From Shewanella loihica PV-4 (lineage in GTDB: Bacteria; Pseudomonadota; Gammaproteobacteria; Enterobacterales; Shewanellaceae), in contig NC_009092.1 of NCBI RefSeq assembly GCF_000016065.1, positions 2,542,001 to 2,606,000 on the forward strand: 64,000 bases of DNA. Reading direction: 5' to 3'. This document shows, piece by piece, positions 1 to 64,000 of this stretch. Each line of letters opens with the position of its first letter. Within the stretch, counting starts at the first letter, position 1. A program made the position numbers and the translations under genes. Under the pieces are notes generated by a model, which had not been told where the DNA came from, ran no database searches, and was given only the letters and a program-made list of their open reading frames with translations.

Positions 1-976
1 GATACTTAATTCTTTCTGACAGGTAGGTCACAGCCAGGGTCAGATGATCCGACGCCTGGGTCTGTCGCAGTACTCGGTAGTTGTCATACACCAGATAGCT
101 GCGACCGCCTTTGCCATCGGGCCTTATCAGCGACACCTGCATGTCTTTGCGTGATGGCAGGTCGCTGCCATTGAAGCGCCTTACGCCAAGCGCCTGCCAC
201 TGGTCAAAGCCTTTGTGTACCTCTAGCCCCACCAGATCCTTGGGCAGTTCGCTAGGGGATTTCACCTGGCGTCCCCAGGTGCCATCATAATCCCAGCCGA
301 GCTGCTTAAGATAATTTGCCGTGGTGGCGAAGGCATCGGCGAGGTTCTGCCAGATATCCACCTTACCGTCGCCATTACCATCTTTGCCGTATTTGGCCAG
401 TTGCTTGGGGGTAAAGTGGGGGTAGCCCATCAGGCCGGAGGCATCGCTCTTGAGGCTGTCGAAGCTAAGTTGGTCACGCTCCATCAGCTTGAGCGCCGCG
501 AGAAACGCCGCATCCTGGCCATCGCTATGATAGGCGTTGGAGGCGATCACCGTCAGCGCCGGATAGTCGCTGGCATCGAAGGCCGAGGCTATGCCCCAGT
601 AGGCCAGTATAAACCTTGGCTGGACGCCATATTCCTTACCTAGACGATCGAAAAGCGCCTTGTTATCGCGATACAGGCCTCTCGCCTGCTCAACCAAGGC
701 TTCGCTGACCCGCTCTGGGAGATAGGTATCCAGATTTTGTGGGCCATTTTGCGGGCCATTGGCGGCGGGTTCGTTAACCATCGCCTTCTTGAACAGCTTT
801 ATCTGATCGAAAACCGCGTCTATGGTGCCTTGGGCGATCCCCTGCTCGACTGCTTGCTGCTTTAACTCAGAGAGATATTGATCGTAACTGAGCGCTGACT
901 CTTGGGCTTGCAAGGGGCTGGTCAAAAGCAAGCCATTTGCAAGTAGAGCACTTAGCAAAACATTCTTCAAAAACAT
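1..976 (-). CDS. Lytic murein transglycosylase homologue (MltB/SLT_2 family), C-terminus cut by window edge
   Basis: Exported protein of the MltB-type peptidoglycan lytic transglycosylase family. 325 codons are visible; the 3' end lies outside the window. The ATG at 976 is followed by a signal peptide (hydrophobic residues 5-18, then SPLQAQ). The family landmarks are recognisable: the WGI segment near residue 127, a GLMGYPHFTPKQ segment where active members have GAMGxxQFMPSS, a DGNGDGKVDIW segment, and a NYLKQLGW helix. The catalytic Glu expected in WGVE(T/S) is Ala130 here (WGIAS), and the QFMPSS motif is also degenerate. This argues for an inactive or repurposed homologue, a peptidoglycan-binding pseudoenzyme. 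Family assignment is firm; loss of activity is inferred from the missing residue. Confidence 0.85.
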   Translation of the reverse strand, partial: MFLKNVLLSALLANGLLLTSPLQAQESALSYDQYLSELKQQAVEQGIAQGTIDAVFDQIKLFKKAMVNEPAANGPQNGPQNLDTYLPERVSEALVEQARGLYRDNKALFDRLGKEYGVQPRFILAYWGIASAFDASDYPALTVIASNAYHSDGQDAAFLAALKLMERDQLSFDSLKSDASGLMGYPHFTPKQLAKYGKDGNGDGKVDIWQNLADAFATTANYLKQLGWDYDGTWGRQVKSPSELPKDLVGLEVHKGFDQWQALGVRRFNGSDLPSRKDMQVSLIRPDGKGGRSYLVYDNYRVLRQTQASDHLTLAVTYLSERIKY

Positions 977-1033
977 GCACTTTCCTATCGGTGACAAGGG
1001 TCTGTTTATCTTTCAGGTTTAATTTTTGTTCAG

Positions 1034-1120
1034 TCTAAACGCGTTTTGCTCGCGGCGTAAGCAAGTAAAGCATAGTCAGCTATGTAAATTGCGCACAACA
1101 ATGAGCAGGACGCGTTTAGA
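1034..1120. repeat. Palindromic repeat element 1 with 18-bp terminal inverted repeats
   Basis: The left arm at 1034-1051 (TCTAAACGCGTTTTGCTC) and right arm at 1103-1120 (GAGCAGGACGCGTTTAGA) are inverted copies with 16 of 18 positions matching. The interior holds smaller foldbacks, including CATAG-TCAG-CTATG around 1071-1084 and a TTGCT/AGCAA pair near 1046-1065. It contains no ORF and lies between the transglycosylase gene and ycgL. The size and structure suit a MITE or REP-like dispersed element. Confidence 0.6.
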
Positions 1121-1132
1121 AGAACCCTCCGG

Positions 1133-1232
1133 GCAGCTTTTGAAGACAATTTCTACTGCGTTATCGCCCGTTTGTGTAGAATAACTACACCACACGAGCT
1201 CTGCCTTGTATAAATCCCCTTCATAATGCTGC
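1133..1232. repeat. Palindromic repeat element 2, 100 bp, symmetric about an AATAA loop
   Basis: An imperfect palindrome. The outer ends GCAGCTTTTGAAG (1133 on) and CTTCATAATGCTGC (to 1232) are inverted copies. The centre is a perfect GTGTAG-AATAA-CTACAC hairpin at 1174-1190, exactly midway. Together with element 1 it fills most of the 977-1260 spacer. It could also act as a terminator or mRNA-stabilising structure for ycgL, which is transcribed toward it. Confidence 0.55.
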
Positions 1233-1260
1233 AAAAACAAACAGGAAAGGTCAACAGACC

Positions 1261-1542
1261 CTAATCTCTGCTATAACCTATCTCTTTCTTGTACTCTTCG
1301 AGTAGGTTAACCGGCGGTGGTGGTAATTGAAGATAATACCCCTTCTCGGCTAGTTCAACTTTTACTTTTTCGATATCGGCAAGGGCTAACTGTTCACGTT
1401 TGTTTAGCGGCAGCAACATCACCAGTTCTGGCGTGCCAAACATCTTCATCAGAGGCTCGGGTACACGCTCGAAATCGTTGCGTTTCTCCACAAAAAGATA
1501 GCTATCGGGTTTTAAGCGACTCTTATATACAGCACAGATCAT
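1261..1542 (-). CDS. ycgL: YcgL domain-containing protein
   Basis: Small cytoplasmic protein of the YcgL family (about 93 residues); its biochemical role is not established. The conserved signatures are visible: an initial MICAVYKS, YLFVEKRNDF, RVPEPLMKMFG, ADIEKVK and the terminal YYLQLPPPP segment. The frame is open back to a TTG at 1569, adding nine residues. The ATG at 1542 is preferred because it matches the family N-terminus and has GGA about 12 nt upstream. The gene is divergent from minC, an arrangement common near min operons. Identity is confident; the start is less so. Confidence 0.9.
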   Translation of the reverse strand: MICAVYKSRLKPDSYLFVEKRNDFERVPEPLMKMFGTPELVMLLPLNKREQLALADIEKVKVELAEKGYYLQLPPPPVNLLEEYKKEIGYSRD

Positions 1543-1624
1543 ATAGGGTGAAATTTCCAGTTTATTCAACTTGCCAGCAAATTGCGCACACTATAACATG
1601 GAGCGCAAGGATTATAATAATATC

Positions 1625-1644
1625 TAACCGGCCCAGGCCGGTTA
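1625..1644. promoter_or_regulatory. Perfect 8-bp hairpin in the ycgL-minC divergent spacer
   Basis: TAACCGGC, loop CCAG, then GCCGGTTA form an uninterrupted stem 25 bp before the minC start, followed by ATTTTAT. It could be a 5'-UTR hairpin of the min operon or an operator. A terminator is less likely because no gene ends here. Confidence 0.45.
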
Positions 1645-1668
1645 ATTTTATCAAGAGCAAGTTTAGGA

Positions 1669-2334
1669 ATGCAGAAACCTAGCCTCGAATTAAAAGGCTC
1701 TTCATTTACGCTTTCAGTGCTGCACATTAACGATGCAGATCTCGACGGGGTCGCCCGCGAACTCGACGATAAACTGGCCATCGCGCCGCAGTTTTTTCTT
1801 GGTGCGCCCCTGGTGGTTAACCTCAGCGCCATCTCAGACCCCGATTACAACCTCGCCGGCCTCAAAGATCTCTTGATCTCCAGGCAGTTGGTGATTGTGG
1901 GGATCACTGGTGCGCCGAGTGCTATCGCTAATCAGGCCAAGGCCTTGGGGCTTGCGCTGATCAAGTCTGGTAAACAGAGTCAGACCCAGCCGCAGCTGCC
2001 GAAAACCACCAAGATAGTGAAGCAGAACATTCGCTCGGGGCAGCAGATTTACGCGCAAAATGGCGATCTCATCATCATAGGCGCCGTGGGTAATGGCGCA
2101 GAAGTGATTGCAGATGGCAGCATACACATATACGGTAGTCTTAGAGGCAAGGCCATGGCGGGTGCCAATGGCGACAAGAATGCCGTGATCATCGCCCAGA
2201 ATATCGATGCCGAGCTGGTCTCCATCGCCGGGCAATATTGGTTAACCGAGAATCTACAGGCACATGCCTCGATCAAGAGCGGTTGCATCAGGCTAGACGG
2301 CGACAGCCTTACCGTCGAAGCACTATCGCTATAG
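1669..2334 (+). CDS. minC: Septum site-determining protein MinC
   Basis: Inhibitor of FtsZ ring assembly, brought to the membrane by MinD. The 221 residues comprise the N-terminal FtsZ-interacting domain (about 1-105), a linker, and the C-terminal beta-helix domain (about 115-221) that dimerises and binds MinD. The beta-helix carries the family segments [35 protein letters not shown] and [10 protein letters not shown]. It starts the minCDE operon; minD follows after 24 nt. The ribosome-binding site is weak (AGGA directly before ATG). Length is close to the E. coli protein. Confidence 0.97.
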
Positions 2335-2358
2335 AAATTGAAAAGGACAGAAACAAAC

Positions 2359-3168
2359 ATGGCACAAATTATTGTTGTCACCTCAGGTAAGGGTGGAGTG
2401 GGCAAGACCACTTCGAGTGCGGCCATTGCCACCGGCCTGGCATTGAAAGGACATAAAACCGTGGTGGTCGATTTCGATATCGGCCTGCGTAACCTGGACC
2501 TCATCATGGGGTGTGAGCGCCGCGTGGTGTACGACTTCGTCAATGTGATCAACGGCGAAGCCAACCTGAATCAGGCGCTGATCAAAGACAAGCGCACCAG
2601 TAACCTGTTCGTGCTGCCCGCCTCTCAGACCCGTGATAAAGACGCCCTGACCAAAGAAGGGGTCGGCCGCGTACTGGACGAGCTTAAGCAAGAGTTCGAA
2701 TACATCATCTGCGACTCACCCGCGGGCATCGAAACCGGCGCCATGATGGCGCTCTATTTTGCCGACACGGCGATCGTCACCACCAACCCTGAGGTTAGCT
2801 CGGTGCGTGACTCGGACCGTATCCTGGGCATGTTGCAGAGCAAGTCTAAACGCGCCGAAGAGGGGCTTGAGCCGGTCAAGGAGCTGCTGCTACTGACACG
2901 TTACTCCCCTACCCGCGTCGCCACCGGCGAGATGCTGAGCGTGGCCGACGTAGAAGAGATCTTGGCCATTCCGCTACTTGGGGTGATACCCGAGTCGCAA
3001 GCCGTACTCAAGGCCTCTAACTCGGGCGTACCTGTGATCATCGACCAAGAGAGCGATGCCGGTAAGGCCTACAGCGACGCCGTGGCACGACTAACGGGTG
3101 AAGACGTAGAGATGCGTTTCGTCACCGAAGAGAAAAAAGGATTCTTGAAAAGGATATTTGGTAGCTAA
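2359..3168 (+). CDS. minD: Septum site-determining protein MinD (ATPase)
   Basis: Membrane-cycling ParA/MinD-type ATPase that oscillates with MinE and activates MinC. The ATG at 2359 gives 269 residues and the expected [18 protein letters not shown] start; the frame is open upstream but that extension is not family-like. A deviant Walker A with signature lysine is at residues 10-17. [13 protein letters not shown] is the switch II region. The C-terminus [11 protein letters not shown] is the amphipathic membrane-targeting helix. The ribosome site is AAAGGAC about 12 nt upstream. It is the middle gene of minCDE, with minE 2 nt downstream. Confidence 0.98.
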
Positions 3169-3170
3169 TT

Positions 3171-3431
3171 ATGTCTTTACTCGATTACTTCAGAGCGAAA
3201 AAAGAGCCTACGACCGCAACCACCGCCAAGGAGAGATTGCAGATCATCGTCGCCCATCAGCGCGGCGAGCGTGATGCGCCAGACTACTTTCCGGCGATGA
3301 AGCAGGAGATCATCGAGGTGATCCGCAAGTATGTGCAGATAGACAGCGATCAGGTATCGGTGCAGCTGGATCAGAACGACGACAACCTGTCGGTACTGGA
3401 ACTGAACGTAACCCTGCCGGAAAAGCCATAG
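3171..3431 (+). CDS. minE: Cell division topological specificity factor MinE
   Basis: 86-residue protein that stimulates MinD ATPase and confines MinCD to the poles. The N-terminal [11 protein letters not shown] segment is the membrane-binding helix, [14 protein letters not shown] is the anti-MinCD/contact helix, and the C-terminal half is the topological specificity domain. It starts 2 nt after the minD stop, so it is probably translationally coupled. A strong terminator follows at 3474. Confidence 0.97.
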
Positions 3432-3473
3432 GCGACTAGCAGGTCTTATTCAATAGGCAGAATATGCATACAG

Positions 3474-3498
3474 AAAAGCCCTCAATTGAGGGCTTTTT
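3474..3498 (+). terminator. Rho-independent terminator of minCDE
   Basis: AAAAGCCCTC, loop AATT, GAGGGCTTTT and a further T: a 10-bp perfect stem with T tract, 43 nt after the minE stop. The A-rich left arm could also serve leftward rnd transcription. Confidence 0.9.
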
Positions 3499-3540
3499 CA
3501 TGGGCGCCGTTTGGCGTTTAGCAAGTTGGATAATCCTGCC

Positions 3541-4647
3541 TTAGCAGCTTATCTCGGCCAAGGCGTCCTTACTCAGCTCACCGCGCCAGCCCTGTAACAC
3601 CAAGGGCATCTCGCCCTGGCCATCGTTCCAGCGCCATTGAAGGTACTCATGAATATGACGCTTAGAGCCCAGCAGCTCCATCGGCACCTGATGGGTTTCC
3701 GCCACCTGGGTTAGCGCCTGTTTGATCGCCTTAAAGGCCGACTTATAGCCGGGTTTCAGGGCGATCACATCGATAGCCTCGGGCAGGTTATCCAGATCCG
3801 CCTTGGCCATCTCGGCGATGATCGCCTTGGCATGCAGGCGCTTCTCCTGCTCGGTCAGCTCTGTCATCCTGAAGATCTCACCCGTACTCTTAGGCTGCTT
3901 CTTGGCCAGCGCCAGCAGCGCGTGATCTTTGATGACGAAGCCCAGGGCTAAGTCTCTGTCCAGCGCCTTTTGCAACCGCCACTTGGCCAGCACCTTCAGA
4001 TAGGCCAGCTGCTTAGGGCTTAGCTGGAAGGCGTTCTTCACCTTGAGGTAGGCGGTGTCCCCATCCGGGCTCTCCAGACGCCCCTGGGTCATGCGCTCAC
4101 CCTCTTCGAGCAGCCAAGGCATTCTGCCAGACTCTTGCAGCTTTTCTAGCAGCTGAGGATAGAGCCGATAGAGATAATCCACATCGTTGGCCGCATACTG
4201 CAGCTGGGCATCGCTGAGCGGACGTTTCATCCAGTCGGTGCGCGACTCGCCCTTATCCAGCTGCACGCCCAGGCAGTGCTCCACCAGCTTGGCGTAGCCC
4301 ATGCCATGACCCCAACCACAGAAGGCGGCGGCGATCTGGCTGTCGAACAGCACCTTAGGCTGACAGCGACCGTAGCGAGCCAAGACTTCGAGATCTTCGC
4401 TGCAAGAGTGCAGCACGCTTATCATATCGTCGCGCTCCAGCAGGGCCCAAAATGCAGAGAGATCGCTTACCGCAACAGGATCGATCAGCGCCAGGGTCTC
4501 GCCGTCATAGACCTGGATCAGTCCCAGCTTGGCGTAATAGGTGCGGGTGCGAACGAATTCAGTATCCAACATCAGGACCTTAGCCTGACGATACTTGTCC
4601 ACCAACTCTGTTAGGCTGGCATCATCCTCTACATATTGAAAGGTCAA
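3541..4647 (-). CDS. rnd: Ribonuclease D
   Basis: 3'-5' exoribonuclease that trims tRNA 3' ends and other stable RNAs. It has 368 residues. The DEDDy exonuclease core is intact: LDTEFVR gives D28 and E30, CSEDLEVL gives D85, and YAANDVDYL gives Y151 and D155. A first HRDC domain (about residues 208-290, QLSPKQLAYLKVLAKWRL) and a C-terminal HRDC-like region follow. The start is a TTG at 4647 with GGAG 7 nt upstream; no in-frame ATG fits. It lies directly downstream of fadD on the same strand, as in E. coli, with the fadD terminator between them. Confidence 0.96.
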   Translation of the reverse strand: MTFQYVEDDASLTELVDKYRQAKVLMLDTEFVRTRTYYAKLGLIQVYDGETLALIDPVAVSDLSAFWALLERDDMISVLHSCSEDLEVLARYGRCQPKVLFDSQIAAAFCGWGHGMGYAKLVEHCLGVQLDKGESRTDWMKRPLSDAQLQYAANDVDYLYRLYPQLLEKLQESGRMPWLLEEGERMTQGRLESPDGDTAYLKVKNAFQLSPKQLAYLKVLAKWRLQKALDRDLALGFVIKDHALLALAKKQPKSTGEIFRMTELTEQEKRLHAKAIIAEMAKADLDNLPEAIDVIALKPGYKSAFKAIKQALTQVAETHQVPMELLGSKRHIHEYLQWRWNDGQGEMPLVLQGWRGELSKDALAEISC

Positions 4648-4682
4648 ATCTCATCTCCAAATGCTATGGCTCGGTGAACACA

Positions 4683-4705
4683 AAAGCCGGCATAATGCCG
4701 GCTTT
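4683..4705 (-). terminator. Rho-independent terminator of fadD
   Basis: AAAGCCGGCA, loop, TGCCGGCTTT: a 10-bp stem. Read leftward it ends in TTTTG, 33 nt after the fadD stop and before rnd, so rnd probably has its own promoter or depends on readthrough. Confidence 0.8.
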
Positions 4706-4737
4706 GAGTCACCTACAACGGGTGGTTTCCTATATAA

Positions 4738-6411
4738 CTAGGCCGATTTGGCTTCGTCACGCAACTCGCGGCGTAAGATCTTGCCCACGTTGCTCTTAGG
4801 TAGCTCATCCCTGAATTCTACCAGCTTAGGAATTTTATATCCCGTCAAATGATGACGACAGTGCTTGATCACCTGCTCTTCGGTCAAAGATTTGTCTTTT
4901 GGTACCACAAATACCTTCACCAGCTCGCCGCTCACCTCATGGGGAACGCCGACGGCGGCGACTTCCAGCACCTTAGGATGCAGGGCAACCACCTCTTCCA
5001 CCTCGTTGGGGAAGACGTTAAAGCCAGAAACCAAGATCATATCCTTCTTGCGATCCACGATAAAGAAGAAGCCTTGCTCATCCATGTAACCGATATCGCC
5101 GGTGGCCAGGTAGCCATCCTTATCGATCACCTTGGCCGTCTCTTCGGGGCGCTGCCAGTAGCCTTTCATCACCTGAGGGCCCTTGGCAAACAGCTCGCCG
5201 GTCTCGCCCTGAGGCAGCACATTGCCCTCCTCGTCACGCACCTGCATGTCGGTATTGGCAACCGGGAAGCCGATAGAGCCGTTGTAGCCCTCCAGGTTAT
5301 AGGGGCAGCAGGTCAGCAGCGGCGAGGCCTCGGTCAGACCGTAACCTTCCAGTAGACGCGTCTTGGTGATCCCCTGCCACTTATCGGCCACGGCGCGCTG
5401 CACCGCCATACCGCCACCGATAGAGAGCTTAAGGTTGGAGAAATCCAAGGTCTTAAACTCTTCTGAGCTAACCAGAGCATTAAACAGGGTGTTCACCCCG
5501 GTGAGCGCCGTGAATGGATGCTTCTTCAACTCAGACACGAATGCCGGGATATCCCTTGGGTTAGTGATCAGCAGGTTGTTCGCGCCTTTATGGAGGAACA
5601 AGAGGCAGTTCACCGTCAGGGCGAAGATGTGATACAGGGGCAGTGCGGTAACCACAAACTCCTTACCATCGGCGAGCAGCGGCGAATAGGCCGCGTCGGC
5701 CTGCAGCAGGTTGCTGACGATATTGCCATGGGTCAACATAGCGCCCTTAGATACACCTGTGGTGCCGCCGGTGTATTGCAAGAAGGCGATATCGTCCCCC
5801 TTGATAGTCGGCTTCACATACTGCAGGCGGCGTCCCTTAGAGAGCGACTGACGCATAGAGATGGCATGTGGCAGATGATACTTAGGCACCATCTTCTTGA
5901 TGTACTTGACTACAAAGTTCACTAGGGTGCGCTTAGGCGCGCTGAGCAAGTCGCCAAGACCTGTGAGGATCACGCTCTTCACCGGCGTCTGCTCCACCAC
6001 CTGCTCCAGGGTGTTGGCAAAGTTAGATACCACGACGATCGCCTTGGCACCCGAGTCGTTGAGCTGATGCTTCAACTCTCTTGGGGTATACAGAGGGTTC
6101 ACGTTGACCACCACCATACCGGCACGCAATATGCCAAACAGGGCGATGGGGTACTGCAGCAGGTTAGGCATCATGATCGCCACGCGATCGCCCTTCTGCA
6201 GCTTGAGTTCGTTTTGCAGATAAGCCGCAAAGGCACGGCTGCGCTCTTCGAGTTTTCGATAGGTCAGCGTCGCGCCCATGTTCACAAAGGCGGGCTGATC
6301 GGCATACTTGGCTACCGAGCTTTCAAACAGGTCGATCAGCGAGCTGTATTGCTTTGCATCGATAATAGCGGGCACATCATGGGGTAAATTTTTCGTCCAA
6401 AGCTGTTCCAC
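4738..6411 (-). CDS. fadD: Long-chain-fatty-acid--CoA ligase
   Basis: Activates exogenous long-chain fatty acids to acyl-CoA (ATP to AMP) at the inner membrane, the entry step of beta-oxidation. It has 557 residues, close to E. coli FadD (561). The adenylate-forming motifs are present: P-loop [11 protein letters not shown] at 213-223, GYGLTEASP at 356-364, TGD at 436-438, the hinge DRKKD at 452-456, and the catalytic C-terminal Lys544 in GKILRREL. The start is GTG at 6411 with AGGAGAG 6-7 nt upstream. The 5' region contains an inverted repeat at 6443-6460. Confidence 0.96.
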
Positions 6412-6442
6412 GAGTCTCTCCTAAATCCCCAGGCAGAGTTAG

Positions 6443-6460
6443 GTGAATGAGGCCATTCAC
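6443..6460. promoter_or_regulatory. Inverted repeat upstream of fadD, candidate operator
   Basis: GTGAATG-AGGC-CATTCAC, a perfect 7-bp inverted repeat 32 nt before the fadD start. It does not match the FadR consensus as I know it. A second inverted pair, GTTTC-N7-GAAAC, lies just upstream at about 6466-6482. A role in fatty-acid-responsive control is plausible but inferred only from position. Confidence 0.35.
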
Positions 6461-6609
6461 TTAAGGTTTCAAAAACAGAAACTAAACACTGACTTATAAA
6501 TATTGTAGGTAACACCCGAAAAATCATACGGGCGTTTTAATTTTGAACATCATCACACAATTAGAGTAAAAATCCTAGTGTAATTTTACCATTCCTCCCC
6601 GAGGGGCTG

Positions 6610-7545
6610 TCACGCTAAAAATGCCTTAATTGCCGCAGCCACCTCCAGGCTATTGCCCATATGGAGATGATGGTCACCTTCGAGGGTCACCTGGGTGAGA
6701 TCTTGATACCAAGAAGCGGCGGTTTCGCATAGATCTTCGCCAGCGGTATCATGGGCTTCAGACACCTTTTCTGTCTGGTGATAGCCCATCAGGGGATAAC
6801 CCTCTTTGCCTCTAATGACCAGCACCTTGCCAGCGTGGCCCTGCATCAGGCCGCTGACATGGTCAAAATCGAGCCTCATGGGGGAGTCTAGTTTGAGTCT
6901 GGGATCGCTACGCCAGTAGTAGTGACCGTCTGTTAGCTGCAGGTTGCGCTCGAGGATTAGCCTACACCAAGGCATATCTAGCCCGGTGAGTTTATGCCTT
7001 GCCCTGACGGCGGCATCCAGCATCACAGGCTTAGGTGCAAGCTGACTCATAGCGGCCCGCTGATGGGCATCGAAGCTGCGCCTGAGTCTTAGCTTGCTCT
7101 TAGCGGGCGCCTCAAACAGGGGCGCGAGCGCCTCGATAACGATCCAATGCTTGGCCTTCTCGGCAAAGGCGGCGCTGTAGGCCGAGGCCACTATGCCGCC
7201 CAGCGAGTGACCTATCACACCATGCAGGGGCTGATGACGCACTATGGCATCGATAAGCAGCTCGAGATCATAGAGGTAGTCTATCCAGTGCAGCGGATAA
7301 CCGCCGGGCCTGTGCTGTGACGCGCCGTGGCCCGGCCAATCGATTGCCAGCAGGCGATACTCGCTTAAATGCTCCGCCAGGGGCGCAAAGCTGTTGGCAT
7401 TATCCAACCAACCGTGCAGCGCCAATAGCAGAGGCTTATCCGCCTCCCCCCACAGCCGACCAGAGAGACGAATATGGGGCAGTGATAGCATCACTTCATT
7501 GCCATCACTTGAGGGCTGACACAGAGGGGCTAGCGGATCGCTCAT
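6610..7545 (-). CDS. Alpha/beta-fold hydrolase
   Basis: Predicted cytoplasmic serine hydrolase of 311 residues; substrate unknown. The fold markers are an HGW oxyanion-hole motif at 44-46, the nucleophile elbow GHSLGG with Ser114, and a C-terminal GDHHLHM segment providing the catalytic His. No signal peptide. It starts 2 nt after the end of the exported methyltransferase gene (8396-7548), so the two are probably cotranscribed leftward. The name MenH-like would over-specify. Confidence 0.85.
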   Translation of the reverse strand: MSDPLAPLCQPSSDGNEVMLSLPHIRLSGRLWGEADKPLLLALHGWLDNANSFAPLAEHLSEYRLLAIDWPGHGASQHRPGGYPLHWIDYLYDLELLIDAIVRHQPLHGVIGHSLGGIVASAYSAAFAEKAKHWIVIEALAPLFEAPAKSKLRLRRSFDAHQRAAMSQLAPKPVMLDAAVRARHKLTGLDMPWCRLILERNLQLTDGHYYWRSDPRLKLDSPMRLDFDHVSGLMQGHAGKVLVIRGKEGYPLMGYHQTEKVSEAHDTAGEDLCETAASWYQDLTQVTLEGDHHLHMGNSLEVAAAIKAFLA

Positions 7546-7547
7546 GG

Positions 7548-8396
7548 TTAAGACTTCTTCACAAATTTAAGCGTCATGCGGTCGCTCTCGCCGATGGCAA
7601 GATACTTGGCTTTATCCTGATCGCCCAGACGCAGGCTCGGCGGCAGGGTCCAGACACCCTTAGGATGATCTTTGCTGTCCTTAGGGTTGGCATTGACCTC
7701 ACTGCTGGCCACCAGGGTAAAGCCGACTTTCTCTGCCAGCGCGATCATCTCATCCTGCACCATGTAGCCTGTGCTCAGATCCATGCCAGGGTTTGCCCTG
7801 TGCTCCACCACGCCAAAGGTACCACCAGGCTTTAACACCTTATAGACCGAGTCGAACACCTGCTCCAATACTCCGGACTTGGCCCAGTTGTGCAGATTTC
7901 TGAAGGTCAGCACCACATCTGCGCTGTTAGGTGCGCCAAGCTCTATAAGCCTTGGAGGGTCGAAACTGATACTCGACGCCTGGCCTAAGGTATCGCCATG
8001 ATCCTTGAGCCACTTATCCAGCGCCTTACCCAGGCGGATACGATAGCCGGGTACCTCTAGGCCCTCTGGCGGATTGGCATCGAAATTCGCGGCGATATAG
8101 TGACCCTCTTTTGCCAAGTATGGGGCGAGGATCTCGGCGTACCAGCCACCGCCTGGCCAGAGTTCCACCAGGGTATCGCTTGGCTTAACGCCGAAGAAGC
8201 TCAGTGTCTCCCCCGGGTGACGATACTGATCACGCTCGATATTTGCCGCTTGTCTCAGTGGATTGGTGAGCGCATCTGTGACCTGCTGATTGACCAGATG
8301 GGTCTCGTTAGCCAGGGCATAGTTTGGGCTGACCAGACTAGGCGCCGCCACGCCTATGGCTAATGCCAGTGAAGCCGCTAAGGTTAAACTCTTCAT
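7548..8396 (-). CDS. Predicted exported class I SAM-dependent methyltransferase (COG4798-like)
   Basis: 282-residue protein with a clear Sec signal peptide (residues 1-29, ending PNYALA) followed by a Rossmann methyltransferase-like fold. Visible motifs are the SAM-binding loop VELWPGGGWYAEILAPYL, FRNLHNW, and VLKPGGTFGVVEHR. A SAM-dependent fold in an exported protein is odd because SAM is not expected in the periplasm, so the protein may bind another ligand or be non-catalytic. Cotranscription with the downstream hydrolase is likely (2-nt gap). Confidence 0.8.
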   Translation of the reverse strand: MKSLTLAASLALAIGVAAPSLVSPNYALANETHLVNQQVTDALTNPLRQAANIERDQYRHPGETLSFFGVKPSDTLVELWPGGGWYAEILAPYLAKEGHYIAANFDANPPEGLEVPGYRIRLGKALDKWLKDHGDTLGQASSISFDPPRLIELGAPNSADVVLTFRNLHNWAKSGVLEQVFDSVYKVLKPGGTFGVVEHRANPGMDLSTGYMVQDEMIALAEKVGFTLVASSEVNANPKDSKDHPKGVWTLPPSLRLGDQDKAKYLAIGESDRMTLKFVKKS

Positions 8397-8478
8397 ATTG
8401 TCTCCCTAGATATTAGATAAGGCTAAAACACCTAAGCTATCAGGCTAATAACGAAAATTAAACTAGATATACAGTCGG

Positions 8479-9180
8479 TTACACTTTTTGCGTGCTCAGC
8501 TGATTGGCGCTATCTACCCGGCGCCAACAGAGCCAGAGCATGGTTAAACTGGTGAGCAGCCAGATGCCTACCCAGATCCAGGCCGGGATCCAGGTCTGCT
8601 CCGCCAGCATGGCCGCATCGCCGCGCCCCGGCATGCCAAGCAGCACTGTGGGGCTGGCGAGCGCGTTCAACATCACCATCAGCGCCATCACCCTGAGGGC
8701 AAAGGTCAGCAGTGGACTATGACTGAGTTTTAACGGCAGCAGAAACAGCAAGGCGAGCATCAGCAAGATAGCGACGGTGAGCAGACCCCGCCCCCAGAGC
8801 ACGATACTCAGCAATACCACCAGCCCGAGACAGCTAAAACTCACGCGGATCCCCCTGGCCCAGGTCGCCAGATGAAAGATGAGTAGCCCCCAGAGCGCGG
8901 CGCCGAAATAACCGGCAAAGCCTATCAACACGGGCCAGCCCCCCTGGCTCACGCACAGACCGGCGCCATTGGGATAAAGTTCGATATGACTGACGATTCC
9001 GCCGCTAAACAGGGTCGCCAGGGCGTGAGATGCCTCGTGAAAATAACTCTCCAGCCACTTAAAGGGAACACTCAGGTAGGGAATGCGGGTGACGACTAAA
9101 GCCAGCAGCATCTCGACCATGAAGAGACTGCGAGTCGGCATACCGGCGCGAGAAGAGGGAGAATCGATAGAAAAAGCCAT
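8479..9180 (-). CDS. M50B-like integral membrane metallopeptidase homologue
   Basis: 233-residue polytopic membrane protein with five or six hydrophobic segments (about 20-40, 80-105, 110-130, 133-155, 158-180, 195-215). An FHEASH sequence at 47-52 has the HExxH zinc-binding pattern, in an amphipathic helix after the first membrane segment. The GMPGRGDAAML segment may provide the third ligand, as in M50B-like families. The substrate is unknown. It is leftward, separated by 82 nt from the methyltransferase gene. Confidence 0.7.
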   Translation of the reverse strand: MAFSIDSPSSRAGMPTRSLFMVEMLLALVVTRIPYLSVPFKWLESYFHEASHALATLFSGGIVSHIELYPNGAGLCVSQGGWPVLIGFAGYFGAALWGLLIFHLATWARGIRVSFSCLGLVVLLSIVLWGRGLLTVAILLMLALLFLLPLKLSHSPLLTFALRVMALMVMLNALASPTVLLGMPGRGDAAMLAEQTWIPAWIWVGIWLLTSLTMLWLCWRRVDSANQLSTQKV

Positions 9181-9325
9181 ACTGAAGAACCCGTCCTATA
9201 GGTTGTTGATGCCTTAATGGCCGGCAATTTAGACACGCTGGCGCTACGCCGAAACATCTTCCTTTATTGAAGACTAAACATATCCCTGTTTACGAGACTA
9301 AACATGAACCTAGCTAAACATCAAC

Positions 9326-9697
9326 CTAGACATAGGTGTCTATGCCCACCATCTGAGAGATGGCATCGCGCTGGGCGGCGTGTTGGTGCAGCAGATATTG
9401 GCCTATGGCGCCACGACTGCCGCCAGTTTGTTGATCGTATTCAAGCTTGGCGCTGAGCCGCTCTTCGAGGGACTCCTGCTTGCGCTCGACCAACTGAGTG
9501 GCGTCGCCAGTGGCATCACTAGTTGCATTAGTATCGATACTAGCGAGATCGACATTATCCCTTGCGGGCACGGCCGGCCCCACTGGCGTTACATCGATAA
9601 CATTGGTCCGCAGAGCCTGCTGTGGGGCGATAGCATCGCTAATGGCAGAGGCGCCAGAGGAGAGCCCGGGCATCAGGTTAGATGACGAAACTTGCAT
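9326..9697 (-). CDS. Conserved hypothetical protein beside tsaB
   Basis: 123-residue soluble protein with no signal peptide. The N-terminal two thirds is low-complexity (rich in Ser, Ala, Asp, Val). The C-terminal 50 residues look folded and conserved: ERKQESLEERLSAKLEYD, then GAIGQYLLHQHAAQRDAISQMVGIDTYV. I do not recognise a characterised family. It sits 65 nt after the tsaB stop on the same strand. Confidence 0.6.
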   Translation of the reverse strand: MQVSSSNLMPGLSSGASAISDAIAPQQALRTNVIDVTPVGPAVPARDNVDLASIDTNATSDATGDATQLVERKQESLEERLSAKLEYDQQTGGSRGAIGQYLLHQHAAQRDAISQMVGIDTYV

Positions 9698-9762
9698 GCT
9701 AGTTATTCCCCCTTCTCTCCTGACAGTCTGGTTACGCGATAATGCTTCAAGCCTACACTAAA

Positions 9763-10506
9763 TTACTCGCGACCGGGCAGTTTTTTCCAGGTCACGGTAT
9801 CACGCAGATACACAGGCTTTAGCTGATCCACATCGGTCGCCTGCCCCGCATTCACCGCGGCTTCTGCCAGCGGCAGCATGTGGCGCGCCAATGGGAATTT
9901 GGCTTCCTCGACCAGAGTCATCGCCTCAGTCACCAGCGCCGGGTAGGCATCAAACCCTGTGCCGCATGCAGCGATCGGCGCACTAAAGTCTAATCCGCTA
10001 ACAGCCTGTGCATTGGCCCCCAGCTCGCTCAGCTTCTGCTCGGGCGCGCAGACTTGCTCTTCACCGACCAGGCTCGCCAAGCCATCTACAGACAGGTACT
10101 CGCCGTAGTAGATCTCGCCCATGCGCGCATCGATGGCGGTCGCTACTTGAGTCGCGCCCTTTATCTCGATAGCCGCCTGGGCCATGGCCGCCAGGGTTGA
10201 GATCCCTACCACGGGAAGATCTTGGCCTAAGGCCAGCCCCTGGGTCATAGAGGTGCAGATGCGGATCCCGGTGAAGCTGCCTGGCCCACGGCCATAGGCG
10301 ATCACATCCACCTGACTCAGCGCGATTCCCGCCTCTTGCAGTACTTCCTGCACCATGGGTAGCAGGCGTTGGCTGTGTTCCCGCGGCGCATCGGCCTCAC
10401 GGGCAAACACCTGTCCCTGATATTGCAGGGCGACCGAACAAAACTCGGTGCAGGTGTCCAGGGCGAGTAAACTTAATGGGGCTGAGAAATCTTTATTTTC
10501 CGGCAT
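9763..10506 (-). CDS. tsaB: tRNA threonylcarbamoyladenosine biosynthesis protein TsaB
   Basis: Scaffold and activator partner of TsaD in the t6A37 tRNA modification complex (TsaB-TsaD-TsaE with TsaC). The sequence has the ASKHA/YeaZ pattern: LLALDTCTEFCSVAL at the N-terminus, GRGPGSFTGIRI, and IDARMGEIYYGEY. The ATG at 10506 gives 247 residues; a TTG at 10521 would add five. Proximity to rnd, fadD and yoaA mirrors the enterobacterial neighbourhood. Confidence 0.95.
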   Translation of the reverse strand: MPENKDFSAPLSLLALDTCTEFCSVALQYQGQVFAREADAPREHSQRLLPMVQEVLQEAGIALSQVDVIAYGRGPGSFTGIRICTSMTQGLALGQDLPVVGISTLAAMAQAAIEIKGATQVATAIDARMGEIYYGEYLSVDGLASLVGEEQVCAPEQKLSELGANAQAVSGLDFSAPIAACGTGFDAYPALVTEAMTLVEEAKFPLARHMLPLAEAAVNAGQATDVDQLKPVYLRDTVTWKKLPGRE

Positions 10507-10935
10507 GCAAAAACGAACCAAATCTGTCGCGATATCATGGCATTGCGCGGCTAATCGAACTGCACTAACGCCTTATCGCCAAAACCATAGGATGAATGGC
10601 GCCGATTATAACGTAAAACCCGCTTAGGTATAGCCTTAATTGCCCGCATCAAAGCTGTAAACCAAGCTATTTTAGCGACTAGACGTCACTTGCCCTTTGG
10701 CCCTATAGCCCCTTGAGTTGATATCGACGCCAGGGCAAAAAATCCGTTTTCTCTTTGAGATAAACCCGATAGGATAGGCTCACGCTTATCGGCTTCTTAG
10801 CTTATTTTGGCGCTTAAGTCGGTGCTCAAGCCAGCACGCAAGCTAATGACCTAATACAAAATCAAATACAGAAAGCTAGCACAGACACTCAACCCAAGGA
10901 TCTAGAGTCGCACTCAGATGTAGGCTAATGACGTA
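10507..10935. other. Intergenic spacer between divergent tsaB and the EamA transporter
   Basis: About 430 bp without a credible gene; it must hold promoters for both directions. The only structure noticed is a 15-nt near-duplicate, agctaatgacctaat at 10841-10855 and ggctaatgacgtaat at 10923-10937, the second overlapping the transporter start. Confidence 0.5.
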
Positions 10936-11853
10936 ATGAGTCAATCAAGAGCACAGTCCCAACCTCTGTCACAATCGCCATCGCATTTATCCTCCCAGGC
11001 CGTGATGATGGCCCTAGGCTCGGCCATTTTAATGGGCACAATCGGCGCACTGGCGCGCACCGCCAACCTTGAAGCCAGCATCATCACCTTCTATCGCCTG
11101 CTGATCGGCGCCGCCTGTCTCATCGCCTACATGCTTGCCACAGGCAAGGCCAGACAGATCCTGCATCGTCCGGGGAAACGCCATCTGTTTAATGGCGCTA
11201 TGCTAGCCGGTTTCATGGTGTTTTACGTGCAATCAATAGGTTACATCAACATGGCCAATGCGGTGATGCTGATCTATCTCGCCCCCTTGGTCAGCGCCAT
11301 TGGCGCTCACTTCCTCTTCCATGAGCGGCTGACGCGCCAGGACCTGCTGGCCATAGGCATCGCCCTTATTGGCGTCGTAGCCATATTGCCCAGCCTTGAG
11401 AGCCTCACGGGCAGCACGGCCGAACTCAAGGGCTATGGCTTTGCCCTGCTGGCGCTATTGAGCTACAGCGGTTTCATGTTAATCAATCGCCGCCCCGCAA
11501 GTGCCAGCCCCTATCAGAGCACGCTTATCCAACTGAGTTTCGGCGCCCTCTGCTTGCTGCCCTTCGCCCTGCATCAAGCCGTGATGCCAAGTTTGACCCA
11601 GTGGTTCTGGCTGGCGCTGATCGGCGTATTTCCGGGCTTTCTGGCGATCTTATTCGCGGTCAAGGCGCTACGGGTGTTGCCCGCGGCCACTTTCGGCACC
11701 TTGGCCTATATCGAACCTGTGACCGTGGTGATCCTCGGCTGGAGCCTGTTTGCCGAGCACCTCACCCCGATGCAATTAATGGGCTGCGGCCTGATCATCT
11801 GCGCCGGACTGATACAGACGCGCAAGCGACGCCGAGCGCCGCGCCCCCAATAG
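10936..11853 (+). CDS. DMT-superfamily (EamA) transporter
   Basis: Inner-membrane metabolite exporter of the drug/metabolite family, 305 residues with about ten transmembrane helices arranged as two EamA repeats (about 25-155 and 165-295). Family-typical segments are MANAVMLIYLAPLVSAI at the end of repeat 1 and TFGTLAYIEPVTVVILGWSLFAE in repeat 2. The tail is basic (RKRRRAPRPQ). Substrate unknown. The N-terminal 22 residues are Ser/Gln-rich and poorly conserved, and no clear ribosome site precedes ATG 10936, so translation could begin at Met24 or Met25. ndh follows within 12 nt. Confidence 0.85.
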   Translation: MSQSRAQSQPLSQSPSHLSSQAVMMALGSAILMGTIGALARTANLEASIITFYRLLIGAACLIAYMLATGKARQILHRPGKRHLFNGAMLAGFMVFYVQSIGYINMANAVMLIYLAPLVSAIGAHFLFHERLTRQDLLAIGIALIGVVAILPSLESLTGSTAELKGYGFALLALLSYSGFMLINRRPASASPYQSTLIQLSFGALCLLPFALHQAVMPSLTQWFWLALIGVFPGFLAILFAVKALRVLPAATFGTLAYIEPVTVVILGWSLFAEHLTPMQLMGCGLIICAGLIQTRKRRRAPRPQ

Positions 11854-11865
11854 AAGGAGTTGTCG

Positions 11866-13167
11866 ATGAGTGCAAAGATCCCAAGAATCGTGATAGTGGG
11901 CGGCGGTGCCGGCGGACTCGGCCTAGCCACCCAACTGGGACACAAGTTAGGCAAGAAGCAGCGGGCAGAGATCCTACTGATAGACAAAAACCGCACTCAT
12001 ATCTGGAAGCCCTTGCTCCATGAGGTGGCCACCGGCTCCCTCGATGCCGACCTCGACGGCGTGGTCTACTCCGCCCATGCGGTGAAACATGGCTACCAGT
12101 TTCAATTGGGGGAACTCACTGGGCTGGACCTTAAGGGCAAACGATTACAGCTCGGCGCCATCAGCAACGATAAGAGCGAAGCGCTACTGCCCGCCAGAGA
12201 ACTAGAGTACGACACCTTAGTGCTAGCGGTTGGCAGCGTCAGCAACGATTTTGGCACCCCGGGCGTGAAGGAGCACTGCTTCTTTCTCGACTCCCACCAC
12301 CAGGCGAACCGTTTTCATAACGCCCTGCTCGACAGCTTCACCCGCATGCATCAATCGGAGGAGCAGCAAAAGCTCAATATCGCCATCGTCGGCGGCGGCG
12401 CGACTGGGGTAGAGCTGTCCGCCGAACTCTACCATGTGACCGATCTGCTCAAGAGTTATGGCCTGAATAAGATGACCGCCGACAGGCTGAGTATCACACT
12501 GATCGAGGCGGGCCCGCGCATCTTACCCGCCCTGCCCGAACGTATCGCCGCCTCGGCCACCCGCGAGCTGATTAAACTGGGCGTGTCGGTACGCCAGAGC
12601 ACCCGCATCGAAGAGGCGACCTCTAAGGGCTTTGTCACTGCAGGCGGCGAGTTGATCGCCGCCAACCTGATGTTGTGGGCGGCCGGGGTCAAGGCGCCTG
12701 ATTTTATCAAGCAGATAGAGGGACTTAACCTCAACCGCGCCAATCAGATATTGGTGCGTCCTACCCTACAGGCCCAGGGGCATGACGATCTCTATGTGAT
12801 CGGCGATTGCTGCGCCTGTGAGCAGGCCGATGGCAGCTTCGTGCCGCCAAGGGCGCAATCGGCGCACCAGATGGCCCAGTGTGTCGAGCACAATATTCTC
12901 AACGAGCTCAGAGGCCTGGGTCTCACCGAGTATGAGTATGTGGATCACGGCTCCCTGGTCAATCTGTCACGTTTTAGTACCGTCGGTAGCCTGATGGGTA
13001 ACCTCACTAAAGACAGCATGTTTGTCGAGGGAAAGATCGCCCGCTTCATGTATATCTCCCTCTACCGCATGCACCAAAAAGCAATTCACGGCCTGGCCAA
13101 GACCATCGCCCTCTGGTTGGTGGAGAAGATGATGCGAGTGGTGCGCCCGCGAATGAAGCTGCACTAA
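11866..13167 (+). CDS. ndh: NADH dehydrogenase, type II (NDH-2)
   Basis: Non-proton-pumping FAD enzyme that passes electrons from NADH to quinone at the inner membrane. It has 433 residues. The FAD-binding VIVGGGAGGLGLATQLG is at the N-terminus. The second Rossmann motif, IAIVGGGATGVELSAEL, binds NADH. LYVIGDCCACEQ is the C-terminal FAD-contact motif. The C-terminal WLVEKMMRVVRPRMKLH is the amphipathic membrane anchor. ATG 11866 is preceded by AAGGAG with 6-nt spacing; the TTG at 11860 is therefore rejected. It probably shares a transcript with the EamA gene and is convergent with yoaA (12 nt between stops). Confidence 0.95.
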   Translation: MSAKIPRIVIVGGGAGGLGLATQLGHKLGKKQRAEILLIDKNRTHIWKPLLHEVATGSLDADLDGVVYSAHAVKHGYQFQLGELTGLDLKGKRLQLGAISNDKSEALLPARELEYDTLVLAVGSVSNDFGTPGVKEHCFFLDSHHQANRFHNALLDSFTRMHQSEEQQKLNIAIVGGGATGVELSAELYHVTDLLKSYGLNKMTADRLSITLIEAGPRILPALPERIAASATRELIKLGVSVRQSTRIEEATSKGFVTAGGELIAANLMLWAAGVKAPDFIKQIEGLNLNRANQILVRPTLQAQGHDDLYVIGDCCACEQADGSFVPPRAQSAHQMAQCVEHNILNELRGLGLTEYEYVDHGSLVNLSRFSTVGSLMGNLTKDSMFVEGKIARFMYISLYRMHQKAIHGLAKTIALWLVEKMMRVVRPRMKLH

Positions 13168-13179
13168 GCAGGCTTAGCG

Positions 13180-15105
13180 CTAGTCTATGGTTTGCAGGAA
13201 ATGCACCGCACTGTCGAGATCCCGGGTGCGATGCATGGGCGGCAGCGAGTTGATAAAGGCCTGACCATAGGGGCGATTGACGATGCGATTGTCGCACAGG
13301 ATCAACACGCCCCTGTCTTTCTCATCACGAATCAGGCGGCCGACGCCCTGGTTAAGCGCTATCACCGCCTGGGGCAGCGACAGGGTCATGAAGGGATCTT
13401 TGCCCTCACGCTGCACCCCGTCAGCCCTGGCCTTGTAGAGGTTATCGTCCGGCGAGACGAAGGGCAGCTTGTCGATGATGACGCAGCTCAGCAGCTTACC
13501 GCGTACATCCACCCCCTCCCAGAAGGCACCCGTGCCCAGCAACACGGCGTTACCCAGCTGTCGGTACTTCTTAAGTAAAGTCTGCTTGCCCGCCTGTCCC
13601 TGCACCAGAAGCGGATAATCGATCCGCCCCTGTAACATCACAGCCACCAGATTGAGCATGCGATGGCTAGTAAACAGCATGAAGGTACGCCCCTTGGCGG
13701 CATTTATCGCCTTCACCGCCACCTCCACCAGCTGCCTGGCGGCGCGCTCCTGACTGGTGACCGACGCCAGATGGCGCGGCACACAGAACAGAGATTGGCG
13801 CCGATAGTCGAAGGGGCTGTCTAATATACTCGTGTTGGCCTTCTCCAGCCCCATCGCCTTGGTAAACAGCGACAGGTCGCGATTGATCTGCAAAGTGGCC
13901 GAGGTAAAGATCCAGCTGACATCCGGGCTAAACAGCGACTGACACTCTTTGGCCACCTTGATGGGCGAGATCCTCAAGGTCAGGTGCTGATAACCATAGT
14001 CTATGCTGTAGGCGCTATCTGGGTTATCGCATTGAATAAACACGGTTAACTTGCTGAGCAGCCCATCGATTTTTTCGACGCCATCATCGAACGCCTCGTT
14101 GCGGCCAAGATAGCCCAGCAGCATGGTGCGATAGGCGGTCAGCTCGGACACCAGTGCCCATGATGCCTCCATCAAGGCCTTGTCGCCGATAAGCCTTCGC
14201 CAGTCACGCTCCTCGGTGGCAAACAGCAGTCCCTGCCAATGGAGCAGCTGAGTATGGCAGCGGGCCGTCATGGCGCCAATCTGCGGCGAATCTGCCATCT
14301 GAGTGCGATAGAGTTCGTTAAAACGTTCCAGCAGGCGGATGAGGCTCTTGATGCTGAGCTGCTGGCCGAAATAGGTCACGGCGATATCTGGCAGCAGATG
14401 CGCCTCATCGAAGATCACCACGTCGCTGTCGGGTAACAGCTCGGCAAATCCCGTCTCTTTTAGGATGCGATCGGCGAAAAACAGGTGATGGTTGACCACT
14501 ATGATTTTGGCATCGAGCGCCTTGGCGCGGGCCTTACGGGTAAAGCAGGCCTCATAGTGATCGCAGGCCTTGCCAATGCAGGACTCTTTACTGCTCACCA
14601 CCAGCGGGATCGCCGGGGAGTTTTCCGGCACGGCGTAGAGACTGCCGATGTCGCCATCCACCGTCTGGCTGGCCCACTGATCGATTCGCAGCAGGTCATC
14701 GAGGATCTTGCCATCGTTCACCTCGACGCCGCTGAGCTGCTTCTCCATCAGGTATTGGCACAGGTAGTTGCTGCGCCCCTTGAGCAGAGCCACTTTTGGC
14801 CTGATCCCTAAGATGTTGAGCAGTGCGGGCAGATCTTTGAAAAACAACTGCTCCTGCAGGTTTTTACTGCCGGTGCTGACGATGACCTGCTTACCGCTGA
14901 GCAGCGCCGGCACCAGATAGGCGTAGGTCTTGCCCACGCCGGTGCCTGCCTCGACCACCAGGTTGTCGCCCTTTTGCAGGGTCTCGCTCACCCGAGTCGC
15001 CATCGTCTGCTGCTGGACACGACAGCTATAGCCCTTGATATGACGGCTTAAGCTGCCATCTGGGGCGAATACCTGCTGTACATCTTGGGTCAGTCGTATA
15101 TTCAA
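13180..15105 (-). CDS. yoaA: ATP-dependent DNA helicase YoaA (XPD/DinG family)
   Basis: Superfamily 2 iron-sulfur helicase involved in repair of stalled replication; in E. coli it partners with HolC. It has 641 residues (E. coli about 636). Walker A GTGVGKT at 54-60, four putative Fe-S cysteines C116, C176, C181 and C187, DEAH at 233-236, SWIFTSATL, and motif VI GVGRLIRDEKDRGV near the C-terminus are all present. The start is a TTG at 15105; the next in-frame Met (35) would remove conserved sequence. The 3' end converges on ndh. Confidence 0.93.
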   Translation of the reverse strand: MNIRLTQDVQQVFAPDGSLSRHIKGYSCRVQQQTMATRVSETLQKGDNLVVEAGTGVGKTYAYLVPALLSGKQVIVSTGSKNLQEQLFFKDLPALLNILGIRPKVALLKGRSNYLCQYLMEKQLSGVEVNDGKILDDLLRIDQWASQTVDGDIGSLYAVPENSPAIPLVVSSKESCIGKACDHYEACFTRKARAKALDAKIIVVNHHLFFADRILKETGFAELLPDSDVVIFDEAHLLPDIAVTYFGQQLSIKSLIRLLERFNELYRTQMADSPQIGAMTARCHTQLLHWQGLLFATEERDWRRLIGDKALMEASWALVSELTAYRTMLLGYLGRNEAFDDGVEKIDGLLSKLTVFIQCDNPDSAYSIDYGYQHLTLRISPIKVAKECQSLFSPDVSWIFTSATLQINRDLSLFTKAMGLEKANTSILDSPFDYRRQSLFCVPRHLASVTSQERAARQLVEVAVKAINAAKGRTFMLFTSHRMLNLVAVMLQGRIDYPLLVQGQAGKQTLLKKYRQLGNAVLLGTGAFWEGVDVRGKLLSCVIIDKLPFVSPDDNLYKARADGVQREGKDPFMTLSLPQAVIALNQGVGRLIRDEKDRGVLILCDNRIVNRPYGQAFINSLPPMHRTRDLDSAVHFLQTID

Positions 15106-15364
15106 TGAATGGCTGATGATAGTTAATGTTTAAAATGACATGCTGGCATTATGCGGATTTTCTTACCCAGTACAAGCCACAAAGCACCCGCGATAAAGAA
15201 ACAGGAAATCATTGAGATCCAATGGGGATATTGCAGTGTTAGTTGAATAATTTTCAATCGACCCAAATTAGCACTTGCATACACCGAAAAACTTGATTAG
15301 TTTAAATACAACTTAGGGCAGACACCCTGCCCACTGATACGCCATAAGCGAGAGAAGACAGAAT

Positions 15365-15412
15365 ATGACACAGCGTTTGAATACTATCCATCATCACCAT
15401 CATATGCGGTAG
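15365..15412 (+). CDS. hisL: Histidine operon leader peptide
   Basis: 15-residue peptide MTQRLNTIHHHHHMR with five consecutive His codons, 164 nt before the hisG start. Ribosome stalling on the His codons when charged tRNA-His is scarce would favour the antiterminator and disrupt the terminator at 15476-15499. Length, position and composition match the enteric hisL arrangement, with fewer His codons than the seven in E. coli. Confidence 0.93.
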   Translation: MTQRLNTIHHHHHMR

Positions 15413-15475
15413 CCTTCGGATGCTTACTGCCGGAGGACTATTTCCTTCTGGCGGTTGATTCAAAAGCGATCTAAG

Positions 15476-15504
15476 ACCCCTGGAAGGAATTCCGGGGGTT
15501 TTTA
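15476..15504 (+). terminator. his operon transcription attenuator
   Basis: ACCCCTGGAA, loop GGAA, TTCCGGGGGT then TTTTT: a 10-bp stem with one G-U pair and T tract, 63 nt after the hisL stop. Upstream segments (for example the GCCGGAGG region around 15429) can form alternative pairings, as expected for an attenuator. Confidence 0.9.
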
Positions 15505-15576
15505 GTTTTTAGCTTAAGATTTTGTTTTAAAACGATTTAAACAATTTTACTGAATCAACAAATGAGGAAACATCCT

Positions 15577-16476
15577 ATGTCAGAGTCAAACCGATTACGT
15601 ATCGCCATTCAAAAGTCCGGCCGCCTGTCCAAGGAATCCCAGAAGCTCCTCAAGAGCTGCGGCATCAAGTTTAACGTTAACGAACAACGCCTCATCGCCC
15701 ACTCTGACAACATGCCTATCGACCTTTTACGTGTCCGAGACGACGACATTCCCGGCCTGGTGATGGACGGCGTGGTCGACCTTGGCATCATAGGCGAGAA
15801 CGTGCTCGAAGAGGAGCAGATCGAGCGCCAGACCCTGGACAAGCCGAGCGAGTGCATCAAGCTGCGCCAACTGGATTTCGGCGCCTGTCGCCTGTCGCTG
15901 GCGGTACCTACCGAATTTCGCTATCAGGACGCCAGCTCGCTGGAAGGCCTGCGCATCGCCACCTCCTACCCTAACCTGCTACGCCGCTACATGCAGGAGA
16001 AAGGCATTAGCTATCGCGACTGTATGCTCAAGGGCTCGGTAGAGGTTGCCCCCCGCGCTGGCCTGGCCGACGGTATCTGCGATCTGGTCTCAACTGGCGC
16101 GACGTTAGAGGCCAACGGCCTGTACGAGACTGAGGTGATCTACCGCTCCATGGCCTGCATCATCCAATCGACCCAGGAGCAGAGCGAGGCCAAACAGGCG
16201 CTGATCGATAAGATCCTCTCCCGCGTCAACGGTGTGGTGCGCGCCAAGGAGAGCAAATATATTCTACTACACGCCCCGACCGAGACACTGGATCAGATCG
16301 TCGCCCTACTGCCCGGCGCCGAGAACCCGACCGTACTGCCGCTCAACGATGACACCAATCGCGTGGCGATCCACGCCGTCAGCAGCGAAGATCTCTTCTG
16401 GGATACCATGGAGGCCCTTACCCAGCTAGGTGCCAGCTCCATCTTGGTGATGCCAATCGAAAAGATGATGGGATAA
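15577..16476 (+). CDS. hisG: ATP phosphoribosyltransferase HisG (long form)
   Basis: First step of histidine synthesis, condensing ATP and PRPP; feedback-inhibited by histidine through the C-terminal regulatory domain. ATG 15577 with GAGGA 8 nt upstream gives 299 residues, the same as E. coli. The long form does not need HisZ. Visible motifs are [23 protein letters not shown] and the PRPP-binding [14 protein letters not shown]. An ATG at 15562 overlaps the ribosome site and is rejected. It is the first structural gene of hisGDCBHAFI. Confidence 0.98.
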
Positions 16477-16480
16477 CGCC

Positions 16481-17812
16481 ATGACGACAAACACCATGAC
16501 ATCCACACAGATGCAGCGCCTCGACTGGCAGGCGCTCAATGACCAGGCAAGACGCGAGGCCCTGTCACGCTCGCCCCTGATTGGCGACGCCAACCTTGAG
16601 CAGCAGGTCAAGGCGATCATCGACCAGGTGGCCAGCCAGGGCGACGTGGCGCTAAAAGCCTTCTCACAAAAATTCGATAAGGTAGAACTCGACGCCCTGC
16701 GCCTTAGCGATGCGGCGATAGCAGCCGCCAGCGAGCGAGTGACGCCCGAGATCAAGGCAGCTATCGAGCAGGCCAAACAGAACATCGAGACCTTTCACCA
16801 GGCCCAGGCCTTCAAGGGGATCGACCTTGAGACCCAAGCCGGGGTGCGCTGCGAGCTGCGAAGCGAGCCAATCGAAAAGGTGGGCCTCTATATTCCCGGT
16901 GGCAGTGCGCCGCTCATCTCTACCGTGCTCATGCTGGCACTGCCGGCCAAGATAGCCGGTTGTGAGCAGCGGGTGTTGGTCAGCCCACCACCGATCGACG
17001 ATGCTATCGTCTACGCTGCTAAGGCCTGTGGCATCACAGATATCTATCAGATAGGCGGCGCCCAGGCGATCGCCGCCTTAGCGCAGGGGACAGAATCTGT
17101 GCCTGCGGTCGATAAGATCTTCGGCCCGGGCAACCGCTATGTTACCGAGGCCAAGCGCTTAGTTGCCCAGGACAGCCGCTGCGTGGTGAGCATAGACATG
17201 CCCGCCGGCCCCTCAGAGGTGCTTGTGATCGCCGATAACGAGGCGAATCCCGACTTCATCGCCGCCGATCTCCTCTCTCAAGCCGAGCACGGCCCCGACT
17301 CTCAGGTGATGCTGGTCACCGACAGCCAAACCTTGGCAGACGCGGTCAACCAGAGCCTTGGCGAGCAACTGGCAAGACTGCCCAGGGCCGAGATCGCCAT
17401 GCAGGCCCTGAGCGCCAGTCGCACCTTGATTGTCGAGGATATGGCCCAGGCCGCCGAGGTTTCTAACCGCTATGGCCCTGAGCACCTGATCATTCAGACC
17501 CGCGCCCCCCGTAAACTGCTGAGTAAAATCCGCGCCGCCGGTTCGGTATTTCTTGGCGCCTACACACCAGAGTCCGTTGGCGATTACGCCAGCGGCACCA
17601 ATCACGTGTTGCCAACCTATGGCTATAGCCGCGCCGTCTCCAGCCTGTCGCTGGCCGACTTTAGCCGCCGCTTCACCGTGCAGGAGCTGAGCGCCGAGGG
17701 CTTGCGCGGCCTAGGCGAGTGCGTGATGACCCTGGCCAGCGCCGAGCAGCTCGATGCCCACAGAAATGCCGTCGCCGTGCGCCTTGCCACGCTAACGGGC
17801 GAGGAGAAATAA
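16481..17812 (+). CDS. hisD: Histidinol dehydrogenase HisD
   Basis: Zinc enzyme making histidine from histidinol with two NAD+, the last two steps of the pathway. It has 443 residues. Family motifs are [41 protein letters not shown] and [11 protein letters not shown]. It begins 4 nt after hisG. Met6 and Met11 are alternative starts; the first ATG was kept because spacing to hisG favours coupling. Confidence 0.97.
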
Positions 17813-17813
17813 G

Positions 17814-18896
17814 ATGAGTGTAGAAGCTAAGATGAGTGTAAACGCGACATCGCTCGCCGAGCGTCTCGCCAGACCCGAGCTCCTGACGCTTGAGCCCTAT
17901 CAGTCGGCGCGTCGTATCGGCGGCGAGGGGCAAATCTGGATCAATGCCAACGAGTCGCCCTTTATCAACAGCGACCTGGACAGCCTCAACCGCTACCCTG
18001 AGTGTCAGCCGCCCGAGCTTATTACGCGCTACGCCGAGTATGCGGGCGTAAGCAATCAACAGGTGCTTACCAGCCGCGGCGCCGATGAAGCCATAGAGCT
18101 GCTTATCCGCACCTTCTGTATCCCGGGCCGCGACAGCATCGCCTGCTTCGGCCCCACCTACGGCATGTACGCCATCAGCGCCAAGACCTTCAACGTCGGT
18201 GTCAAGGCGCTGCGCCTGGATGATGAGTATCAGCTGCCACAGGAACTTTGCAGCCAGGTAGGCGATGCCAAGCTGGTGTTTATCTGCAATCCCAACAACC
18301 CAACCGGCACGGTGATCGCCCCAGACGCCATAGAGGCGGTGATCCGCAGCCTGCCAGATACCTTGGTTGTGGTGGATGAGGCCTATATCGAGTTTTGCCC
18401 AGACTACAGCGTGGCAAGCCTGCTGGATAAGTATGACAACCTGATCGTGCTGCGCACCCTGTCCAAAGCCTTCGCCCTAGCCGGTGCCCGCTGCGGCTTC
18501 ATGCTGGCAACCCCTGAGGTCATCGAAATGGTGATGCGGGTGATCGCCCCCTATCCAGTGCCGCTACCGGTCGCCAAGCTGGCGATAGATGCGCTAAGTA
18601 AGGATGGGATAGCCCGAATGCAGACCCAGGTCGCTCAGCTCAAGGCCAACGGCCAACGACTCGCTGACGCCTTACGGGAAGCTGGCGCCAGAGTGCTGCC
18701 CGCCTATGGCAACTTCGTGCTGGCCTATTTCGACCAGGCAAATGAGATAAAAGTCGGTGAGATGCAGGCACGTCTCAAACAGACAGGTGTCGTCGCCAGG
18801 GCCTACAAAGACCCTGCCCTTGCCGATGCGATACGCTTTAGCTTTGCCAGCGACGCCCAGACCGAGACGCTGATCGCCATACTCAAGGCCGACTAA
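17814..18896 (+). CDS. hisC: Histidinol-phosphate aminotransferase HisC
   Basis: PLP enzyme transferring an amino group from glutamate to imidazole acetol phosphate. It has 360 residues of fold type I: NPNNPTG at 159-165, VVVDEAYIEF, and the PLP lysine K218 in TLSKAFALAGAR. Start ATG 17814 has GAGGAG upstream. The first codons lie in a tandem duplication, TAAGATGAGTGTA at about 17811 and again at 17829, giving two in-frame ATGs. hisD ends 1 nt before. Confidence 0.97.
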   Translation: MSVEAKMSVNATSLAERLARPELLTLEPYQSARRIGGEGQIWINANESPFINSDLDSLNRYPECQPPELITRYAEYAGVSNQQVLTSRGADEAIELLIRTFCIPGRDSIACFGPTYGMYAISAKTFNVGVKALRLDDEYQLPQELCSQVGDAKLVFICNPNNPTGTVIAPDAIEAVIRSLPDTLVVVDEAYIEFCPDYSVASLLDKYDNLIVLRTLSKAFALAGARCGFMLATPEVIEMVMRVIAPYPVPLPVAKLAIDALSKDGIARMQTQVAQLKANGQRLADALREAGARVLPAYGNFVLAYFDQANEIKVGEMQARLKQTGVVARAYKDPALADAIRFSFASDAQTETLIAILKAD

Positions 18897-18960
18897 TAGA
18901 GCCGCACCCAGCCAGACAATAACGACAAATTTAAGATAGAAGCAGATTTAAGGTAGAAGC

Positions 18961-20031
18961 ATGATGAAACAGAAAATCCTCTTTATCGACCGCGATGGCA
19001 CACTGATCGAGGAGCCAGTCACCGACAAGCAGGTCGATAGCCTGGCCAAGCTGGTATTTGAGCCTCAGGTGATCCCCGCACTGCTCAAGCTACAGGGCGC
19101 CGGCTACCGCCTGGTGATGGTGAGCAATCAGGACGGCCTTGGCACCCCCTCCTTCCCCAAGGATGACTTCGATGCGCCCCAGAATATGATGATGCAGATC
19201 TTCAACAGCCAGGGGGTCAAGTTCGATGATGTGCTCATCTGCCCACACTTTGACGATGAAAACTGTAGCTGCCGCAAACCTAAGCTGGGTCTGGTCAAGG
19301 CTTACCTCACCGAGGGCCGGGTCGACTTTACTCAGTCGGCGGTGATCGGCGACAGAGAAACCGATCTGGGCCTGGCCGAGGCGATGGGCATCACAGGCAT
19401 ACAGTACAATCGCGACACCTTGAACTGGGACGCCATTGCCGAACAACTGCTTGGGGGCAACCGCGTGGCGACTGTGGTGCGTACCACCAAGGAGACCGAC
19501 ATCAAGGTCACTGTCGATCTCGACAGTCAGCTAAAGAGCAGCATCAATACCGGCATCGGCTTCTTCGACCACATGCTGGATCAAATCGCCACCCACGGTA
19601 ACTTCAGGCTAGATGTGAGCGTCGATGGCGATCTGGAAATCGACGATCACCACAGCGTCGAAGACACGGCCCTGGCCATTGGTGATGCCCTCAGGCAGGC
19701 CCTTGGGGATAAACGCGGCATCGCCCGCTTCGGCTTTAGCATCCCCATGGATGAAGCCAGCGCCAGCTGCCTGCTGGATCTCTCCGGTCGCCCCTTCATC
19801 AAGTTTGAGGGGCAGTTCGAGCGCGAGATGGTCGGCGAGATGGCCACTGAGATGGTGCCTCACTTCTTCCGCTCCCTCGCCGATGGCCTGCGCTGCACCC
19901 TGCACCTCTCGACCCAAGGCGATAACGATCACCACAAGGTGGAGAGCCTGTTTAAGGTCTTTGGCCGTACCCTGCGCCAGGCGGTGAAGGTCGAGGGCGA
20001 CGCCCTGCCATCGAGCAAGGGGGTGCTATGA
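18961..20031 (+). CDS. hisB: Bifunctional histidinol-phosphatase / imidazoleglycerol-phosphate dehydratase HisB
   Basis: Enteric-type fusion. Residues 1-165 are a HAD phosphatase ([12 protein letters not shown] with D10 and D12; zinc-binding Cys/His cluster [14 protein letters not shown]). Residues about 168-356 are the IGP dehydratase with the manganese-binding motifs [27 protein letters not shown] and DNDHHKVES. The 64-nt gap after hisC ends in a tandem ATTTAAGrTAGAAGC duplication (18929 and 18946), the second copy supplying the ribosome site. It overlaps hisH by 4 nt. Confidence 0.98.
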
Positions 20032-20702
20032 GCAACCCTGATACCATCATCATAGATACCGGTTGCGCTAATTTGAGCTCGGTGCGTTACGCCTTCGAGC
20101 GGATCGGCGCCGACGTCGAGGTGAGTGACGATATCGACAAGATAAAGGCGGCCACCCGAGTCGTGTTGCCGGGCGTTGGTACCGCCAGGGCCGCCATGAA
20201 GGCGCTGAAGGACAAGAAGCTTATCGACACCATCTGCTCCCTCACCCAGCCTGTGCTCGGCGTCTGCCTCGGCATGCAGATGCTAACCAAGGCCTCACAG
20301 GAGCGCGGTGGCTTAAGTTACGGGAATAGTAGCAAGGACTGTCAGTGCCTTGGGCTGATCGACACTAATATCGAGCAGCTGGACGCAAAGGGCCTGCCGC
20401 TACCCCACATGGGCTGGAATCAGATAAGTCCGAGCGAGCACCCGCTGTTTGCCGGGGTTGCCGAGGGCAGCTATGTCTATTTCGTTCACAGCTACCGGGC
20501 ACCGCTGGGTGATTTCACCATCGCCAAGTGCGAATATGGCGAGGGTTTTAGCGCCGCCATCGCAAAAGATAACTTCATGGGGGTGCAGTTCCACCCGGAA
20601 AAAAGCGCCGCGGTGGGCGCCACCATATTAAGAAACTTTATGAAAATGAATGCCGGCAGCTTTGCAGGTAACCACAAATCTACACAGGAGAGCGCCCAAT
20701 GA
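20028..20702 (+). CDS. hisH: Imidazole glycerol phosphate synthase, glutamine amidotransferase subunit HisH
   Basis: Supplies ammonia to HisF. It has 224 residues with the class I amidotransferase triad: Cys80 in LGVCLGMQ, His189 and Glu191 in GVQFHPEKS. The C-terminal tail of about 12 residues ([10 protein letters not shown]) extends past the usual end and overlaps hisA by 4 nt. It overlaps hisB by 4 nt (ATGA), so both junctions suggest translational coupling. Confidence 0.97.
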
Positions 20703-21436
20703 TCATCCCTGCAATCGATCTCATCGAGGGCCAAGTGGTGCGTCTCTATCAAGGCGATTATGCCCAGCAGACCACCTTCGATCTGAGCCCGCTCGCCCAG
20801 CTACAGGCCTATCAGGCCCAAGGCGCCACCTGGCTGCATATCGTCGATCTGACCGGTGCAAAAGACCCTGACAGACGCCAGACCCGACTCATAGGTGAAC
20901 TGGTCGAGAATCTCGAGGCCAACATTCAGGTCGGCGGTGGCATTCGCAGCGAGGCCCAGGTCAAGGAGCTGTTAGATCTCGGGGTCAAGCGAGTGGTGAT
21001 AGGCTCCCTCGCCGTCAAACAGCCAGAGCTGGTGCAATCCTGGCTCGAGACCTATGGAAGTGATGCCATCTGCCTGGCACTGGACGTGAATATTAACCAG
21101 GCGGGTGAGAAGATAGTCGCCGTGTCTGGCTGGCAGAGTGGCGGCGGTAAGACGCTGGAATCTCTGGTGGCCACCTTCGCCCCCTATGGGCTCAAGCACG
21201 CCCTGGTTACCGACATCAGCCGTGACGGCACACTGCAAGGCAGCAATACCCAGCTCTATCAGGAGATCGTAGCGCGTTATCCCGATATTGAGTGGCAGGC
21301 CTCGGGCGGTATCGCCACCCTGGACGATGTGAGCGCCGTGCGTAATAGCGGCGCCAGCGGCATCATCATAGGCAAGGCCCTACTCATCAACAACTTTACC
21401 GTGCAGGAGGCGATCGCATGCTGGCCAAACGCATAG
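20699..21436 (+). CDS. hisA: ProFAR isomerase HisA
   Basis: TIM-barrel isomerase converting ProFAR to PRFAR. It has 245 residues. Catalytic Asp7 in [10 protein letters not shown], the phosphate-binding VGGGIRS and the second Asp in [13 protein letters not shown] are visible; the second half-barrel phosphate site is [10 protein letters not shown]. It overlaps hisH by 4 nt and hisF by 19 nt. Confidence 0.97.
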
Positions 21437-22191
21437 TTCCCTGTCTGGATGTCCGTGACGGTAAGGTGGTCAAGGGGGTTCAGTTTCGTAACCATGAGAT
21501 CGTCGGCGACATAGTACCCCTGGCCGCACGCTATGCCGCTGAGAGCGCCGATGAGCTGGTATTTTACGACATCACCGCCAGCGCCCACGACAGAGTGGTG
21601 GACAAGAGCTGGGTCAGCCGCGTCGCCGAGCAGATAGATATCCCCTTCTGCGTCGCCGGCGGCATCAAGAGTATCGAGCAGGCGCGGGAAAAGCTGGCGT
21701 TCGGCGCCGATAAGATCTCGATAAACTCGCCGGCGCTTAGCGATCCCGGCCTGATCGACCGCCTGCAGGATGAGTTTGGCCGCCAATGTATCGTGATAGG
21801 CATAGACTCTTACTATGATGCCGACACCGACAGCTACAAGGTGAAGCAATTTACCGGTGACGAGGCCGCCACCAAAGATACCCAGTGGTACACCCAAGAC
21901 TGGGTGGAAGAGGTGCAGAGACGTGGCTGCGGCGAGATAGTGCTGAACGTGATGAACCAGGATGGCGTTCGTCAGGGCTATGACATCAAGCAACTCGCCA
22001 TGGTGCGCGCCATCTGCGACGTGCCTCTCATCGCCTCAGGCGGCGCCGGCACCATGGAACACTTCCTCGAGGTGTTCACCCAGGCGGGTGTGGATGCGGC
22101 CCTCGCGGCCAGCGTCTTTCACAAAGGGATCATAGAGATAGAGGCGCTTAAGCGATACCTGCTCGACAATGGTGTACAGATGCGCCTGTAA
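21418..22191 (+). CDS. hisF: Imidazole glycerol phosphate synthase, cyclase subunit HisF
   Basis: TIM-barrel synthase partner of HisH, producing IGP and AICAR (the latter returns to purine synthesis). It has 257 residues. Asp11 in [27 protein letters not shown] and [11 protein letters not shown] are the catalytic and phosphate-binding segments. It overlaps the end of hisA by 19 nt. Confidence 0.97.
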
Positions 22192-22219
22192 CCGCCCCAA
22201 ATTTGTTCAAGGAATAAAG

Positions 22220-22840
22220 ATGAAAAACCTAGAAGATTTTAACAACTTAGATTGGGACAAACAGCAGGGGTTGCTGCCCGCAGTGGTCCAGAACCACCTC
22301 ACGGGTAAGGTGTTGATGCTGGGCTATATGAACCAAGAGGCGCTGGCCCAGACCCTGGCAAGCCGCAAGATCACCTTCTTCAGTCGCAGCAAGCAGCGCC
22401 TGTGGACCAAGGGCGAAACCTCGGGCAACACCCTAGATCTTATCGCCATCGACAGCGACTGTGACAACGACAGCCTGCTGGTGCAGGTGATCCCCAATGG
22501 CCCCACCTGCCACCTGGAACGGGAAAGCTGCTGGCCCGACGGCGAGGCGCACCCCTTTATCGACAATCTGGCGAATCTTATCGCCTCGCGCAGGGGACAA
22601 GATGCCAAGAGTAGCTACACCGCGCACCTGTTCGAGCGCGGCACCAAACGGATCGCCCAAAAGGTCGGCGAAGAGGGACTGGAGACCGCCCTGGCAGCCG
22701 CCACCCATGACAAGGAGGAGCTGATCAACGAGGCCTCAGATCTCATCTATCACCTGCTGGTGCTGCTTGAAGATCAAGATCTTAGCCTGGAGGATATCAC
22801 CGCCAACCTGCTAGCGCGTCACAGCGCCGCCAGCAAATAG
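22220..22840 (+). CDS. hisI: Bifunctional phosphoribosyl-AMP cyclohydrolase / phosphoribosyl-ATP pyrophosphatase
   Basis: Steps 2 and 3 of histidine synthesis in one polypeptide (HisIE type). ATG 22220, with AGGA about 8 nt upstream, gives 207 residues. The N-terminal cyclohydrolase (about 1-115) has [17 protein letters not shown] and [11 protein letters not shown]; the C-terminal pyrophosphatase (about 120-207) has a MazG-like [10 protein letters not shown] and [14 protein letters not shown]. The frame is open into hisF (to 22169) but that start lacks a ribosome site. Last gene of the operon. Confidence 0.96.
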
Positions 22841-22980
22841 ACTAAGGCTAGCGTAGCCATACAATCAAGGGCGTCCGGGAGAAGCGGCCGCCCTGATCTA
22901 AATCTTGCCATGACGGTTTATGCCCCCCCCCCTCTATCCCCTTTTCTTACTCCTCTGGGCGACTGAATCCACTATCTCTA

Positions 22981-23080
22981 AAATCCACTACGTTATCTCT
23001 AAAATCCGCTACGCTATCGCAAAAATCCACTTCCCTGGCGCAAAAATCCACACCGCTATTGCAAAAATCCACTCTGGCAC
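22981..23080. repeat. 21-bp tandem repeat array
   Basis: Four complete units with consensus AAATCCrCTnCnnTATCnCAA start at 22981, 23002, 23023 and 23044. They are flanked by a partial unit on each side (GAATCCACTATCTCTA from 22965, AAATCCACTCTGGCAC from 23065). The AAATCC start and CTA/CAA end are the most constant parts. Two helical turns per unit suggest either a minisatellite or a set of phased protein-binding sites. Confidence 0.7.
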
Positions 23081-23084
23081 ATAA

Positions 23085-23120
23085 TATACATTCATATACA
23101 AAAGAATACATGGTGTAACA
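23085..23120 (+). promoter_or_regulatory. 10-bp-phased TATACA repeats upstream of the GGDEF gene (site A)
   Basis: TATACA (23085), TATACA (23095), AATACA (23105) and a weaker GTAACA (23115), each exactly 10 bp apart. The same pattern precedes the regulator gene and both proteases. Direct half-sites at helical spacing are typical of OmpR/PhoB-type response regulator boxes. It ends 85 nt before the start codon. Confidence 0.5.
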
Positions 23121-23205
23121 AACGGACTTATTAGCAACAAATTCATTACAAACTCACCGATGAAATGCCCACTGATGTTAGCGTTTAAACAAGAGGTATC
23201 CGGTT

Positions 23206-24408
23206 ATGGCTAGGCGTTTTCGACAGCTCACACTCAAAACAACTACATGCTTTGCCTGTAGCTTAATACTACTGCTCTCTAGTCAAGTCGCGGCAAATGC
23301 TAGCCTTACTCAACCTCAGCCTATGCTCATGCCTTATGCACTCACATCTCACGCCCTCATGCCTGGCACGTTGGCCGCCCCCTATAGCATGGTCGCCACC
23401 GCAAGCCCTAGACTCGATCAGAGCGGCAAACCATTCCAGTTTGCCCCGGCGCAATCTAACCTGGCTTCCGTAGGCCTTTCCCAAATTTCCAAGGTCTCAG
23501 CATCACCTCTGCACGACCCAAGCCGTCAGGTCGGCTTTGCCTCCTCATGGCTGGGCGAGCTCAAAGCCCATTATCCGAATCTGCTGCTTCATTATCTTGC
23601 GCCGCTTATTGCCATCGCCTTGGTGATGCAGCGGGTTTACAGACAGGCTAGTACCCTATCCAGAACACGACTGGAGCAAGCGATCGATGAACGCACTCAG
23701 GCGCTGCAACTTGAAAACCTGCGCCTGCAGGAGATGAGTCACAGAGATCCCCTGACCGGCCTTAAGAATCGCCGCTTCATCGAAGAGATGATTGCCCAAG
23801 ACCTGAATCGGGTCGACCGCAGCTATGACGCCACGCAGCTAAGGGGTGAAGGCACGCCGAGCAAAGCCGACCTGCTGGCGCTCATCATAGATATCGATCA
23901 CTTTAAGCCCATTAATGACACCTATGGTCATCTGGCCGGCGATCGCGTACTGAGCCAGGTGGGTCAGCGACTGACGACACTGTTTCGCAACTATGATTAT
24001 GTGGTGCGCTGGGGCGGTGAAGAGTTTCTGGTGGTGGCACGCTTTATCGATCGCCAAGAGATAAACCACCTCGCAGAAAAAGTCCGTCACGCCATCGAGT
24101 CGATGGAGATCGAACTCGACGCTAAGCGCAACATCAAGATCACCGCCTCGGTCGGCGCCGCCCCCTACCCCTTCTCCACAGCCCAGGCGGACAGGATAAG
24201 CTGGGAGCAGGTGGTTCATCTTGCCGACATGGCGCTGTACCAAGCCAAGACCAGTTCGCGTAATACCTGGGTTAGTTACAGGGGGAGTGACCAGCTGCCT
24301 ATCCCGGATGAGCTGCAATTAGACCCCGCCAAGATCCCTCGAATCGCTATGGTTTCATCTAAGCCATTGTCTAGGCAGAGTCTCGATCTAAGGAAAGCCT
24401 CTCTATAA
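23206..24408 (+). CDS. GGDEF domain diguanylate cyclase
   Basis: Predicted membrane-anchored synthase of cyclic di-GMP, 400 residues. N-terminal signal peptide or anchor (residues 13-31), a variable periplasmic stretch of about 90 residues, a transmembrane helix (about 124-142, LLLHYLAPLIAIALVM), a short coiled coil, then the GGDEF domain (about 175-340). DPLTGLKNRRF starts the domain; the active site is GGEEF at 270-274, and RNYD at 261-264 is a product-inhibition I-site at the correct five-residue distance. Both are intact, so activity and feedback control are expected. It is monocistronic, with a terminator at 24481. Confidence 0.93.
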   Translation: MARRFRQLTLKTTTCFACSLILLLSSQVAANASLTQPQPMLMPYALTSHALMPGTLAAPYSMVATASPRLDQSGKPFQFAPAQSNLASVGLSQISKVSASPLHDPSRQVGFASSWLGELKAHYPNLLLHYLAPLIAIALVMQRVYRQASTLSRTRLEQAIDERTQALQLENLRLQEMSHRDPLTGLKNRRFIEEMIAQDLNRVDRSYDATQLRGEGTPSKADLLALIIDIDHFKPINDTYGHLAGDRVLSQVGQRLTTLFRNYDYVVRWGGEEFLVVARFIDRQEINHLAEKVRHAIESMEIELDAKRNIKITASVGAAPYPFSTAQADRISWEQVVHLADMALYQAKTSSRNTWVSYRGSDQLPIPDELQLDPAKIPRIAMVSSKPLSRQSLDLRKASL

Positions 24409-24480
24409 GCAAAGCTTCTAGCCTCACCATCTACAGCCTTATCTCGTTCTGAGTGCTAAGTGCTAAGTGCTAGGTTTTAT

Positions 24481-24509
24481 GTTTAAGGCAGGGAAGCCTT
24501 AAACTTTTT
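24481..24509 (+). terminator. Rho-independent terminator of the GGDEF gene
   Basis: GTTTAAGGC, loop AGGGAA, GCCTTAAAC, TTTTT: a perfect 9-bp stem 73 nt after the stop. Confidence 0.9.
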
Positions 24510-24716
24510 ATCTCCCATCAGCTTAAAACCCTTCCATTACGCGGTTAACTCATGTCACTAACTTATGCTGCTAGCTTATGTCGCTGGCTATAGTTTCTAG
24601 CCACTCTTCGAAATTAAGCTTCGAAAATAAACGTCAAAAACAGACTGGAAAATAAGCTTGTTTGCCCGGAAGTTGGACCGATTTAGCGCTAACTATTGCT
24701 TTCACAACAAGTTTTA

Positions 24717-24757
24717 TATACATAAACATACATTGGAATACAAAAGTGATATATAAT
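24717..24757 (+). promoter_or_regulatory. TATACA-type phased repeats and -10 box upstream of the response regulator (site B)
   Basis: TATACA (24717), CATACA (24727) and AATACA (24737) at exact 10-bp steps, followed by a perfect TATAAT at 24752-24757. No good -35 hexamer is at the right distance; the repeats occupy that region, the arrangement expected of an activator-dependent promoter. Autoregulation by the downstream regulator is inferred. Confidence 0.5.
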
Positions 24758-24805
24758 AACTGGCAATAAACCTTTTACAGTATTGCAACACTTCAGAGGG
24801 ATATC

Positions 24806-25546
24806 GTGAAGGATAATAACTGGATACTGATTGTCGATGACGATGCCGATCTGGCAAATCTGGTCGCCGATTTTCTCGAAATGAACGGCTATAAAACCGA
24901 GATAGAACACAACGGTGCCAAGGCCGTCGAGCGCATCATTGCCGAGCAACCTATGTTGGTTATCTTAGATGTGATGCTGCCCGACATGGACGGCTTGTCC
25001 ATCTGCCGCGCGGTGCGTCATGGCCATCCGGGGATCGAGGGTAGCTACAACGGCCCTATCCTGATGCTGACCGCCCTTAACAACGATATCGACGAAGTTG
25101 CCGGCCTGGAGACAGGCGCCGACGACTACCTAGCCAAACCCGTGCGCTCCCGGGTGTTGCTGGCCAGAGTCCGGGCCCTACTGAGACGTAAGCCTGAGCC
25201 ACCTGTCACCGAGAAGCTCAGTAAACTGCACAGCAATAACGAAAGCCTCATCGAATTTGACGGCCTCAGCATAGATAAGAAATATCAACGTATCCAACAA
25301 CATGGACAGGATATCGAACTCACCACTGCCGAATTTGAGCTGCTGTGGTTGCTGGCCAGCCGACCCGGCGAGATCTGCGACAGAGACTCTATCTCTGATT
25401 ACTTCAGCGACCTGGGATACGAGAGTTCCCATAGGACCATAGATCTCAGGGTGTCACGCATTCGCCGCAAGCTTGGCGACGATCCCAGCCACGCCACCCG
25501 CATCAAGACGATCCACGGCAAGGGTTATCTGTTTGTCGGAGACTGA
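24806..25546 (+). CDS. OmpR-family response regulator
   Basis: 246 residues: receiver domain (1-120) with acidic pocket DDD at 11-13, phosphoacceptor Asp55 in LVILDVMLPDMDG, Thr89 and Lys111; then a winged-helix DNA-binding domain (about 150-245) with LTTAEFELLWLLASRPGEI and IDLRVSRIRRKLGDDP and GKGYLFV. The start is GTG 24806 with AGAGG 6 nt upstream. The sensor kinase follows after 6 nt, forming an operon. It is the natural candidate to bind the TATACA-type repeats at four promoters here. Confidence 0.93.
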   Translation: MKDNNWILIVDDDADLANLVADFLEMNGYKTEIEHNGAKAVERIIAEQPMLVILDVMLPDMDGLSICRAVRHGHPGIEGSYNGPILMLTALNNDIDEVAGLETGADDYLAKPVRSRVLLARVRALLRRKPEPPVTEKLSKLHSNNESLIEFDGLSIDKKYQRIQQHGQDIELTTAEFELLWLLASRPGEICDRDSISDYFSDLGYESSHRTIDLRVSRIRRKLGDDPSHATRIKTIHGKGYLFVGD

Positions 25547-25552
25547 CTCTAG

Positions 25553-27835
25553 ATGCGAAAAAAGCCCATTGCCTTACTACTGCTCGCGATACTGATCAGC
25601 CTCAGCCTGGTCGGTATCACCGCACGTATGGATCCTCCCGAGGCAAGGGCCGACATCACAGAGCGAGAGGCGCAGCTGACGACGCTACCGGAAAACCAAC
25701 AGGGAGAGCTGCTCACCGCGCTGGTCAAACATTATCGCGACAACGACCCCCTCAAGAGCCTGGCCTATGGTGAACAGGCGCTGACCCTCTTCTCCAAGAT
25801 CCCCGACGATATCCGTAAGGTCACAGTGCTGAACAACATGGCCTGGATATATGTCTCCCTGAGTCAGTATGAAAATGCTCAGCTGCGCACCGACCAGGCC
25901 AAACAACTGGCCAAGGCAAGCAATGACCCACATGGACTCTTTACCGCACAGACCATGCAGGGGATCATCTATTGGCGCAAGGCGGACTATCAGACCGCCC
26001 TCAAGACCTTCGAACAGGCACAGGAGATAGCCAAGCAGGAGAAAAATCTCAGGGGCATCGCCAGCACGACCAACTATATGGCGATCATCTACCAGACTCT
26101 GGGGCAACCTGAGAAGGCGCTCGACTATTTTATCCGCGCCTTCAACATTCAAAAAGAGGTGGGGGATGAGAAGAGCATTGCCGTCTCCCTCAATAACATC
26201 GCCAACATGTATGGCACCAGCGGCAACTATAGCCTGGCGCTGGACTATCAACTGCAGTCGAGGAAGATTCGTGAGGAGCTGAACGATCTGCCTGGCCTGG
26301 CCCAGATCCTGGGGAATATCGGCCTCACCTACTTCTATCTGAAGGACAGCGAACAGGCCCTCTCTTACCTGCAACGCTCTCTGGGTTACTACGAATCCCT
26401 CAAGGATCAACAGGGCATCGCCGAGATCCACGGCAACCTAGGCATGGTCCATCTGCACGAGCATCAATTGGAGTCGGCGCTGTTGCAGTACCAAGAGGCC
26501 CTGGCGCTGGCCAAGGCGATCCCTGATACGGCGCTCGAGGCCAGGATCAACATAGATCTCGCCAATGCCTATATCGAACTCGATGACCCCGAACAGGCCT
26601 TCAAGCAGATCACCACGGGCTTAGATCAAGCCAATAAGCTGGGTATCGTCTCCCTCAGCGCCTATGGCCTGCTGACCCTCGCCAAGGTGGAGAAGCTACG
26701 CGGCAACAGTGAACGCGCCCTCACCTTGAGTGCGGCGGCGTTAAACAGCTCCCAGCAGCTGCAAGATAAGCGTATCGTGCGCGATGCACACGAGTTTCGC
26801 TATCAGCTCTACAAACATCTCGGACAGGCCGAACAGGCGCTGGCGAGTCTAGAAGCCTTTAAGCAGGTAAACGATGAAATGTTTAACTCTGAGAGCGATC
26901 AGAGAATGGCCTTTCTCCTCAGCCACTTCGAGGCCGAGCAGCAGGAGCAGCAGATAAAGTTGCTGCAGGCCGATCAGGCGCTGCAGAAGACCCAGCTGGC
27001 GCAACATACTTATCAGCGCAACGTATGGCTAGGCGGCCTAAGCGTCTTGTTTATCATCCTGCTCCTGCTGGTGAATCGTCATCACCAGCGCAAGATCAAC
27101 GCCTCCCTCAATCAGAACATTCAATCTCAACGTGAATTAATTCAAGCCGTTGCCCACGAGTTTAGATCCCCGCTTGCCCGGGTTCAGCTGGCCTTCGACA
27201 TGCTGGAAGAACAGTTTGAGCAGGACAAACCCACTCGCCTCATCGACACCATCAACAAAGGCCTGAGTGAACTGGAGAAGCTGATCAAAGAGGCGCTGGA
27301 TTTCATCCAGATAGAGAGTAAATCCAGGCCGTTGCACCTCTCACAGGTTAACCTCAATAAGCTGCTGGGTGAGTTGATGGACGCCAATAGTGTCCTCTAC
27401 CCCGACAAGACCTTTAAGCTGGAGGTTAACCCAAGCGAAGCTTGCCTGGTTAAGGCCGATAGCACCCAGATTGCGCGGGCATTTTCCAATATACTGCGCA
27501 ACGCGGCCCGATTCGCCCGCTCTCAGGTACTCATTAGCCTCAAGCAAGAAAAGTCCCGTATCCTGGTCATCATCGAAGATGATGGCCCAGGGATCCCCAC
27601 GGAGCAGAGAGAAAGGGTGTTTGAACCCTTCGTCAGGCTAGATCAAAGCCGTTGTCGGGACTCGGGCGGTATCGGCCTGGGTCTCGCGCTGGCCAAGAAG
27701 ATATGCGAAGCCCATGGTGGCGCCCTCACCATCTCCGCGTCCCAGCTCGGCGGCGCCAAGTTGTCGCTCGCCTGCCCTTTAGTTAACAGAGAGTCTGATA
27801 ACAAAAATTCTTCAACCAAGGCAGCTGAACACTAA
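25553..27835 (+). CDS. Tetratricopeptide-repeat sensor histidine kinase
   Basis: 760 residues. Signal anchor at 5-24; a long periplasmic TPR array (about 50-430, seven or more repeats such as AWIYVSLSQYENAQ, GNIGLTYFYLKDSEQAL, ANAYIELDDPEQAF); coiled coil (about 440-480); transmembrane helix (about 485-505); HisKA domain with phosphoacceptor His535 in AVAHEFRSPLARV; HATPase with N box FSNILRNAARF, G1 EDDGPGIP and G2 GGIGLGLALAKK. All catalytic boxes are intact. The periplasmic TPRs suggest sensing of a protein or peptide. The C-terminal codons belong to a 15-bp repeat that continues in frame beyond the TAA stop. Confidence 0.92.
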   Translation: MRKKPIALLLLAILISLSLVGITARMDPPEARADITEREAQLTTLPENQQGELLTALVKHYRDNDPLKSLAYGEQALTLFSKIPDDIRKVTVLNNMAWIYVSLSQYENAQLRTDQAKQLAKASNDPHGLFTAQTMQGIIYWRKADYQTALKTFEQAQEIAKQEKNLRGIASTTNYMAIIYQTLGQPEKALDYFIRAFNIQKEVGDEKSIAVSLNNIANMYGTSGNYSLALDYQLQSRKIREELNDLPGLAQILGNIGLTYFYLKDSEQALSYLQRSLGYYESLKDQQGIAEIHGNLGMVHLHEHQLESALLQYQEALALAKAIPDTALEARINIDLANAYIELDDPEQAFKQITTGLDQANKLGIVSLSAYGLLTLAKVEKLRGNSERALTLSAAALNSSQQLQDKRIVRDAHEFRYQLYKHLGQAEQALASLEAFKQVNDEMFNSESDQRMAFLLSHFEAEQQEQQIKLLQADQALQKTQLAQHTYQRNVWLGGLSVLFIILLLLVNRHHQRKINASLNQNIQSQRELIQAVAHEFRSPLARVQLAFDMLEEQFEQDKPTRLIDTINKGLSELEKLIKEALDFIQIESKSRPLHLSQVNLNKLLGELMDANSVLYPDKTFKLEVNPSEACLVKADSTQIARAFSNILRNAARFARSQVLISLKQEKSRILVIIEDDGPGIPTEQRERVFEPFVRLDQSRCRDSGGIGLGLALAKKICEAHGGALTISASQLGGAKLSLACPLVNRESDNKNSSTKAAEH

Positions 27836-27913
27836 GCGGTAGAACATAAGGCAACGGAACATCAAGCGGCCGCTCACCAAGCTGCCACAAGCAAAGCCCC
27901 TGAAAACAGATAA
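27818..27913 (+). repeat. 15-bp tandem repeat running through the kinase stop codon
   Basis: Starting from codon AAG at 27818, five-codon units read KAAEH, stop-AVEH, KATEH, QAAAH, QAATS, KAPEN, then R and a TAA at 27911. The kinase stop TAA (27833) occupies the position where other units have AAG or CAA, so a single C-to-T change from CAA would explain it. Confidence 0.65.
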
Positions 27914-28345
27914 GCTAGAAACAGAAAGTTGGTAAGGCCTGTAGAAACAGGTCTATAAAACCGTTCCGCTAATAATGCCAATTCGCAGCTCATCCCCCTT
28001 CCTCTTCTAATGCCCCTGCTAATCTCCCTGCTGATAAGCCAACTTTTCACGCCCAAGCGACGAGAATTCATCCGGATGCATCCCAACATTTTCCGCCTAA
28101 TGCACTAAACCATCCTAAAAAATGTTTGTTATTTGTTAAATACATTTGATCAAATGAATATCTTTGTATATAAATGTATATTCAAAGCTGTAAATCTTGC
28201 AGAGAAATCCCCCTCAGCAAGGGGAGCGGCGCCATGAGCCTAGCTCATCCCTACCACACACAATAACAACGAGGCACCTGAGCCGGCAGCGGTATAGCAG
28301 GATATGCGAGCTGCCAATGCAACAGGAAATCGTGGAGCATATAAG
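27914..28345. other. Spacer between the kinase and protease 1
   Basis: No credible gene. The first part continues loosely the 15-bp periodicity (gctagaaacagaaag). The second part carries the AT-rich promoter at 28146-28180. No clear terminator for the kinase operon was seen. Confidence 0.5.
28146..28180 (+). promoter_or_regulatory. Protease 1 promoter with inverted-orientation TATACA repeats (site C)
   Basis: -35 TTGATC (28146), 17-bp spacer, -10 TATAAA (28169). On the minus strand the same interval reads TATACA, TATACA, TATTCA at 10-bp steps (28180 to 28155), overlapping the -10. The -35 lies in a 12-bp palindrome, ATTTGATCAAAT, at 28144-28155. TTGATCAA-N12-GTATATAAATGTATA is repeated with identical spacing before protease 2. 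Confidence 0.55.
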
Positions 28346-30163
28346 ATGAAAATCAGTAAACTAGCAGGCATGATCTCCCTAATCACACTGGGCATCGCCG
28401 CCTCGAGTCAGGCAGCAGACAACCGCTATGTGGTTCAAGTCGATAATCAACACAAGGGCATAGTGAAGGCCCTGGCAGTCAAGTCGGGCGCGACAATCGA
28501 ACTCGACGGTGATGGCTTCTTCGCCGCCAGCTTTAACGCCCAGGATCTCGCCCAGGTCAAAGGCCTGTTAAACAATCCCCATGTGAAGCTGGTCGAGGAA
28601 GACCAACGCCGTACCCTGCAGTCACTCTATCAGGATGATGCAGGCGACCCTATGTTGAGCCAACTCACCCCCTATGCCATCTATCAGTCTCAGGCAGATC
28701 AAGTTGATTTCGTGCCGGGCGCCGGCATTAAGGTGTGCGTGATCGACTCGGGCCTGGATAGAAGCAACCCTGACTTTAACTGGGGAGCCATCACAGGCGA
28801 TAACGATTCAGGCACAGGCGATTGGGATGTCAACGGCGGACCTCACGGCACCCACGTTGCCGGTACCATAGGCGCGGCAGACAACGGCATAGGTGTCGTT
28901 GGTATGGCACCTGGGGTCGATATGCATATCATCAAGGTCTTTACCGCTAGCGGCTGGGCCTACTCTTCTGATCTGGCTCATGCCACCGACCTCTGTAGCC
29001 AGGCGGGCGCCAACATCATCAGCATGAGTCTAGGTGGTGGCGGTGCGAGCAGCATTGAATCTAACGCCTTCGAAGCCTTTACCCAGGCAGGTGGCCTGGT
29101 GGTCGCCGCTGCGGGCAACGATGGTAACAACGCCCGCTCCTACCCAGCCGCCTACCCCGCCGTCATGATGGTTGGCGCCAACGATGCCGATAACAATATC
29201 GCCAGTTTCTCACAATTTCCTAGCTGTAGCAGTGGCCGAGGCAAACATGCAACCCAAGATGAAATGACCTGCGTAGAAGTCACCGCCGGCGGCGTACAAA
29301 CGCTGTCTACCTATCCTGCCGAGATGGCCACCATAGCCGCTATGTCGGCGGATGATGTTTTCTTCGAGGCCTCGGCCATGGAAAATATCGGCAGCGCCAG
29401 TGGCAGCACCTATTTCATGGGCACGGCCGAAACCTTAGACACCCGAGCCCAGGGAAGTGTCTGCGTTATCGATCGCGGCAACATCTCCTTCCATGACAAG
29501 GTCGCCAACTGTGAGGCCTCTGGCGGTATCGGCGCCATCATCGTCAATAACGTCGACGGCATGCTATATGGCACGCTGGGTGACGCCAACAGCACTCAGA
29601 TTCCCGCCGTGGGTGCGGCGCTCAGTGACCGCACAGCCCTGATTTCAGCGACTCAAGCCTCGGTGTCTATCGCGAGTGGCGATTACGGTTATATGAGCGG
29701 CACCTCGATGGCGACCCCTGCCGTGTCGGGCGTAGCGGCACTGGTGTGGTCAAACTTCCCAGAGTGTACTGGTAGCGAGATCCGTCAAGCACTTAAGGCG
29801 ACCGCCGAAGATCAGGGCATACCTGGACACGATGAGTATTTTGGCTATGGCATAGTCAAGGCCAAGGCGGCTTATGACTATCTGCAAAGCAGTGGTTGTA
29901 ATGGTCAAGGCGGCACGCCGGGAACCTTTAGCCTAAACGCCGAGTATGAATACGCGCGAGGCAAACACAGGGTTAACCTGACGACGGTCGCGGCATCGAG
30001 CCCTAAGGTAGATATCTACCGTAACGAGCAGCTCATCGCCACGGTAGCGGCAAACACCCTCTATACCGATAGCTTTGGTCGCAAGGCGACTGGCAACTTC
30101 AACTACAAGGCCTGTGAGGAAAATACCCAGATCTGTACCGAGACCCAAAGCGTCAACTTCTAG
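28346..30163 (+). CDS. Secreted S8 (subtilisin-like) serine protease with PA domain (protease 1)
   Basis: 605 residues from ATG 28346 (GGAG 9 nt upstream; an upstream in-frame ATG at 28304 would destroy the signal peptide). Signal peptide 1-23 (ends SSQAA), inhibitory propeptide about 24-95, catalytic domain with Asp134 (CVIDSGLD), His167 (PHGTHVAGT), oxyanion Asn in AAAGNDGNN and Ser454 (SGTSMATP). A protease-associated insert (about 345-430, VCVIDRGNISFHDKV) interrupts it. The C-terminal 80 residues form a beta-rich Fn3-like domain with a C-x6-C pair, shared with protease 2. Extracellular degradation is expected. Confidence 0.93.
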   Translation: MKISKLAGMISLITLGIAASSQAADNRYVVQVDNQHKGIVKALAVKSGATIELDGDGFFAASFNAQDLAQVKGLLNNPHVKLVEEDQRRTLQSLYQDDAGDPMLSQLTPYAIYQSQADQVDFVPGAGIKVCVIDSGLDRSNPDFNWGAITGDNDSGTGDWDVNGGPHGTHVAGTIGAADNGIGVVGMAPGVDMHIIKVFTASGWAYSSDLAHATDLCSQAGANIISMSLGGGGASSIESNAFEAFTQAGGLVVAAAGNDGNNARSYPAAYPAVMMVGANDADNNIASFSQFPSCSSGRGKHATQDEMTCVEVTAGGVQTLSTYPAEMATIAAMSADDVFFEASAMENIGSASGSTYFMGTAETLDTRAQGSVCVIDRGNISFHDKVANCEASGGIGAIIVNNVDGMLYGTLGDANSTQIPAVGAALSDRTALISATQASVSIASGDYGYMSGTSMATPAVSGVAALVWSNFPECTGSEIRQALKATAEDQGIPGHDEYFGYGIVKAKAAYDYLQSSGCNGQGGTPGTFSLNAEYEYARGKHRVNLTTVAASSPKVDIYRNEQLIATVAANTLYTDSFGRKATGNFNYKACEENTQICTETQSVNF

Positions 30164-30250
30164 TCACGGAGATTTGTCGCTGCAGCCAATCAAGGGCGAT
30201 TTGGTAAGGTGCTGATAGCCTTAGAGATGAGTGCTGTAGCGGCTGACGCT

Positions 30251-30415
30251 AGCCATTGAGCAATAGCTCATCAAGCGTGAGCTCATTGGGCACTGTCTCG
30301 CTAAGAAAAAGCTCGCTAAGAAAAGGCTCGCTAAGAAAAAGCTCGTAAAGCACAAGCTGATTGAGCACAAACTCGTTAGACACGAGCGACTTAGGCGTAA
30401 GTAAATTGAAGGGCG
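30251..30415 (+). repeat. 15-bp tandem array, part 1 (11 units)
   Basis: Eleven contiguous 15-bp units with consensus near GCTCGCTAAGAAAAA; units at 30296, 30311 and 30326 are nearly identical. One frame reads L(A/I/V)KKK-like pentapeptides from 30267 to a stop at 30402 but has no start codon. It lies in the 3' untranslated region of protease 1, before its terminator. Confidence 0.75.
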
Positions 30416-30446
30416 GAGATCATCTCATTTGATCTCTGCCCTTTTT
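30409..30446 (+). terminator. Rho-independent terminator of protease 1
   Basis: A 14-bp stem with one G-U pair (arms 30409-30422 and 30430-30443), 7-nt loop, TTTTT. It is 246 nt downstream of the stop codon because the repeat array is interposed. Confidence 0.85.
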
Positions 30447-30450
30447 CTCG

Positions 30451-30585
30451 ATTAGACAGAACCCAATTAGCCAGAGCGGGATTAGACAAAGCTCGGCTAG
30501 ACAAATCTAGGCTAGACAAAGCTCGACTCGACAAATCTCGGCTAGACAGGGCTCGATTAAACAGCGCCCGATTAAGCAACGTTAG
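30451..30585 (+). repeat. 15-bp tandem array, part 2 (9 units)
   Basis: Nine 15-bp units, consensus GCTAGACAAAGCTCG (best copies 30481, 30496, 30511, 30541). Rotated, this is GCTCGGCTAGACAAA, similar to the part 1 unit, so both arrays belong to one family in the same orientation. The minus strand reads a repeating RALSS pentapeptide, but there is no supported gene. Confidence 0.75.
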
Positions 30586-30832
30586 TTGAATCCCAGTGTT
30601 TGTCGTCTAAGGATTCGTCGATCCTAGTACATTTCCCCAACTCATACACTGCTTCACCACTTCCATACTATATACAGAGCACTCGCCTTCTCAATCGCGT
30701 CTATCTCCAATCAAATTCTATTTATTTATAAATATCAGTCTATTGCGAGCACTCAGTCAGATTAACACACAAAAATCTATATACATAAATTCACATTTAA
30801 GACGAATTTGTGACATTTTTGATAAACAAATG

Positions 30833-30880
30833 TTGATCAAAATCAAATCGAGGTATATAAATGTATACATATCGAATACA
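30833..30880 (+). promoter_or_regulatory. Protease 2 promoter with TATACA-type repeats (site D)
   Basis: -35 TTGATC (30833), 17-bp spacer, -10 TATAAA (30856), matching the protease 1 promoter. The minus strand over 30867-30852 reads TATACATTTATATACC, 15 of 16 identical to site C. Plus-strand TATACA (30864) and AATACA (30875) follow 11 bp apart. Confidence 0.5.
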
Positions 30881-30976
30881 TTTGTATGTGATATAGCCCT
30901 ATTGAAGACCTCATCAAGTAACTGGGTGCGACAACACTGAGTACTTATAAATTTTATAACAACAGGAGAACAGTTG

Positions 30977-33900
30977 ATGACTACACCCAAGAAATCATCT
31001 TCCAAGCTGCTCACAACACTATTAGGTGCCTCACTCTTAACTGGTTTGAGCCCTGTAGCACTGGCCGTAACCAAGGCGCCGCTGAAGGCAATGCCGCAGT
31101 ACGATAACCAAAGCGTACTAGTCAAGTTCAAACAGAAAGTCACTAAGAAAGATCGTAAGGCGCTGACCCGTAACCTGGGCGTCTCTTTCAAAGATAAGAA
31201 TAACGACGGCGTGGATGACCGCCTGCGTAACATCGCCAATGGTCGCCTGGCCGTGCTGGATCTGGGCCAGGGTCGCCAGGTAGAGGCCGTCCTCAACAGC
31301 CTGAAAAACCACCCTTTAGTTGAATACGCAGAGCCTAACTACATAGTACACACCACTGCGGTGCCCAACGATACTTCATATGCAAGCCTTTACGGCATGC
31401 AGAAAATCCAAGCTGAAACGGCCTGGGACTATGTGATCGGTGATTCTTCTGTTGTTGTTGGTGTGATCGACACCGGCTTCGACTTCAACCACCCAGATCT
31501 AGCTGACAACATCTGGACCAACCCAAATGAGATCGCGGGCAACGGTATCGATGACGACGGCAACGGCTACATTGATGATATCCACGGTATCTCAGCTATC
31601 CTGGATAACGGTAACCCGTCTGATACAGGTGCTCATGGCACTCACGTATCTGGCACTATCGGTGCCAAAGGTAACAACGCCCTGGGTGTTGTCGGGGTAA
31701 ACTGGCAAACCAACATGGTCGGCTGTAGCTTCCTCGGTACAGGCGGCGGTACCCTAGCCGACGGCGTTCAATGTATCGACTATATGATCGGTCTTAAAAA
31801 CGCCGGCAACAACGTCCGCGTGCTGAACAACAGCTGGGGTGGCGGTGGCTTCACCCAAACCCTAAAGGATGCCATCTCGGCGGCCAACAATGCCGACATC
31901 CTCTTCGTTGCGGCTGCGGGTAACGATTCTGCAGACATAGACAACGGTGGTTTCTACCCTGCCGGTTACGATGTGCCTAACGTAGTAGCGGTAGCCTCTA
32001 CCGATAGCGCCGACAACCTGTCTGGTTTCTCTAACTATGGCGATCAACTGGTTCACCTGGCTGCACCGGGTTCATTCATCCTGTCAACGACGCCTAATAA
32101 CAGCTACGACACTTTCAGCGGTACCTCTATGGCGACACCGCACGTAGCCGGCGCCGCAGCGCTGATCCTGGCCGGTAACCCGAACCTGACCACGTCTCAG
32201 CTAAAAAGTGTACTCATGAATACTGGTGATGCGCTTACCGCTTTGCAAGGTAAAACCATCTCAGGTAAGCGCCTGAACCTTGCCAACGCCCTGATCGATT
32301 CAGGCGGAGCGGGTCCTTCTTTCTTCATGGAAGCAACACCAACTAAATCGACCGTCAACCAAGGCGACAGCCAAGCTTATGCTATCGATCTGGTGGCTGC
32401 GGGCGGTTTCAATGGCACAGCGACTATGAGTCTGAGCAGCGTACCTGAGCTCAACGCAGACGTGGTATTTGCTCAAAACCCAGTTGCGGGCGACACCACT
32501 AACACAATGACGATCAATACGACCGAGCAAACTGCGCCAGGTACGTACAACATGACGGTCAACGCCACCGACGGCAGCGTTTCTAAAAACATCAACCTGG
32601 AGCTGAAAGTATGGCCTCAAGGTACTGTTTCTACTATGTTGACCAGCAACCAAGTCGTGCCTATCAGCGATAACGATCCTTCATTCCCTGCAACCAGCAG
32701 CATCAATGTTCCATACGACATGACGCTGACTCAGGTTGAAGTATTTGTTGACATCACCCACGCTTGGGCACCTGACATGCTTGTGTCTGTCATTTCACCA
32801 GCCGGCGAAGAAGTCATTCTGCACGACCGTGCGGGCGGCAATGGTACAGGCCTTGTTGGCAACTTTATTCCTACCGAATACGAGCTGGACAACGCATTGG
32901 GTGAGTGGACACTGAAAGTTGTTGACGAAGTTGCGGGCGACACGGGCGCTATCAACAGCTGGTCGCTAAAACTGACTGGCGCACCATCGGCAGGCACGGA
33001 CTTCGTACCAAACGTACAGATAGCGACGCCTGCTAACCAAGGCGCGTACCTGACCGGTGAAACCGTCAGCTTCAGTGCAAGCTCAAACGACACCGAAGAC
33101 GGCGACCTGACGTCTGGCATCGTTTGGACCTCAAGCATCGACGGCGTGATCGGTAACGGCGCATCGTTCACTAAGTCTAACCTGTCGGTAGGCGACCACG
33201 TGATCACCGCGACCTCTACTGATTCAGCGGGCCAGGCTAGCACAGAAACTGTTGAGCTATCTGTTGCCGATGCTAACACTACAGTAAGCGGTGCTAATAG
33301 CACGGCAATCGCGATGCCTGAGATGGGCGGCAAGGTATTCACTGAAATCGACCTACCTACCGGCGTTGCTATCGATGCAATCGAAGTCAATGTCGATATC
33401 TCGTTCGAATCGGTTCAATACCTGAACGTGTGGCTACAGTCTCCGTCTGGCACCCTAGTTAAACTGGTGACTTGGCGTCAGTTCTGGAACAAAGACCTGG
33501 TTAAGACCTTCAACCCGGTTGAATTCGCAGGCGAGTCGAGCATGGGTACATGGCGCCTGTTTGTAGAAGATACCTCTAGCTACATCATGAATGGCGTACT
33601 GAACAACTGGAGCATCTCGGTATCTAACGGTGATGCGGTACTTCCACCTCCTGCCGAAAACACAGCGCCTGAATTGACTATCACTGCACCTACTGGTGGC
33701 ACTAGCTTCAACCTAGGCGACAGCATCACCTTCGAAGGCAGCGCAATTGACGCAGAAGAAGGTAACATCAGTTCACGTATCGACTGGTACTCAAACCTCA
33801 ACGGTAAGATTGGTACTGGCGGTCTATTCAGCACTAACTCACTAAGCGTTGGCGACCACATAGTGACAGCGGTTGCGTGGGACAATGATGAAGCATTCGA

Positions 33901-34453
33901 CCAGAAGCAAGTATCTCTAACTGTTGTGGACGCTCCGGCTAACGAAGCGCCAGTGGCTGACTTCAGCTTCGCTGCTGAGTTCTTGAACGTACAGTTCTCT
34001 GACCTATCAGGTGACACTGACGGTGCGGTCACTACTCACTCTTGGGATTTCGGCGACGGTGCAAGCTCAACGCTAGCTAACCCTTCACACAGCTACGCAG
34101 CTGCGGGTACTTACACTGTTACCCTAACTGTAAGCGATGATGACGGCGCCGAGCACTCAGTCACTAAAGAAGTAACTGTAACTGAGCCATCTATCGTACT
34201 AGAAGGCAGCGCAAGCAGTGATGGTAGCCGTGTGGTAGCAAGCTTGTCTTGGACTTCGAAGAATAAGGTAAACTTCGATGTATACCGCGACGGTGCCCTA
34301 GTAAGCTCTGGTGTAAGAAAAACAAGCTACACAGATCGCTTCAGCTCTAACGCTACTAGCTTCACTTACCAAGTATGTGAAACTGGCACAAGCACCTGTT
34401 CTTTAGAGGAAACCATTGTGGCTACTCCTAAGACTAAAGGTAGAAACAAGTAA
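30977..34453 (+). CDS. Secreted multidomain S8 serine protease with P domains and PKD domain (protease 2)
   Basis: 1158 residues from ATG 30977 (AGGAG 8 nt upstream). Signal peptide 1-31, propeptide about 40-125, catalytic domain about 130-430 with Asp165 (GVIDTGFD), His220 (AHGTHVSGT) and Ser384 (SGTSMATPHVAG). Then a beta domain (about 445-545), P/Homo-B domain 1 (about 550-670), Ig-like domain 1 (about 675-770), P domain 2 (about 775-885), Ig-like domain 2 (about 890-990), PKD (about 995-1080, SWDFGDGASS), and the Fn3-like C-terminal domain shared with protease 1. P domains are typical of extracellular convertase-like proteases. All catalytic residues are intact. Confidence 0.93.
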   Translation: MTTPKKSSSKLLTTLLGASLLTGLSPVALAVTKAPLKAMPQYDNQSVLVKFKQKVTKKDRKALTRNLGVSFKDKNNDGVDDRLRNIANGRLAVLDLGQGRQVEAVLNSLKNHPLVEYAEPNYIVHTTAVPNDTSYASLYGMQKIQAETAWDYVIGDSSVVVGVIDTGFDFNHPDLADNIWTNPNEIAGNGIDDDGNGYIDDIHGISAILDNGNPSDTGAHGTHVSGTIGAKGNNALGVVGVNWQTNMVGCSFLGTGGGTLADGVQCIDYMIGLKNAGNNVRVLNNSWGGGGFTQTLKDAISAANNADILFVAAAGNDSADIDNGGFYPAGYDVPNVVAVASTDSADNLSGFSNYGDQLVHLAAPGSFILSTTPNNSYDTFSGTSMATPHVAGAAALILAGNPNLTTSQLKSVLMNTGDALTALQGKTISGKRLNLANALIDSGGAGPSFFMEATPTKSTVNQGDSQAYAIDLVAAGGFNGTATMSLSSVPELNADVVFAQNPVAGDTTNTMTINTTEQTAPGTYNMTVNATDGSVSKNINLELKVWPQGTVSTMLTSNQVVPISDNDPSFPATSSINVPYDMTLTQVEVFVDITHAWAPDMLVSVISPAGEEVILHDRAGGNGTGLVGNFIPTEYELDNALGEWTLKVVDEVAGDTGAINSWSLKLTGAPSAGTDFVPNVQIATPANQGAYLTGETVSFSASSNDTEDGDLTSGIVWTSSIDGVIGNGASFTKSNLSVGDHVITATSTDSAGQASTETVELSVADANTTVSGANSTAIAMPEMGGKVFTEIDLPTGVAIDAIEVNVDISFESVQYLNVWLQSPSGTLVKLVTWRQFWNKDLVKTFNPVEFAGESSMGTWRLFVEDTSSYIMNGVLNNWSISVSNGDAVLPPPAENTAPELTITAPTGGTSFNLGDSITFEGSAIDAEEGNISSRIDWYSNLNGKIGTGGLFSTNSLSVGDHIVTAVAWDNDEAFDQKQVSLTVVDAPANEAPVADFSFAAEFLNVQFSDLSGDTDGAVTTHSWDFGDGASSTLANPSHSYAAAGTYTVTLTVSDDDGAEHSVTKEVTVTEPSIVLEGSASSDGSRVVASLSWTSKNKVNFDVYRDGALVSSGVRKTSYTDRFSSNATSFTYQVCETGTSTCSLEETIVATPKTKGRNK

Positions 34454-34465
34454 GTTGTAACCCAG

Positions 34466-34497
34466 GGAAGGCTCTGCCAAGAGCCTTCCTTTTTTTC
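34466..34497 (+). terminator. Rho-independent terminator of protease 2
   Basis: GGAAGGCTCT, loop GCCA, AGAGCCTTCC followed by seven T: a perfect 10-bp stem 13 nt after the stop. Confidence 0.93.
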
Positions 34498-34534
34498 TAT
34501 CTAAATCTAATTTTAGCTAACGCTATCTAACGTT

Positions 34535-35746
34535 ATGAAAAGCAATCACTCCGCCGCTGGATTGACCTACATCCAGGCCGGGCAGACACCCGAGGCACAA
34601 GCGGTGAACAACAACCGACTCTCCCTATTCGCGATACTCCTGCTATTTATGCTAACGCCCTTCACCCATGGCTCGAGCGAATTTCGCGCCCATCAGAGCC
34701 GCTATGACGACCCACTACTCAATATGGTTGCCGAGGACAGGGAAACGCTTGAAAAGTTTAACGCCCAGAGCAAGGCAACTATCGGCTCAGTAGAGAGGAA
34801 AACCAAGCAGATCGACTCTATGTCTCAGGCAATTAAAACGAACACAAAGACCGGAATACCGCTAGCTAGCGAGCATAAGAAGGCTTCAGCCACTCTAGGG
34901 GGGGAAGCCGCGGCAACATCGATCGCAAAGCGGAACAAGCCCACGGCGTCAACACAGGGTTTCATGCTATCGGTAAAAGAGCAACGCTTAAGCAGAGCAG
35001 CCGGCGAGACCGCGATTTACCACTTCTCGACACTTGTAGACAGGACGCTTGAAGACAAAGCACCTGAAGACAGAGCACTTGAACAGAGAGCGCTTATAGA
35101 CACTAGCCTTACAGGAACGAGTTTGGTTAGTGAGAAATTAGGGGGACAGATATGCCTGAGCCTGGCCTCCTCGCTTCCCGGCGCCAGGCTCTCTAAGGAA
35201 AGGGTTCATCCTGGCGACACATTCAGCCTCTTGGTGCCATCAAATAGTGACGCCCGATGGGGCGACTACATGTTTACCGTGACCGCCTCGGCTGACGGCG
35301 GCAATTGGGTCAAGCAGCAAAGTGTCAATCTTAGCCTGCTTCCCGGCGACATACGCGAGATACAGCAGGCCAACTTCACTTGGCATCCCATCACTGACAA
35401 TGCTCCTGAGGGGATAGTGAGCCGCATCGCCGTCGAAGATGAACTTGCCGCCTTTGGCGTGCGCGTTTTAGTTAATGTCTCCCATACCTGGCACAGGGAT
35501 CTTAGTATGACTCTCACCTCCCCCACGGGCACAAGCTATCAGTTGGTGAGCGAAAGCCATGCTGGAGGAGACAATCAGCATCGGGAATATCGTACCCAGG
35601 CCTTCAATCACGAGGCGATAAAAGGCGACTGGATCCTCAAGGTGAGTGACCTGGCCGCAGGCGACATAGGCACGCTAAGGGGCTGGCAACTTCTCATCTC
35701 GGGTTACTCGGCCGCCCAGCCACAAGATATAAGTGCTAGTCCTTAA
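34535..35746 (+). CDS. Orphan P-domain protein related to the C-terminal part of protease 2
   Basis: 403 residues, no peptidase domain. One membrane or signal segment (about 28-46) after a 27-residue N-terminus, a low-complexity linker (about 50-195) that includes a 15-bp-encoded D(R/K)(T/A)LE repeat at 169-193, then a beta domain (about 200-270) and a C-terminal P/Homo-B domain (about 275-395; SHTWHRDLSMTLTSPTG, KGDWILKVSDLAAGDIGTLRGWQ). Both folded parts align by eye with residues about 450-670 of protease 2. It may be an accessory or decoy partner, or a remnant of a duplicated protease. It is separated from protease 2 by that gene's terminator; no ribosome site is obvious, so expression is uncertain. 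Confidence 0.7.
   Translation: MKSNHSAAGLTYIQAGQTPEAQAVNNNRLSLFAILLLFMLTPFTHGSSEFRAHQSRYDDPLLNMVAEDRETLEKFNAQSKATIGSVERKTKQIDSMSQAIKTNTKTGIPLASEHKKASATLGGEAAATSIAKRNKPTASTQGFMLSVKEQRLSRAAGETAIYHFSTLVDRTLEDKAPEDRALEQRALIDTSLTGTSLVSEKLGGQICLSLASSLPGARLSKERVHPGDTFSLLVPSNSDARWGDYMFTVTASADGGNWVKQQSVNLSLLPGDIREIQQANFTWHPITDNAPEGIVSRIAVEDELAAFGVRVLVNVSHTWHRDLSMTLTSPTGTSYQLVSESHAGGDNQHREYRTQAFNHEAIKGDWILKVSDLAAGDIGTLRGWQLLISGYSAAQPQDISASP
35039..35113 (+). repeat. 15-bp tandem repeat inside the orphan P-domain gene
   Basis: Five in-frame 15-bp units (35039, 35054, 35069, 35084, 35099) encode DRTLE, DKAPE, DRALE, QRALI, DTSLT. Same period as the intergenic arrays 4.5 kb upstream, with the shared GACAAAGC core. 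Confidence 0.7.
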
Positions 35747-35917
35747 TCCTCCATAGACCAAAGTCCATAGTCCTTGCTGTAACATGAGCCAGATACGTAC
35801 TGAATCACAGCTGACCAACACCCGAGAATCCTAGCCCTGAAAGCCGCCATTTCGCGCGAGAAAACGCCAATTTTATCGTGCATCTTACATTCACCTTCTT
35901 CCAATGAGAACACTCTG

Positions 35918-35970
35918 TTTTCGCAAAAGAATTAAAGCGAAAAAGCTGTTGTCCCATAGCAGTTCTGCTA
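35918..35970 (+). promoter_or_regulatory. Inverted repeats upstream of purC
   Basis: TTTTCGC (35918-35924) and GCGAAAA (35937-35943) are inverted arms, followed by a perfect 14-bp palindrome TAGCAGTTCTGCTA at 35957-35970, 52 nt before the purC start. The first is only loosely like a PurR box; control by purines is a guess from position. Confidence 0.35.
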
Positions 35971-36021
35971 CAATTTCGCCGTAATTTCCTCCTCTAACAT
36001 TACATATAAAAATAGTACCCT

Positions 36022-37128
36022 ATGAATCAATCTAATAAAGTTCTAGCCGTTAACGATGATCTGCCCATCCGCACCGACAAGCCGGTACATTCAGGTAAAG
36101 TCCGCAGTGTTTATTGGTTAACCGCCGAAGACAGTGCGCGCCTGATCGAGCAGAAAGGTTATGACGTTCCCGCCGACACGCCGCTGGCGATCATGGTGAT
36201 CAGTGACCGTATCTCTGCCTTCGACTGCATCTGGCAAGGCGAAAACGGCCTCAACGGCGTCCCTGGCAAAGGGGCGGCGCTTAATGCCATCTCTAACCAT
36301 TGGTTCAAGCTATTTAAAGAGAAAGGCTTAGCAGACAGCCATATTCTGGATGTTCCACATCCTTTCGTGTGGATCGTGCAGAAGGCGCAGCCGGTGATGG
36401 TCGAAGCGATCGCCAGACAGTACATCACAGGTTCTATGTGGCGAGCCTACAGCAAGGGCGAGCGCGACTTCTGTGGTATCACACTACCCGAGGGACTGGA
36501 GAAGGATCAGAAACTGGAAGAGGTGCTGATCACCCCATCGACCAAAGGCGTACTGACGGGTCTTGAGGGCGTTCCCGAAGCCGATGATGTTAACGTCTCT
36601 CGCGCGGATCTGGAGCGTCACCTGGAAGGCTTCAACTTCCACAGCAAGGGCGATATTGACCTTTACGAGAAGCTGCTTAAAGAGGGCTTTGCGGTGATCA
36701 GCGAGGCCCTGGCCGAGCAAGATCAGATCTTCGTCGACACCAAATTTGAATTTGGTTACGTGAAAGATGCCAGCGGTCAGGAAAAATTGATCTATATGGA
36801 TGAAGTCGGCACCCCTGACTCATCACGTATCTGGGACGGTGAAGCCCGTCGCAATGGCAAGATCGTCGAGAAGTCGAAAGAAGGCTTCAGACAATGGCTG
36901 CTAAACCACTTCCCAGATCCCGATATTCTGCTCAACAAGGAGCGTATGCCTGAGCGTTTCGCCCTGGCGCGCGACAACAAGCTGCCAACCGAAGTGATGA
37001 TGGATATCTCTAACACCTACGTAGGCATCGCCGAGACCATCATAGGTCATAAGCTACACCTGAGCGAGAATCCTCGTCAGGAGATCATCGACATCCTGCG
37101 CGATGAGTATCAGCTGATCCAAGCCTAA
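36022..37128 (+). CDS. purC: SAICAR synthetase (phosphoribosylaminoimidazole-succinocarboxamide synthase)
   Basis: Purine pathway ligase joining CAIR and aspartate with ATP. It has 368 residues, the long form found in Shewanella and Vibrio relatives rather than the 237-residue E. coli form. Motifs: GKVRSVYWL in the N-terminal ATP site, [33 protein letters not shown] and [12 protein letters not shown]. Monocistronic, with a terminator 77 nt downstream. HisF supplies AICAR to the same pathway. Confidence 0.96.
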
Positions 37129-37204
37129 TGACGCTAAGCTTCTGATGCTCAACCTGGCATAATTTGCCAGGGCAAGATGAAAGAGCCAGGATTAGCTAAA
37201 AACT

Positions 37205-37236
37205 AAGGCCAGCGTTCAACAGACGCTGGCCTTTTT
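37205..37236 (+). terminator. Rho-independent terminator of purC
   Basis: AAGGCCAGCGT, 7-nt loop, ACGCTGGCCTT and TTT: an 11-bp perfect stem. Confidence 0.92.
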
Positions 37237-37957
37237 ATGCGTGTTTATCTGCATTTCACCTGAGATTCGATTGGGCCTTTTTATTGGAAAGTCACCCAGA
37301 AGTGGTTTCATCATGCTTGAGCTTGAGCCCTAAAAGCCGCTAGCAATGGCATTAAAACCTGCCACAGCTCGCTCATAAGGCAATGATGAAAGAAAATTAA
37401 TCTGCTAAAGCAGATAGACGCGGCACCTAAAAACTCGATTAATCTTCGCCAATGATTCGCTTTGCCCAAACATGACCAAGATGGAAACTTACCTCAGAGA
37501 GAGAAACCTCATCCGCTGTCGGCCGACATAGCTTAGCTCAAATAACGACAGCACATCCATTTAAACGGTTTAACACACAATACCCAATAAAATCAGCACA
37601 ATACGAGGAGCCCGAAATCACCTCAATCAACTCATGCCTGGATATTCGGTGGTGATAAAAGCTGCAACTCGTCTCTAAAGCACCGCTCGCCGCAACTTCA
37701 TAAAGCTAAGGCAATGAAATGAACATTAACTAACGAGACACAGACAAGACGGGATCTGGCAACTCAAACCACAGCTCAAAACCCGGCTGCAAGGATGGCC
37801 TTAATATTTTCTCACAACTTTATTAATCCAATCTTAAACTTTTGATTTGCCGCGCCCCTGCCCCGCTTGATAAGGTATGGCGGCAATCACATCTTTAGCG
37901 CCCCCATGCCTGTTAGGCAGTAAAAAAACGATTGGGCGCCAGCAACAGGGAGAACCC
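37237..37957. other. Long spacer upstream of the M3 peptidase gene
   Basis: About 720 bp with no supported gene, RNA or repeat. It presumably contains the peptidase promoter near its 3' end. The frame of the peptidase is open from 37877 but the upstream part is not signal-like. Confidence 0.5.
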
Positions 37958-40120
37958 ATGCGTAAGTCTATCCTCACTACGGCTATCTTAGCCGGTCTAT
38001 ATCTCACTGGCTGTACACCAGCGAGTCAGGAAGCAATCAATACAGAAGTAGCAAGTACCGAAGCGGCGAAGCCTGCCGTACAGGCGAGTGAAGGCCAAAT
38101 CAATGCCAGCAACGTACTGCTCAAGAAGAGCGTGTTACAGTATCAGGCGCCTGAGTTTGATAAGATCACCTTCGACGATTATGCCCCCGCCTTCACCCAA
38201 GGGATCATAGAGCACGATAAAGAGATCCAGGCGATCATCGACAACCAAGCAGCCGCAGATTTTGACAACACCATAGTTGCCATGGAAAAGTCTGGCAGCC
38301 TGCTTACCCGCGTGGCCAAAACCTTCTTTAACCTGGCCAGCGTTAACTCTAACAGCCAGGTACAAACCCTGGAAGCCGAGCTAGCACCTAAGCTGTCTGC
38401 GCACTGGGACAACATCTTCTTAAACCCTGAGCTGTTTGCCCGCGTCGAGAGCGTCTACAAGAGCCGCGACAGCCTGAGCGCCGAAGATAAACACTTAGTC
38501 GAATATTACTACCTGGCATTCGAGCGCGCCGGTGCCAAGCTATCTGACGCAGATAAAGAGAAGATGCGCGATCTTAACGGTCAGCTCGCCAGCCTGACCA
38601 CAGAGTTTTCTAAGAACGTTCTCGATTCATTTAAAAACGAAGTGATCATAGTTAAAGACAAGGCGGAGCTCGACGGCCTATCTGACGCCGAAATCGCTAC
38701 CCTCGCCCAAGCCGCAAAAGATGCCGGCAAAGAGGGATACCTGATCACCCTAGTGAACACCACTCGCCAACCTATCCTCTCCAGCCTGAATAATCGCGAG
38801 CTAAGAGAGAAAGTGTGGAAGACCTCGGCAAACCGCGCCATGGCGCTTAACGGCCCAAATATCGTCAAGCAGTCACACCTGCACGCCGAAAAGGCGGCGC
38901 TACTTGGCTATGACTCCTGGGCAGCCTACACGGTAGCCGATCAGATGGCCAAGACACCGACGGCCGTGTATGAGATCTTAGATGACCTAGCCCCTAAGGC
39001 TGTGGCCAAGGCCAAGCTAGAGGCGGCGGACATCCAGGCGCAGATTAAGGCATCGGGTCAAGACTTCGAACTGGCACCTTGGGACTGGGCCTATTACAGT
39101 GAGAAGGTTCGTAAAGCCAAATACGACCTGGATCAGAGCCAGGTCACGCCTTATTTCGAGTTTAACCGCGTCCTCAACGACGGTCTGTTCTTCGCCATGG
39201 AGAAACTCTACGGCATCACGGTCAAGCCGCGCAAGGATCTGCCTGTATGGAACCCAGATGTGCTGGCCTATGAGATCTTTAACAAAGACAAGAGCTCTAT
39301 CGGCATCTTCTATCTGGACCCTTATGCCAGAGAAGGTAAGAACGGTGGCGCCTGGATGGATGAGTTCGTAACCCAAAGCGGCCTACTAGGCACTAAGCCT
39401 GTGGTCTACAATGCGCTGAACATTCCAAAGCCGGCTTCAGGCCCAACCCTGATGACCTATGATGAAGTGAGCACCATGTTCCACGAGTTCGGTCACGCTG
39501 TGCATGGTCTCTTCTCTCAGGTGAAATACCCAAGTGTGGCGGGTACGGCTACCCCGAGAGACTTCGTCGAATTCCCATCACAGGCCAACGAAGACTGGTC
39601 AATCGATCCTGAAGTCCTGGCCAACTACGCCAAGCACTATCAGACCGGCGAGCCTATCCCTGCCGAGCTGCTGAAGAAGGTCCTGGCGGCGAGCAAGTTT
39701 GGACAAGGCTTCGATACTACAGAGTATCTGGCGGCGGCCATCCTGGACATGGAGTGGCACTCAATTGGTGTCGATGCCAAGATCGACGACGTGGCTAAGT
39801 TTGAGCAGCAAGCTCTGGCTAAACACGGCATCGACTTTGCGCCTATCCCACCTCGCTACAAGTCAGCCTACTTTAGCCATGCATTCGCCGGCGGCTATTC
39901 GGCAGGCTACTACGCCTACCTGTGGACCGAGGTCTTTGCGGCAGACGCCTTCGACTTCATGAGCCACAACGGCGGCCTGTCACTGGAGAACGGCAACAAG
40001 TTCCGCGACAACGTGCTGTCTAAAGGTAACAGTGAAGATCTGATGCAGGACTACATCAAGTTCACCGGCAGAAAGCCAACCGTGGATGCCCTGCTAAAAC
40101 ACAGAGGCCTAACGGAATAA
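37958..40120 (+). CDS. M3-family metallopeptidase lipoprotein (Dcp/oligopeptidase-like)
   Basis: 720 residues from ATG 37958 with GGGAG upstream. Lipoprotein signal peptide with lipobox LTGC (Cys near residue 17), so membrane-anchored in the envelope. The M3 zinc site is intact: HEFGH at 509-513 and the third ligand Glu538 in DFVEFPSQ. The C-terminal AFAGGYSAGYYAYLWTEVFAADAF segment is characteristic of peptidyl-dipeptidase Dcp and oligopeptidase A. It probably degrades short peptides in the periplasm, which would complement the secreted proteases. The lipoprotein form is longer than E. coli Dcp (681). Confidence 0.92.
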   Translation: MRKSILTTAILAGLYLTGCTPASQEAINTEVASTEAAKPAVQASEGQINASNVLLKKSVLQYQAPEFDKITFDDYAPAFTQGIIEHDKEIQAIIDNQAAADFDNTIVAMEKSGSLLTRVAKTFFNLASVNSNSQVQTLEAELAPKLSAHWDNIFLNPELFARVESVYKSRDSLSAEDKHLVEYYYLAFERAGAKLSDADKEKMRDLNGQLASLTTEFSKNVLDSFKNEVIIVKDKAELDGLSDAEIATLAQAAKDAGKEGYLITLVNTTRQPILSSLNNRELREKVWKTSANRAMALNGPNIVKQSHLHAEKAALLGYDSWAAYTVADQMAKTPTAVYEILDDLAPKAVAKAKLEAADIQAQIKASGQDFELAPWDWAYYSEKVRKAKYDLDQSQVTPYFEFNRVLNDGLFFAMEKLYGITVKPRKDLPVWNPDVLAYEIFNKDKSSIGIFYLDPYAREGKNGGAWMDEFVTQSGLLGTKPVVYNALNIPKPASGPTLMTYDEVSTMFHEFGHAVHGLFSQVKYPSVAGTATPRDFVEFPSQANEDWSIDPEVLANYAKHYQTGEPIPAELLKKVLAASKFGQGFDTTEYLAAAILDMEWHSIGVDAKIDDVAKFEQQALAKHGIDFAPIPPRYKSAYFSHAFAGGYSAGYYAYLWTEVFAADAFDFMSHNGGLSLENGNKFRDNVLSKGNSEDLMQDYIKFTGRKPTVDALLKHRGLTE

Positions 40121-40138
40121 GTCTGAATTTCAGGCATT

Positions 40139-40167
40139 AAAAAGCGGCTCATAGAGCCGCTTTTTTT
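40139..40167 (+). terminator. Rho-independent terminator of the M3 peptidase gene
   Basis: AAAAAGCGGCTC, loop ATA, GAGCCGCTTTTT plus TT; a 12-bp perfect stem, 19 nt after the stop. The A tract on the left arm makes it usable by leftward lpxM readthrough as well. Confidence 0.93.
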
Positions 40168-40236
40168 ATCGCTATCTGCTTCAGCGTAATCGTATCCCTA
40201 ACTCTAACGCTAACCGCAAAGCACTAACTTTAAGAG

Positions 40237-41172
40237 CTAGTAGAGAGAGGCTTCGCCCGGCGGACGGGTACGCAGGAGTTTGAGGAACCACATATATTGC
40301 TCTGGATAGGCGTTTATCACCTGCTCCACCGCACGGTTTAATGCTAAGGCCTCATTCTCCTTGCCTTGCATCTCCTCGGGTGAGATGGGCGGCAGTACCG
40401 TTAGCAGATACTGACGCTTTTGCTGATCATAGCCAATCTTCACCGGCATCACCTGAGCATTACCGGCCGAGGCAAGACGCCCCACTACAGGCAGAGTAGC
40501 CTTAACAGTGCCTAGAAATGGCGCGAAGACACTCTTCTCAGGGCCTAAGTCTTCATCTGGCAGATAGAAGAAGCTGTTATCGTTTTTCAGCTCAGACAGG
40601 AGCGCACGTATACCCGCCTCGCGCATATAGACGTTGCCGCCCTTGGAGCTTCGCATGCGGTTATTGAACCAGTCGAACAACTTGTTACGATGAGCCTTGG
40701 CCATGGTCACCATGGGGAGCTCCAGGTTCAACCTGAGCCCAGCATATTCTATGCCCCATACATGGGGCATGATGAAGATCACCGGCTGACCGGCATCACG
40801 AGCGCGCTGCACATGCTCGAAGCCGTCAAGCTGGACGCGGCGACGCAGATTAGCATCTGAGCGCAGCAACAGCTCTGACTGCGCCAACAGGATCAATACA
40901 AAACTCTCGATATTCTCATCGAGTAGCTTATCGATCTCAGCCTTTGATTTATCCGGGAAACAGGTCTCCAGGTTTGCCCTAGCCACCTTGAGAGGCTTCT
41001 TGGCGATCTTCTTCACCAGACGCGCAAGCAGGCGCGCTATCGGATCCCTTAGCCAGGCGGGCATCAGGCCGAAAAACACCAGCACCCCTATAGCAAACCA
41101 GGTGGGCCAATGCTTAGGATGTAATAACTCGGCGCGAAAGCGGCGATCGAAATACTTAGGTTTTCTAGACAA
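40237..41172 (-). CDS. lpxM: Lipid A secondary acyltransferase (LpxM type)
   Basis: Inner-membrane acyl-ACP-dependent acyltransferase adding a secondary acyl chain to lipid A. It has 311 residues: an N-terminal membrane anchor (about 22-42), the HX4E active-site motif HVWGIE (near residue 137), a LPDEDLGPE motif, and the C-terminal WFLKLLRTRPPGE typical of LpxM rather than LpxL. The start is a TTG at 41172 with AAGAGG 8 nt upstream. It follows the ihfA terminator, so it is probably transcribed separately. LpxL versus LpxM specificity is judged on motif similarity only. Confidence 0.85.
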   Translation of the reverse strand: MSRKPKYFDRRFRAELLHPKHWPTWFAIGVLVFFGLMPAWLRDPIARLLARLVKKIAKKPLKVARANLETCFPDKSKAEIDKLLDENIESFVLILLAQSELLLRSDANLRRRVQLDGFEHVQRARDAGQPVIFIMPHVWGIEYAGLRLNLELPMVTMAKAHRNKLFDWFNNRMRSSKGGNVYMREAGIRALLSELKNDNSFFYLPDEDLGPEKSVFAPFLGTVKATLPVVGRLASAGNAQVMPVKIGYDQQKRQYLLTVLPPISPEEMQGKENEALALNRAVEQVINAYPEQYMWFLKLLRTRPPGEASLY

Positions 41173-41246
41173 GAGTACAACCTCTTACTCATCCAGCGCC
41201 TGTGACCACACAGGCATAAACAACAGATAACCAGTTCAGAAGAAAC

Positions 41247-41272
41247 AGAAAAAGCCACTCAAGGAGTGGCCT
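41247..41272 (-). terminator. Rho-independent terminator of pheST-ihfA
   Basis: Read leftward: GCCACTC, loop CTT, GAGTGGC, TTTTTC. A perfect 7-bp stem 20 nt after the ihfA stop. Confidence 0.85.
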
Positions 41273-41292
41273 TCTCTATGTATTAAGTCGGA

Positions 41293-41589
41293 TTATTTAC
41301 CGGCGTTAGCCTCTTCAACACGACTCTTAAGTTTCTGTCCTGGACGGAAAGTCACCACGCGGCGAGCAGAAATCGGGATATCCTCGCCTGTTTTAGGGTT
41401 GCGACCCGGTCTTTGATTTTTGTCCCTTAGGTCAAAGTTGCCAAAGCCAGATAACTTGACCTGCTCACCGTTCTCGAGGGCTTGACGAATTTCTTCGAAA
41501 AATGCCTCAACCATCTCTTTCGCAACTCGCTTGTTAATACCAAGCGTTTCAAAAAGATGTTCTGCCATTTCGGCTTTGGTAAGTGCCAT
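41293..41589 (-). CDS. ihfA: Integration host factor subunit alpha
   Basis: 98-residue DNA-bending protein, partner of Ihf[22 protein letters not shown] start, the HU/IHF signature [22 protein letters not shown] with the intercalating Pro in RPGRNPKTG, and a short C-terminal helix. Third gene of pheS-pheT-ihfA, 4 nt after pheT, the same order as E. coli. Confidence 0.98.
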
Positions 41590-41593
41590 ACTT

Positions 41594-43981
41594 TTAATCC
41601 CTCAACAGTGCGTTGAACTCGGTCTTGAGTTCAGAAACTACTTTTTCTACCATTTCAGCAATTTCTTTCTCTTCAAGTGTACGAGCGTTGTCTTGTAGTG
41701 TAAGTGCAATCGCCAGACTCTTTTTACCTGGTTCAACACCTTTACCTTGGTATACATCGAACAAGTTTAAGCCAACCAACTGATTTTCGCCAACTTTTCT
41801 TATCAAATTTACAACATTTCCTGCCGAGACATCTTCATCAACCAGGATGGCAATGTCACGTCGGTTTGCTGGAAACTTAGACACAGTCTGGGCTTGCGGC
41901 AAACTTGCGTGCAATAAGGCGTCTAATTCGAGCTCGAATACGATGGTTTTACCATTTAAGCCGAAGGGCTTTTCCAGGCTCGGATGGACGGCACCAATGA
42001 CACCAATCACACGATCATTTCTTAAGATTTCAGCACATTGCCCCGGATGAAGCGCCGGATGAGATGCTTTTTTAAAAGTAAATTCATCCTCTGAAACTGT
42101 CAAGCCGATAATGGCTTCCAGATCGCCCTTAAGGTCGAAAAAGTCTACAGTTTTTGATTCCATCGACCAATGTTCGTCATTTTGGTTACCGGCAATGACG
42201 GCACCTAGCATAGCCTGCTGACGCACACCCGATTCGGCGTTGGCATCTGGCACGAAACGCAGACCGGTTTCAAACAGGCGAACACGGTTTTGCTGGCGGC
42301 TCTGGTTGTAGCCCACGGCAGTCAACAGACCGGTGAACATAGACAAACGCATGGCCGACATCTCAACCGAGATAGGATTTGGCAGCACCATAGCATCGCT
42401 GCCCGGATGCACCAGTTGCTGCAGCTTAGGATCGACGAAGCTGTAGGTCACGGCTTCCTGGAAGCCACGGGCCACCATCATGGCGCGTACGCGCTTAAGG
42501 TCGATATCTGACTCATTGTGTAGAGGCATGCTTAGGGCCGCTACTGGCGCAACATTCGGAATGTTGTTGTAGCCATAGATGCGGGCAACCTCTTCGATAA
42601 GATCTTCTTCGATCGCCATATCGAAACGGTAAGTCGCAGTAACAACCTGCCAGTTGTCATCCACACGTGATACGCCAAAACCAAGACGCTCAAGGATCTC
42701 GGTGACATCGGCATCTGCAATATGATGGCCGAGCACGCGATCTAGCTTGCTGCGACGCAGCAGTATGTTGGCAGGCTGAGGCAGATGCTCGTCGGCCTTA
42801 GACTCAACCACAGGGCCGGCTTCGCCGCCACAGATCTCTAGCACCAGGCGCGTAGCACGGTCGATCACCTTATGTTGTAGCTCAGGGTCGACGCCACGCT
42901 CGAAGCGATGTGACGAGTCAGTGTGCAGGCCAAGACGACGTGATTTACCCATGATCGCCAGCGGCGCAAAGAAGGCGCACTCCAGCAGGATATCTTGGGT
43001 CTCACCGGTCACACCCGAGTACTCGCCACCAAACACACCAGCCAAGGCCAGAGGTTGGCTGTTATCGGCGATAACCAGGGTATCGTTTGGTACGGTAATT
43101 TCGTTGCCATCGAGAAGAGTCAGCTTCTCCTCACCATCACCCAGACGGATCTGGATCTTGCCGTCGATCTTCGCCAAGTCGAAGGCGTGCATCGGCTGGC
43201 CGAACTCGATCAACACATAGTTGGTGATGTCGACGATAGGATCGATAGAGCGAATGCCGCTGCGACGTAGTTTTTCCTGCATCCAGAGTGGCGACTGCGC
43301 CTTAACGTTAACGTTTTTCACCACACGACCCAGGTAGCGTGGACAGGCGCTAGGAGCCTGGTTGTCGATCTCGATAGCATCTTCGATGCTAGGGGTGACC
43401 GCTTCCCATGTCGGGGCAACAACCGCTTGACGGTTAAGTACACCCACTTCGCGGGCCAGACCCACCATGCCAAGACAGTCGGCGCGGTTAGCGGTCAGAT
43501 CGACATCGATCACCACGTCATTAAGGTCCAGGTACTCACGTACGTCTTGACCGATAGGCGCATCGAGCGGCAGCTCGATAATGCCGTCGCTCTCGATGTC
43601 GATACCCAGCTCGCCATAGGAGCAGAGCATGCCAAATGATGGCTGACCACGTAGCTTGGCCTTCTTGATCTTAAAGTCGCCCGGCAATACCGCGCCCACC
43701 ATAGCCACGGCCACTTTCAGGCCCAGACGGCAGTTTGGTGCGCCGCAGACGATATCGATCAACTCATCCTGACCGACATTAATCTTAGTGACACGTAGCT
43801 TGTCGGCGTCAGGGTGCTGGCCGCATTCGACCACCTCACCCACGATAACGCCTGAAAAATCACCGGCTACCGGGTCGACACCGTCGACTTCCAGACCCGC
43901 CATGGTGATCTGATGTGACAAATCGTCACGGCTAATACTTGGATTGACCCACTCACGAAGCCAAGACTCACTGAATTTCAT
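41594..43981 (-). CDS. pheT: Phenylalanine--tRNA ligase beta subunit
   Basis: 795 residues, matching E. coli PheT. N-terminal EMAP-like tRNA-binding domain (about 40-150, [24 protein letters not shown]), B3/B4 editing domain (about 210-370), B5 domain (about 400-475), catalytic-like core and C-terminal FDX-ACB anticodon-binding domain (about 700-795). It begins 15 nt after pheS on the same strand. Confidence 0.98.
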
Positions 43982-43996
43982 TATTTACTCGCTCCG

Positions 43997-45372
<1,376 letters not shown>

Positions 45373-46875
45373 ATGAGAGAAGTAAAGTTTCGATGGATAG
45401 ATCAGTATCTTATCCATATGACCCTGAAAACCAAATTTACCATTCTGGCCATCATCCCCATCATTACCCTCATGGGGCTTTCCTATATCCTCTATGGGCA
45501 GTTCAATAGCCAGATTAAGCAGAGTCACCAGCAGAGTGCCTTGGCTGACGCCCAGAAGATGGTGGAGCTTATCGACCTGAGCCTTAAGTACGTGCCAGAC
45601 GACAAGGCGGCGAGCTTTAAGCAGGAACTGGTCAGTGCCGGCTTTGCCGATACGCAATCGTCCCTCAACGCCAAGACAAGCCGCCTGGTACATGCCGGTG
45701 GTGGCACCTTAATGCAAGGGGACAGCCTGACAGCCCATAGCCGCGCCTCAAGCGCTAACCTGGTTGCCAAGACAGAAGTGACAGATCTCGACCAGGTACT
45801 GAGCTCGGCTCAGAGCGTGGTCATCATCAGCCTGGTGGCGCTTATCTTTGTTATCCTGCTAAGCAGCTACTATATCTCCACCTTCGTCGGCGGCGCCCTC
45901 TACACCAACGTGATGGCACTTAAACGCGCGGCCGATGGCGATCTCACCGGACGACTGAACTTCTTCGAGGTAAAAGATGAGTTCAGCATCCTGGCGGTGA
46001 GCATAGACACACTCGTCGAACGTCAGCATCAGCTGGTGAGCCGTATGACTCAGGCCAGCAGCCAGATCCGCACCGTAGTGCAGGCCTTCAGACAGACGGC
46101 CCAAGAGGGACAAACTCTGGCCGCCGAGCAGCGTCAGCATCTGGATTCACTGGCCACGGCAATGGAGGAGATGACCGCCGCGGTGAAAGAGGTGGCCCGC
46201 AACGCCGAGCAATCTTCTAACGAGACCCAAGAGGCCAACCAACAGGTTGAGGCGGGCTCGAAAGATATCGCCATCACGGTTCAAGCCATTGGCGATCTTG
46301 CCAACGAGATTGGCGACGCCTCGACGGCGGTGAATACCCTGAACGACAACGCCGCCAAGATCGACGAGGTGGTCACCACCATCAACGCCATCTCAGAGCA
46401 GACCAACCTATTGGCGCTCAACGCTGCCATCGAAGCGGCCCGCGCCGGTGAGCAGGGTCGCGGCTTTGCCGTGGTCGCCGATGAGGTCAGAACCCTGGCC
46501 GGGCGCACCCAGGCCGCCACGGTTGAGATCAAGTCGATGATCGAGGCATTGCAGACAGGCTCTCACGCACTCACCCAAGTGATGAAACGCACGGTCGAGA
46601 AGGCCCAGGACGGCAAGCAGCATGTGCTGGAGACAGGTGAGGATCTCAAGGCCATCGCCCATCACAGCGAGCGGGTATACGAGATGAGCGTACTGATCGC
46701 CACCTCGGCCGAGGAGCAATCGGCGGTCGCCAACGAGATCGCCACCAACCTGATGGAGATCCGCAACCAGTCTCACGACGTGGAACAGTCTGCCAACCAG
46801 TCTGTCTCAGGCTGCGACGAGCTGCACGCCACCGCCGAACAGCTGGATCAGCTATTGGTTGGACTGAAAGTCTAG
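45373..46875 (+). CDS. Methyl-accepting chemotaxis protein
   Basis: 500-residue chemoreceptor. Transmembrane helix 1 at about 22-42, a short periplasmic domain (about 43-145), transmembrane helix 2 at about 148-170, HAMP (about 172-225), then the cytoplasmic signalling coiled coil with the conserved hairpin tip [47 protein letters not shown] split around residues 320-370. Ligand unknown. The 3' end lies in a 15-bp duplication CTAGTCACTAA (46872 and 46887). A sensor kinase gene follows 129 nt later and may be functionally linked. Confidence 0.95.
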
Positions 46876-47004
46876 TCACTAATGCTCTAGTCACTAAAAG
46901 CTAGTCACTTTAACGGCTTAGGGAGGCAACTCGTCACCCTAAGCCGACTTCATAAGAGTTTAATCCTGTCGCATTTTGATTTAATCTTGAGCTATCACTA
47001 ATGC
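46876..47004. other. Short spacer with CTAGTCACT repeats
   Basis: CTAGTCACTAA occurs at 46872-46882 and 46887-46897 (15 bp apart) and CTAGTCACT again at 46901. The first copy contains the chemoreceptor stop codon. No terminator hairpin with a T tract was found. Confidence 0.5.
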
Positions 47005-49644
47005 ATGAATGGATCACAAGCCCCTATGGTCGCCAATGAGAAAGACGAGGCCGGCTCATTAAACACCCAGTGGAAAAACAGCCTTACCTTTAAATTCACC
47101 ATAGTCCAATTTGTGGTCGCGGTTCTGATCATCGCCTCAAGCATCTGGTTGATCTTCTCAACCGAGAAGAAACATCACATGGACACCCAGCTCTCGCTGA
47201 GCCAGAACTATGGCCTGGCGGTCATAGAGCAGCTGCAACAGGTCACCTCCAAAATCGAGACACTGGCGAACACCATAGGCATAGTGGGCGAAACCTATCG
47301 CGGCCAGGATGAGGTGGTCAAAGAGCTGATCCCTTCCCTGCTGGATATTGGCGAGCGCCATCAGCTGATCGCCGGCGGCGGGATCTGGCCCGAGCCCGGC
47401 ATGTTCGGTAAACAGAAGACGCGCAACAGCTTCTTCTGGGCGCGGGACAAGCATGATGAGTTTCAATACCTGGACAACTACAACAGCGCCGAAGGCCCTG
47501 GCTATCATCAGGCCTTCTGGTATCTACCGGCGAAATATTTCCAAGATGGCCATACCCACTGGTCTAAGTCCTATGTAGACCCCTACACCAAGGAGGTGAT
47601 GATCACCGCCTCAGTCCCCATGCGCGCCGACCACAGCTTTATCGGCGTGGCCACGGTCGACATCGCCCTGCGCGGCCTGGATAAGCGCTTTAATTTTTCC
47701 GACCAGAATCCCCTCTCTAAAGGATATATCCTAGCGCTGGACAGCTACAACAATCTGCTGGCGGATCCTTTCGACGAGTCTGATAAGCAGCAGACCGCCA
47801 TGCTCGGCCAGCCGCTCTCTAGACTTATTCAGCGCTACCCGCAGCTCGCCCCCATCGCCAAACGCATAGAGACGATGGACCAGGCCTTTAGTCAGCAGAT
47901 AATGACCAGCCCGGCCTATCGCCCCGAACAGCTCGAGAAAGTACTGGTACAGACGCCTAGAGAGGAACGAGACCGCTTAACCACACTCATCAATGCCTCT
48001 ATCAGGGGAAGCCATGGCAAGACGCCCATAGTGACCCTGGAGCTAAGTAGCGATCCCCTATTTAACGAGCCCGTGCTGGTGTCGATCCTCACCATGGCCC
48101 AGACCCAGTGGAAGATCATCCTAGTAACGCCGCTGTCGAGCCTCGCATCCCAGGCCAACGCCATCGCGCTGAAGATAGGCGCGTTTCTGTTGCTGGCGCA
48201 GCTCATCGCCCTGCTCATTCTGTTTATCTTTCAGCACAAGCTCTTTATCCGGCCAATCTTTCAGATCGTCTCGGCGCTGCAAAGCGGTAACCTGGGCAGG
48301 CTGGAACTCGATGCCAACAAGCGCCACGACGAGGTTGGCCAACTGGCCAAGGCCTTTATCGCCCGCAGCAATCAGCTGGAGATCGCCTATGCCAGTCTCG
48401 ATGCCAGCAACCTAGCGCTGGAGCAACAACTGGCGATGCAACAACTGGCGCAGCAGGAGCTGGAGAATAAGAAGGAGTTGATCAACTCCCTGCTCAACGC
48501 CTCGCAAAACCTCATCTGCATCAAGGACACCCACGGCTGTTACTCCTTGGTCAACGACAAGTTCTGCGAGGTGATGGGCATAGAGCGAGCCCGGGTCATC
48601 GGCATGCGCGACAGCGACCTCTATCCGGCGCATATCGCCGAGATCATCAATCACCACGACCATATCATCTTAGATAGCGATCAAGCCCAGAGCTTCGAAC
48701 AGCCCATGCCCACGGTACACGGTGAGCGTATCTACCTGATCACTAAGTACCCAATCAAAGACAAGGATGGCAACATCATCGCCCTGGGTGCCATGGCGGT
48801 AGATATCAGCAGCCTCAAGGCCAAGCAGGCAGAGTTGGAGCAAACCATCAAGCTACAAGGGGCAAGAAACACAGAGCTAAAACAGGCCTTAGATGCCAAG
48901 CCACAAGCCATGGTAAAAGAAGGGATAGATCCCAAAGGACTGGCGCAGCTTAAACAGATTGAGCTGGCCCAGCAGGCTATCTTGCCTCAAGTAGTTCATC
49001 AGTTACTGCGCCAGGAGCTGCAAGCGCTAGAGCAGATCTTTATCCAGCTGCGTCAGTTAGATACGGCCGATATCGATGAGCCTCAACTAGCCAAATTTAC
49101 CGAGGCCCTGACATCCCAGATAGACATCATACGCCATGGTCAATCCTTGATCAGCGCAGACATCACAGATGTTCGCGCCACTGTAGCCGACCTCTTCTTG
49201 CAAGACCTGGTGGCCATGTTAAGGCCTCAACTCGAGGCCAAGGGCGTAGCGGTGGAGATAGACTGTCCCCATCACCTGACACTGCCCATCTCACCCTGGC
49301 ATTTTCTGGTGCTCTGCCACAGATTGCTCGGCAACAGCCTACAACATGCGTTTCCCGACGGTCAGGCGCTCAATCGACCGAAACAGCTGAGCCTAGGTAT
49401 TCGCTATCGAGAAGGCTTGCTCACTCTGACTCTGAGAGACAACGGCCTGGGGATTGGCAAAGCTCGGCTGGAGAAACTCACTCACGCGCTAGACAGCAGT
49501 AGCAATAATAATGACAAGGGACAAGGCTCCCTCATCCATATCAATCAGTGGCTCAAGGCTCACTTCAACGGCAGACTCACTGTCAGCAGCCAGAGCGCGC
49601 AGTTTACCGAGCTGGTATGCGAGTTACATCTCGATAAGGCATAA
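47005..49644 (+). CDS. dCACHE-HAMP-PAS sensor kinase with atypical dimerisation/His region
   Basis: 879 residues. Transmembrane helix 1 (about 32-52); double-CACHE-like periplasmic domain (about 55-385) including GGGIWPEPGMFG and the VATVDIALRGLD segment; transmembrane helix 2 (about 393-415); HAMP (about 415-470); PAS (about 490-610, LLNASQNLICIKDTHGCY); then an ATPase domain with N box LLGNSLQHAFPDG and G1 DNGLGIG. Between PAS and ATPase there is no recognisable HExxxP H box; the nearest candidate His is in PQVVHQLLRQEL. G2 is degenerate. The partner regulator is not in this window. Start ATG 47005 has only a weak ribosome site; Met8 is an alternative. Confidence 0.88.
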   Translation: MNGSQAPMVANEKDEAGSLNTQWKNSLTFKFTIVQFVVAVLIIASSIWLIFSTEKKHHMDTQLSLSQNYGLAVIEQLQQVTSKIETLANTIGIVGETYRGQDEVVKELIPSLLDIGERHQLIAGGGIWPEPGMFGKQKTRNSFFWARDKHDEFQYLDNYNSAEGPGYHQAFWYLPAKYFQDGHTHWSKSYVDPYTKEVMITASVPMRADHSFIGVATVDIALRGLDKRFNFSDQNPLSKGYILALDSYNNLLADPFDESDKQQTAMLGQPLSRLIQRYPQLAPIAKRIETMDQAFSQQIMTSPAYRPEQLEKVLVQTPREERDRLTTLINASIRGSHGKTPIVTLELSSDPLFNEPVLVSILTMAQTQWKIILVTPLSSLASQANAIALKIGAFLLLAQLIALLILFIFQHKLFIRPIFQIVSALQSGNLGRLELDANKRHDEVGQLAKAFIARSNQLEIAYASLDASNLALEQQLAMQQLAQQELENKKELINSLLNASQNLICIKDTHGCYSLVNDKFCEVMGIERARVIGMRDSDLYPAHIAEIINHHDHIILDSDQAQSFEQPMPTVHGERIYLITKYPIKDKDGNIIALGAMAVDISSLKAKQAELEQTIKLQGARNTELKQALDAKPQAMVKEGIDPKGLAQLKQIELAQQAILPQVVHQLLRQELQALEQIFIQLRQLDTADIDEPQLAKFTEALTSQIDIIRHGQSLISADITDVRATVADLFLQDLVAMLRPQLEAKGVAVEIDCPHHLTLPISPWHFLVLCHRLLGNSLQHAFPDGQALNRPKQLSLGIRYREGLLTLTLRDNGLGIGKARLEKLTHALDSSSNNNDKGQGSLIHINQWLKAHFNGRLTVSSQSAQFTELVCELHLDKA

Positions 49645-49673
49645 AAAATCCCCGGAGGTAGCCACTTCCGGGG
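49641..49673. terminator. Bidirectional terminator between the sensor kinase and retropepsin-like genes
   Basis: Arms 49650-49659 (CCCCGGAGGT) and 49664-49673 (ACTTCCGGGG) with loop AGCC. Leftward reading runs into six T, so it best serves the leftward gene; the G-U pair in the rightward RNA makes the stem complete there too. Confidence 0.75.
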
Positions 49674-49702
49674 ACGCTATTTTGTCTGCCTTGACTAACA
49701 GG

Positions 49703-50629
49703 TTACTTCGCGACGTCGACCAGATAGTGGCCTTGCAACCAGTTACGACCTATCAAGAGCTTGTTGGTCATCTTTGTACGGTCTCTCAGGTTCACCTTGA
49801 CCTTATACTCCCTGCCCGGCTCACCCACATTGAGTTCCACCATGTAGCGCACCTCACTGCCCTGGGCATTGCGAATAAGCGAGGTTTCGACGATACGGGC
49901 ATGGACACGTTTTGTTTCACCTTTCTCGTTTTCCGTGGTGAAAGCGAGCATCTTACCGACATTCTGCTCCATATCTTCGACGCCATTTTCCACCTTAAGA
50001 TCCACCGCGTGTAGCGAGTTTTCTACCGCGCCGGTATCGATGCGGGTATCAAACAAGAGGCCAGTCTCCAGGATGCTGATGGGGGCTCTGGCACCTATCA
50101 CACGCTTTTCAGACACATCCACCACATACTTGCCTTTTAGCCAGTTACGGCCGATCAGCAGCTTGTAATCCATGTGACCTCTGTCTCTGAGGTTTACCTT
50201 GACCTTGCGGGTCTCACCGGCAAAACCGACGTGCATCTCCACCATGTAACGGGTCTCAGTACCCTGAGAGTTGCTGACGGTGGAGGTTTTAACTATCTTG
50301 GCACTCAAACGCTTACGCTCACCGGCAACATTTTCTGTGGTAAACCAGATGGTCTTACCCACATTGTCAGCCATCTTCTTGGCGCTGCCCCCTTGGATCT
50401 CAAGGTCGAAGGCATGCAAGGAGGTATTACCTGCGCCGGTATCGATACGGGCTTGATAGACGAGCCCGGCTTCATCGACCGTCATCATGGCAGTCTGGCC
50501 AATAACGGCTTTATCGTCGCCATAGGCTGGCGCCAGCAGAAATAGTGCCACTAACGTTAATGCTTTGGTCAACGCTTTAGGGCTCAATGTTCTCAAGGTC
50601 AACATTCTCAAGGTCAACATTCTAATCAT
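49703..50629 (-). CDS. Exported protein with two tandem retropepsin-like (RimK-associated Zn_protease/DUF785-type) domains
   Basis: 308 residues from ATG 50629 (TAGGAT upstream). Signal peptide 1-37 (ends LLAPAYG), whose N-region contains a 15-bp duplication encoding MLTLR twice. Two homologous domains of about 135 residues follow. Each starts with RIDTGA (Asp63 and Asp198), then SLHA(F/V)DL, W/L-AFTTEN, ETKR or ERKR, YMVE, KVKVNLRDR and ends LLIGRNWL(K/Q)G(K/H)Y(V/L)VDV. The family, annotated as ATP-dependent zinc protease but structurally retropepsin-like, normally has one copy. Both catalytic DTGA motifs are kept, so the pair could form a pepsin-like bilobed enzyme. Function is unknown. 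Confidence 0.85.
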   Translation of the reverse strand: MIRMLTLRMLTLRTLSPKALTKALTLVALFLLAPAYGDDKAVIGQTAMMTVDEAGLVYQARIDTGAGNTSLHAFDLEIQGGSAKKMADNVGKTIWFTTENVAGERKRLSAKIVKTSTVSNSQGTETRYMVEMHVGFAGETRKVKVNLRDRGHMDYKLLIGRNWLKGKYVVDVSEKRVIGARAPISILETGLLFDTRIDTGAVENSLHAVDLKVENGVEDMEQNVGKMLAFTTENEKGETKRVHARIVETSLIRNAQGSEVRYMVELNVGEPGREYKVKVNLRDRTKMTNKLLIGRNWLQGHYLVDVAK

Positions 50630-50687
50630 AAAAAAGATCCTAAACCCAATGAAACGAAGCCGACTGAGTGTCGGCCTATCTACAATC

Positions 50688-51062
50688 TTAATCCGGCAAA
50701 CTCTCACCCAGCCAGCGCAGCGCCTCATCCGCCGCTTGCCGGGCAAATACCTTCACCGGACAGGGCGCCATATAGGCCATCACTTTGGCAGTATTGGCCA
50801 CCCACTCACTATCTGTGATGATGGCGACTCTGGAAAAGTCCGTCAAATGAAAGAATCCTAATTTGGCATCATCCCACAAGGTTTCAACAGAAACCCCTTC
50901 AAATTCTTCACTAAATTCATACCAGAGCTTAATGGTTGAGTGATCTTGCAACTTGGTCTCTATCGCCGGAACCAAGGTCTGGTCATAGTCGGCCCGAGAG
51001 AGCACGCCTCTGGCTTTAACCGCCACGGTATCATGATGAAATCCCGACAGTAGTTCTATCAT
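50688..51062 (-). CDS. SpoIIAA-like (STAS-fold) protein
   Basis: 124 residues from ATG 51062, which has AGGAG 8 nt upstream. The sequence MIELLSGFHHDTVAVKARG, LWYEFSEEFEGVS, AIITDSEW and the terminal CPVKVFARQAADEALRWL segment match the SpoIIAA-like family (PF11964), small single-domain proteins of unclear function. The stop is 58 nt before the retropepsin-like gene start, suggesting a shared leftward transcript. Confidence 0.8.
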   Translation of the reverse strand: MIELLSGFHHDTVAVKARGVLSRADYDQTLVPAIETKLQDHSTIKLWYEFSEEFEGVSVETLWDDAKLGFFHLTDFSRVAIITDSEWVANTAKVMAYMAPCPVKVFARQAADEALRWLGESLPD

Positions 51063-51079
51063 CAACCACTCCTTTTGAA

Positions 51080-51367
51080 CTAATAAACAAAATGATAGAC
51101 GAAGAGACAAAATAGCGTACAGGTACAGACACAGTGCACCAGGTGCTCGCTGATGTTGGGTCCTAATCGTATGTATCTGTAATGGCGTACAAACTGTACC
51201 CCCAGCCAGACCAAGATGAAGGGCACAAAGGGCAAGGAGATGACAAACGGAATGAACCCCCAGCCAAACGCCAAGGCGTTAGCACTAAAGATCTGAAATA
51301 TGACCCAAAACAACACGAGTACCGCATAGATAACAAAATGTTGTTTACTGATAGAGGTTGCAGACAT
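51080..51367 (-). CDS. Small hypothetical membrane protein
   Basis: 95 residues, mostly hydrophobic, with two or three predicted membrane helices (about 12-32, 38-62 and a C-terminal hydrophobic segment). A charged loop RHYRYIRLGPN lies between. ATG 51367 with GGGAAG about 9 nt upstream; a GTG lies two codons earlier. 17 nt upstream of the SpoIIAA-like gene, so probably cotranscribed. No family recognised. Confidence 0.6.
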   Translation of the reverse strand: MSATSISKQHFVIYAVLVLFWVIFQIFSANALAFGWGFIPFVISLPFVPFILVWLGVQFVRHYRYIRLGPNISEHLVHCVCTCTLFCLFVYHFVY

Positions 51368-51466
51368 GCACACAAACTTCCCAATTTCGCACTTATGCTA
51401 ACAGTAGGAATAAAGGCTGACATTCTCAAGCAGTGAGTTGTAAACACCTGTTTCGGATTGCAAAAC

Positions 51467-51817
51467 CTAAGCTTGCATCTTGGCAATTTCTTGATCAAAC
51501 AGATTTTTGATCAGTCCCGAAAACTCGGTAATAAACAGGGTCTGCTCTTGGGTGGCATTGTGGTTAGCCACCTTGGCTAAGATCTCTTCTAAGTCATAGA
51601 CGATAGCGTCGACTTCGCGAATCACCATGTTGCGTTCGGCAAAGGTTAAGGAAGGATTTTGACCACACACCATGATGATCTGCGCCGCCAACTGCTCTTC
51701 GAACAACTCCATGACGGTGTCACCCGCTACCCCACCTGCTTCGGAGGCCTCAAACAGGCCTAGATGCTCGGTAAGATATTGTATTAGATGTATGTATCCG
51801 TCTTTATCAGTAACCAT
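51467..51817 (-). CDS. DUF3802 family protein
   Basis: 116-residue acidic, largely helical cytoplasmic protein. The sequence MVTDKDGYIHLIQYLTEHL, VMELFEEQLAAQIIMVCGQNP and IREVDAIVYDLEEIL resembles the DUF3802 family found in Shewanella and Vibrio relatives. Function unknown. Monocistronic; no terminator identified. Confidence 0.75.
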   Translation of the reverse strand: MVTDKDGYIHLIQYLTEHLGLFEASEAGGVAGDTVMELFEEQLAAQIIMVCGQNPSLTFAERNMVIREVDAIVYDLEEILAKVANHNATQEQTLFITEFSGLIKNLFDQEIAKMQA

Positions 51818-51936
51818 TTTTTACCCTAAACACACGACTTATATATGAGCATGGTATAGCCCATGCTCAATATCCAGTTTCTACCGCCATTATGATATAA
51901 ATCGAGTATCCAATCTTGTTGTTAGTGCACGTTTTT

Positions 51937-52512
51937 CTATCGCATTAAGGTTAACACGAAAGAAACCGGTACCGCCTTGCTGATGGCTGGCAGACCGGCT
52001 ATTTCTCTGAGCTTCTCAACCCCAGGTGTCAGGCCAAAGTCACCAGCATTGACCACCAGTGGCGCCTCACTGGCCACCATCAACTTATCACCGGCCACCT
52101 TGGCTACACTCACCATCACAGGTAGAGTCTGGGTCTTACCATGCAGGCTCACCTTAGCATCAACACTCATCGACATTATGGTGCCGACACTGGCTTTGTC
52201 GATCGCCTGTCCGTCGAGACTGGCAGTTAATTCGACGCTCGGATACTGAGCGGTTTCGAACAGTATCTCTTTCATGCGCTGGTCGCGGATCTCCACATTG
52301 GTGACCACGCTGTTAAGGGGAATAGACAGGCTAAAGGCGCCGGCGTCGCTAAGCTGGCCCGAGACTTGGGTAAAGTGATGCACCTCTGCGATATCGCCCT
52401 TCTTGATTGAGATAAAGTTAATCCGTGAGCCCTGGTTACTCACCAGCCAATCGGCCGAATAGGCGTTTAAGCTTAAGATCCCAAGTCCTGCTGCCATGAT
52501 CAGTGTTTTCAT
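51937..52512 (-). CDS. YceI-family periplasmic protein
   Basis: 191 residues from ATG 52512 (GGAG 6 nt upstream; the earlier in-frame ATG at 52524 overlaps the ribosome site). Signal peptide 1-20 (ends LNAYSA), then a YceI lipocalin-like beta barrel that binds isoprenoid-like lipids in characterised members: ADWLVSNQGSRINFISIKKG, IPLNSVVTNVEIRDQRM, LFETAQYPSVEL and VPVSFVLTL. Role here unknown. Confidence 0.9.
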   Translation of the reverse strand: MKTLIMAAGLGILSLNAYSADWLVSNQGSRINFISIKKGDIAEVHHFTQVSGQLSDAGAFSLSIPLNSVVTNVEIRDQRMKEILFETAQYPSVELTASLDGQAIDKASVGTIMSMSVDAKVSLHGKTQTLPVMVSVAKVAGDKLMVASEAPLVVNAGDFGLTPGVEKLREIAGLPAISKAVPVSFVLTLMR

Positions 52513-52644
52513 TTTACGCTCCATTTATAACCCTAAGTCCGTCGAAACCTCTGCGATGAAACCCAGCTAGTTTAATGATTAGCAAGGTAATCTTATCTAT
52601 ATTAGCCTAATACAACAGATTATGAACCACTAATATTTATCCCA

Positions 52645-52672
52645 ATAAAAAAGCCCTAACTCAGTTAGGGCT
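52645..52672 (-). terminator. Rho-independent terminator of topA
   Basis: Read leftward: AGCCCTAAC, loop TGA, GTTAGGGCT then TTTTT; a perfect 9-bp stem 28 nt past the topA stop. Confidence 0.88.
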
Positions 52673-52699
52673 CTTGCTAGATAAATGACATGCTGTCAG

Positions 52700-55348
52700 T
52701 TAGGCTTTCTTCTTCGCCTTTGGCTTAGCCTTGGCTTCGCTTACCCACTTACCGCCGACAAACTTGGCCGTCCAACCGGTCGCCTTACCATCGATTTCGG
52801 TTGCCACATACTGCTCCTTGGTCTTACGGCTAAAGCGCACAACCGCCTTATTACCGTCTTCATCCGCTACAGGGGCATCGGCTAAATATTGATACTTGGG
52901 CCATAAGAGCTCACGGTACTTCACCAGCTCTTCCACCAGAGGCGCGCGGGTTTCACGGGATTTAGGGAAGGTGCTCGCGGCCAGGAAGATGCCTGCGGCG
53001 CCGTCTCTGAGCACGAAATAGCCATCAGACTTGGTGCATTTCAGCTCTGGCAGGTGGATCGGATCTTCCTTCGGCGGAGCCACTTCACCATTTTTCAACA
53101 GTTTACGCGTATTCTTACACTCACTGTTGGTACAACCAAAATACTTACCGAAACGGCCATTCTTCAGCTCCATATCGTTGCCACAGCGGTCGCATTCGAT
53201 AATCGGCCCTTCGTAACCCTTGATCTTAAACTGCCCTTGCTCGACTTCGTAGCCGCCGCAGATGGGGTTATTACCACACACATGCAGCTTGCGCTTCTCA
53301 TCGATAAGATAGCTATCCATGGCCGTGCCGCAAACATCACATCTGTGCTTGGCGCGCAGTGCATCGGTTTCGGCATCTTCGCTGTTCTCGCTGACGGCCT
53401 CTTCGCCCGGCGTCAGGTTCATGGTCGTCTTACAGCGCTCTTTCGGTGGCAAGGCATAACCTGAACAGCCCAGGAACACGCCGGTAGTACCGGTGCGAAT
53501 GCCCATTGGGCGTCCACAGGTGGGACAGGCGATATCGGTCAGCACCATCTCGTTAGGGCGCATGCCGCCCTCTTCTGGCGGTAGCTCGGCCTTTTCAAGC
53601 TGAGCGGTCAAGCCTTTATAGAAGTTATCCAGCACCTTCTTCCATTCGAGCTGGCCCTGAGCCACGTTATCTAGGGTCTGCTCCATGCCGGCGGTAAAGT
53701 CGTAACTCATCAGCTCTTCGAAGCTGCCGATGAGGCTCTCGCTAACGATCTCACCCATCTTCTCGGCGTAGAACCGACGATTCTCAACCTTCACATAGCC
53801 ACGGTCTTGAATGGTCGAGATGATGGTCGCATAGGTCGATGGACGACCAATGCCACGCTTCTCAAGCTCTTTCACCAGTGATGCTTCGCTATAACGCGCG
53901 GGCGGTTTAGTGAAGTGCTGCTTAGGTAACAACTCTTCTAATGCCAGCACATCGCCTTCGGCAACCATCGGCAGCGTGTTGTCTTCCTCGTTTTTCTTCT
54001 TAAGCGCGGTCTGAACCCGAGTCCAACCGTCAAACTTAAGGGTACGGCCACTGGCCTTGAGTTCGTAATCCCCTGCGGTCACGGTCAAACGCGTCGCATC
54101 ATATTTGGCTGGGGTCATCTGACAGGCAACAAACTGGCGCCAGATCAACTCATAGAGACGCTGGGCATCTCTTTCCATATCGCTAAGGCTGGTGGCACTA
54201 ACGTTCACATCGGACGGACGAATCGCTTCGTGAGCTTCCTGTGCTCCCTCTTTGCTGCCATAACGGATCGGCGCATCGGGCAGATACTTATCGCCATACT
54301 CCTTGCCGATCATGTCACGCACACTGTCGAGGGCTTCCTGACTCAGATTGGTCGAGTCGGTACGCATATAGGTGATATGACCCGCCTCATAGAGACGCTG
54401 GGCCATCATCATGGTCTTCTTCACGCCAAAGCCGAGACGGGTACTGGCCGCCTGCTGAAGCGTCGAGGTAATGAAGGGCGCCGAGGGCTTACTAGAAGTC
54501 GCTTTGACTTCACGGCTAGAAACCTGGTACTTGCTGTCTTTTAGTGCGTTTACCGCAACCATGGCCTGCGCTTCGTTTACAGGGTTAAAGTTATCCCCCT
54601 TAAACTTAGCCACCTGCATCTTGAGCCCTTCGTTACCTAGGGTAGTCAGCTCGGCATGAATGTCCCAGAACTCTTCAGGTACGAACGCCTTGATCTCGCC
54701 TTCGCGCTCGACCACAAGACGCGTTGCTACCGATTGCACACGCCCTGCAGAGAGGCCACGGGCCACTTTTTTCCACAGCAGAGGTGACACCATGAAACCC
54801 ACTACGCGATCGAGAAAACGTCTCGCCTGCTGGGCATTGACCATATTGGTGTTGAGCTGAGACGGATGGCTGAACGCCTCTTGAATTGCGCTCTTGGTGA
54901 TCTCGTTAAAGACCACACGCTGATAGCGCTCCGGATCCCCACCAATCACTTCTTGAAGATGCCATGCAATTGCCTCCCCCTCTCTATCCAAATCGGTTGC
55001 GAGGAAGATATGATCTGCATTTTCAGCAAGTGACTGTAATTCTTTGACAACTTTCTCTTTGCCCGGAAGCGTCTGATACTTGGCTTTCCAGCCTCGCTCT
55101 GGGTCGACGCCCATACGCGCAACCAGGGCTTTCTTCGCTTTGTCAGCCTTATATTTAGCCTTCTCTTCGGTGGACATCTTGCGCACTTCGGCGGGCGATT
55201 TAGTCGACGAACTGGCGTCACTGGAGGATGAGGTAGGAAGATCACGGATGTGACCCACACTCGATTTTACGATGTAATCTTTGCCGAGATATTTGTTAAT
55301 AGTCTTGGCTTTGGCCGGTGATTCGACAATAACTAGCGATTTACCCAT
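52700..55348 (-). CDS. topA: DNA topoisomerase I
   Basis: Type IA topoisomerase relaxing negative supercoils. ATG 55348 gives 882 residues (E. coli 865); the frame is open to 55396. TOPRIM domain at the N-terminus ([31 protein letters not shown]), catalytic Tyr327 in ITYMRTDST, and three C-terminal zinc ribbons ([24 protein letters not shown] clusters), followed by a Lys/Ala-rich tail ([11 protein letters not shown]). Monocistronic and divergent from astB. Confidence 0.97.
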
Positions 55349-55706
55349 AGAATGATCTGCGCCAAAAAGTCTCAAAATTCTGTAAATTGGCTCCATATAT
55401 AGAGGGTTGTATCAATAGTTTCAAGCTAATCCCTGTTTTATTTGTTACGGCGAGCCAATTTTTAACCGTTTTTGAAAAAAATGTGAAAAATAATATTGCG
55501 TAATTAAAAACTAATATTTCATTATTCCCCAACTAGCAAGTAATACTTATGCATTTCTGAGCCAATATCACAGATAAGGCACCATTCCCCTAGCTTGTTA
55601 TGCCCCAAAGCTCAAGTATACTGGAGCACAAATTCAACGAATTACGGCGCCACCTCAGCCCTGTGTTGACGCCCTATTAAAGCAATAATAACTTGAAGGA
55701 TATGCA
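55349..55706. other. Divergent spacer between topA and astB
   Basis: About 360 bp, AT-rich near topA. No gene, repeat or structured element recognised beyond presumed promoters. Confidence 0.5.
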
Positions 55707-57044
55707 ATGAAGCATTACGAAGCGAATTTTGATGGACTCGTCGGACCGACTCATAATTATGCGGGCCTGTCATACGGTAATGTGGCTTCTTTAAATAACG
55801 CCGCCGCAATATCCAGCCCTAAGGCGGCTGCGAAACAAGGCCTCAAGAAAGCCAAGGCCCTCGCCGATTTAGGCTTGGCCCAAGGGATGCTTGCCCCTCA
55901 GGAGCGCCCAGATCTTCACACACTGCGTCGAATTGGTTTTTCTGGTACAGATGCCGAAGTATTAAATAAAGCCGCCAAACAAGCCCCTGCGCTCCTTAGA
56001 GCCTGTTGCAGCGCCTCAAGTATGTGGACGGCCAATGCGGCAACTGTATCACCAAGCGCCGATACCCATGATGGCAAGATCCATTTCACCCCGGCAAACC
56101 TGGTAGACAAACTCCATCGCAGCATTGAGCCGGTGACCACAGGTAACATACTGGCCGCCACCTTTAATAATTCGCGTTACTTCCACCACCATCAACACCT
56201 GCCTGAACACGTGAGCTTCGGCGACGAAGGTGCGGCTAACCATACGCGTCTTTGCAGCGAATACGGTCATGCTGGTATCGAACTCTTCGTCTACGGTCAG
56301 GAGGCTACCAACCCTAACGCACCAAAGCCAAAGAAATACCCGGCGAGACAGACTCTCGAAGCCTCACAAGCCATCGCCCGTCTGCATCAGCTCGATGATG
56401 AGAGCAGCGTCTTTATCCAGCAAAACCCAGATGTCATCGACCAAGGCGTGTTCCACAACGATGTGATTGCCGTGGGTAACCAGAATGTGCTCTTCTACCA
56501 CGAGCAGGCCTTTGTCGATACACAAAAGAAACTGGCCGAAATCCAAGATAAATTCAACGGTAAAGAGCTTCACTTTATTGAAGTCCCTACCGCCAAAGTC
56601 GGCATTCAGGATGCAGTAAAGAGCTATCTATTCAACACCCAGATAGTCACCCTACCAAACGGTGAGATGGCAATTATTGCGCCGACAAACTGTCAGGAAA
56701 ATGAGGCGGTATATGCCTACCTTAACGAACTCGTCACCTTGGGCACACCGATCAAGCAGGTGCACTATTTCGATGTGAAGCAGAGCATGCAAAATGGTGG
56801 TGGCCCCGCCTGTCTGCGCCTGCGCGTCGCCATGAACGAGACCGAGCTTGCTGCCGTCAACCCCAACACCTTGATGAATGATGAGCTGTTTAACAGGCTG
56901 AACCTCTGGGTAGAGAAACACTATCGTGATGAGCTCGCCATCGACGATCTCGCCGATCCACAGCTCATCGTCGAATCGCGCACCGCGCTGGACGAACTGA
57001 CACAGATCATGAAGCTCGGCAGCGTGTATCAGTTCCAGAAATAG
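55707..57044 (+). CDS. astB: N-succinylarginine dihydrolase
   Basis: Second step of the arginine succinyltransferase pathway, releasing two ammonia and CO2 from N2-succinylarginine. It has 445 residues, similar to E. coli AstB (447). Guanidino-modifying fold: N-terminal [45 protein letters not shown], and nucleophile Cys369 in [18 protein letters not shown] 6 nt before ATG. It stands alone; the other ast genes are not in this window. Confidence 0.96.
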
Positions 57045-57068
57045 CGATTAATTACTAAGTTAAAACTG

Positions 57069-57095
57069 AAAAGCCATCTGAAAAGATGGCTTTTT
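57069..57095 (+). terminator. Rho-independent terminator of astB
   Basis: AAAAGCCATCT, loop GAAA, AGATGGCTTTT plus T; an 11-bp perfect stem 24 nt after the stop. Confidence 0.92.
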
Positions 57096-57320
57096 CACTT
57101 AATGCTAATATCAGGTGCTTACAATCCCTTGTCTAAATTTCTCCCATAGTGACGTAATTCTAGCCCAACATCTCACATAAGAGTTTAAATCAATATAATC
57201 AATAAGTTAGCCGATTTCGACCCATGATTTTTATAGTTAAAGCACCTTCTATAACTTACCATCAAATTATATTTTTACTTCAGACGATTTCTATTTTTAA
57301 ATCAACTCTTTGGGATGTAA

Positions 57321-57619
57321 AAATCCACCTGCATAGCAGGTGGATTTGCTTTTGAGGTACTCAATAAGGGTGCCATAGAGATTTTAGTGTTCTCTATGAC
57401 CTACTTTCGTCTTCAGCAACATTATTTTAGTTTTCACTCTTCCTCAATCATTCCACCACAGGCAATACCTAAACCAGAATAATCACAAAATTATTCAAAC
57501 ACTTAACAACAAAGATGTTTTGAGTAAATAGGGAAAGATTGAAAATACGAGAGATACTGTCTAGGAGAAAGTACGGGCATAGCCCAGAAGGAACGATCAC
57601 CACCTCCATAGGAGGTGGT
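57321..57619. mobile_element. Candidate IS200/IS605-derived non-autonomous element (paired end hairpins)
   Basis: Two strong hairpins with an ATA loop bound a 300-bp gene-free segment: AAATCCACCTGC-ATA-GCAGGTGGATTT (57321-57347) and ACCACCTCC-ATA-GGAGGTGGT (57599-57619). Their 19-nt cores differ only by a compensatory G-C to C-G pair. Inside lie CATAGAG/CTCTATG (57374-57398) and GGGC-ATA-GCCC (57575-57585). Matching subterminal hairpins at both ends and no long inverted repeats are the hallmark of IS200/IS605 ends; no tnpA or tnpB is present. The right-hand part also resembles the structured 3' region of TnpB-associated RNA. An alternative is a pair of terminators or an unknown structured RNA. 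Confidence 0.45.
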
Positions 57620-57631
57620 TTCAGATTGCCC

Positions 57632-57661
57632 AAAAAAAAGCGCACAGTAAACTGCGCGCTT
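57632..57661 (-). terminator. Rho-independent terminator of the Ig-like lipoprotein gene
   Basis: Read leftward: AAGCGCGCAGT, short loop, ACTGTGCGCTT then a run of T. The central G-U pair forms only in the leftward RNA, supporting this direction. It is 22 nt past the stop. Confidence 0.85.
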
Positions 57662-57682
57662 CTATAAATAACCAAATTCAAT

Positions 57683-60142
57683 TTAGTGAATCGTGATTGG
57701 AATTTTTGCCAATTCACTAATATCACCCTTAGGCGTTGTTGCTTCAATTATAAGCGTACCCGCATCTGGTTGATCGGCACCTTTAATAGTCACACTATAA
57801 GGTTCCGCTCTATTAACATTGGTTGATGTAACCGTATAGCTTCCCTTACTTGCCAAGCTACCTGCTGATGGAGTAAAAGTTATTACTGTTCCCTGTGGCA
57901 GTGGTTGGTTGTGAAGATCACCGACAATGATCGACACACCACCCGTTGACTTGCCCAGGATATCGATCGTTTGGTTTCCATTAAGACCTTTACAAGGATC
58001 GTCAGTAAGTGACGCATCTTCAGTACAGCTATCCACAATAATAGGAGTGGACGCTACGGCAGTGCTTCCTGACATAACTAAAACCAAAGAGGCTCTTACG
58101 TCTAACGATTTCTTCACCGAAGAACACCCCGCGTGCGGCGCACCAGTTTCATCTAAGGCGCACAAACTACCATTATATAGACCATCAGCTACATCAAACT
58201 CTTTGTTATTATTAAAATCAACAAAAGTTTCGGCATCACCACCAGCTTCGCCATCGAACTTTGGATTGTATAATCCATCTTCATTATGGTCGACGAAAGC
58301 TTCATCTAAATCATAAGGGTTACCCGATACGTCCTGTTTAGTTTTAAAGTCTTCAAATTCAACTAAATCGAAACGACCATTTCCGTTAAGATCGGGGAAA
58401 GACTCTTCACCGATTGCTCTCGCCAAAATAGTCACGCGTCCGCCATACGGTTGCCCAATGTCGGCTCCCAGCGTAGGTTCTTGGCCAAGTTCAAAAAGTG
58501 TCTTACCAGTAGGTCTTGGGTTTTGGCTCTTCCACTTCACCGAACATACACCATCCTGTGTCGTACACGATGAATCAATTACGCCACCCTCTGTTGTAAA
58601 GGAGACCGCAGTGCCATCAGGTACAGGGTTATTAAATGCGTCCGCCAAACGCGCAGTTATGTTAACTTCGACACCATCATAATCCCAACCTTCGGGGTTA
58701 AGAATATCAGCAGAAAGCGAAAAACTATCCTGATCCGGTAAACCTGTCGATATAACCAATAAATTAGATTGACTTGAAATCTCAGGTGAACTGCCGTCAA
58801 CAACCGCAGTTACTCTAACAGATGTAGCAACGGTACCAGAGTTAACCACTGTTTGCGCTATACCTTGGCTGTTAGTCGTTGCAGTTGTCGGATCAAGTAC
58901 AATATCACCAGTATCCGAGTTAAGCGAAAAATTCACCCTTTGATTGCTGACAGGATTACCATTCTTATCCATCACCTGGAATTTAACTGTTGATGATTCA
59001 GCGCCTCCAGTTCCCTTTAATCGAATAAGTTCAGGTATTGCTTCAACAAACTTAATACTTCCTACACTAGCCGACAAAACGTTGAGTGTAGCCTTGGCTG
59101 ACAACGATTTACTACCAACGACTGCATTCACATTAATAGCATCGTCACCCACACACCCCTTTGCAAGGTAAGTTGTGGTCGCTACACCATTTACGGCTAC
59201 AACAGGAGAACTGATTTCTGCTTCTGCTGGTGTTTTATTTGCACAAACAGATGAAAACTTAACTTCAACCGGCTCGCTAAAAAGATTACCGGCATCATCT
59301 TGAAGCGTAACAGAGATACTCGCCGTACCGCCTGCAGAGACAACAGCAGGCGAAACAGCGGCTACTTCAGATTGGAACGGATCACCACTTCCCATCAACA
59401 CATTTGTCGCCCCAACTTTAAAGACTAATTCAGCCTTTTCCCCCGTTACAAGTGTTGCAGTGGCAATGCCCGCACCAGGCTGAGAACCAGCTAATATCTG
59501 TACATAAGCTTTACCATCTTCTGTGGCAGCGGTCTCAATAGGTAGTTCGCCAATATCACTAGTGAACTTAACAATCGTTGCTTTGGAAATTCCCGTTACT
59601 GTAGCGACCAAATAACCTGGCGATAATGAGGATATAGTGCTAATCGGAGTCATAGTGGCTAAATCGTCAACTAATATCAGAGCAACTTGCGCACCACCTG
59701 TTGCTGCGCCGCCATCACCTTGAGTATTAAAAGAAACGGAAGCTTCTACTGTCGTACCGCCTATAGTTTCATAGGATGCGGTTATCTTACCTGACCCCAA
59801 CTTATCTCCAGGAAGTACATCTATCGAGACTTTACCATCAGCATCACTAACACCACTATCAGGAGTAAGCACCCCTTCCCCTTGAAGTGAAAAAACTATT
59901 CTGCCTCCAGATAAAGGAGAACTATTTTTAGTTAGGGTTGCATATAACTTCCCAGGTTGAGCATTGGAAATGTCAGTAGTTGGTTCACCACTTCCATTAA
60001 CTAACGCAAGCGACAAACTATAAGAGTCCTCACCTGGAGTCGGCGTACCGCCACCACCATCTGTGACATTTCCCCCGCCGCTACAGGCGACAATAAAAAG
60101 CAAAAATAAATATGAGGTAAAAACTTTAAACGCTGACTTCAT
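57683..60142 (-). CDS. Large Ig-like (Big_1-type) domain surface lipoprotein with Asp-rich calcium-binding-like loops
   Basis: 819 residues. Lipoprotein signal with lipobox IVAC (Cys20) then a Gly-rich linker. At least five bacterial Ig-like repeats follow (about 42-140, 150-245, 265-355, 365-470, 480-565; typical segments SGGRIVFSLQGEGVLT, VSNQRVNFSLNSDTGDI, VPDGTAVSFTTEGGVI). Then a segment with three EF/dockerin-like loops, DLNGNGRFD, DHNEDGLYN and DFNNNKEFD (about 600-680), and a final Ig-like domain. Four or more Cys pairs are present. This architecture suits an outer-surface adhesin or matrix protein; partner unknown. Leftward, monocistronic. Confidence 0.85.
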   Translation of the reverse strand: MKSAFKVFTSYLFLLFIVACSGGGNVTDGGGGTPTPGEDSYSLSLALVNGSGEPTTDISNAQPGKLYATLTKNSSPLSGGRIVFSLQGEGVLTPDSGVSDADGKVSIDVLPGDKLGSGKITASYETIGGTTVEASVSFNTQGDGGAATGGAQVALILVDDLATMTPISTISSLSPGYLVATVTGISKATIVKFTSDIGELPIETAATEDGKAYVQILAGSQPGAGIATATLVTGEKAELVFKVGATNVLMGSGDPFQSEVAAVSPAVVSAGGTASISVTLQDDAGNLFSEPVEVKFSSVCANKTPAEAEISSPVVAVNGVATTTYLAKGCVGDDAINVNAVVGSKSLSAKATLNVLSASVGSIKFVEAIPELIRLKGTGGAESSTVKFQVMDKNGNPVSNQRVNFSLNSDTGDIVLDPTTATTNSQGIAQTVVNSGTVATSVRVTAVVDGSSPEISSQSNLLVISTGLPDQDSFSLSADILNPEGWDYDGVEVNITARLADAFNNPVPDGTAVSFTTEGGVIDSSCTTQDGVCSVKWKSQNPRPTGKTLFELGQEPTLGADIGQPYGGRVTILARAIGEESFPDLNGNGRFDLVEFEDFKTKQDVSGNPYDLDEAFVDHNEDGLYNPKFDGEAGGDAETFVDFNNNKEFDVADGLYNGSLCALDETGAPHAGCSSVKKSLDVRASLVLVMSGSTAVASTPIIVDSCTEDASLTDDPCKGLNGNQTIDILGKSTGGVSIIVGDLHNQPLPQGTVITFTPSAGSLASKGSYTVTSTNVNRAEPYSVTIKGADQPDAGTLIIEATTPKGDISELAKIPITIH

Positions 60143-60358
60143 TGTCAGACTCCCTGTTACTCAGATTATCATTAAAAGCATCTGCTTATTACTTATAGGC
60201 TAACATTACACAATTTTCCCATAACTTTTCCATCACTAATCGCAATTAAGGGCGTAAAAGTGACAAAAACTTTAACTATTTAGCCGTTTCATCACCTAGG
60301 GTTTCTTGCTAGGCTTTAGGTGCAAATTGAAAAGCATAAAAATAATACAGGAAGCACT

Positions 60359-61678
60359 ATGGCTGGCACGCAAAACAAAAAATTAGGCCTCACCGGAAAA
60401 ATACTCATTGGTATGGCCGGAGGCATTTTAACCGGGCTACTGCTACGCAGTTTTTTCCCCGGTAGTGAGTTTATCGAAGAGTATATTACTAACGGCTTAT
60501 TGAACGTGGTCGGCAGTATTTTTATCTCAAGTTTACAGATGTTGGTCGTCCCTCTGGTCTTCATCTCTCTGGTATGTGGTACCTGCTCGCTAAGTGACCC
60601 ATCATCCCTTGGCAGGCTAGGCGGAAAAACCATCGCTTTTTATCTGTTTACCACGGCGATTGCTCTTTCTATGGCCATTTTGGTCGCGCTGCTCGTTCAT
60701 CCAGGTAATGCCTCGCTAGCGGCAGAGAACATGCAGTACAGCGTTAAAGAGGCCCCTAGCCTTTCGGACGTATTGATCAACCTGGTTCCCCGCAACCCGA
60801 TACAGGCAATGACAGAGGGGAATATGCTGCAGATCATCATCTTTGCAGTGATCTTTGGCTTTGCCATTTCCCATATTGGCGAGCGCGGCAAACGTGTATC
60901 GGCACTATTTAATGACTTAAATGAAGTGATCATGCGTGTGGTTACCCTCATCATGCAGCTAGCCCCCTACGGTATATTTGCCCTCATGGGTAAACTCGCC
61001 TTAACCTTAGGTCTCGAGACATTTGAAAGCGTCGTTAAATATTTCATGGTAGTACTGGCGGTGTTATTAGTGCACGCCTTCGTGAGCTACCCTGTGCTAT
61101 TAAAACTCTTCTCCGGACTCAGTCCCTTTACCTTTATTCGTAAGATGCGTGATGTGCAGCTGTTCGCCTTTAGTACGGCCAGTTCAAATGCCACGCTGCC
61201 AGTGACACTAGAGACCTCTGAGCACCGTCTAGGGGTGGATAATAAGGTTGCCTCTTTCACTCTGCCGCTGGGCGCCACCATTAACATGGACGGTACGGCG
61301 ATTATGCAGGGTGTCGCCACAGTCTTTATCGCCCAGGTATTTGGTATCGATCTCACCATCACCGACTACGCCATGGTGGTTGTCACAGCAACCCTCGCCT
61401 CTATCGGCACGGCGGGCGTTCCAGGCGTCGGTCTTATTATGCTGGCAATGGTACTTAATCAGGTGGGTCTGCCTGTTGAGGGTATCGCCCTTATCATGGG
61501 GGTCGACAGACTGCTGGATATGGTGCGCACCGCGGTCAACGTGACTGGCGACTCGGTGGCGACTGTGATCATCGCCAAATCGGAAAATGCCTTTAACCAG
61601 GCAACCTTCGATGATCCTCAAGCAGGTAAGACGGCGGGCAGCTTCGTCGATCAGGTAAACGCCGAGCTCAAAGAATAA
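60359..61678 (+). CDS. Dicarboxylate/amino acid:cation symporter (DAACS/GltP-like)
   Basis: 439 residues from ATG 60359 (AGGA 7 nt upstream; a GTG at 60320 lacks a ribosome site). Eight-helix glutamate-transporter fold: the serine-rich reentrant loop FAFSTASSNATLPVTLE (hairpin 1), NMDGTA in TM7, GTAGVPG in hairpin 2, and the TM8 substrate segment DRLLDMVRTAVNVTGD. The Arg in TM8 indicates an acidic substrate (glutamate, aspartate or dicarboxylate). Sodium or proton coupling cannot be decided. Confidence 0.93.
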   Translation: MAGTQNKKLGLTGKILIGMAGGILTGLLLRSFFPGSEFIEEYITNGLLNVVGSIFISSLQMLVVPLVFISLVCGTCSLSDPSSLGRLGGKTIAFYLFTTAIALSMAILVALLVHPGNASLAAENMQYSVKEAPSLSDVLINLVPRNPIQAMTEGNMLQIIIFAVIFGFAISHIGERGKRVSALFNDLNEVIMRVVTLIMQLAPYGIFALMGKLALTLGLETFESVVKYFMVVLAVLLVHAFVSYPVLLKLFSGLSPFTFIRKMRDVQLFAFSTASSNATLPVTLETSEHRLGVDNKVASFTLPLGATINMDGTAIMQGVATVFIAQVFGIDLTITDYAMVVVTATLASIGTAGVPGVGLIMLAMVLNQVGLPVEGIALIMGVDRLLDMVRTAVNVTGDSVATVIIAKSENAFNQATFDDPQAGKTAGSFVDQVNAELKE

Positions 61679-61710
61679 AAATGCTAGATATCATCAATCT
61701 GTAAAAAGGA

Positions 61711-61735
61711 AAAAGGCGTCCAATGGACGCCTTTT
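61711..61735 (+). terminator. Rho-independent terminator between the symporter and gsk
   Basis: AAAAGGCGTCC, loop AAT, GGACGCCTTTT; a perfect 11-bp stem. A tract on the left and T tract on the right let it serve both convergent genes. Confidence 0.9.
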
Positions 61736-61815
61736 ATATTTGTATACGGTAGAACTAGAATTAGCTTAAACAAGCCTTTCTAAAACTGCATAAGCCTGTT
61801 TCAAACTGCCAAAGC

Positions 61816-63120
61816 CTATCTTTCCCAGTAGGCTTCTTCCAGGCTGTCTTCCCGTTCAGGCAGGCCGCGAGACAGACGTGGACTGTGCTGCGCCAACACC
61901 TCGTAGGCTACACGGTTGGCATACTTACAGATCTGCGAGAAAGAGGAGTAACACAGGCCGTCGCGCTTATGCTTGCTCGAACCCGGCACATTGGCCTTAT
62001 GATAGGTGTTAGAGGCAAGGTCGTGCAGCAGCGCCGCCAGCGCTCCATCACCCGCGCCATTGGTGTTACGTATGATCTCAGGACCGCCCATGTATGGCGA
62101 GATATGCGCAAATACCTTAATAGGGGTCTGACAGTCACGCTTTAGCTTAGGTCTTGAGAACTCATAGCGGTTAAACTCTGGAATTGCGCCAGGTAGCAGC
62201 GTATGACTGGTTTCGCGCTTCTCTGAGTCCTCGGTATAACCCGCTGTGTAGAGCCCCAGCGGGCCTGCCGTGGTGAGCACCATATCACACCACTCAAGCG
62301 CCGCGTTGCTGGCACTCAAGGGGTCTTTAAATCCTGTCAGGGCTTCGCCCTCATCTTCGTTCATTGCCAGTATGGTGACATTTTCCTTAATGAAATCGAT
62401 CCACCACTGTGGATCTTCCTCAATAAGGAAGCGTGTTCCCAGGGTCAGTACCACAGGCACATCTGCCGCCTTGGCGTACTCTATGGCTTTTAACGCCGCA
62501 TCTGTGATCTTATCGCCACCGCTTGCGCGCATCAAATAAGCGGTAAGCACTAGCGCCGACGAGGTCTGCACTATCTCTTGGTCGATATATTCCGGCGTAA
62601 GCTTATCCATCGAGCCCTTGCTGATGGCAAAGGTACGTTCACCGCACTCTGAGATCAGGGTGAAACAACGACCGATAGGCCCATCGACCGGCTGCAGAAA
62701 ATTAAGATCTACCTTAGAAGAGGTGTTGCACAGATAACGATAGGCGTAGCTGCCCACCTCGATGTGGTTGCTCATCACCCCAAACAGCACTGAGCGATCG
62801 TCGGCGAGAATAGAGTAGTTGTGTACCGTGTTACCTATGGTGCCACCGGCAAATTCATCGCTGATCAGCTCAGAAGACTTCAGTTCGGTGTAAAGCTGGT
62901 GCGCCTTCTCGTCATCGATCAGCGTCGAGTTTCCTTTCGGCAGGGCGTAACGGCTAAGCAGATCGTCCCCCACTTTGGCCTCGATGTCGACCAACGTCTG
63001 ATCAATCCCGCTGATATGGGTGGAAATATGCTGCGGCTGCAGGGTTAACTGCGCCAATAATGGATCGCGATTCTTAACTGGAAAGTAATGTTTCGACTTA
63101 CGTTGACCGGGAAACTTCAT
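61816..63120 (-). CDS. gsk: Inosine/guanosine kinase
   Basis: PfkB-family (ribokinase-fold) nucleoside kinase of purine salvage, phosphorylating inosine and guanosine. It has 434 residues, the same as E. coli Gsk. FAGGTIGNTVHNYSIL contacts substrate; the anion-hole/catalytic motif is NTNGAGDGALAALLHD near residue 355. Leftward, 197 nt downstream of hemH, a neighbourhood also found in E. coli. Confidence 0.95.
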   Translation of the reverse strand: MKFPGQRKSKHYFPVKNRDPLLAQLTLQPQHISTHISGIDQTLVDIEAKVGDDLLSRYALPKGNSTLIDDEKAHQLYTELKSSELISDEFAGGTIGNTVHNYSILADDRSVLFGVMSNHIEVGSYAYRYLCNTSSKVDLNFLQPVDGPIGRCFTLISECGERTFAISKGSMDKLTPEYIDQEIVQTSSALVLTAYLMRASGGDKITDAALKAIEYAKAADVPVVLTLGTRFLIEEDPQWWIDFIKENVTILAMNEDEGEALTGFKDPLSASNAALEWCDMVLTTAGPLGLYTAGYTEDSEKRETSHTLLPGAIPEFNRYEFSRPKLKRDCQTPIKVFAHISPYMGGPEIIRNTNGAGDGALAALLHDLASNTYHKANVPGSSKHKRDGLCYSSFSQICKYANRVAYEVLAQHSPRLSRGLPEREDSLEEAYWER

Positions 63121-63317
63121 ACAGAACTCACTCTAATGCATCCATGCAGAATCAAATAAGAATAAACAGCACACTAGACCCCCTTAGTCTGCTGTCTACC
63201 AGGCCGCGTTATGGTTAATGCCACGCGGACGCCATCGCCTCAAAAAAACGGCGGCAGATCGTACCATATAAAATAGCATCGGGCAGTGATTTATGCCGTT
63301 TACCTAAGATTCTTTGC

Positions 63318-64000
63318 TTAAGATTTAAGCCAGCCCGCCGCCTGTTGATCGACCAAGTCCGCGAGCAGCTGCATATGCGCTTCATCCTCGTTCAAACAAG
63401 GGATGAAATGATAGTCCTCACCGCCGGCCTCGATAAAGCTCTCCTTGCCGCCAATGGAGATCTCTTCAAGCGTCTCCAAACAATCCACGGCAAAGGCCGG
63501 ACAGAGAATATCCACGCGCTTAACCCCCTTACCCGGCAAACTCTCGAGCAGCGCATCCGTTGCCGGCGTCAGCCACTCCTCCTTACCAAATTTCGATTGA
63601 AAACACAGGCGCCACTGAGACTCTGTAAGCCCCAAGGCCGCGGCCAGCAGCTCGGCAGTACGTTGACACTGACGCTGATAGGGGTCACCCTCGGTCACAT
63701 AACGCAGGGGCACGCCATGAAAGGACATCAAGAGGCAATCGCCCTGGCCCTTATCTTGCCAATGACGCCGCACAGAACCTGCCAGCGCCGCGATATAGGC
63801 CGGGTGCTCGAAATACTCTTTACTGAAGCGGGTCTCAGGATAGTTGCGTCTGCCCTTATAGTCACTGGCGATGGCATCGAATACCGGTGCCACGGTGGAG
63901 CAGGAATACTGAGGATATAGCGGCAGCACCACCAGGCGCTCAACACCCTGAGCCACCAGCTTGTCTATCCCCGACGACAGTGAGGGATTGCCATAACTCA
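63318..64000 (-). CDS. hemH: Ferrochelatase, N-terminus cut by window edge
   Basis: Last step of heme synthesis, inserting Fe2+ into protoporphyrin IX. The frame is open through 64000, giving the C-terminal 227 codons; the conserved YGNPSL and LPLYPQYS segments precede the catalytic His in MSFHGVP and the Glu-containing CPAFAVDCLETLEEI. The missing 5' part is beyond the window. A GTG inside at 63956 is not the start because homology continues upstream. Confidence 0.96.
   Translation of the reverse strand, partial: SYGNPSLSSGIDKLVAQGVERLVVLPLYPQYSCSTVAPVFDAIASDYKGRRNYPETRFSKEYFEHPAYIAALAGSVRRHWQDKGQGDCLLMSFHGVPLRYVTEGDPYQRQCQRTAELLAAALGLTESQWRLCFQSKFGKEEWLTPATDALLESLPGKGVKRVDILCPAFAVDCLETLEEISIGGKESFIEAGGEDYHFIPCLNEDEAHMQLLADLVDQQAAGWLKS

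What the first reader, a model, noticed from the sequence alone, without database searches (positions are those of the whole stretch)
23085..30880. A shared 10-bp-phased TATACA repeat at four promoters in one 8-kb cluster
Site A (23085, 23095, 23105, weak 23115) and site B (24717, 24727, 24737) are direct hexamer repeats (TATACA/CATACA/AATACA) at exact 10-bp steps before the GGDEF gene and the OmpR-type regulator. Site C (28155-28180, minus strand) has TATACA, TATACA, TATTCA at 10-bp steps, and site D (30852-30867, minus strand) is 15/16 identical to C, before the two secreted proteases. I did not find the pattern at other promoters in the window. Helically phased direct repeats are the known binding mode of OmpR/PhoB regulators, and one is encoded in the middle of the cluster. 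Orientation differs: A and B are upstream or at -35, C and D are reversed and overlap -10, suggesting opposite effects on regulator/GGDEF and protease transcription. AT-richness near promoters could inflate the similarity.
Basis: partly seen in the sequence, partly recalled or inferred. Interest (0 to 1): 0.75.

Follow-up and report, generated by a model that had tools for sequence, protein, structure and literature searches.

The report
Self-regulating protease cluster with RstA-like boxes
A marine Shewanella gene cluster for two secreted protein-digesting enzymes carries the same evenly spaced DNA tag at several of its promoters, very likely the binding site of the regulator made in the cluster, and the tag is kept in related species.

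Summary
TATACA-type repeats at 10-bp steps lie at sites A, B and C; D is 15/16 identical to C. In the whole genome, 4 of 6 exact WATACA-N4-HATACA matches are in this cluster. In 126 Shewanella genomes, all 9 exact three-repeat matches lie in this cluster in the 5 genomes with close orthologues; the other 121 show control level. Two genomes outside Shewanella with the same regulator, kinase and proteases keep the boxes.

The core, TACA-N6-TACA, is the published "classic RstA box" (PMC4117788, passages), and the regulator's DNA-binding domain matches solved RstA domains best. Site A does not lie upstream: it overlaps and follows a conserved TTGCAA-N17-TAATAT, so it groups with C and D (TTGATC-N17-TATAA in 14 of 14 protease promoters) as a likely repressor site. 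Only B sits at -35 before a good -10, the activator position. D is composite and degenerate.

Binding, phosphorylation and the sign of control are untested. It looks like a private RstA-like regulon with a TPR sensor kinase and a deseasin-like protease: a new member of a known kind.

The parts
23059..23087 (+). Promoter-like TTGCAA (23059-23064) - 17 bp - TAATAT (23082-23087) of the GGDEF gene
   Evidence: TTGCAA-N17-TAATAT in 5 of 5 species, once in the window; weak consensus match, not listed by the scan
23085..23120 (+). Site A: TATACA 23085, TATACA 23095, AATACA 23105, weak GTAACA 23115; overlaps -10 and predicted start region of the GGDEF gene
   Evidence: three exact half-sites in 4 of 5 species, two in L077
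23206..24408 (+). Diguanylate cyclase (GGDEF domain); GGEEF motif and RxxD seen by eye
24717..24742 (+). Site B: TATACA, CATACA, AATACA at 10-bp steps, ending 9 bp before -10 (position of an OmpR/PhoB-type activator)
   Evidence: three half-sites in 5 of 5 Shewanella species, one TACA-N6-TACA pair in L123 and L211
24752..24757 (+). -10 TATAAT of the regulator-kinase operon; no -35 recognised by eye
   Evidence: gap of 9 bp in 5 of 5, 8 bp to a -10-like hexamer in L123 and L211; not listed by the scan
24806..25546 (+). OmpR/PhoB-type response regulator, RstA-like
   Evidence: Pfam Response_reg + Trans_reg_C; best NCBIfam model RstA, 207.2 bits, below the 330 cut-off; DBD best in PDB: RstA 2naz, 2mlk, 4nhj
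25553..27835 (+). Sensor histidine kinase with TPR array between two hydrophobic segments (probably periplasmic sensor)
   Evidence: best NCBIfam model RstB, 195.3 bits, below cut-off 478; hydrophobic segments seen by eye, no topology program run
28146..28174 (+). Promoter-like TTGATC-N17-TATAAA of subtilase 1
   Evidence: 7 of 7 species; not listed by the scan
28155..28180 (-). Site C: TATACA, TATACA, TATTCA at 10-bp steps over the -10
   Evidence: TACA-N6-TACA pair in 7 of 7 species; conservation falls off after the box
28346..30163 (+). Subtilase 1 (Peptidase_S8 with PA domain), signal-like N-terminus by eye
30833..30861 (+). Promoter-like TTGATC-N17-TATAAA of subtilase 2
   Evidence: 7 of 7 species; not listed by the scan
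30852..30889 (.). Site D: minus-strand TATACATTTATATACC plus plus-strand TATACA/AATACA (11 bp apart; 10 bp apart in L123 and L211), over -10 and predicted start region
30977..34453 (+). Subtilase 2 with P domains and PKD, relative of deseasin MCP-01
34535..35746 (+). P-domain protein with no protease domain found; conserved downstream neighbour

Best explanation
The repeats are tandem binding boxes of the RstA-like response regulator encoded in the cluster. One DNA-binding domain sits on each TACA-type half-site, all on one face of the helix. The regulon is private to the cluster. At its own operon (B) the boxes take the place of the -35 element, 9 bp before a perfect -10, the place from which OmpR/PhoB regulators recruit polymerase, so the operon is probably self-activated. 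At the diguanylate cyclase (A) and the two subtilases (C, D) the boxes cover the -10 and start region behind a conserved -35-like hexamer, so the bound regulator probably blocks polymerase. A TPR kinase, probably periplasmic at its sensor, would set the switch. Shown: repeats, rarity, conservation, promoter spacing, co-occurrence of kinase and protease. Inferred: binding, dependence on phosphorylation, sign of control, signal.
For: Rarity and location. In 6 other carrier genomes 21 of 27 exact TATACANNNNHATACA matches are in the cluster, control 2. Footprint alignments. Same-strand TACA pairs in 26 promoters of 7 species: 30 at 10 bp, 10 at 20 bp, at most 7 at any other distance up to 40 bp (many promoters are orthologous, so not independent). 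The core equals the published classic RstA box TACANNNNNNTACA (PMC4117788, passages). DBD best hits in the PDB are RstA. The residues that I align with kpRstA Arg199 and Arg207 are Arg in all 7 species with the boxes; R207A abolished DNA binding of kpRstA (passage). Kinase and full-length subtilase 2 occur in the same 9 of 394 genomes, linked on one strand each time. TTGATC-N17-TATAA in 14 of 14 protease promoters, TTGCAA-N17-TAATAT in 5 of 5 cyclase promoters.
Against: No binding or expression data. The generic sigma-70 scan lists none of the four promoters and finds no more sites (8) than shuffles (mean 7.4). Motif presence is confounded with presence of the target genes, which travel with the regulator. 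Two paralogues in the genome score higher on the RstA model (253.6 and 248.3 against 207.2 bits) and could bind the same core. The bare TACA core is not enriched over its reversed control genome-wide (8 against 11). Site D has no exact 10-bp TACA pair in any of the 5 Shewanella species. In 9 distant carriers of the same gene set the box is poorly kept: an exact 10-bp TACA pair before the regulator in 3 of 9 and before the protease in 1 of 9.
Confidence: 0.68

Rival explanations
1. The boxes are real sites of this regulator, but it activates all four units; A, C and D belong to start sites further downstream that the sequence does not reveal.
For: OmpR-family regulators often activate, and autoregulated operons with co-activated neighbours are common (recalled). 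The stretches from the boxes to the start codons (about 110-170 nt) could hide another start. The scan does not list the promoters I propose.
Against: By eye no -10 is conserved at the matching distance downstream of A or C, and conservation at C falls off after the box. TTGATC-N17-TATAA is kept in 14 of 14 protease promoters.
Confidence: 0.17
2. The boxes are bound by another RstA-like regulator of the cell, such as the paralogues at genome positions 94873 or 1016900.
For: Both score higher on the RstA model; the TACA core is shared by the family.
Against: All 60 sampled Shewanella genomes have relatives of the regulator (orthology of these two paralogues was not worked out), while exact triple boxes occur only in the 5 close carriers of the cluster, though the target genes are confined in the same way. 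Matches to TACATNTNGYTACA, nearer the E. coli box, lie elsewhere in this genome: 2, control 1.
Confidence: 0.1
3. AT-rich promoter sequence gives chance similarity, with conservation due to recent descent only.
For: All sites are AT-rich; some genomes are close (sensor part of the kinase 98% and 90% identical).
Against: 0 of 20,000 shuffles reach the count; genome-wide rarity; at A the half-sites and their spacing stay while spacers and flanks change; kept in two genomes outside Shewanella with a 59% identical kinase.
Confidence: 0.02

Closest known systems
RstA and the RstA box (E. coli, Klebsiella; PMC4117788, passages)
   Same: OmpR/PhoB architecture; DBD most similar in the PDB sequence search; TACA-N6-TACA direct repeat; the two arginines of the recognition helix kept
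   Different: Below the RstA model cut-off; three half-sites at A and B (a weak fourth at A) instead of two; A/T before TACA; local regulon; kinase with a TPR sensor
PhoB/Pho box and OmpR class activators (recalled)
   Same: Tandem repeats about one helix turn apart; B ends 9 bp before a good -10 with no -35
   Different: Different half-site sequence; three of the four sites lie over the -10 and start
Deseasin MCP-01 of Pseudoalteromonas sp. SM9913 (PMC6606773, passages; PDB 3vv3)
   Same: Catalytic domain clearly homologous (E 4.5e-115); marine secreted protease
   Different: There the authors saw no gene beside mcp01 that looked related to its regulation and called for identification of the sensor (2019); here a two-component system is linked

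Membership tests
OmpR/PhoB response regulators | Receiver domain plus Trans_reg_C winged helix | tested here: met
   Pfam
OmpR/PhoB response regulators | Binds direct repeats about one helix turn apart | not testable with these tools
   Repeats are present at 10 bp; binding needs an experiment
RstA (NF007977 equivalog) | Score above the curated cut-off of 330 bits | tested here: not met
   207.2 bits
RstA (NF007977 equivalog) | Target sites with the classic RstA box TACANNNNNNTACA | tested here: inconclusive
   Present at A, B and C; absent as an exact pair at D in 5 Shewanella species; that they are targets is inferred
RstA (NF007977 equivalog) | Stricter E. coli consensus TACATNTNGTTACA | tested here: not met
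   TACATNTNGYTACA has 2 matches in the own genome, neither in the cluster
RstA (NF007977 equivalog) | Partner kinase RstB | tested here: not met
   RstB model 195.3 bits, cut-off 478; TPR array instead
Deseasin-type subtilases | S8 catalytic domain with P domain and PKD (definition recalled) | tested here: met

The most novel reading that the evidence does not exclude
This is a missing control circuit for protein-degrading enzymes in some marine gammaproteobacteria: a periplasmic TPR kinase senses a product of extracellular proteolysis (peptides or a cell-envelope cue), and an RstA-like regulator, by box position alone, raises its own level while shutting off c-di-GMP synthesis and the two subtilases, or releases them together when the signal is present.
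Probability: 0.22. Interest if true: 0.72.

Novelty: new member of a known kind. Interest (0 to 1): 0.52.

Why it matters
How marine bacteria sense protein and switch on secreted proteases was stated as open for MCP-01 in 2019 (PMC6606773, passages). Here a kinase, a regulator, its predicted boxes and a deseasin-like protease lie together, and kinase and protease occur in the same 9 of 394 genomes, so the question can be tested with a few promoters and one protein. It would also be a clean case of position-dependent control by one box, and it predicts coupling of c-di-GMP to proteolysis.

Tried and rejected
Rfam search of 20000-40000: 0 matches up to E 1, so no described family explains the conserved leader of subtilase 2. 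The two exact box matches outside the cluster: one lies in CTTGTATATACAAG between a gene that by eye is GntR/HutC-like and an amidohydrolase-like one (L006; the HutC reading is recalled, no domain search run); the other lies inside an ORF (L001). Neither was counted as part of the regulon. Literature: searches (listings only) showed no paper on this system; the library is limited, so this is not proof that none exists. BfmR site literature (listing only) was not pursued. Distant carriers (9 loci): only 3 of 9 regulator promoters and 1 of 9 protease promoters have an exact TACA-N6-TACA; inverted TACA elements were seen by eye at some and not tested. In the first alignment of site A the aligner misplaced L077; re-read it directly. 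No structure prediction was run, since it could not show DNA binding. Of the 80 loci I examined L123 alone; of L122 I used only the title and contig length.

Full report
What is there. The window is positions 2,542,001-2,606,000 of a single 4,602,594-bp contig. The genus is Shewanella: a genome of the same group, G033, has a contig of the same length (179,042) as the record of Shewanella aquimarina that holds the 88% identical regulator. After genes of histidine synthesis (by eye) lie a diguanylate cyclase, an OmpR-type regulator, a TPR histidine kinase, two subtilases and a P-domain protein.

Observation. The repeats are at the stated coordinates. Own genome: WATACANNNNHATACA has 6 matches, 4 in the cluster, 0 in the reversed control. 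The three-repeat pattern at up to 3 mismatches has 8: 3 with 0-1 mismatch, all in the cluster; 5 with 3 mismatches, all elsewhere; control 2. The bare core TACA-N6-TACA-N6-TACA at up to 1 mismatch is not rare: 8 matches, 4 in the cluster, control 11. In the four 250-nt upstream segments 5 TACA-N6-TACA pairs stand against a shuffle mean of 0.09 and a maximum of 4 in 20,000.

Genus test. In 126 Shewanella genomes the pattern TATACAN4HATACAN4WATACA at up to 1 mismatch has 27 matches in 20 genomes. Twelve are in the 5 genomes with a close orthologue of the kinase (sensor part 75-100% identical), all in the cluster; these hold all 9 exact matches. The other 121 genomes have 15, all with one mismatch, one of them in a distant carrier (G030) away from its cluster; the reversed control has 15 (sums mine). 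Six other carriers: 27 exact TATACANNNNHATACA matches, 21 in the cluster (G267 3 of 3, G493 3 of 4, G033 4 of 5, G081 4 of 5, G082 4 of 5, G041 3 of 5), control 2. Three of the 6 others have the same 16 letters as the HutC-like site of the own genome.

Footprints. In five Shewanella species half-sites and spacing are kept; at A the spacers and flanks change around them, at B nearly the whole stretch from TTTTATATACA to TATATAATA is invariant, at C conservation falls off after the box, at D it runs on through the leader. Three exact half-sites at A stand in 4 of 5 species, two in L077. Outside Shewanella, L123 (Pseudoalteromonas sp. T1lg48; regulator 72%, kinase 59%) and L211 (unnamed order-mate G267 of another family; 72% and 59%) keep TACA-N6-TACA before the regulator and both subtilases; I found no cyclase orthologue beside them. 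The same-strand spacing histogram over 26 promoters has 30 pairs at 10 bp and 10 at 20 bp, at most 7 elsewhere up to 40 bp; related promoters count several times.

Positions. TTGATC-N17-TATAA precedes both subtilases in 7 of 7 species each and occurs at no other place in the window; TTGCAA-N17-TAATAT precedes the cyclase in 5 of 5 and occurs once in the window. So A, C and D cover -10 and the predicted start. B ends 9 bp before TATAAT in 5 of 5 and 8 bp before a -10-like hexamer in L123 and L211, with no -35 seen. The generic promoter scan lists none of these four and finds no excess over shuffles (8 against 7.4). The sign of control is therefore inference from position.

The regulator. Its best NCBIfam model is RstA with 207.2 bits, cut-off 330, and its DNA-binding domain matches RstA entries best in the PDB. 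PMC4117788 (passages) gives the classic box TACANNNNNNTACA, contacts by Arg199, Val203 and Arg207, and loss of binding in R207A. By my count along the alignment the window has R, L and R there. All 7 species with the boxes have Arg at the Arg207 place; the 9 distant carriers have His. Among those 9, 3 regulator promoters and 1 protease promoter have an exact pair. This fits a specificity that tracks the residue, but it is one split between two groups.

Link to the protease. In 394 genomes of the order the kinase (E up to 1e-70, best 2 candidates scored per genome) occurs in 9, and subtilase 2 matched to residue 1154 or beyond occurs in the same 9, downstream on the same strand within about 3.2 kb of the kinase's end each time; 19 more genomes have only a shorter match ending near residue 670 (lists compared by me). 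The protease is related to deseasin MCP-01. For MCP-01, casein tripeptides induce expression and the sensor was still to be found in 2019 (PMC6606773, passages).

Verdict. It works like OmpR/PhoB regulators using RstA boxes; it is not filed as RstA, because the curated cut-off and the RstB partner are not met.

Noticed in passing
window 30866-30976: About 110-nt stretch from site D to the start of subtilase 2 has 95% mean column identity in 4 Shewanella species; no Rfam match. May hold post-transcriptional control.
   Followed up: partly
window 30833-30846: TTGATCAAAATCAA fits the FNR/EtrA consensus TTGAT-N4-ATCAA (recalled); exact in 3 of 7 species, only TTGATC kept in all 7.
   Followed up: partly
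window 30808-30832: Conserved block around TTTGTGACATTTTTGATAAACAAATG before the subtilase-2 promoter; possible CRP-type half-site, not tested.
   Followed up: no
window 22960-23080: By eye, imperfect tandem units around GCAAAAATCCAC upstream of site A, also in L075, largely missing in L077 and L078.
   Followed up: no
G000:C1:4476086 (L006): TATACAAGTAAATACA beside CTTGTATATACAAG next to a gene that looks GntR/HutC-like by eye; the same 16 letters occur once each in G033, G081 and G082.
   Followed up: partly
G000:C1:1861476-1861499 and 3766727-3766750: Two sites containing TACATNTNGYTACA, nearer the E. coli RstA box (control 1 match); possible sites of an RstA paralogue.
   Followed up: partly
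L079-L083, L212-L215: Distant carriers: a TTTGAATTTTGT element stands before the regulator in all 5 Shewanella loci and exactly also before the protease in L081 and L083; inverted TACA/TGTA elements at the protease in L213 and L214 (by eye); His at the Arg207 place.
   Followed up: partly
L123 11482-13349: Subtilase 1 reads as two overlapping ORFs in Pseudoalteromonas sp. T1lg48, a frame break or sequencing error; one ORF in L211.
   Followed up: no
window 34535-35746: P-domain protein without a protease domain, beside subtilase 2 in the window, 4 other Shewanella species (32-66% identical) and L211 (35% over 194 residues): fast-changing.
   Followed up: no
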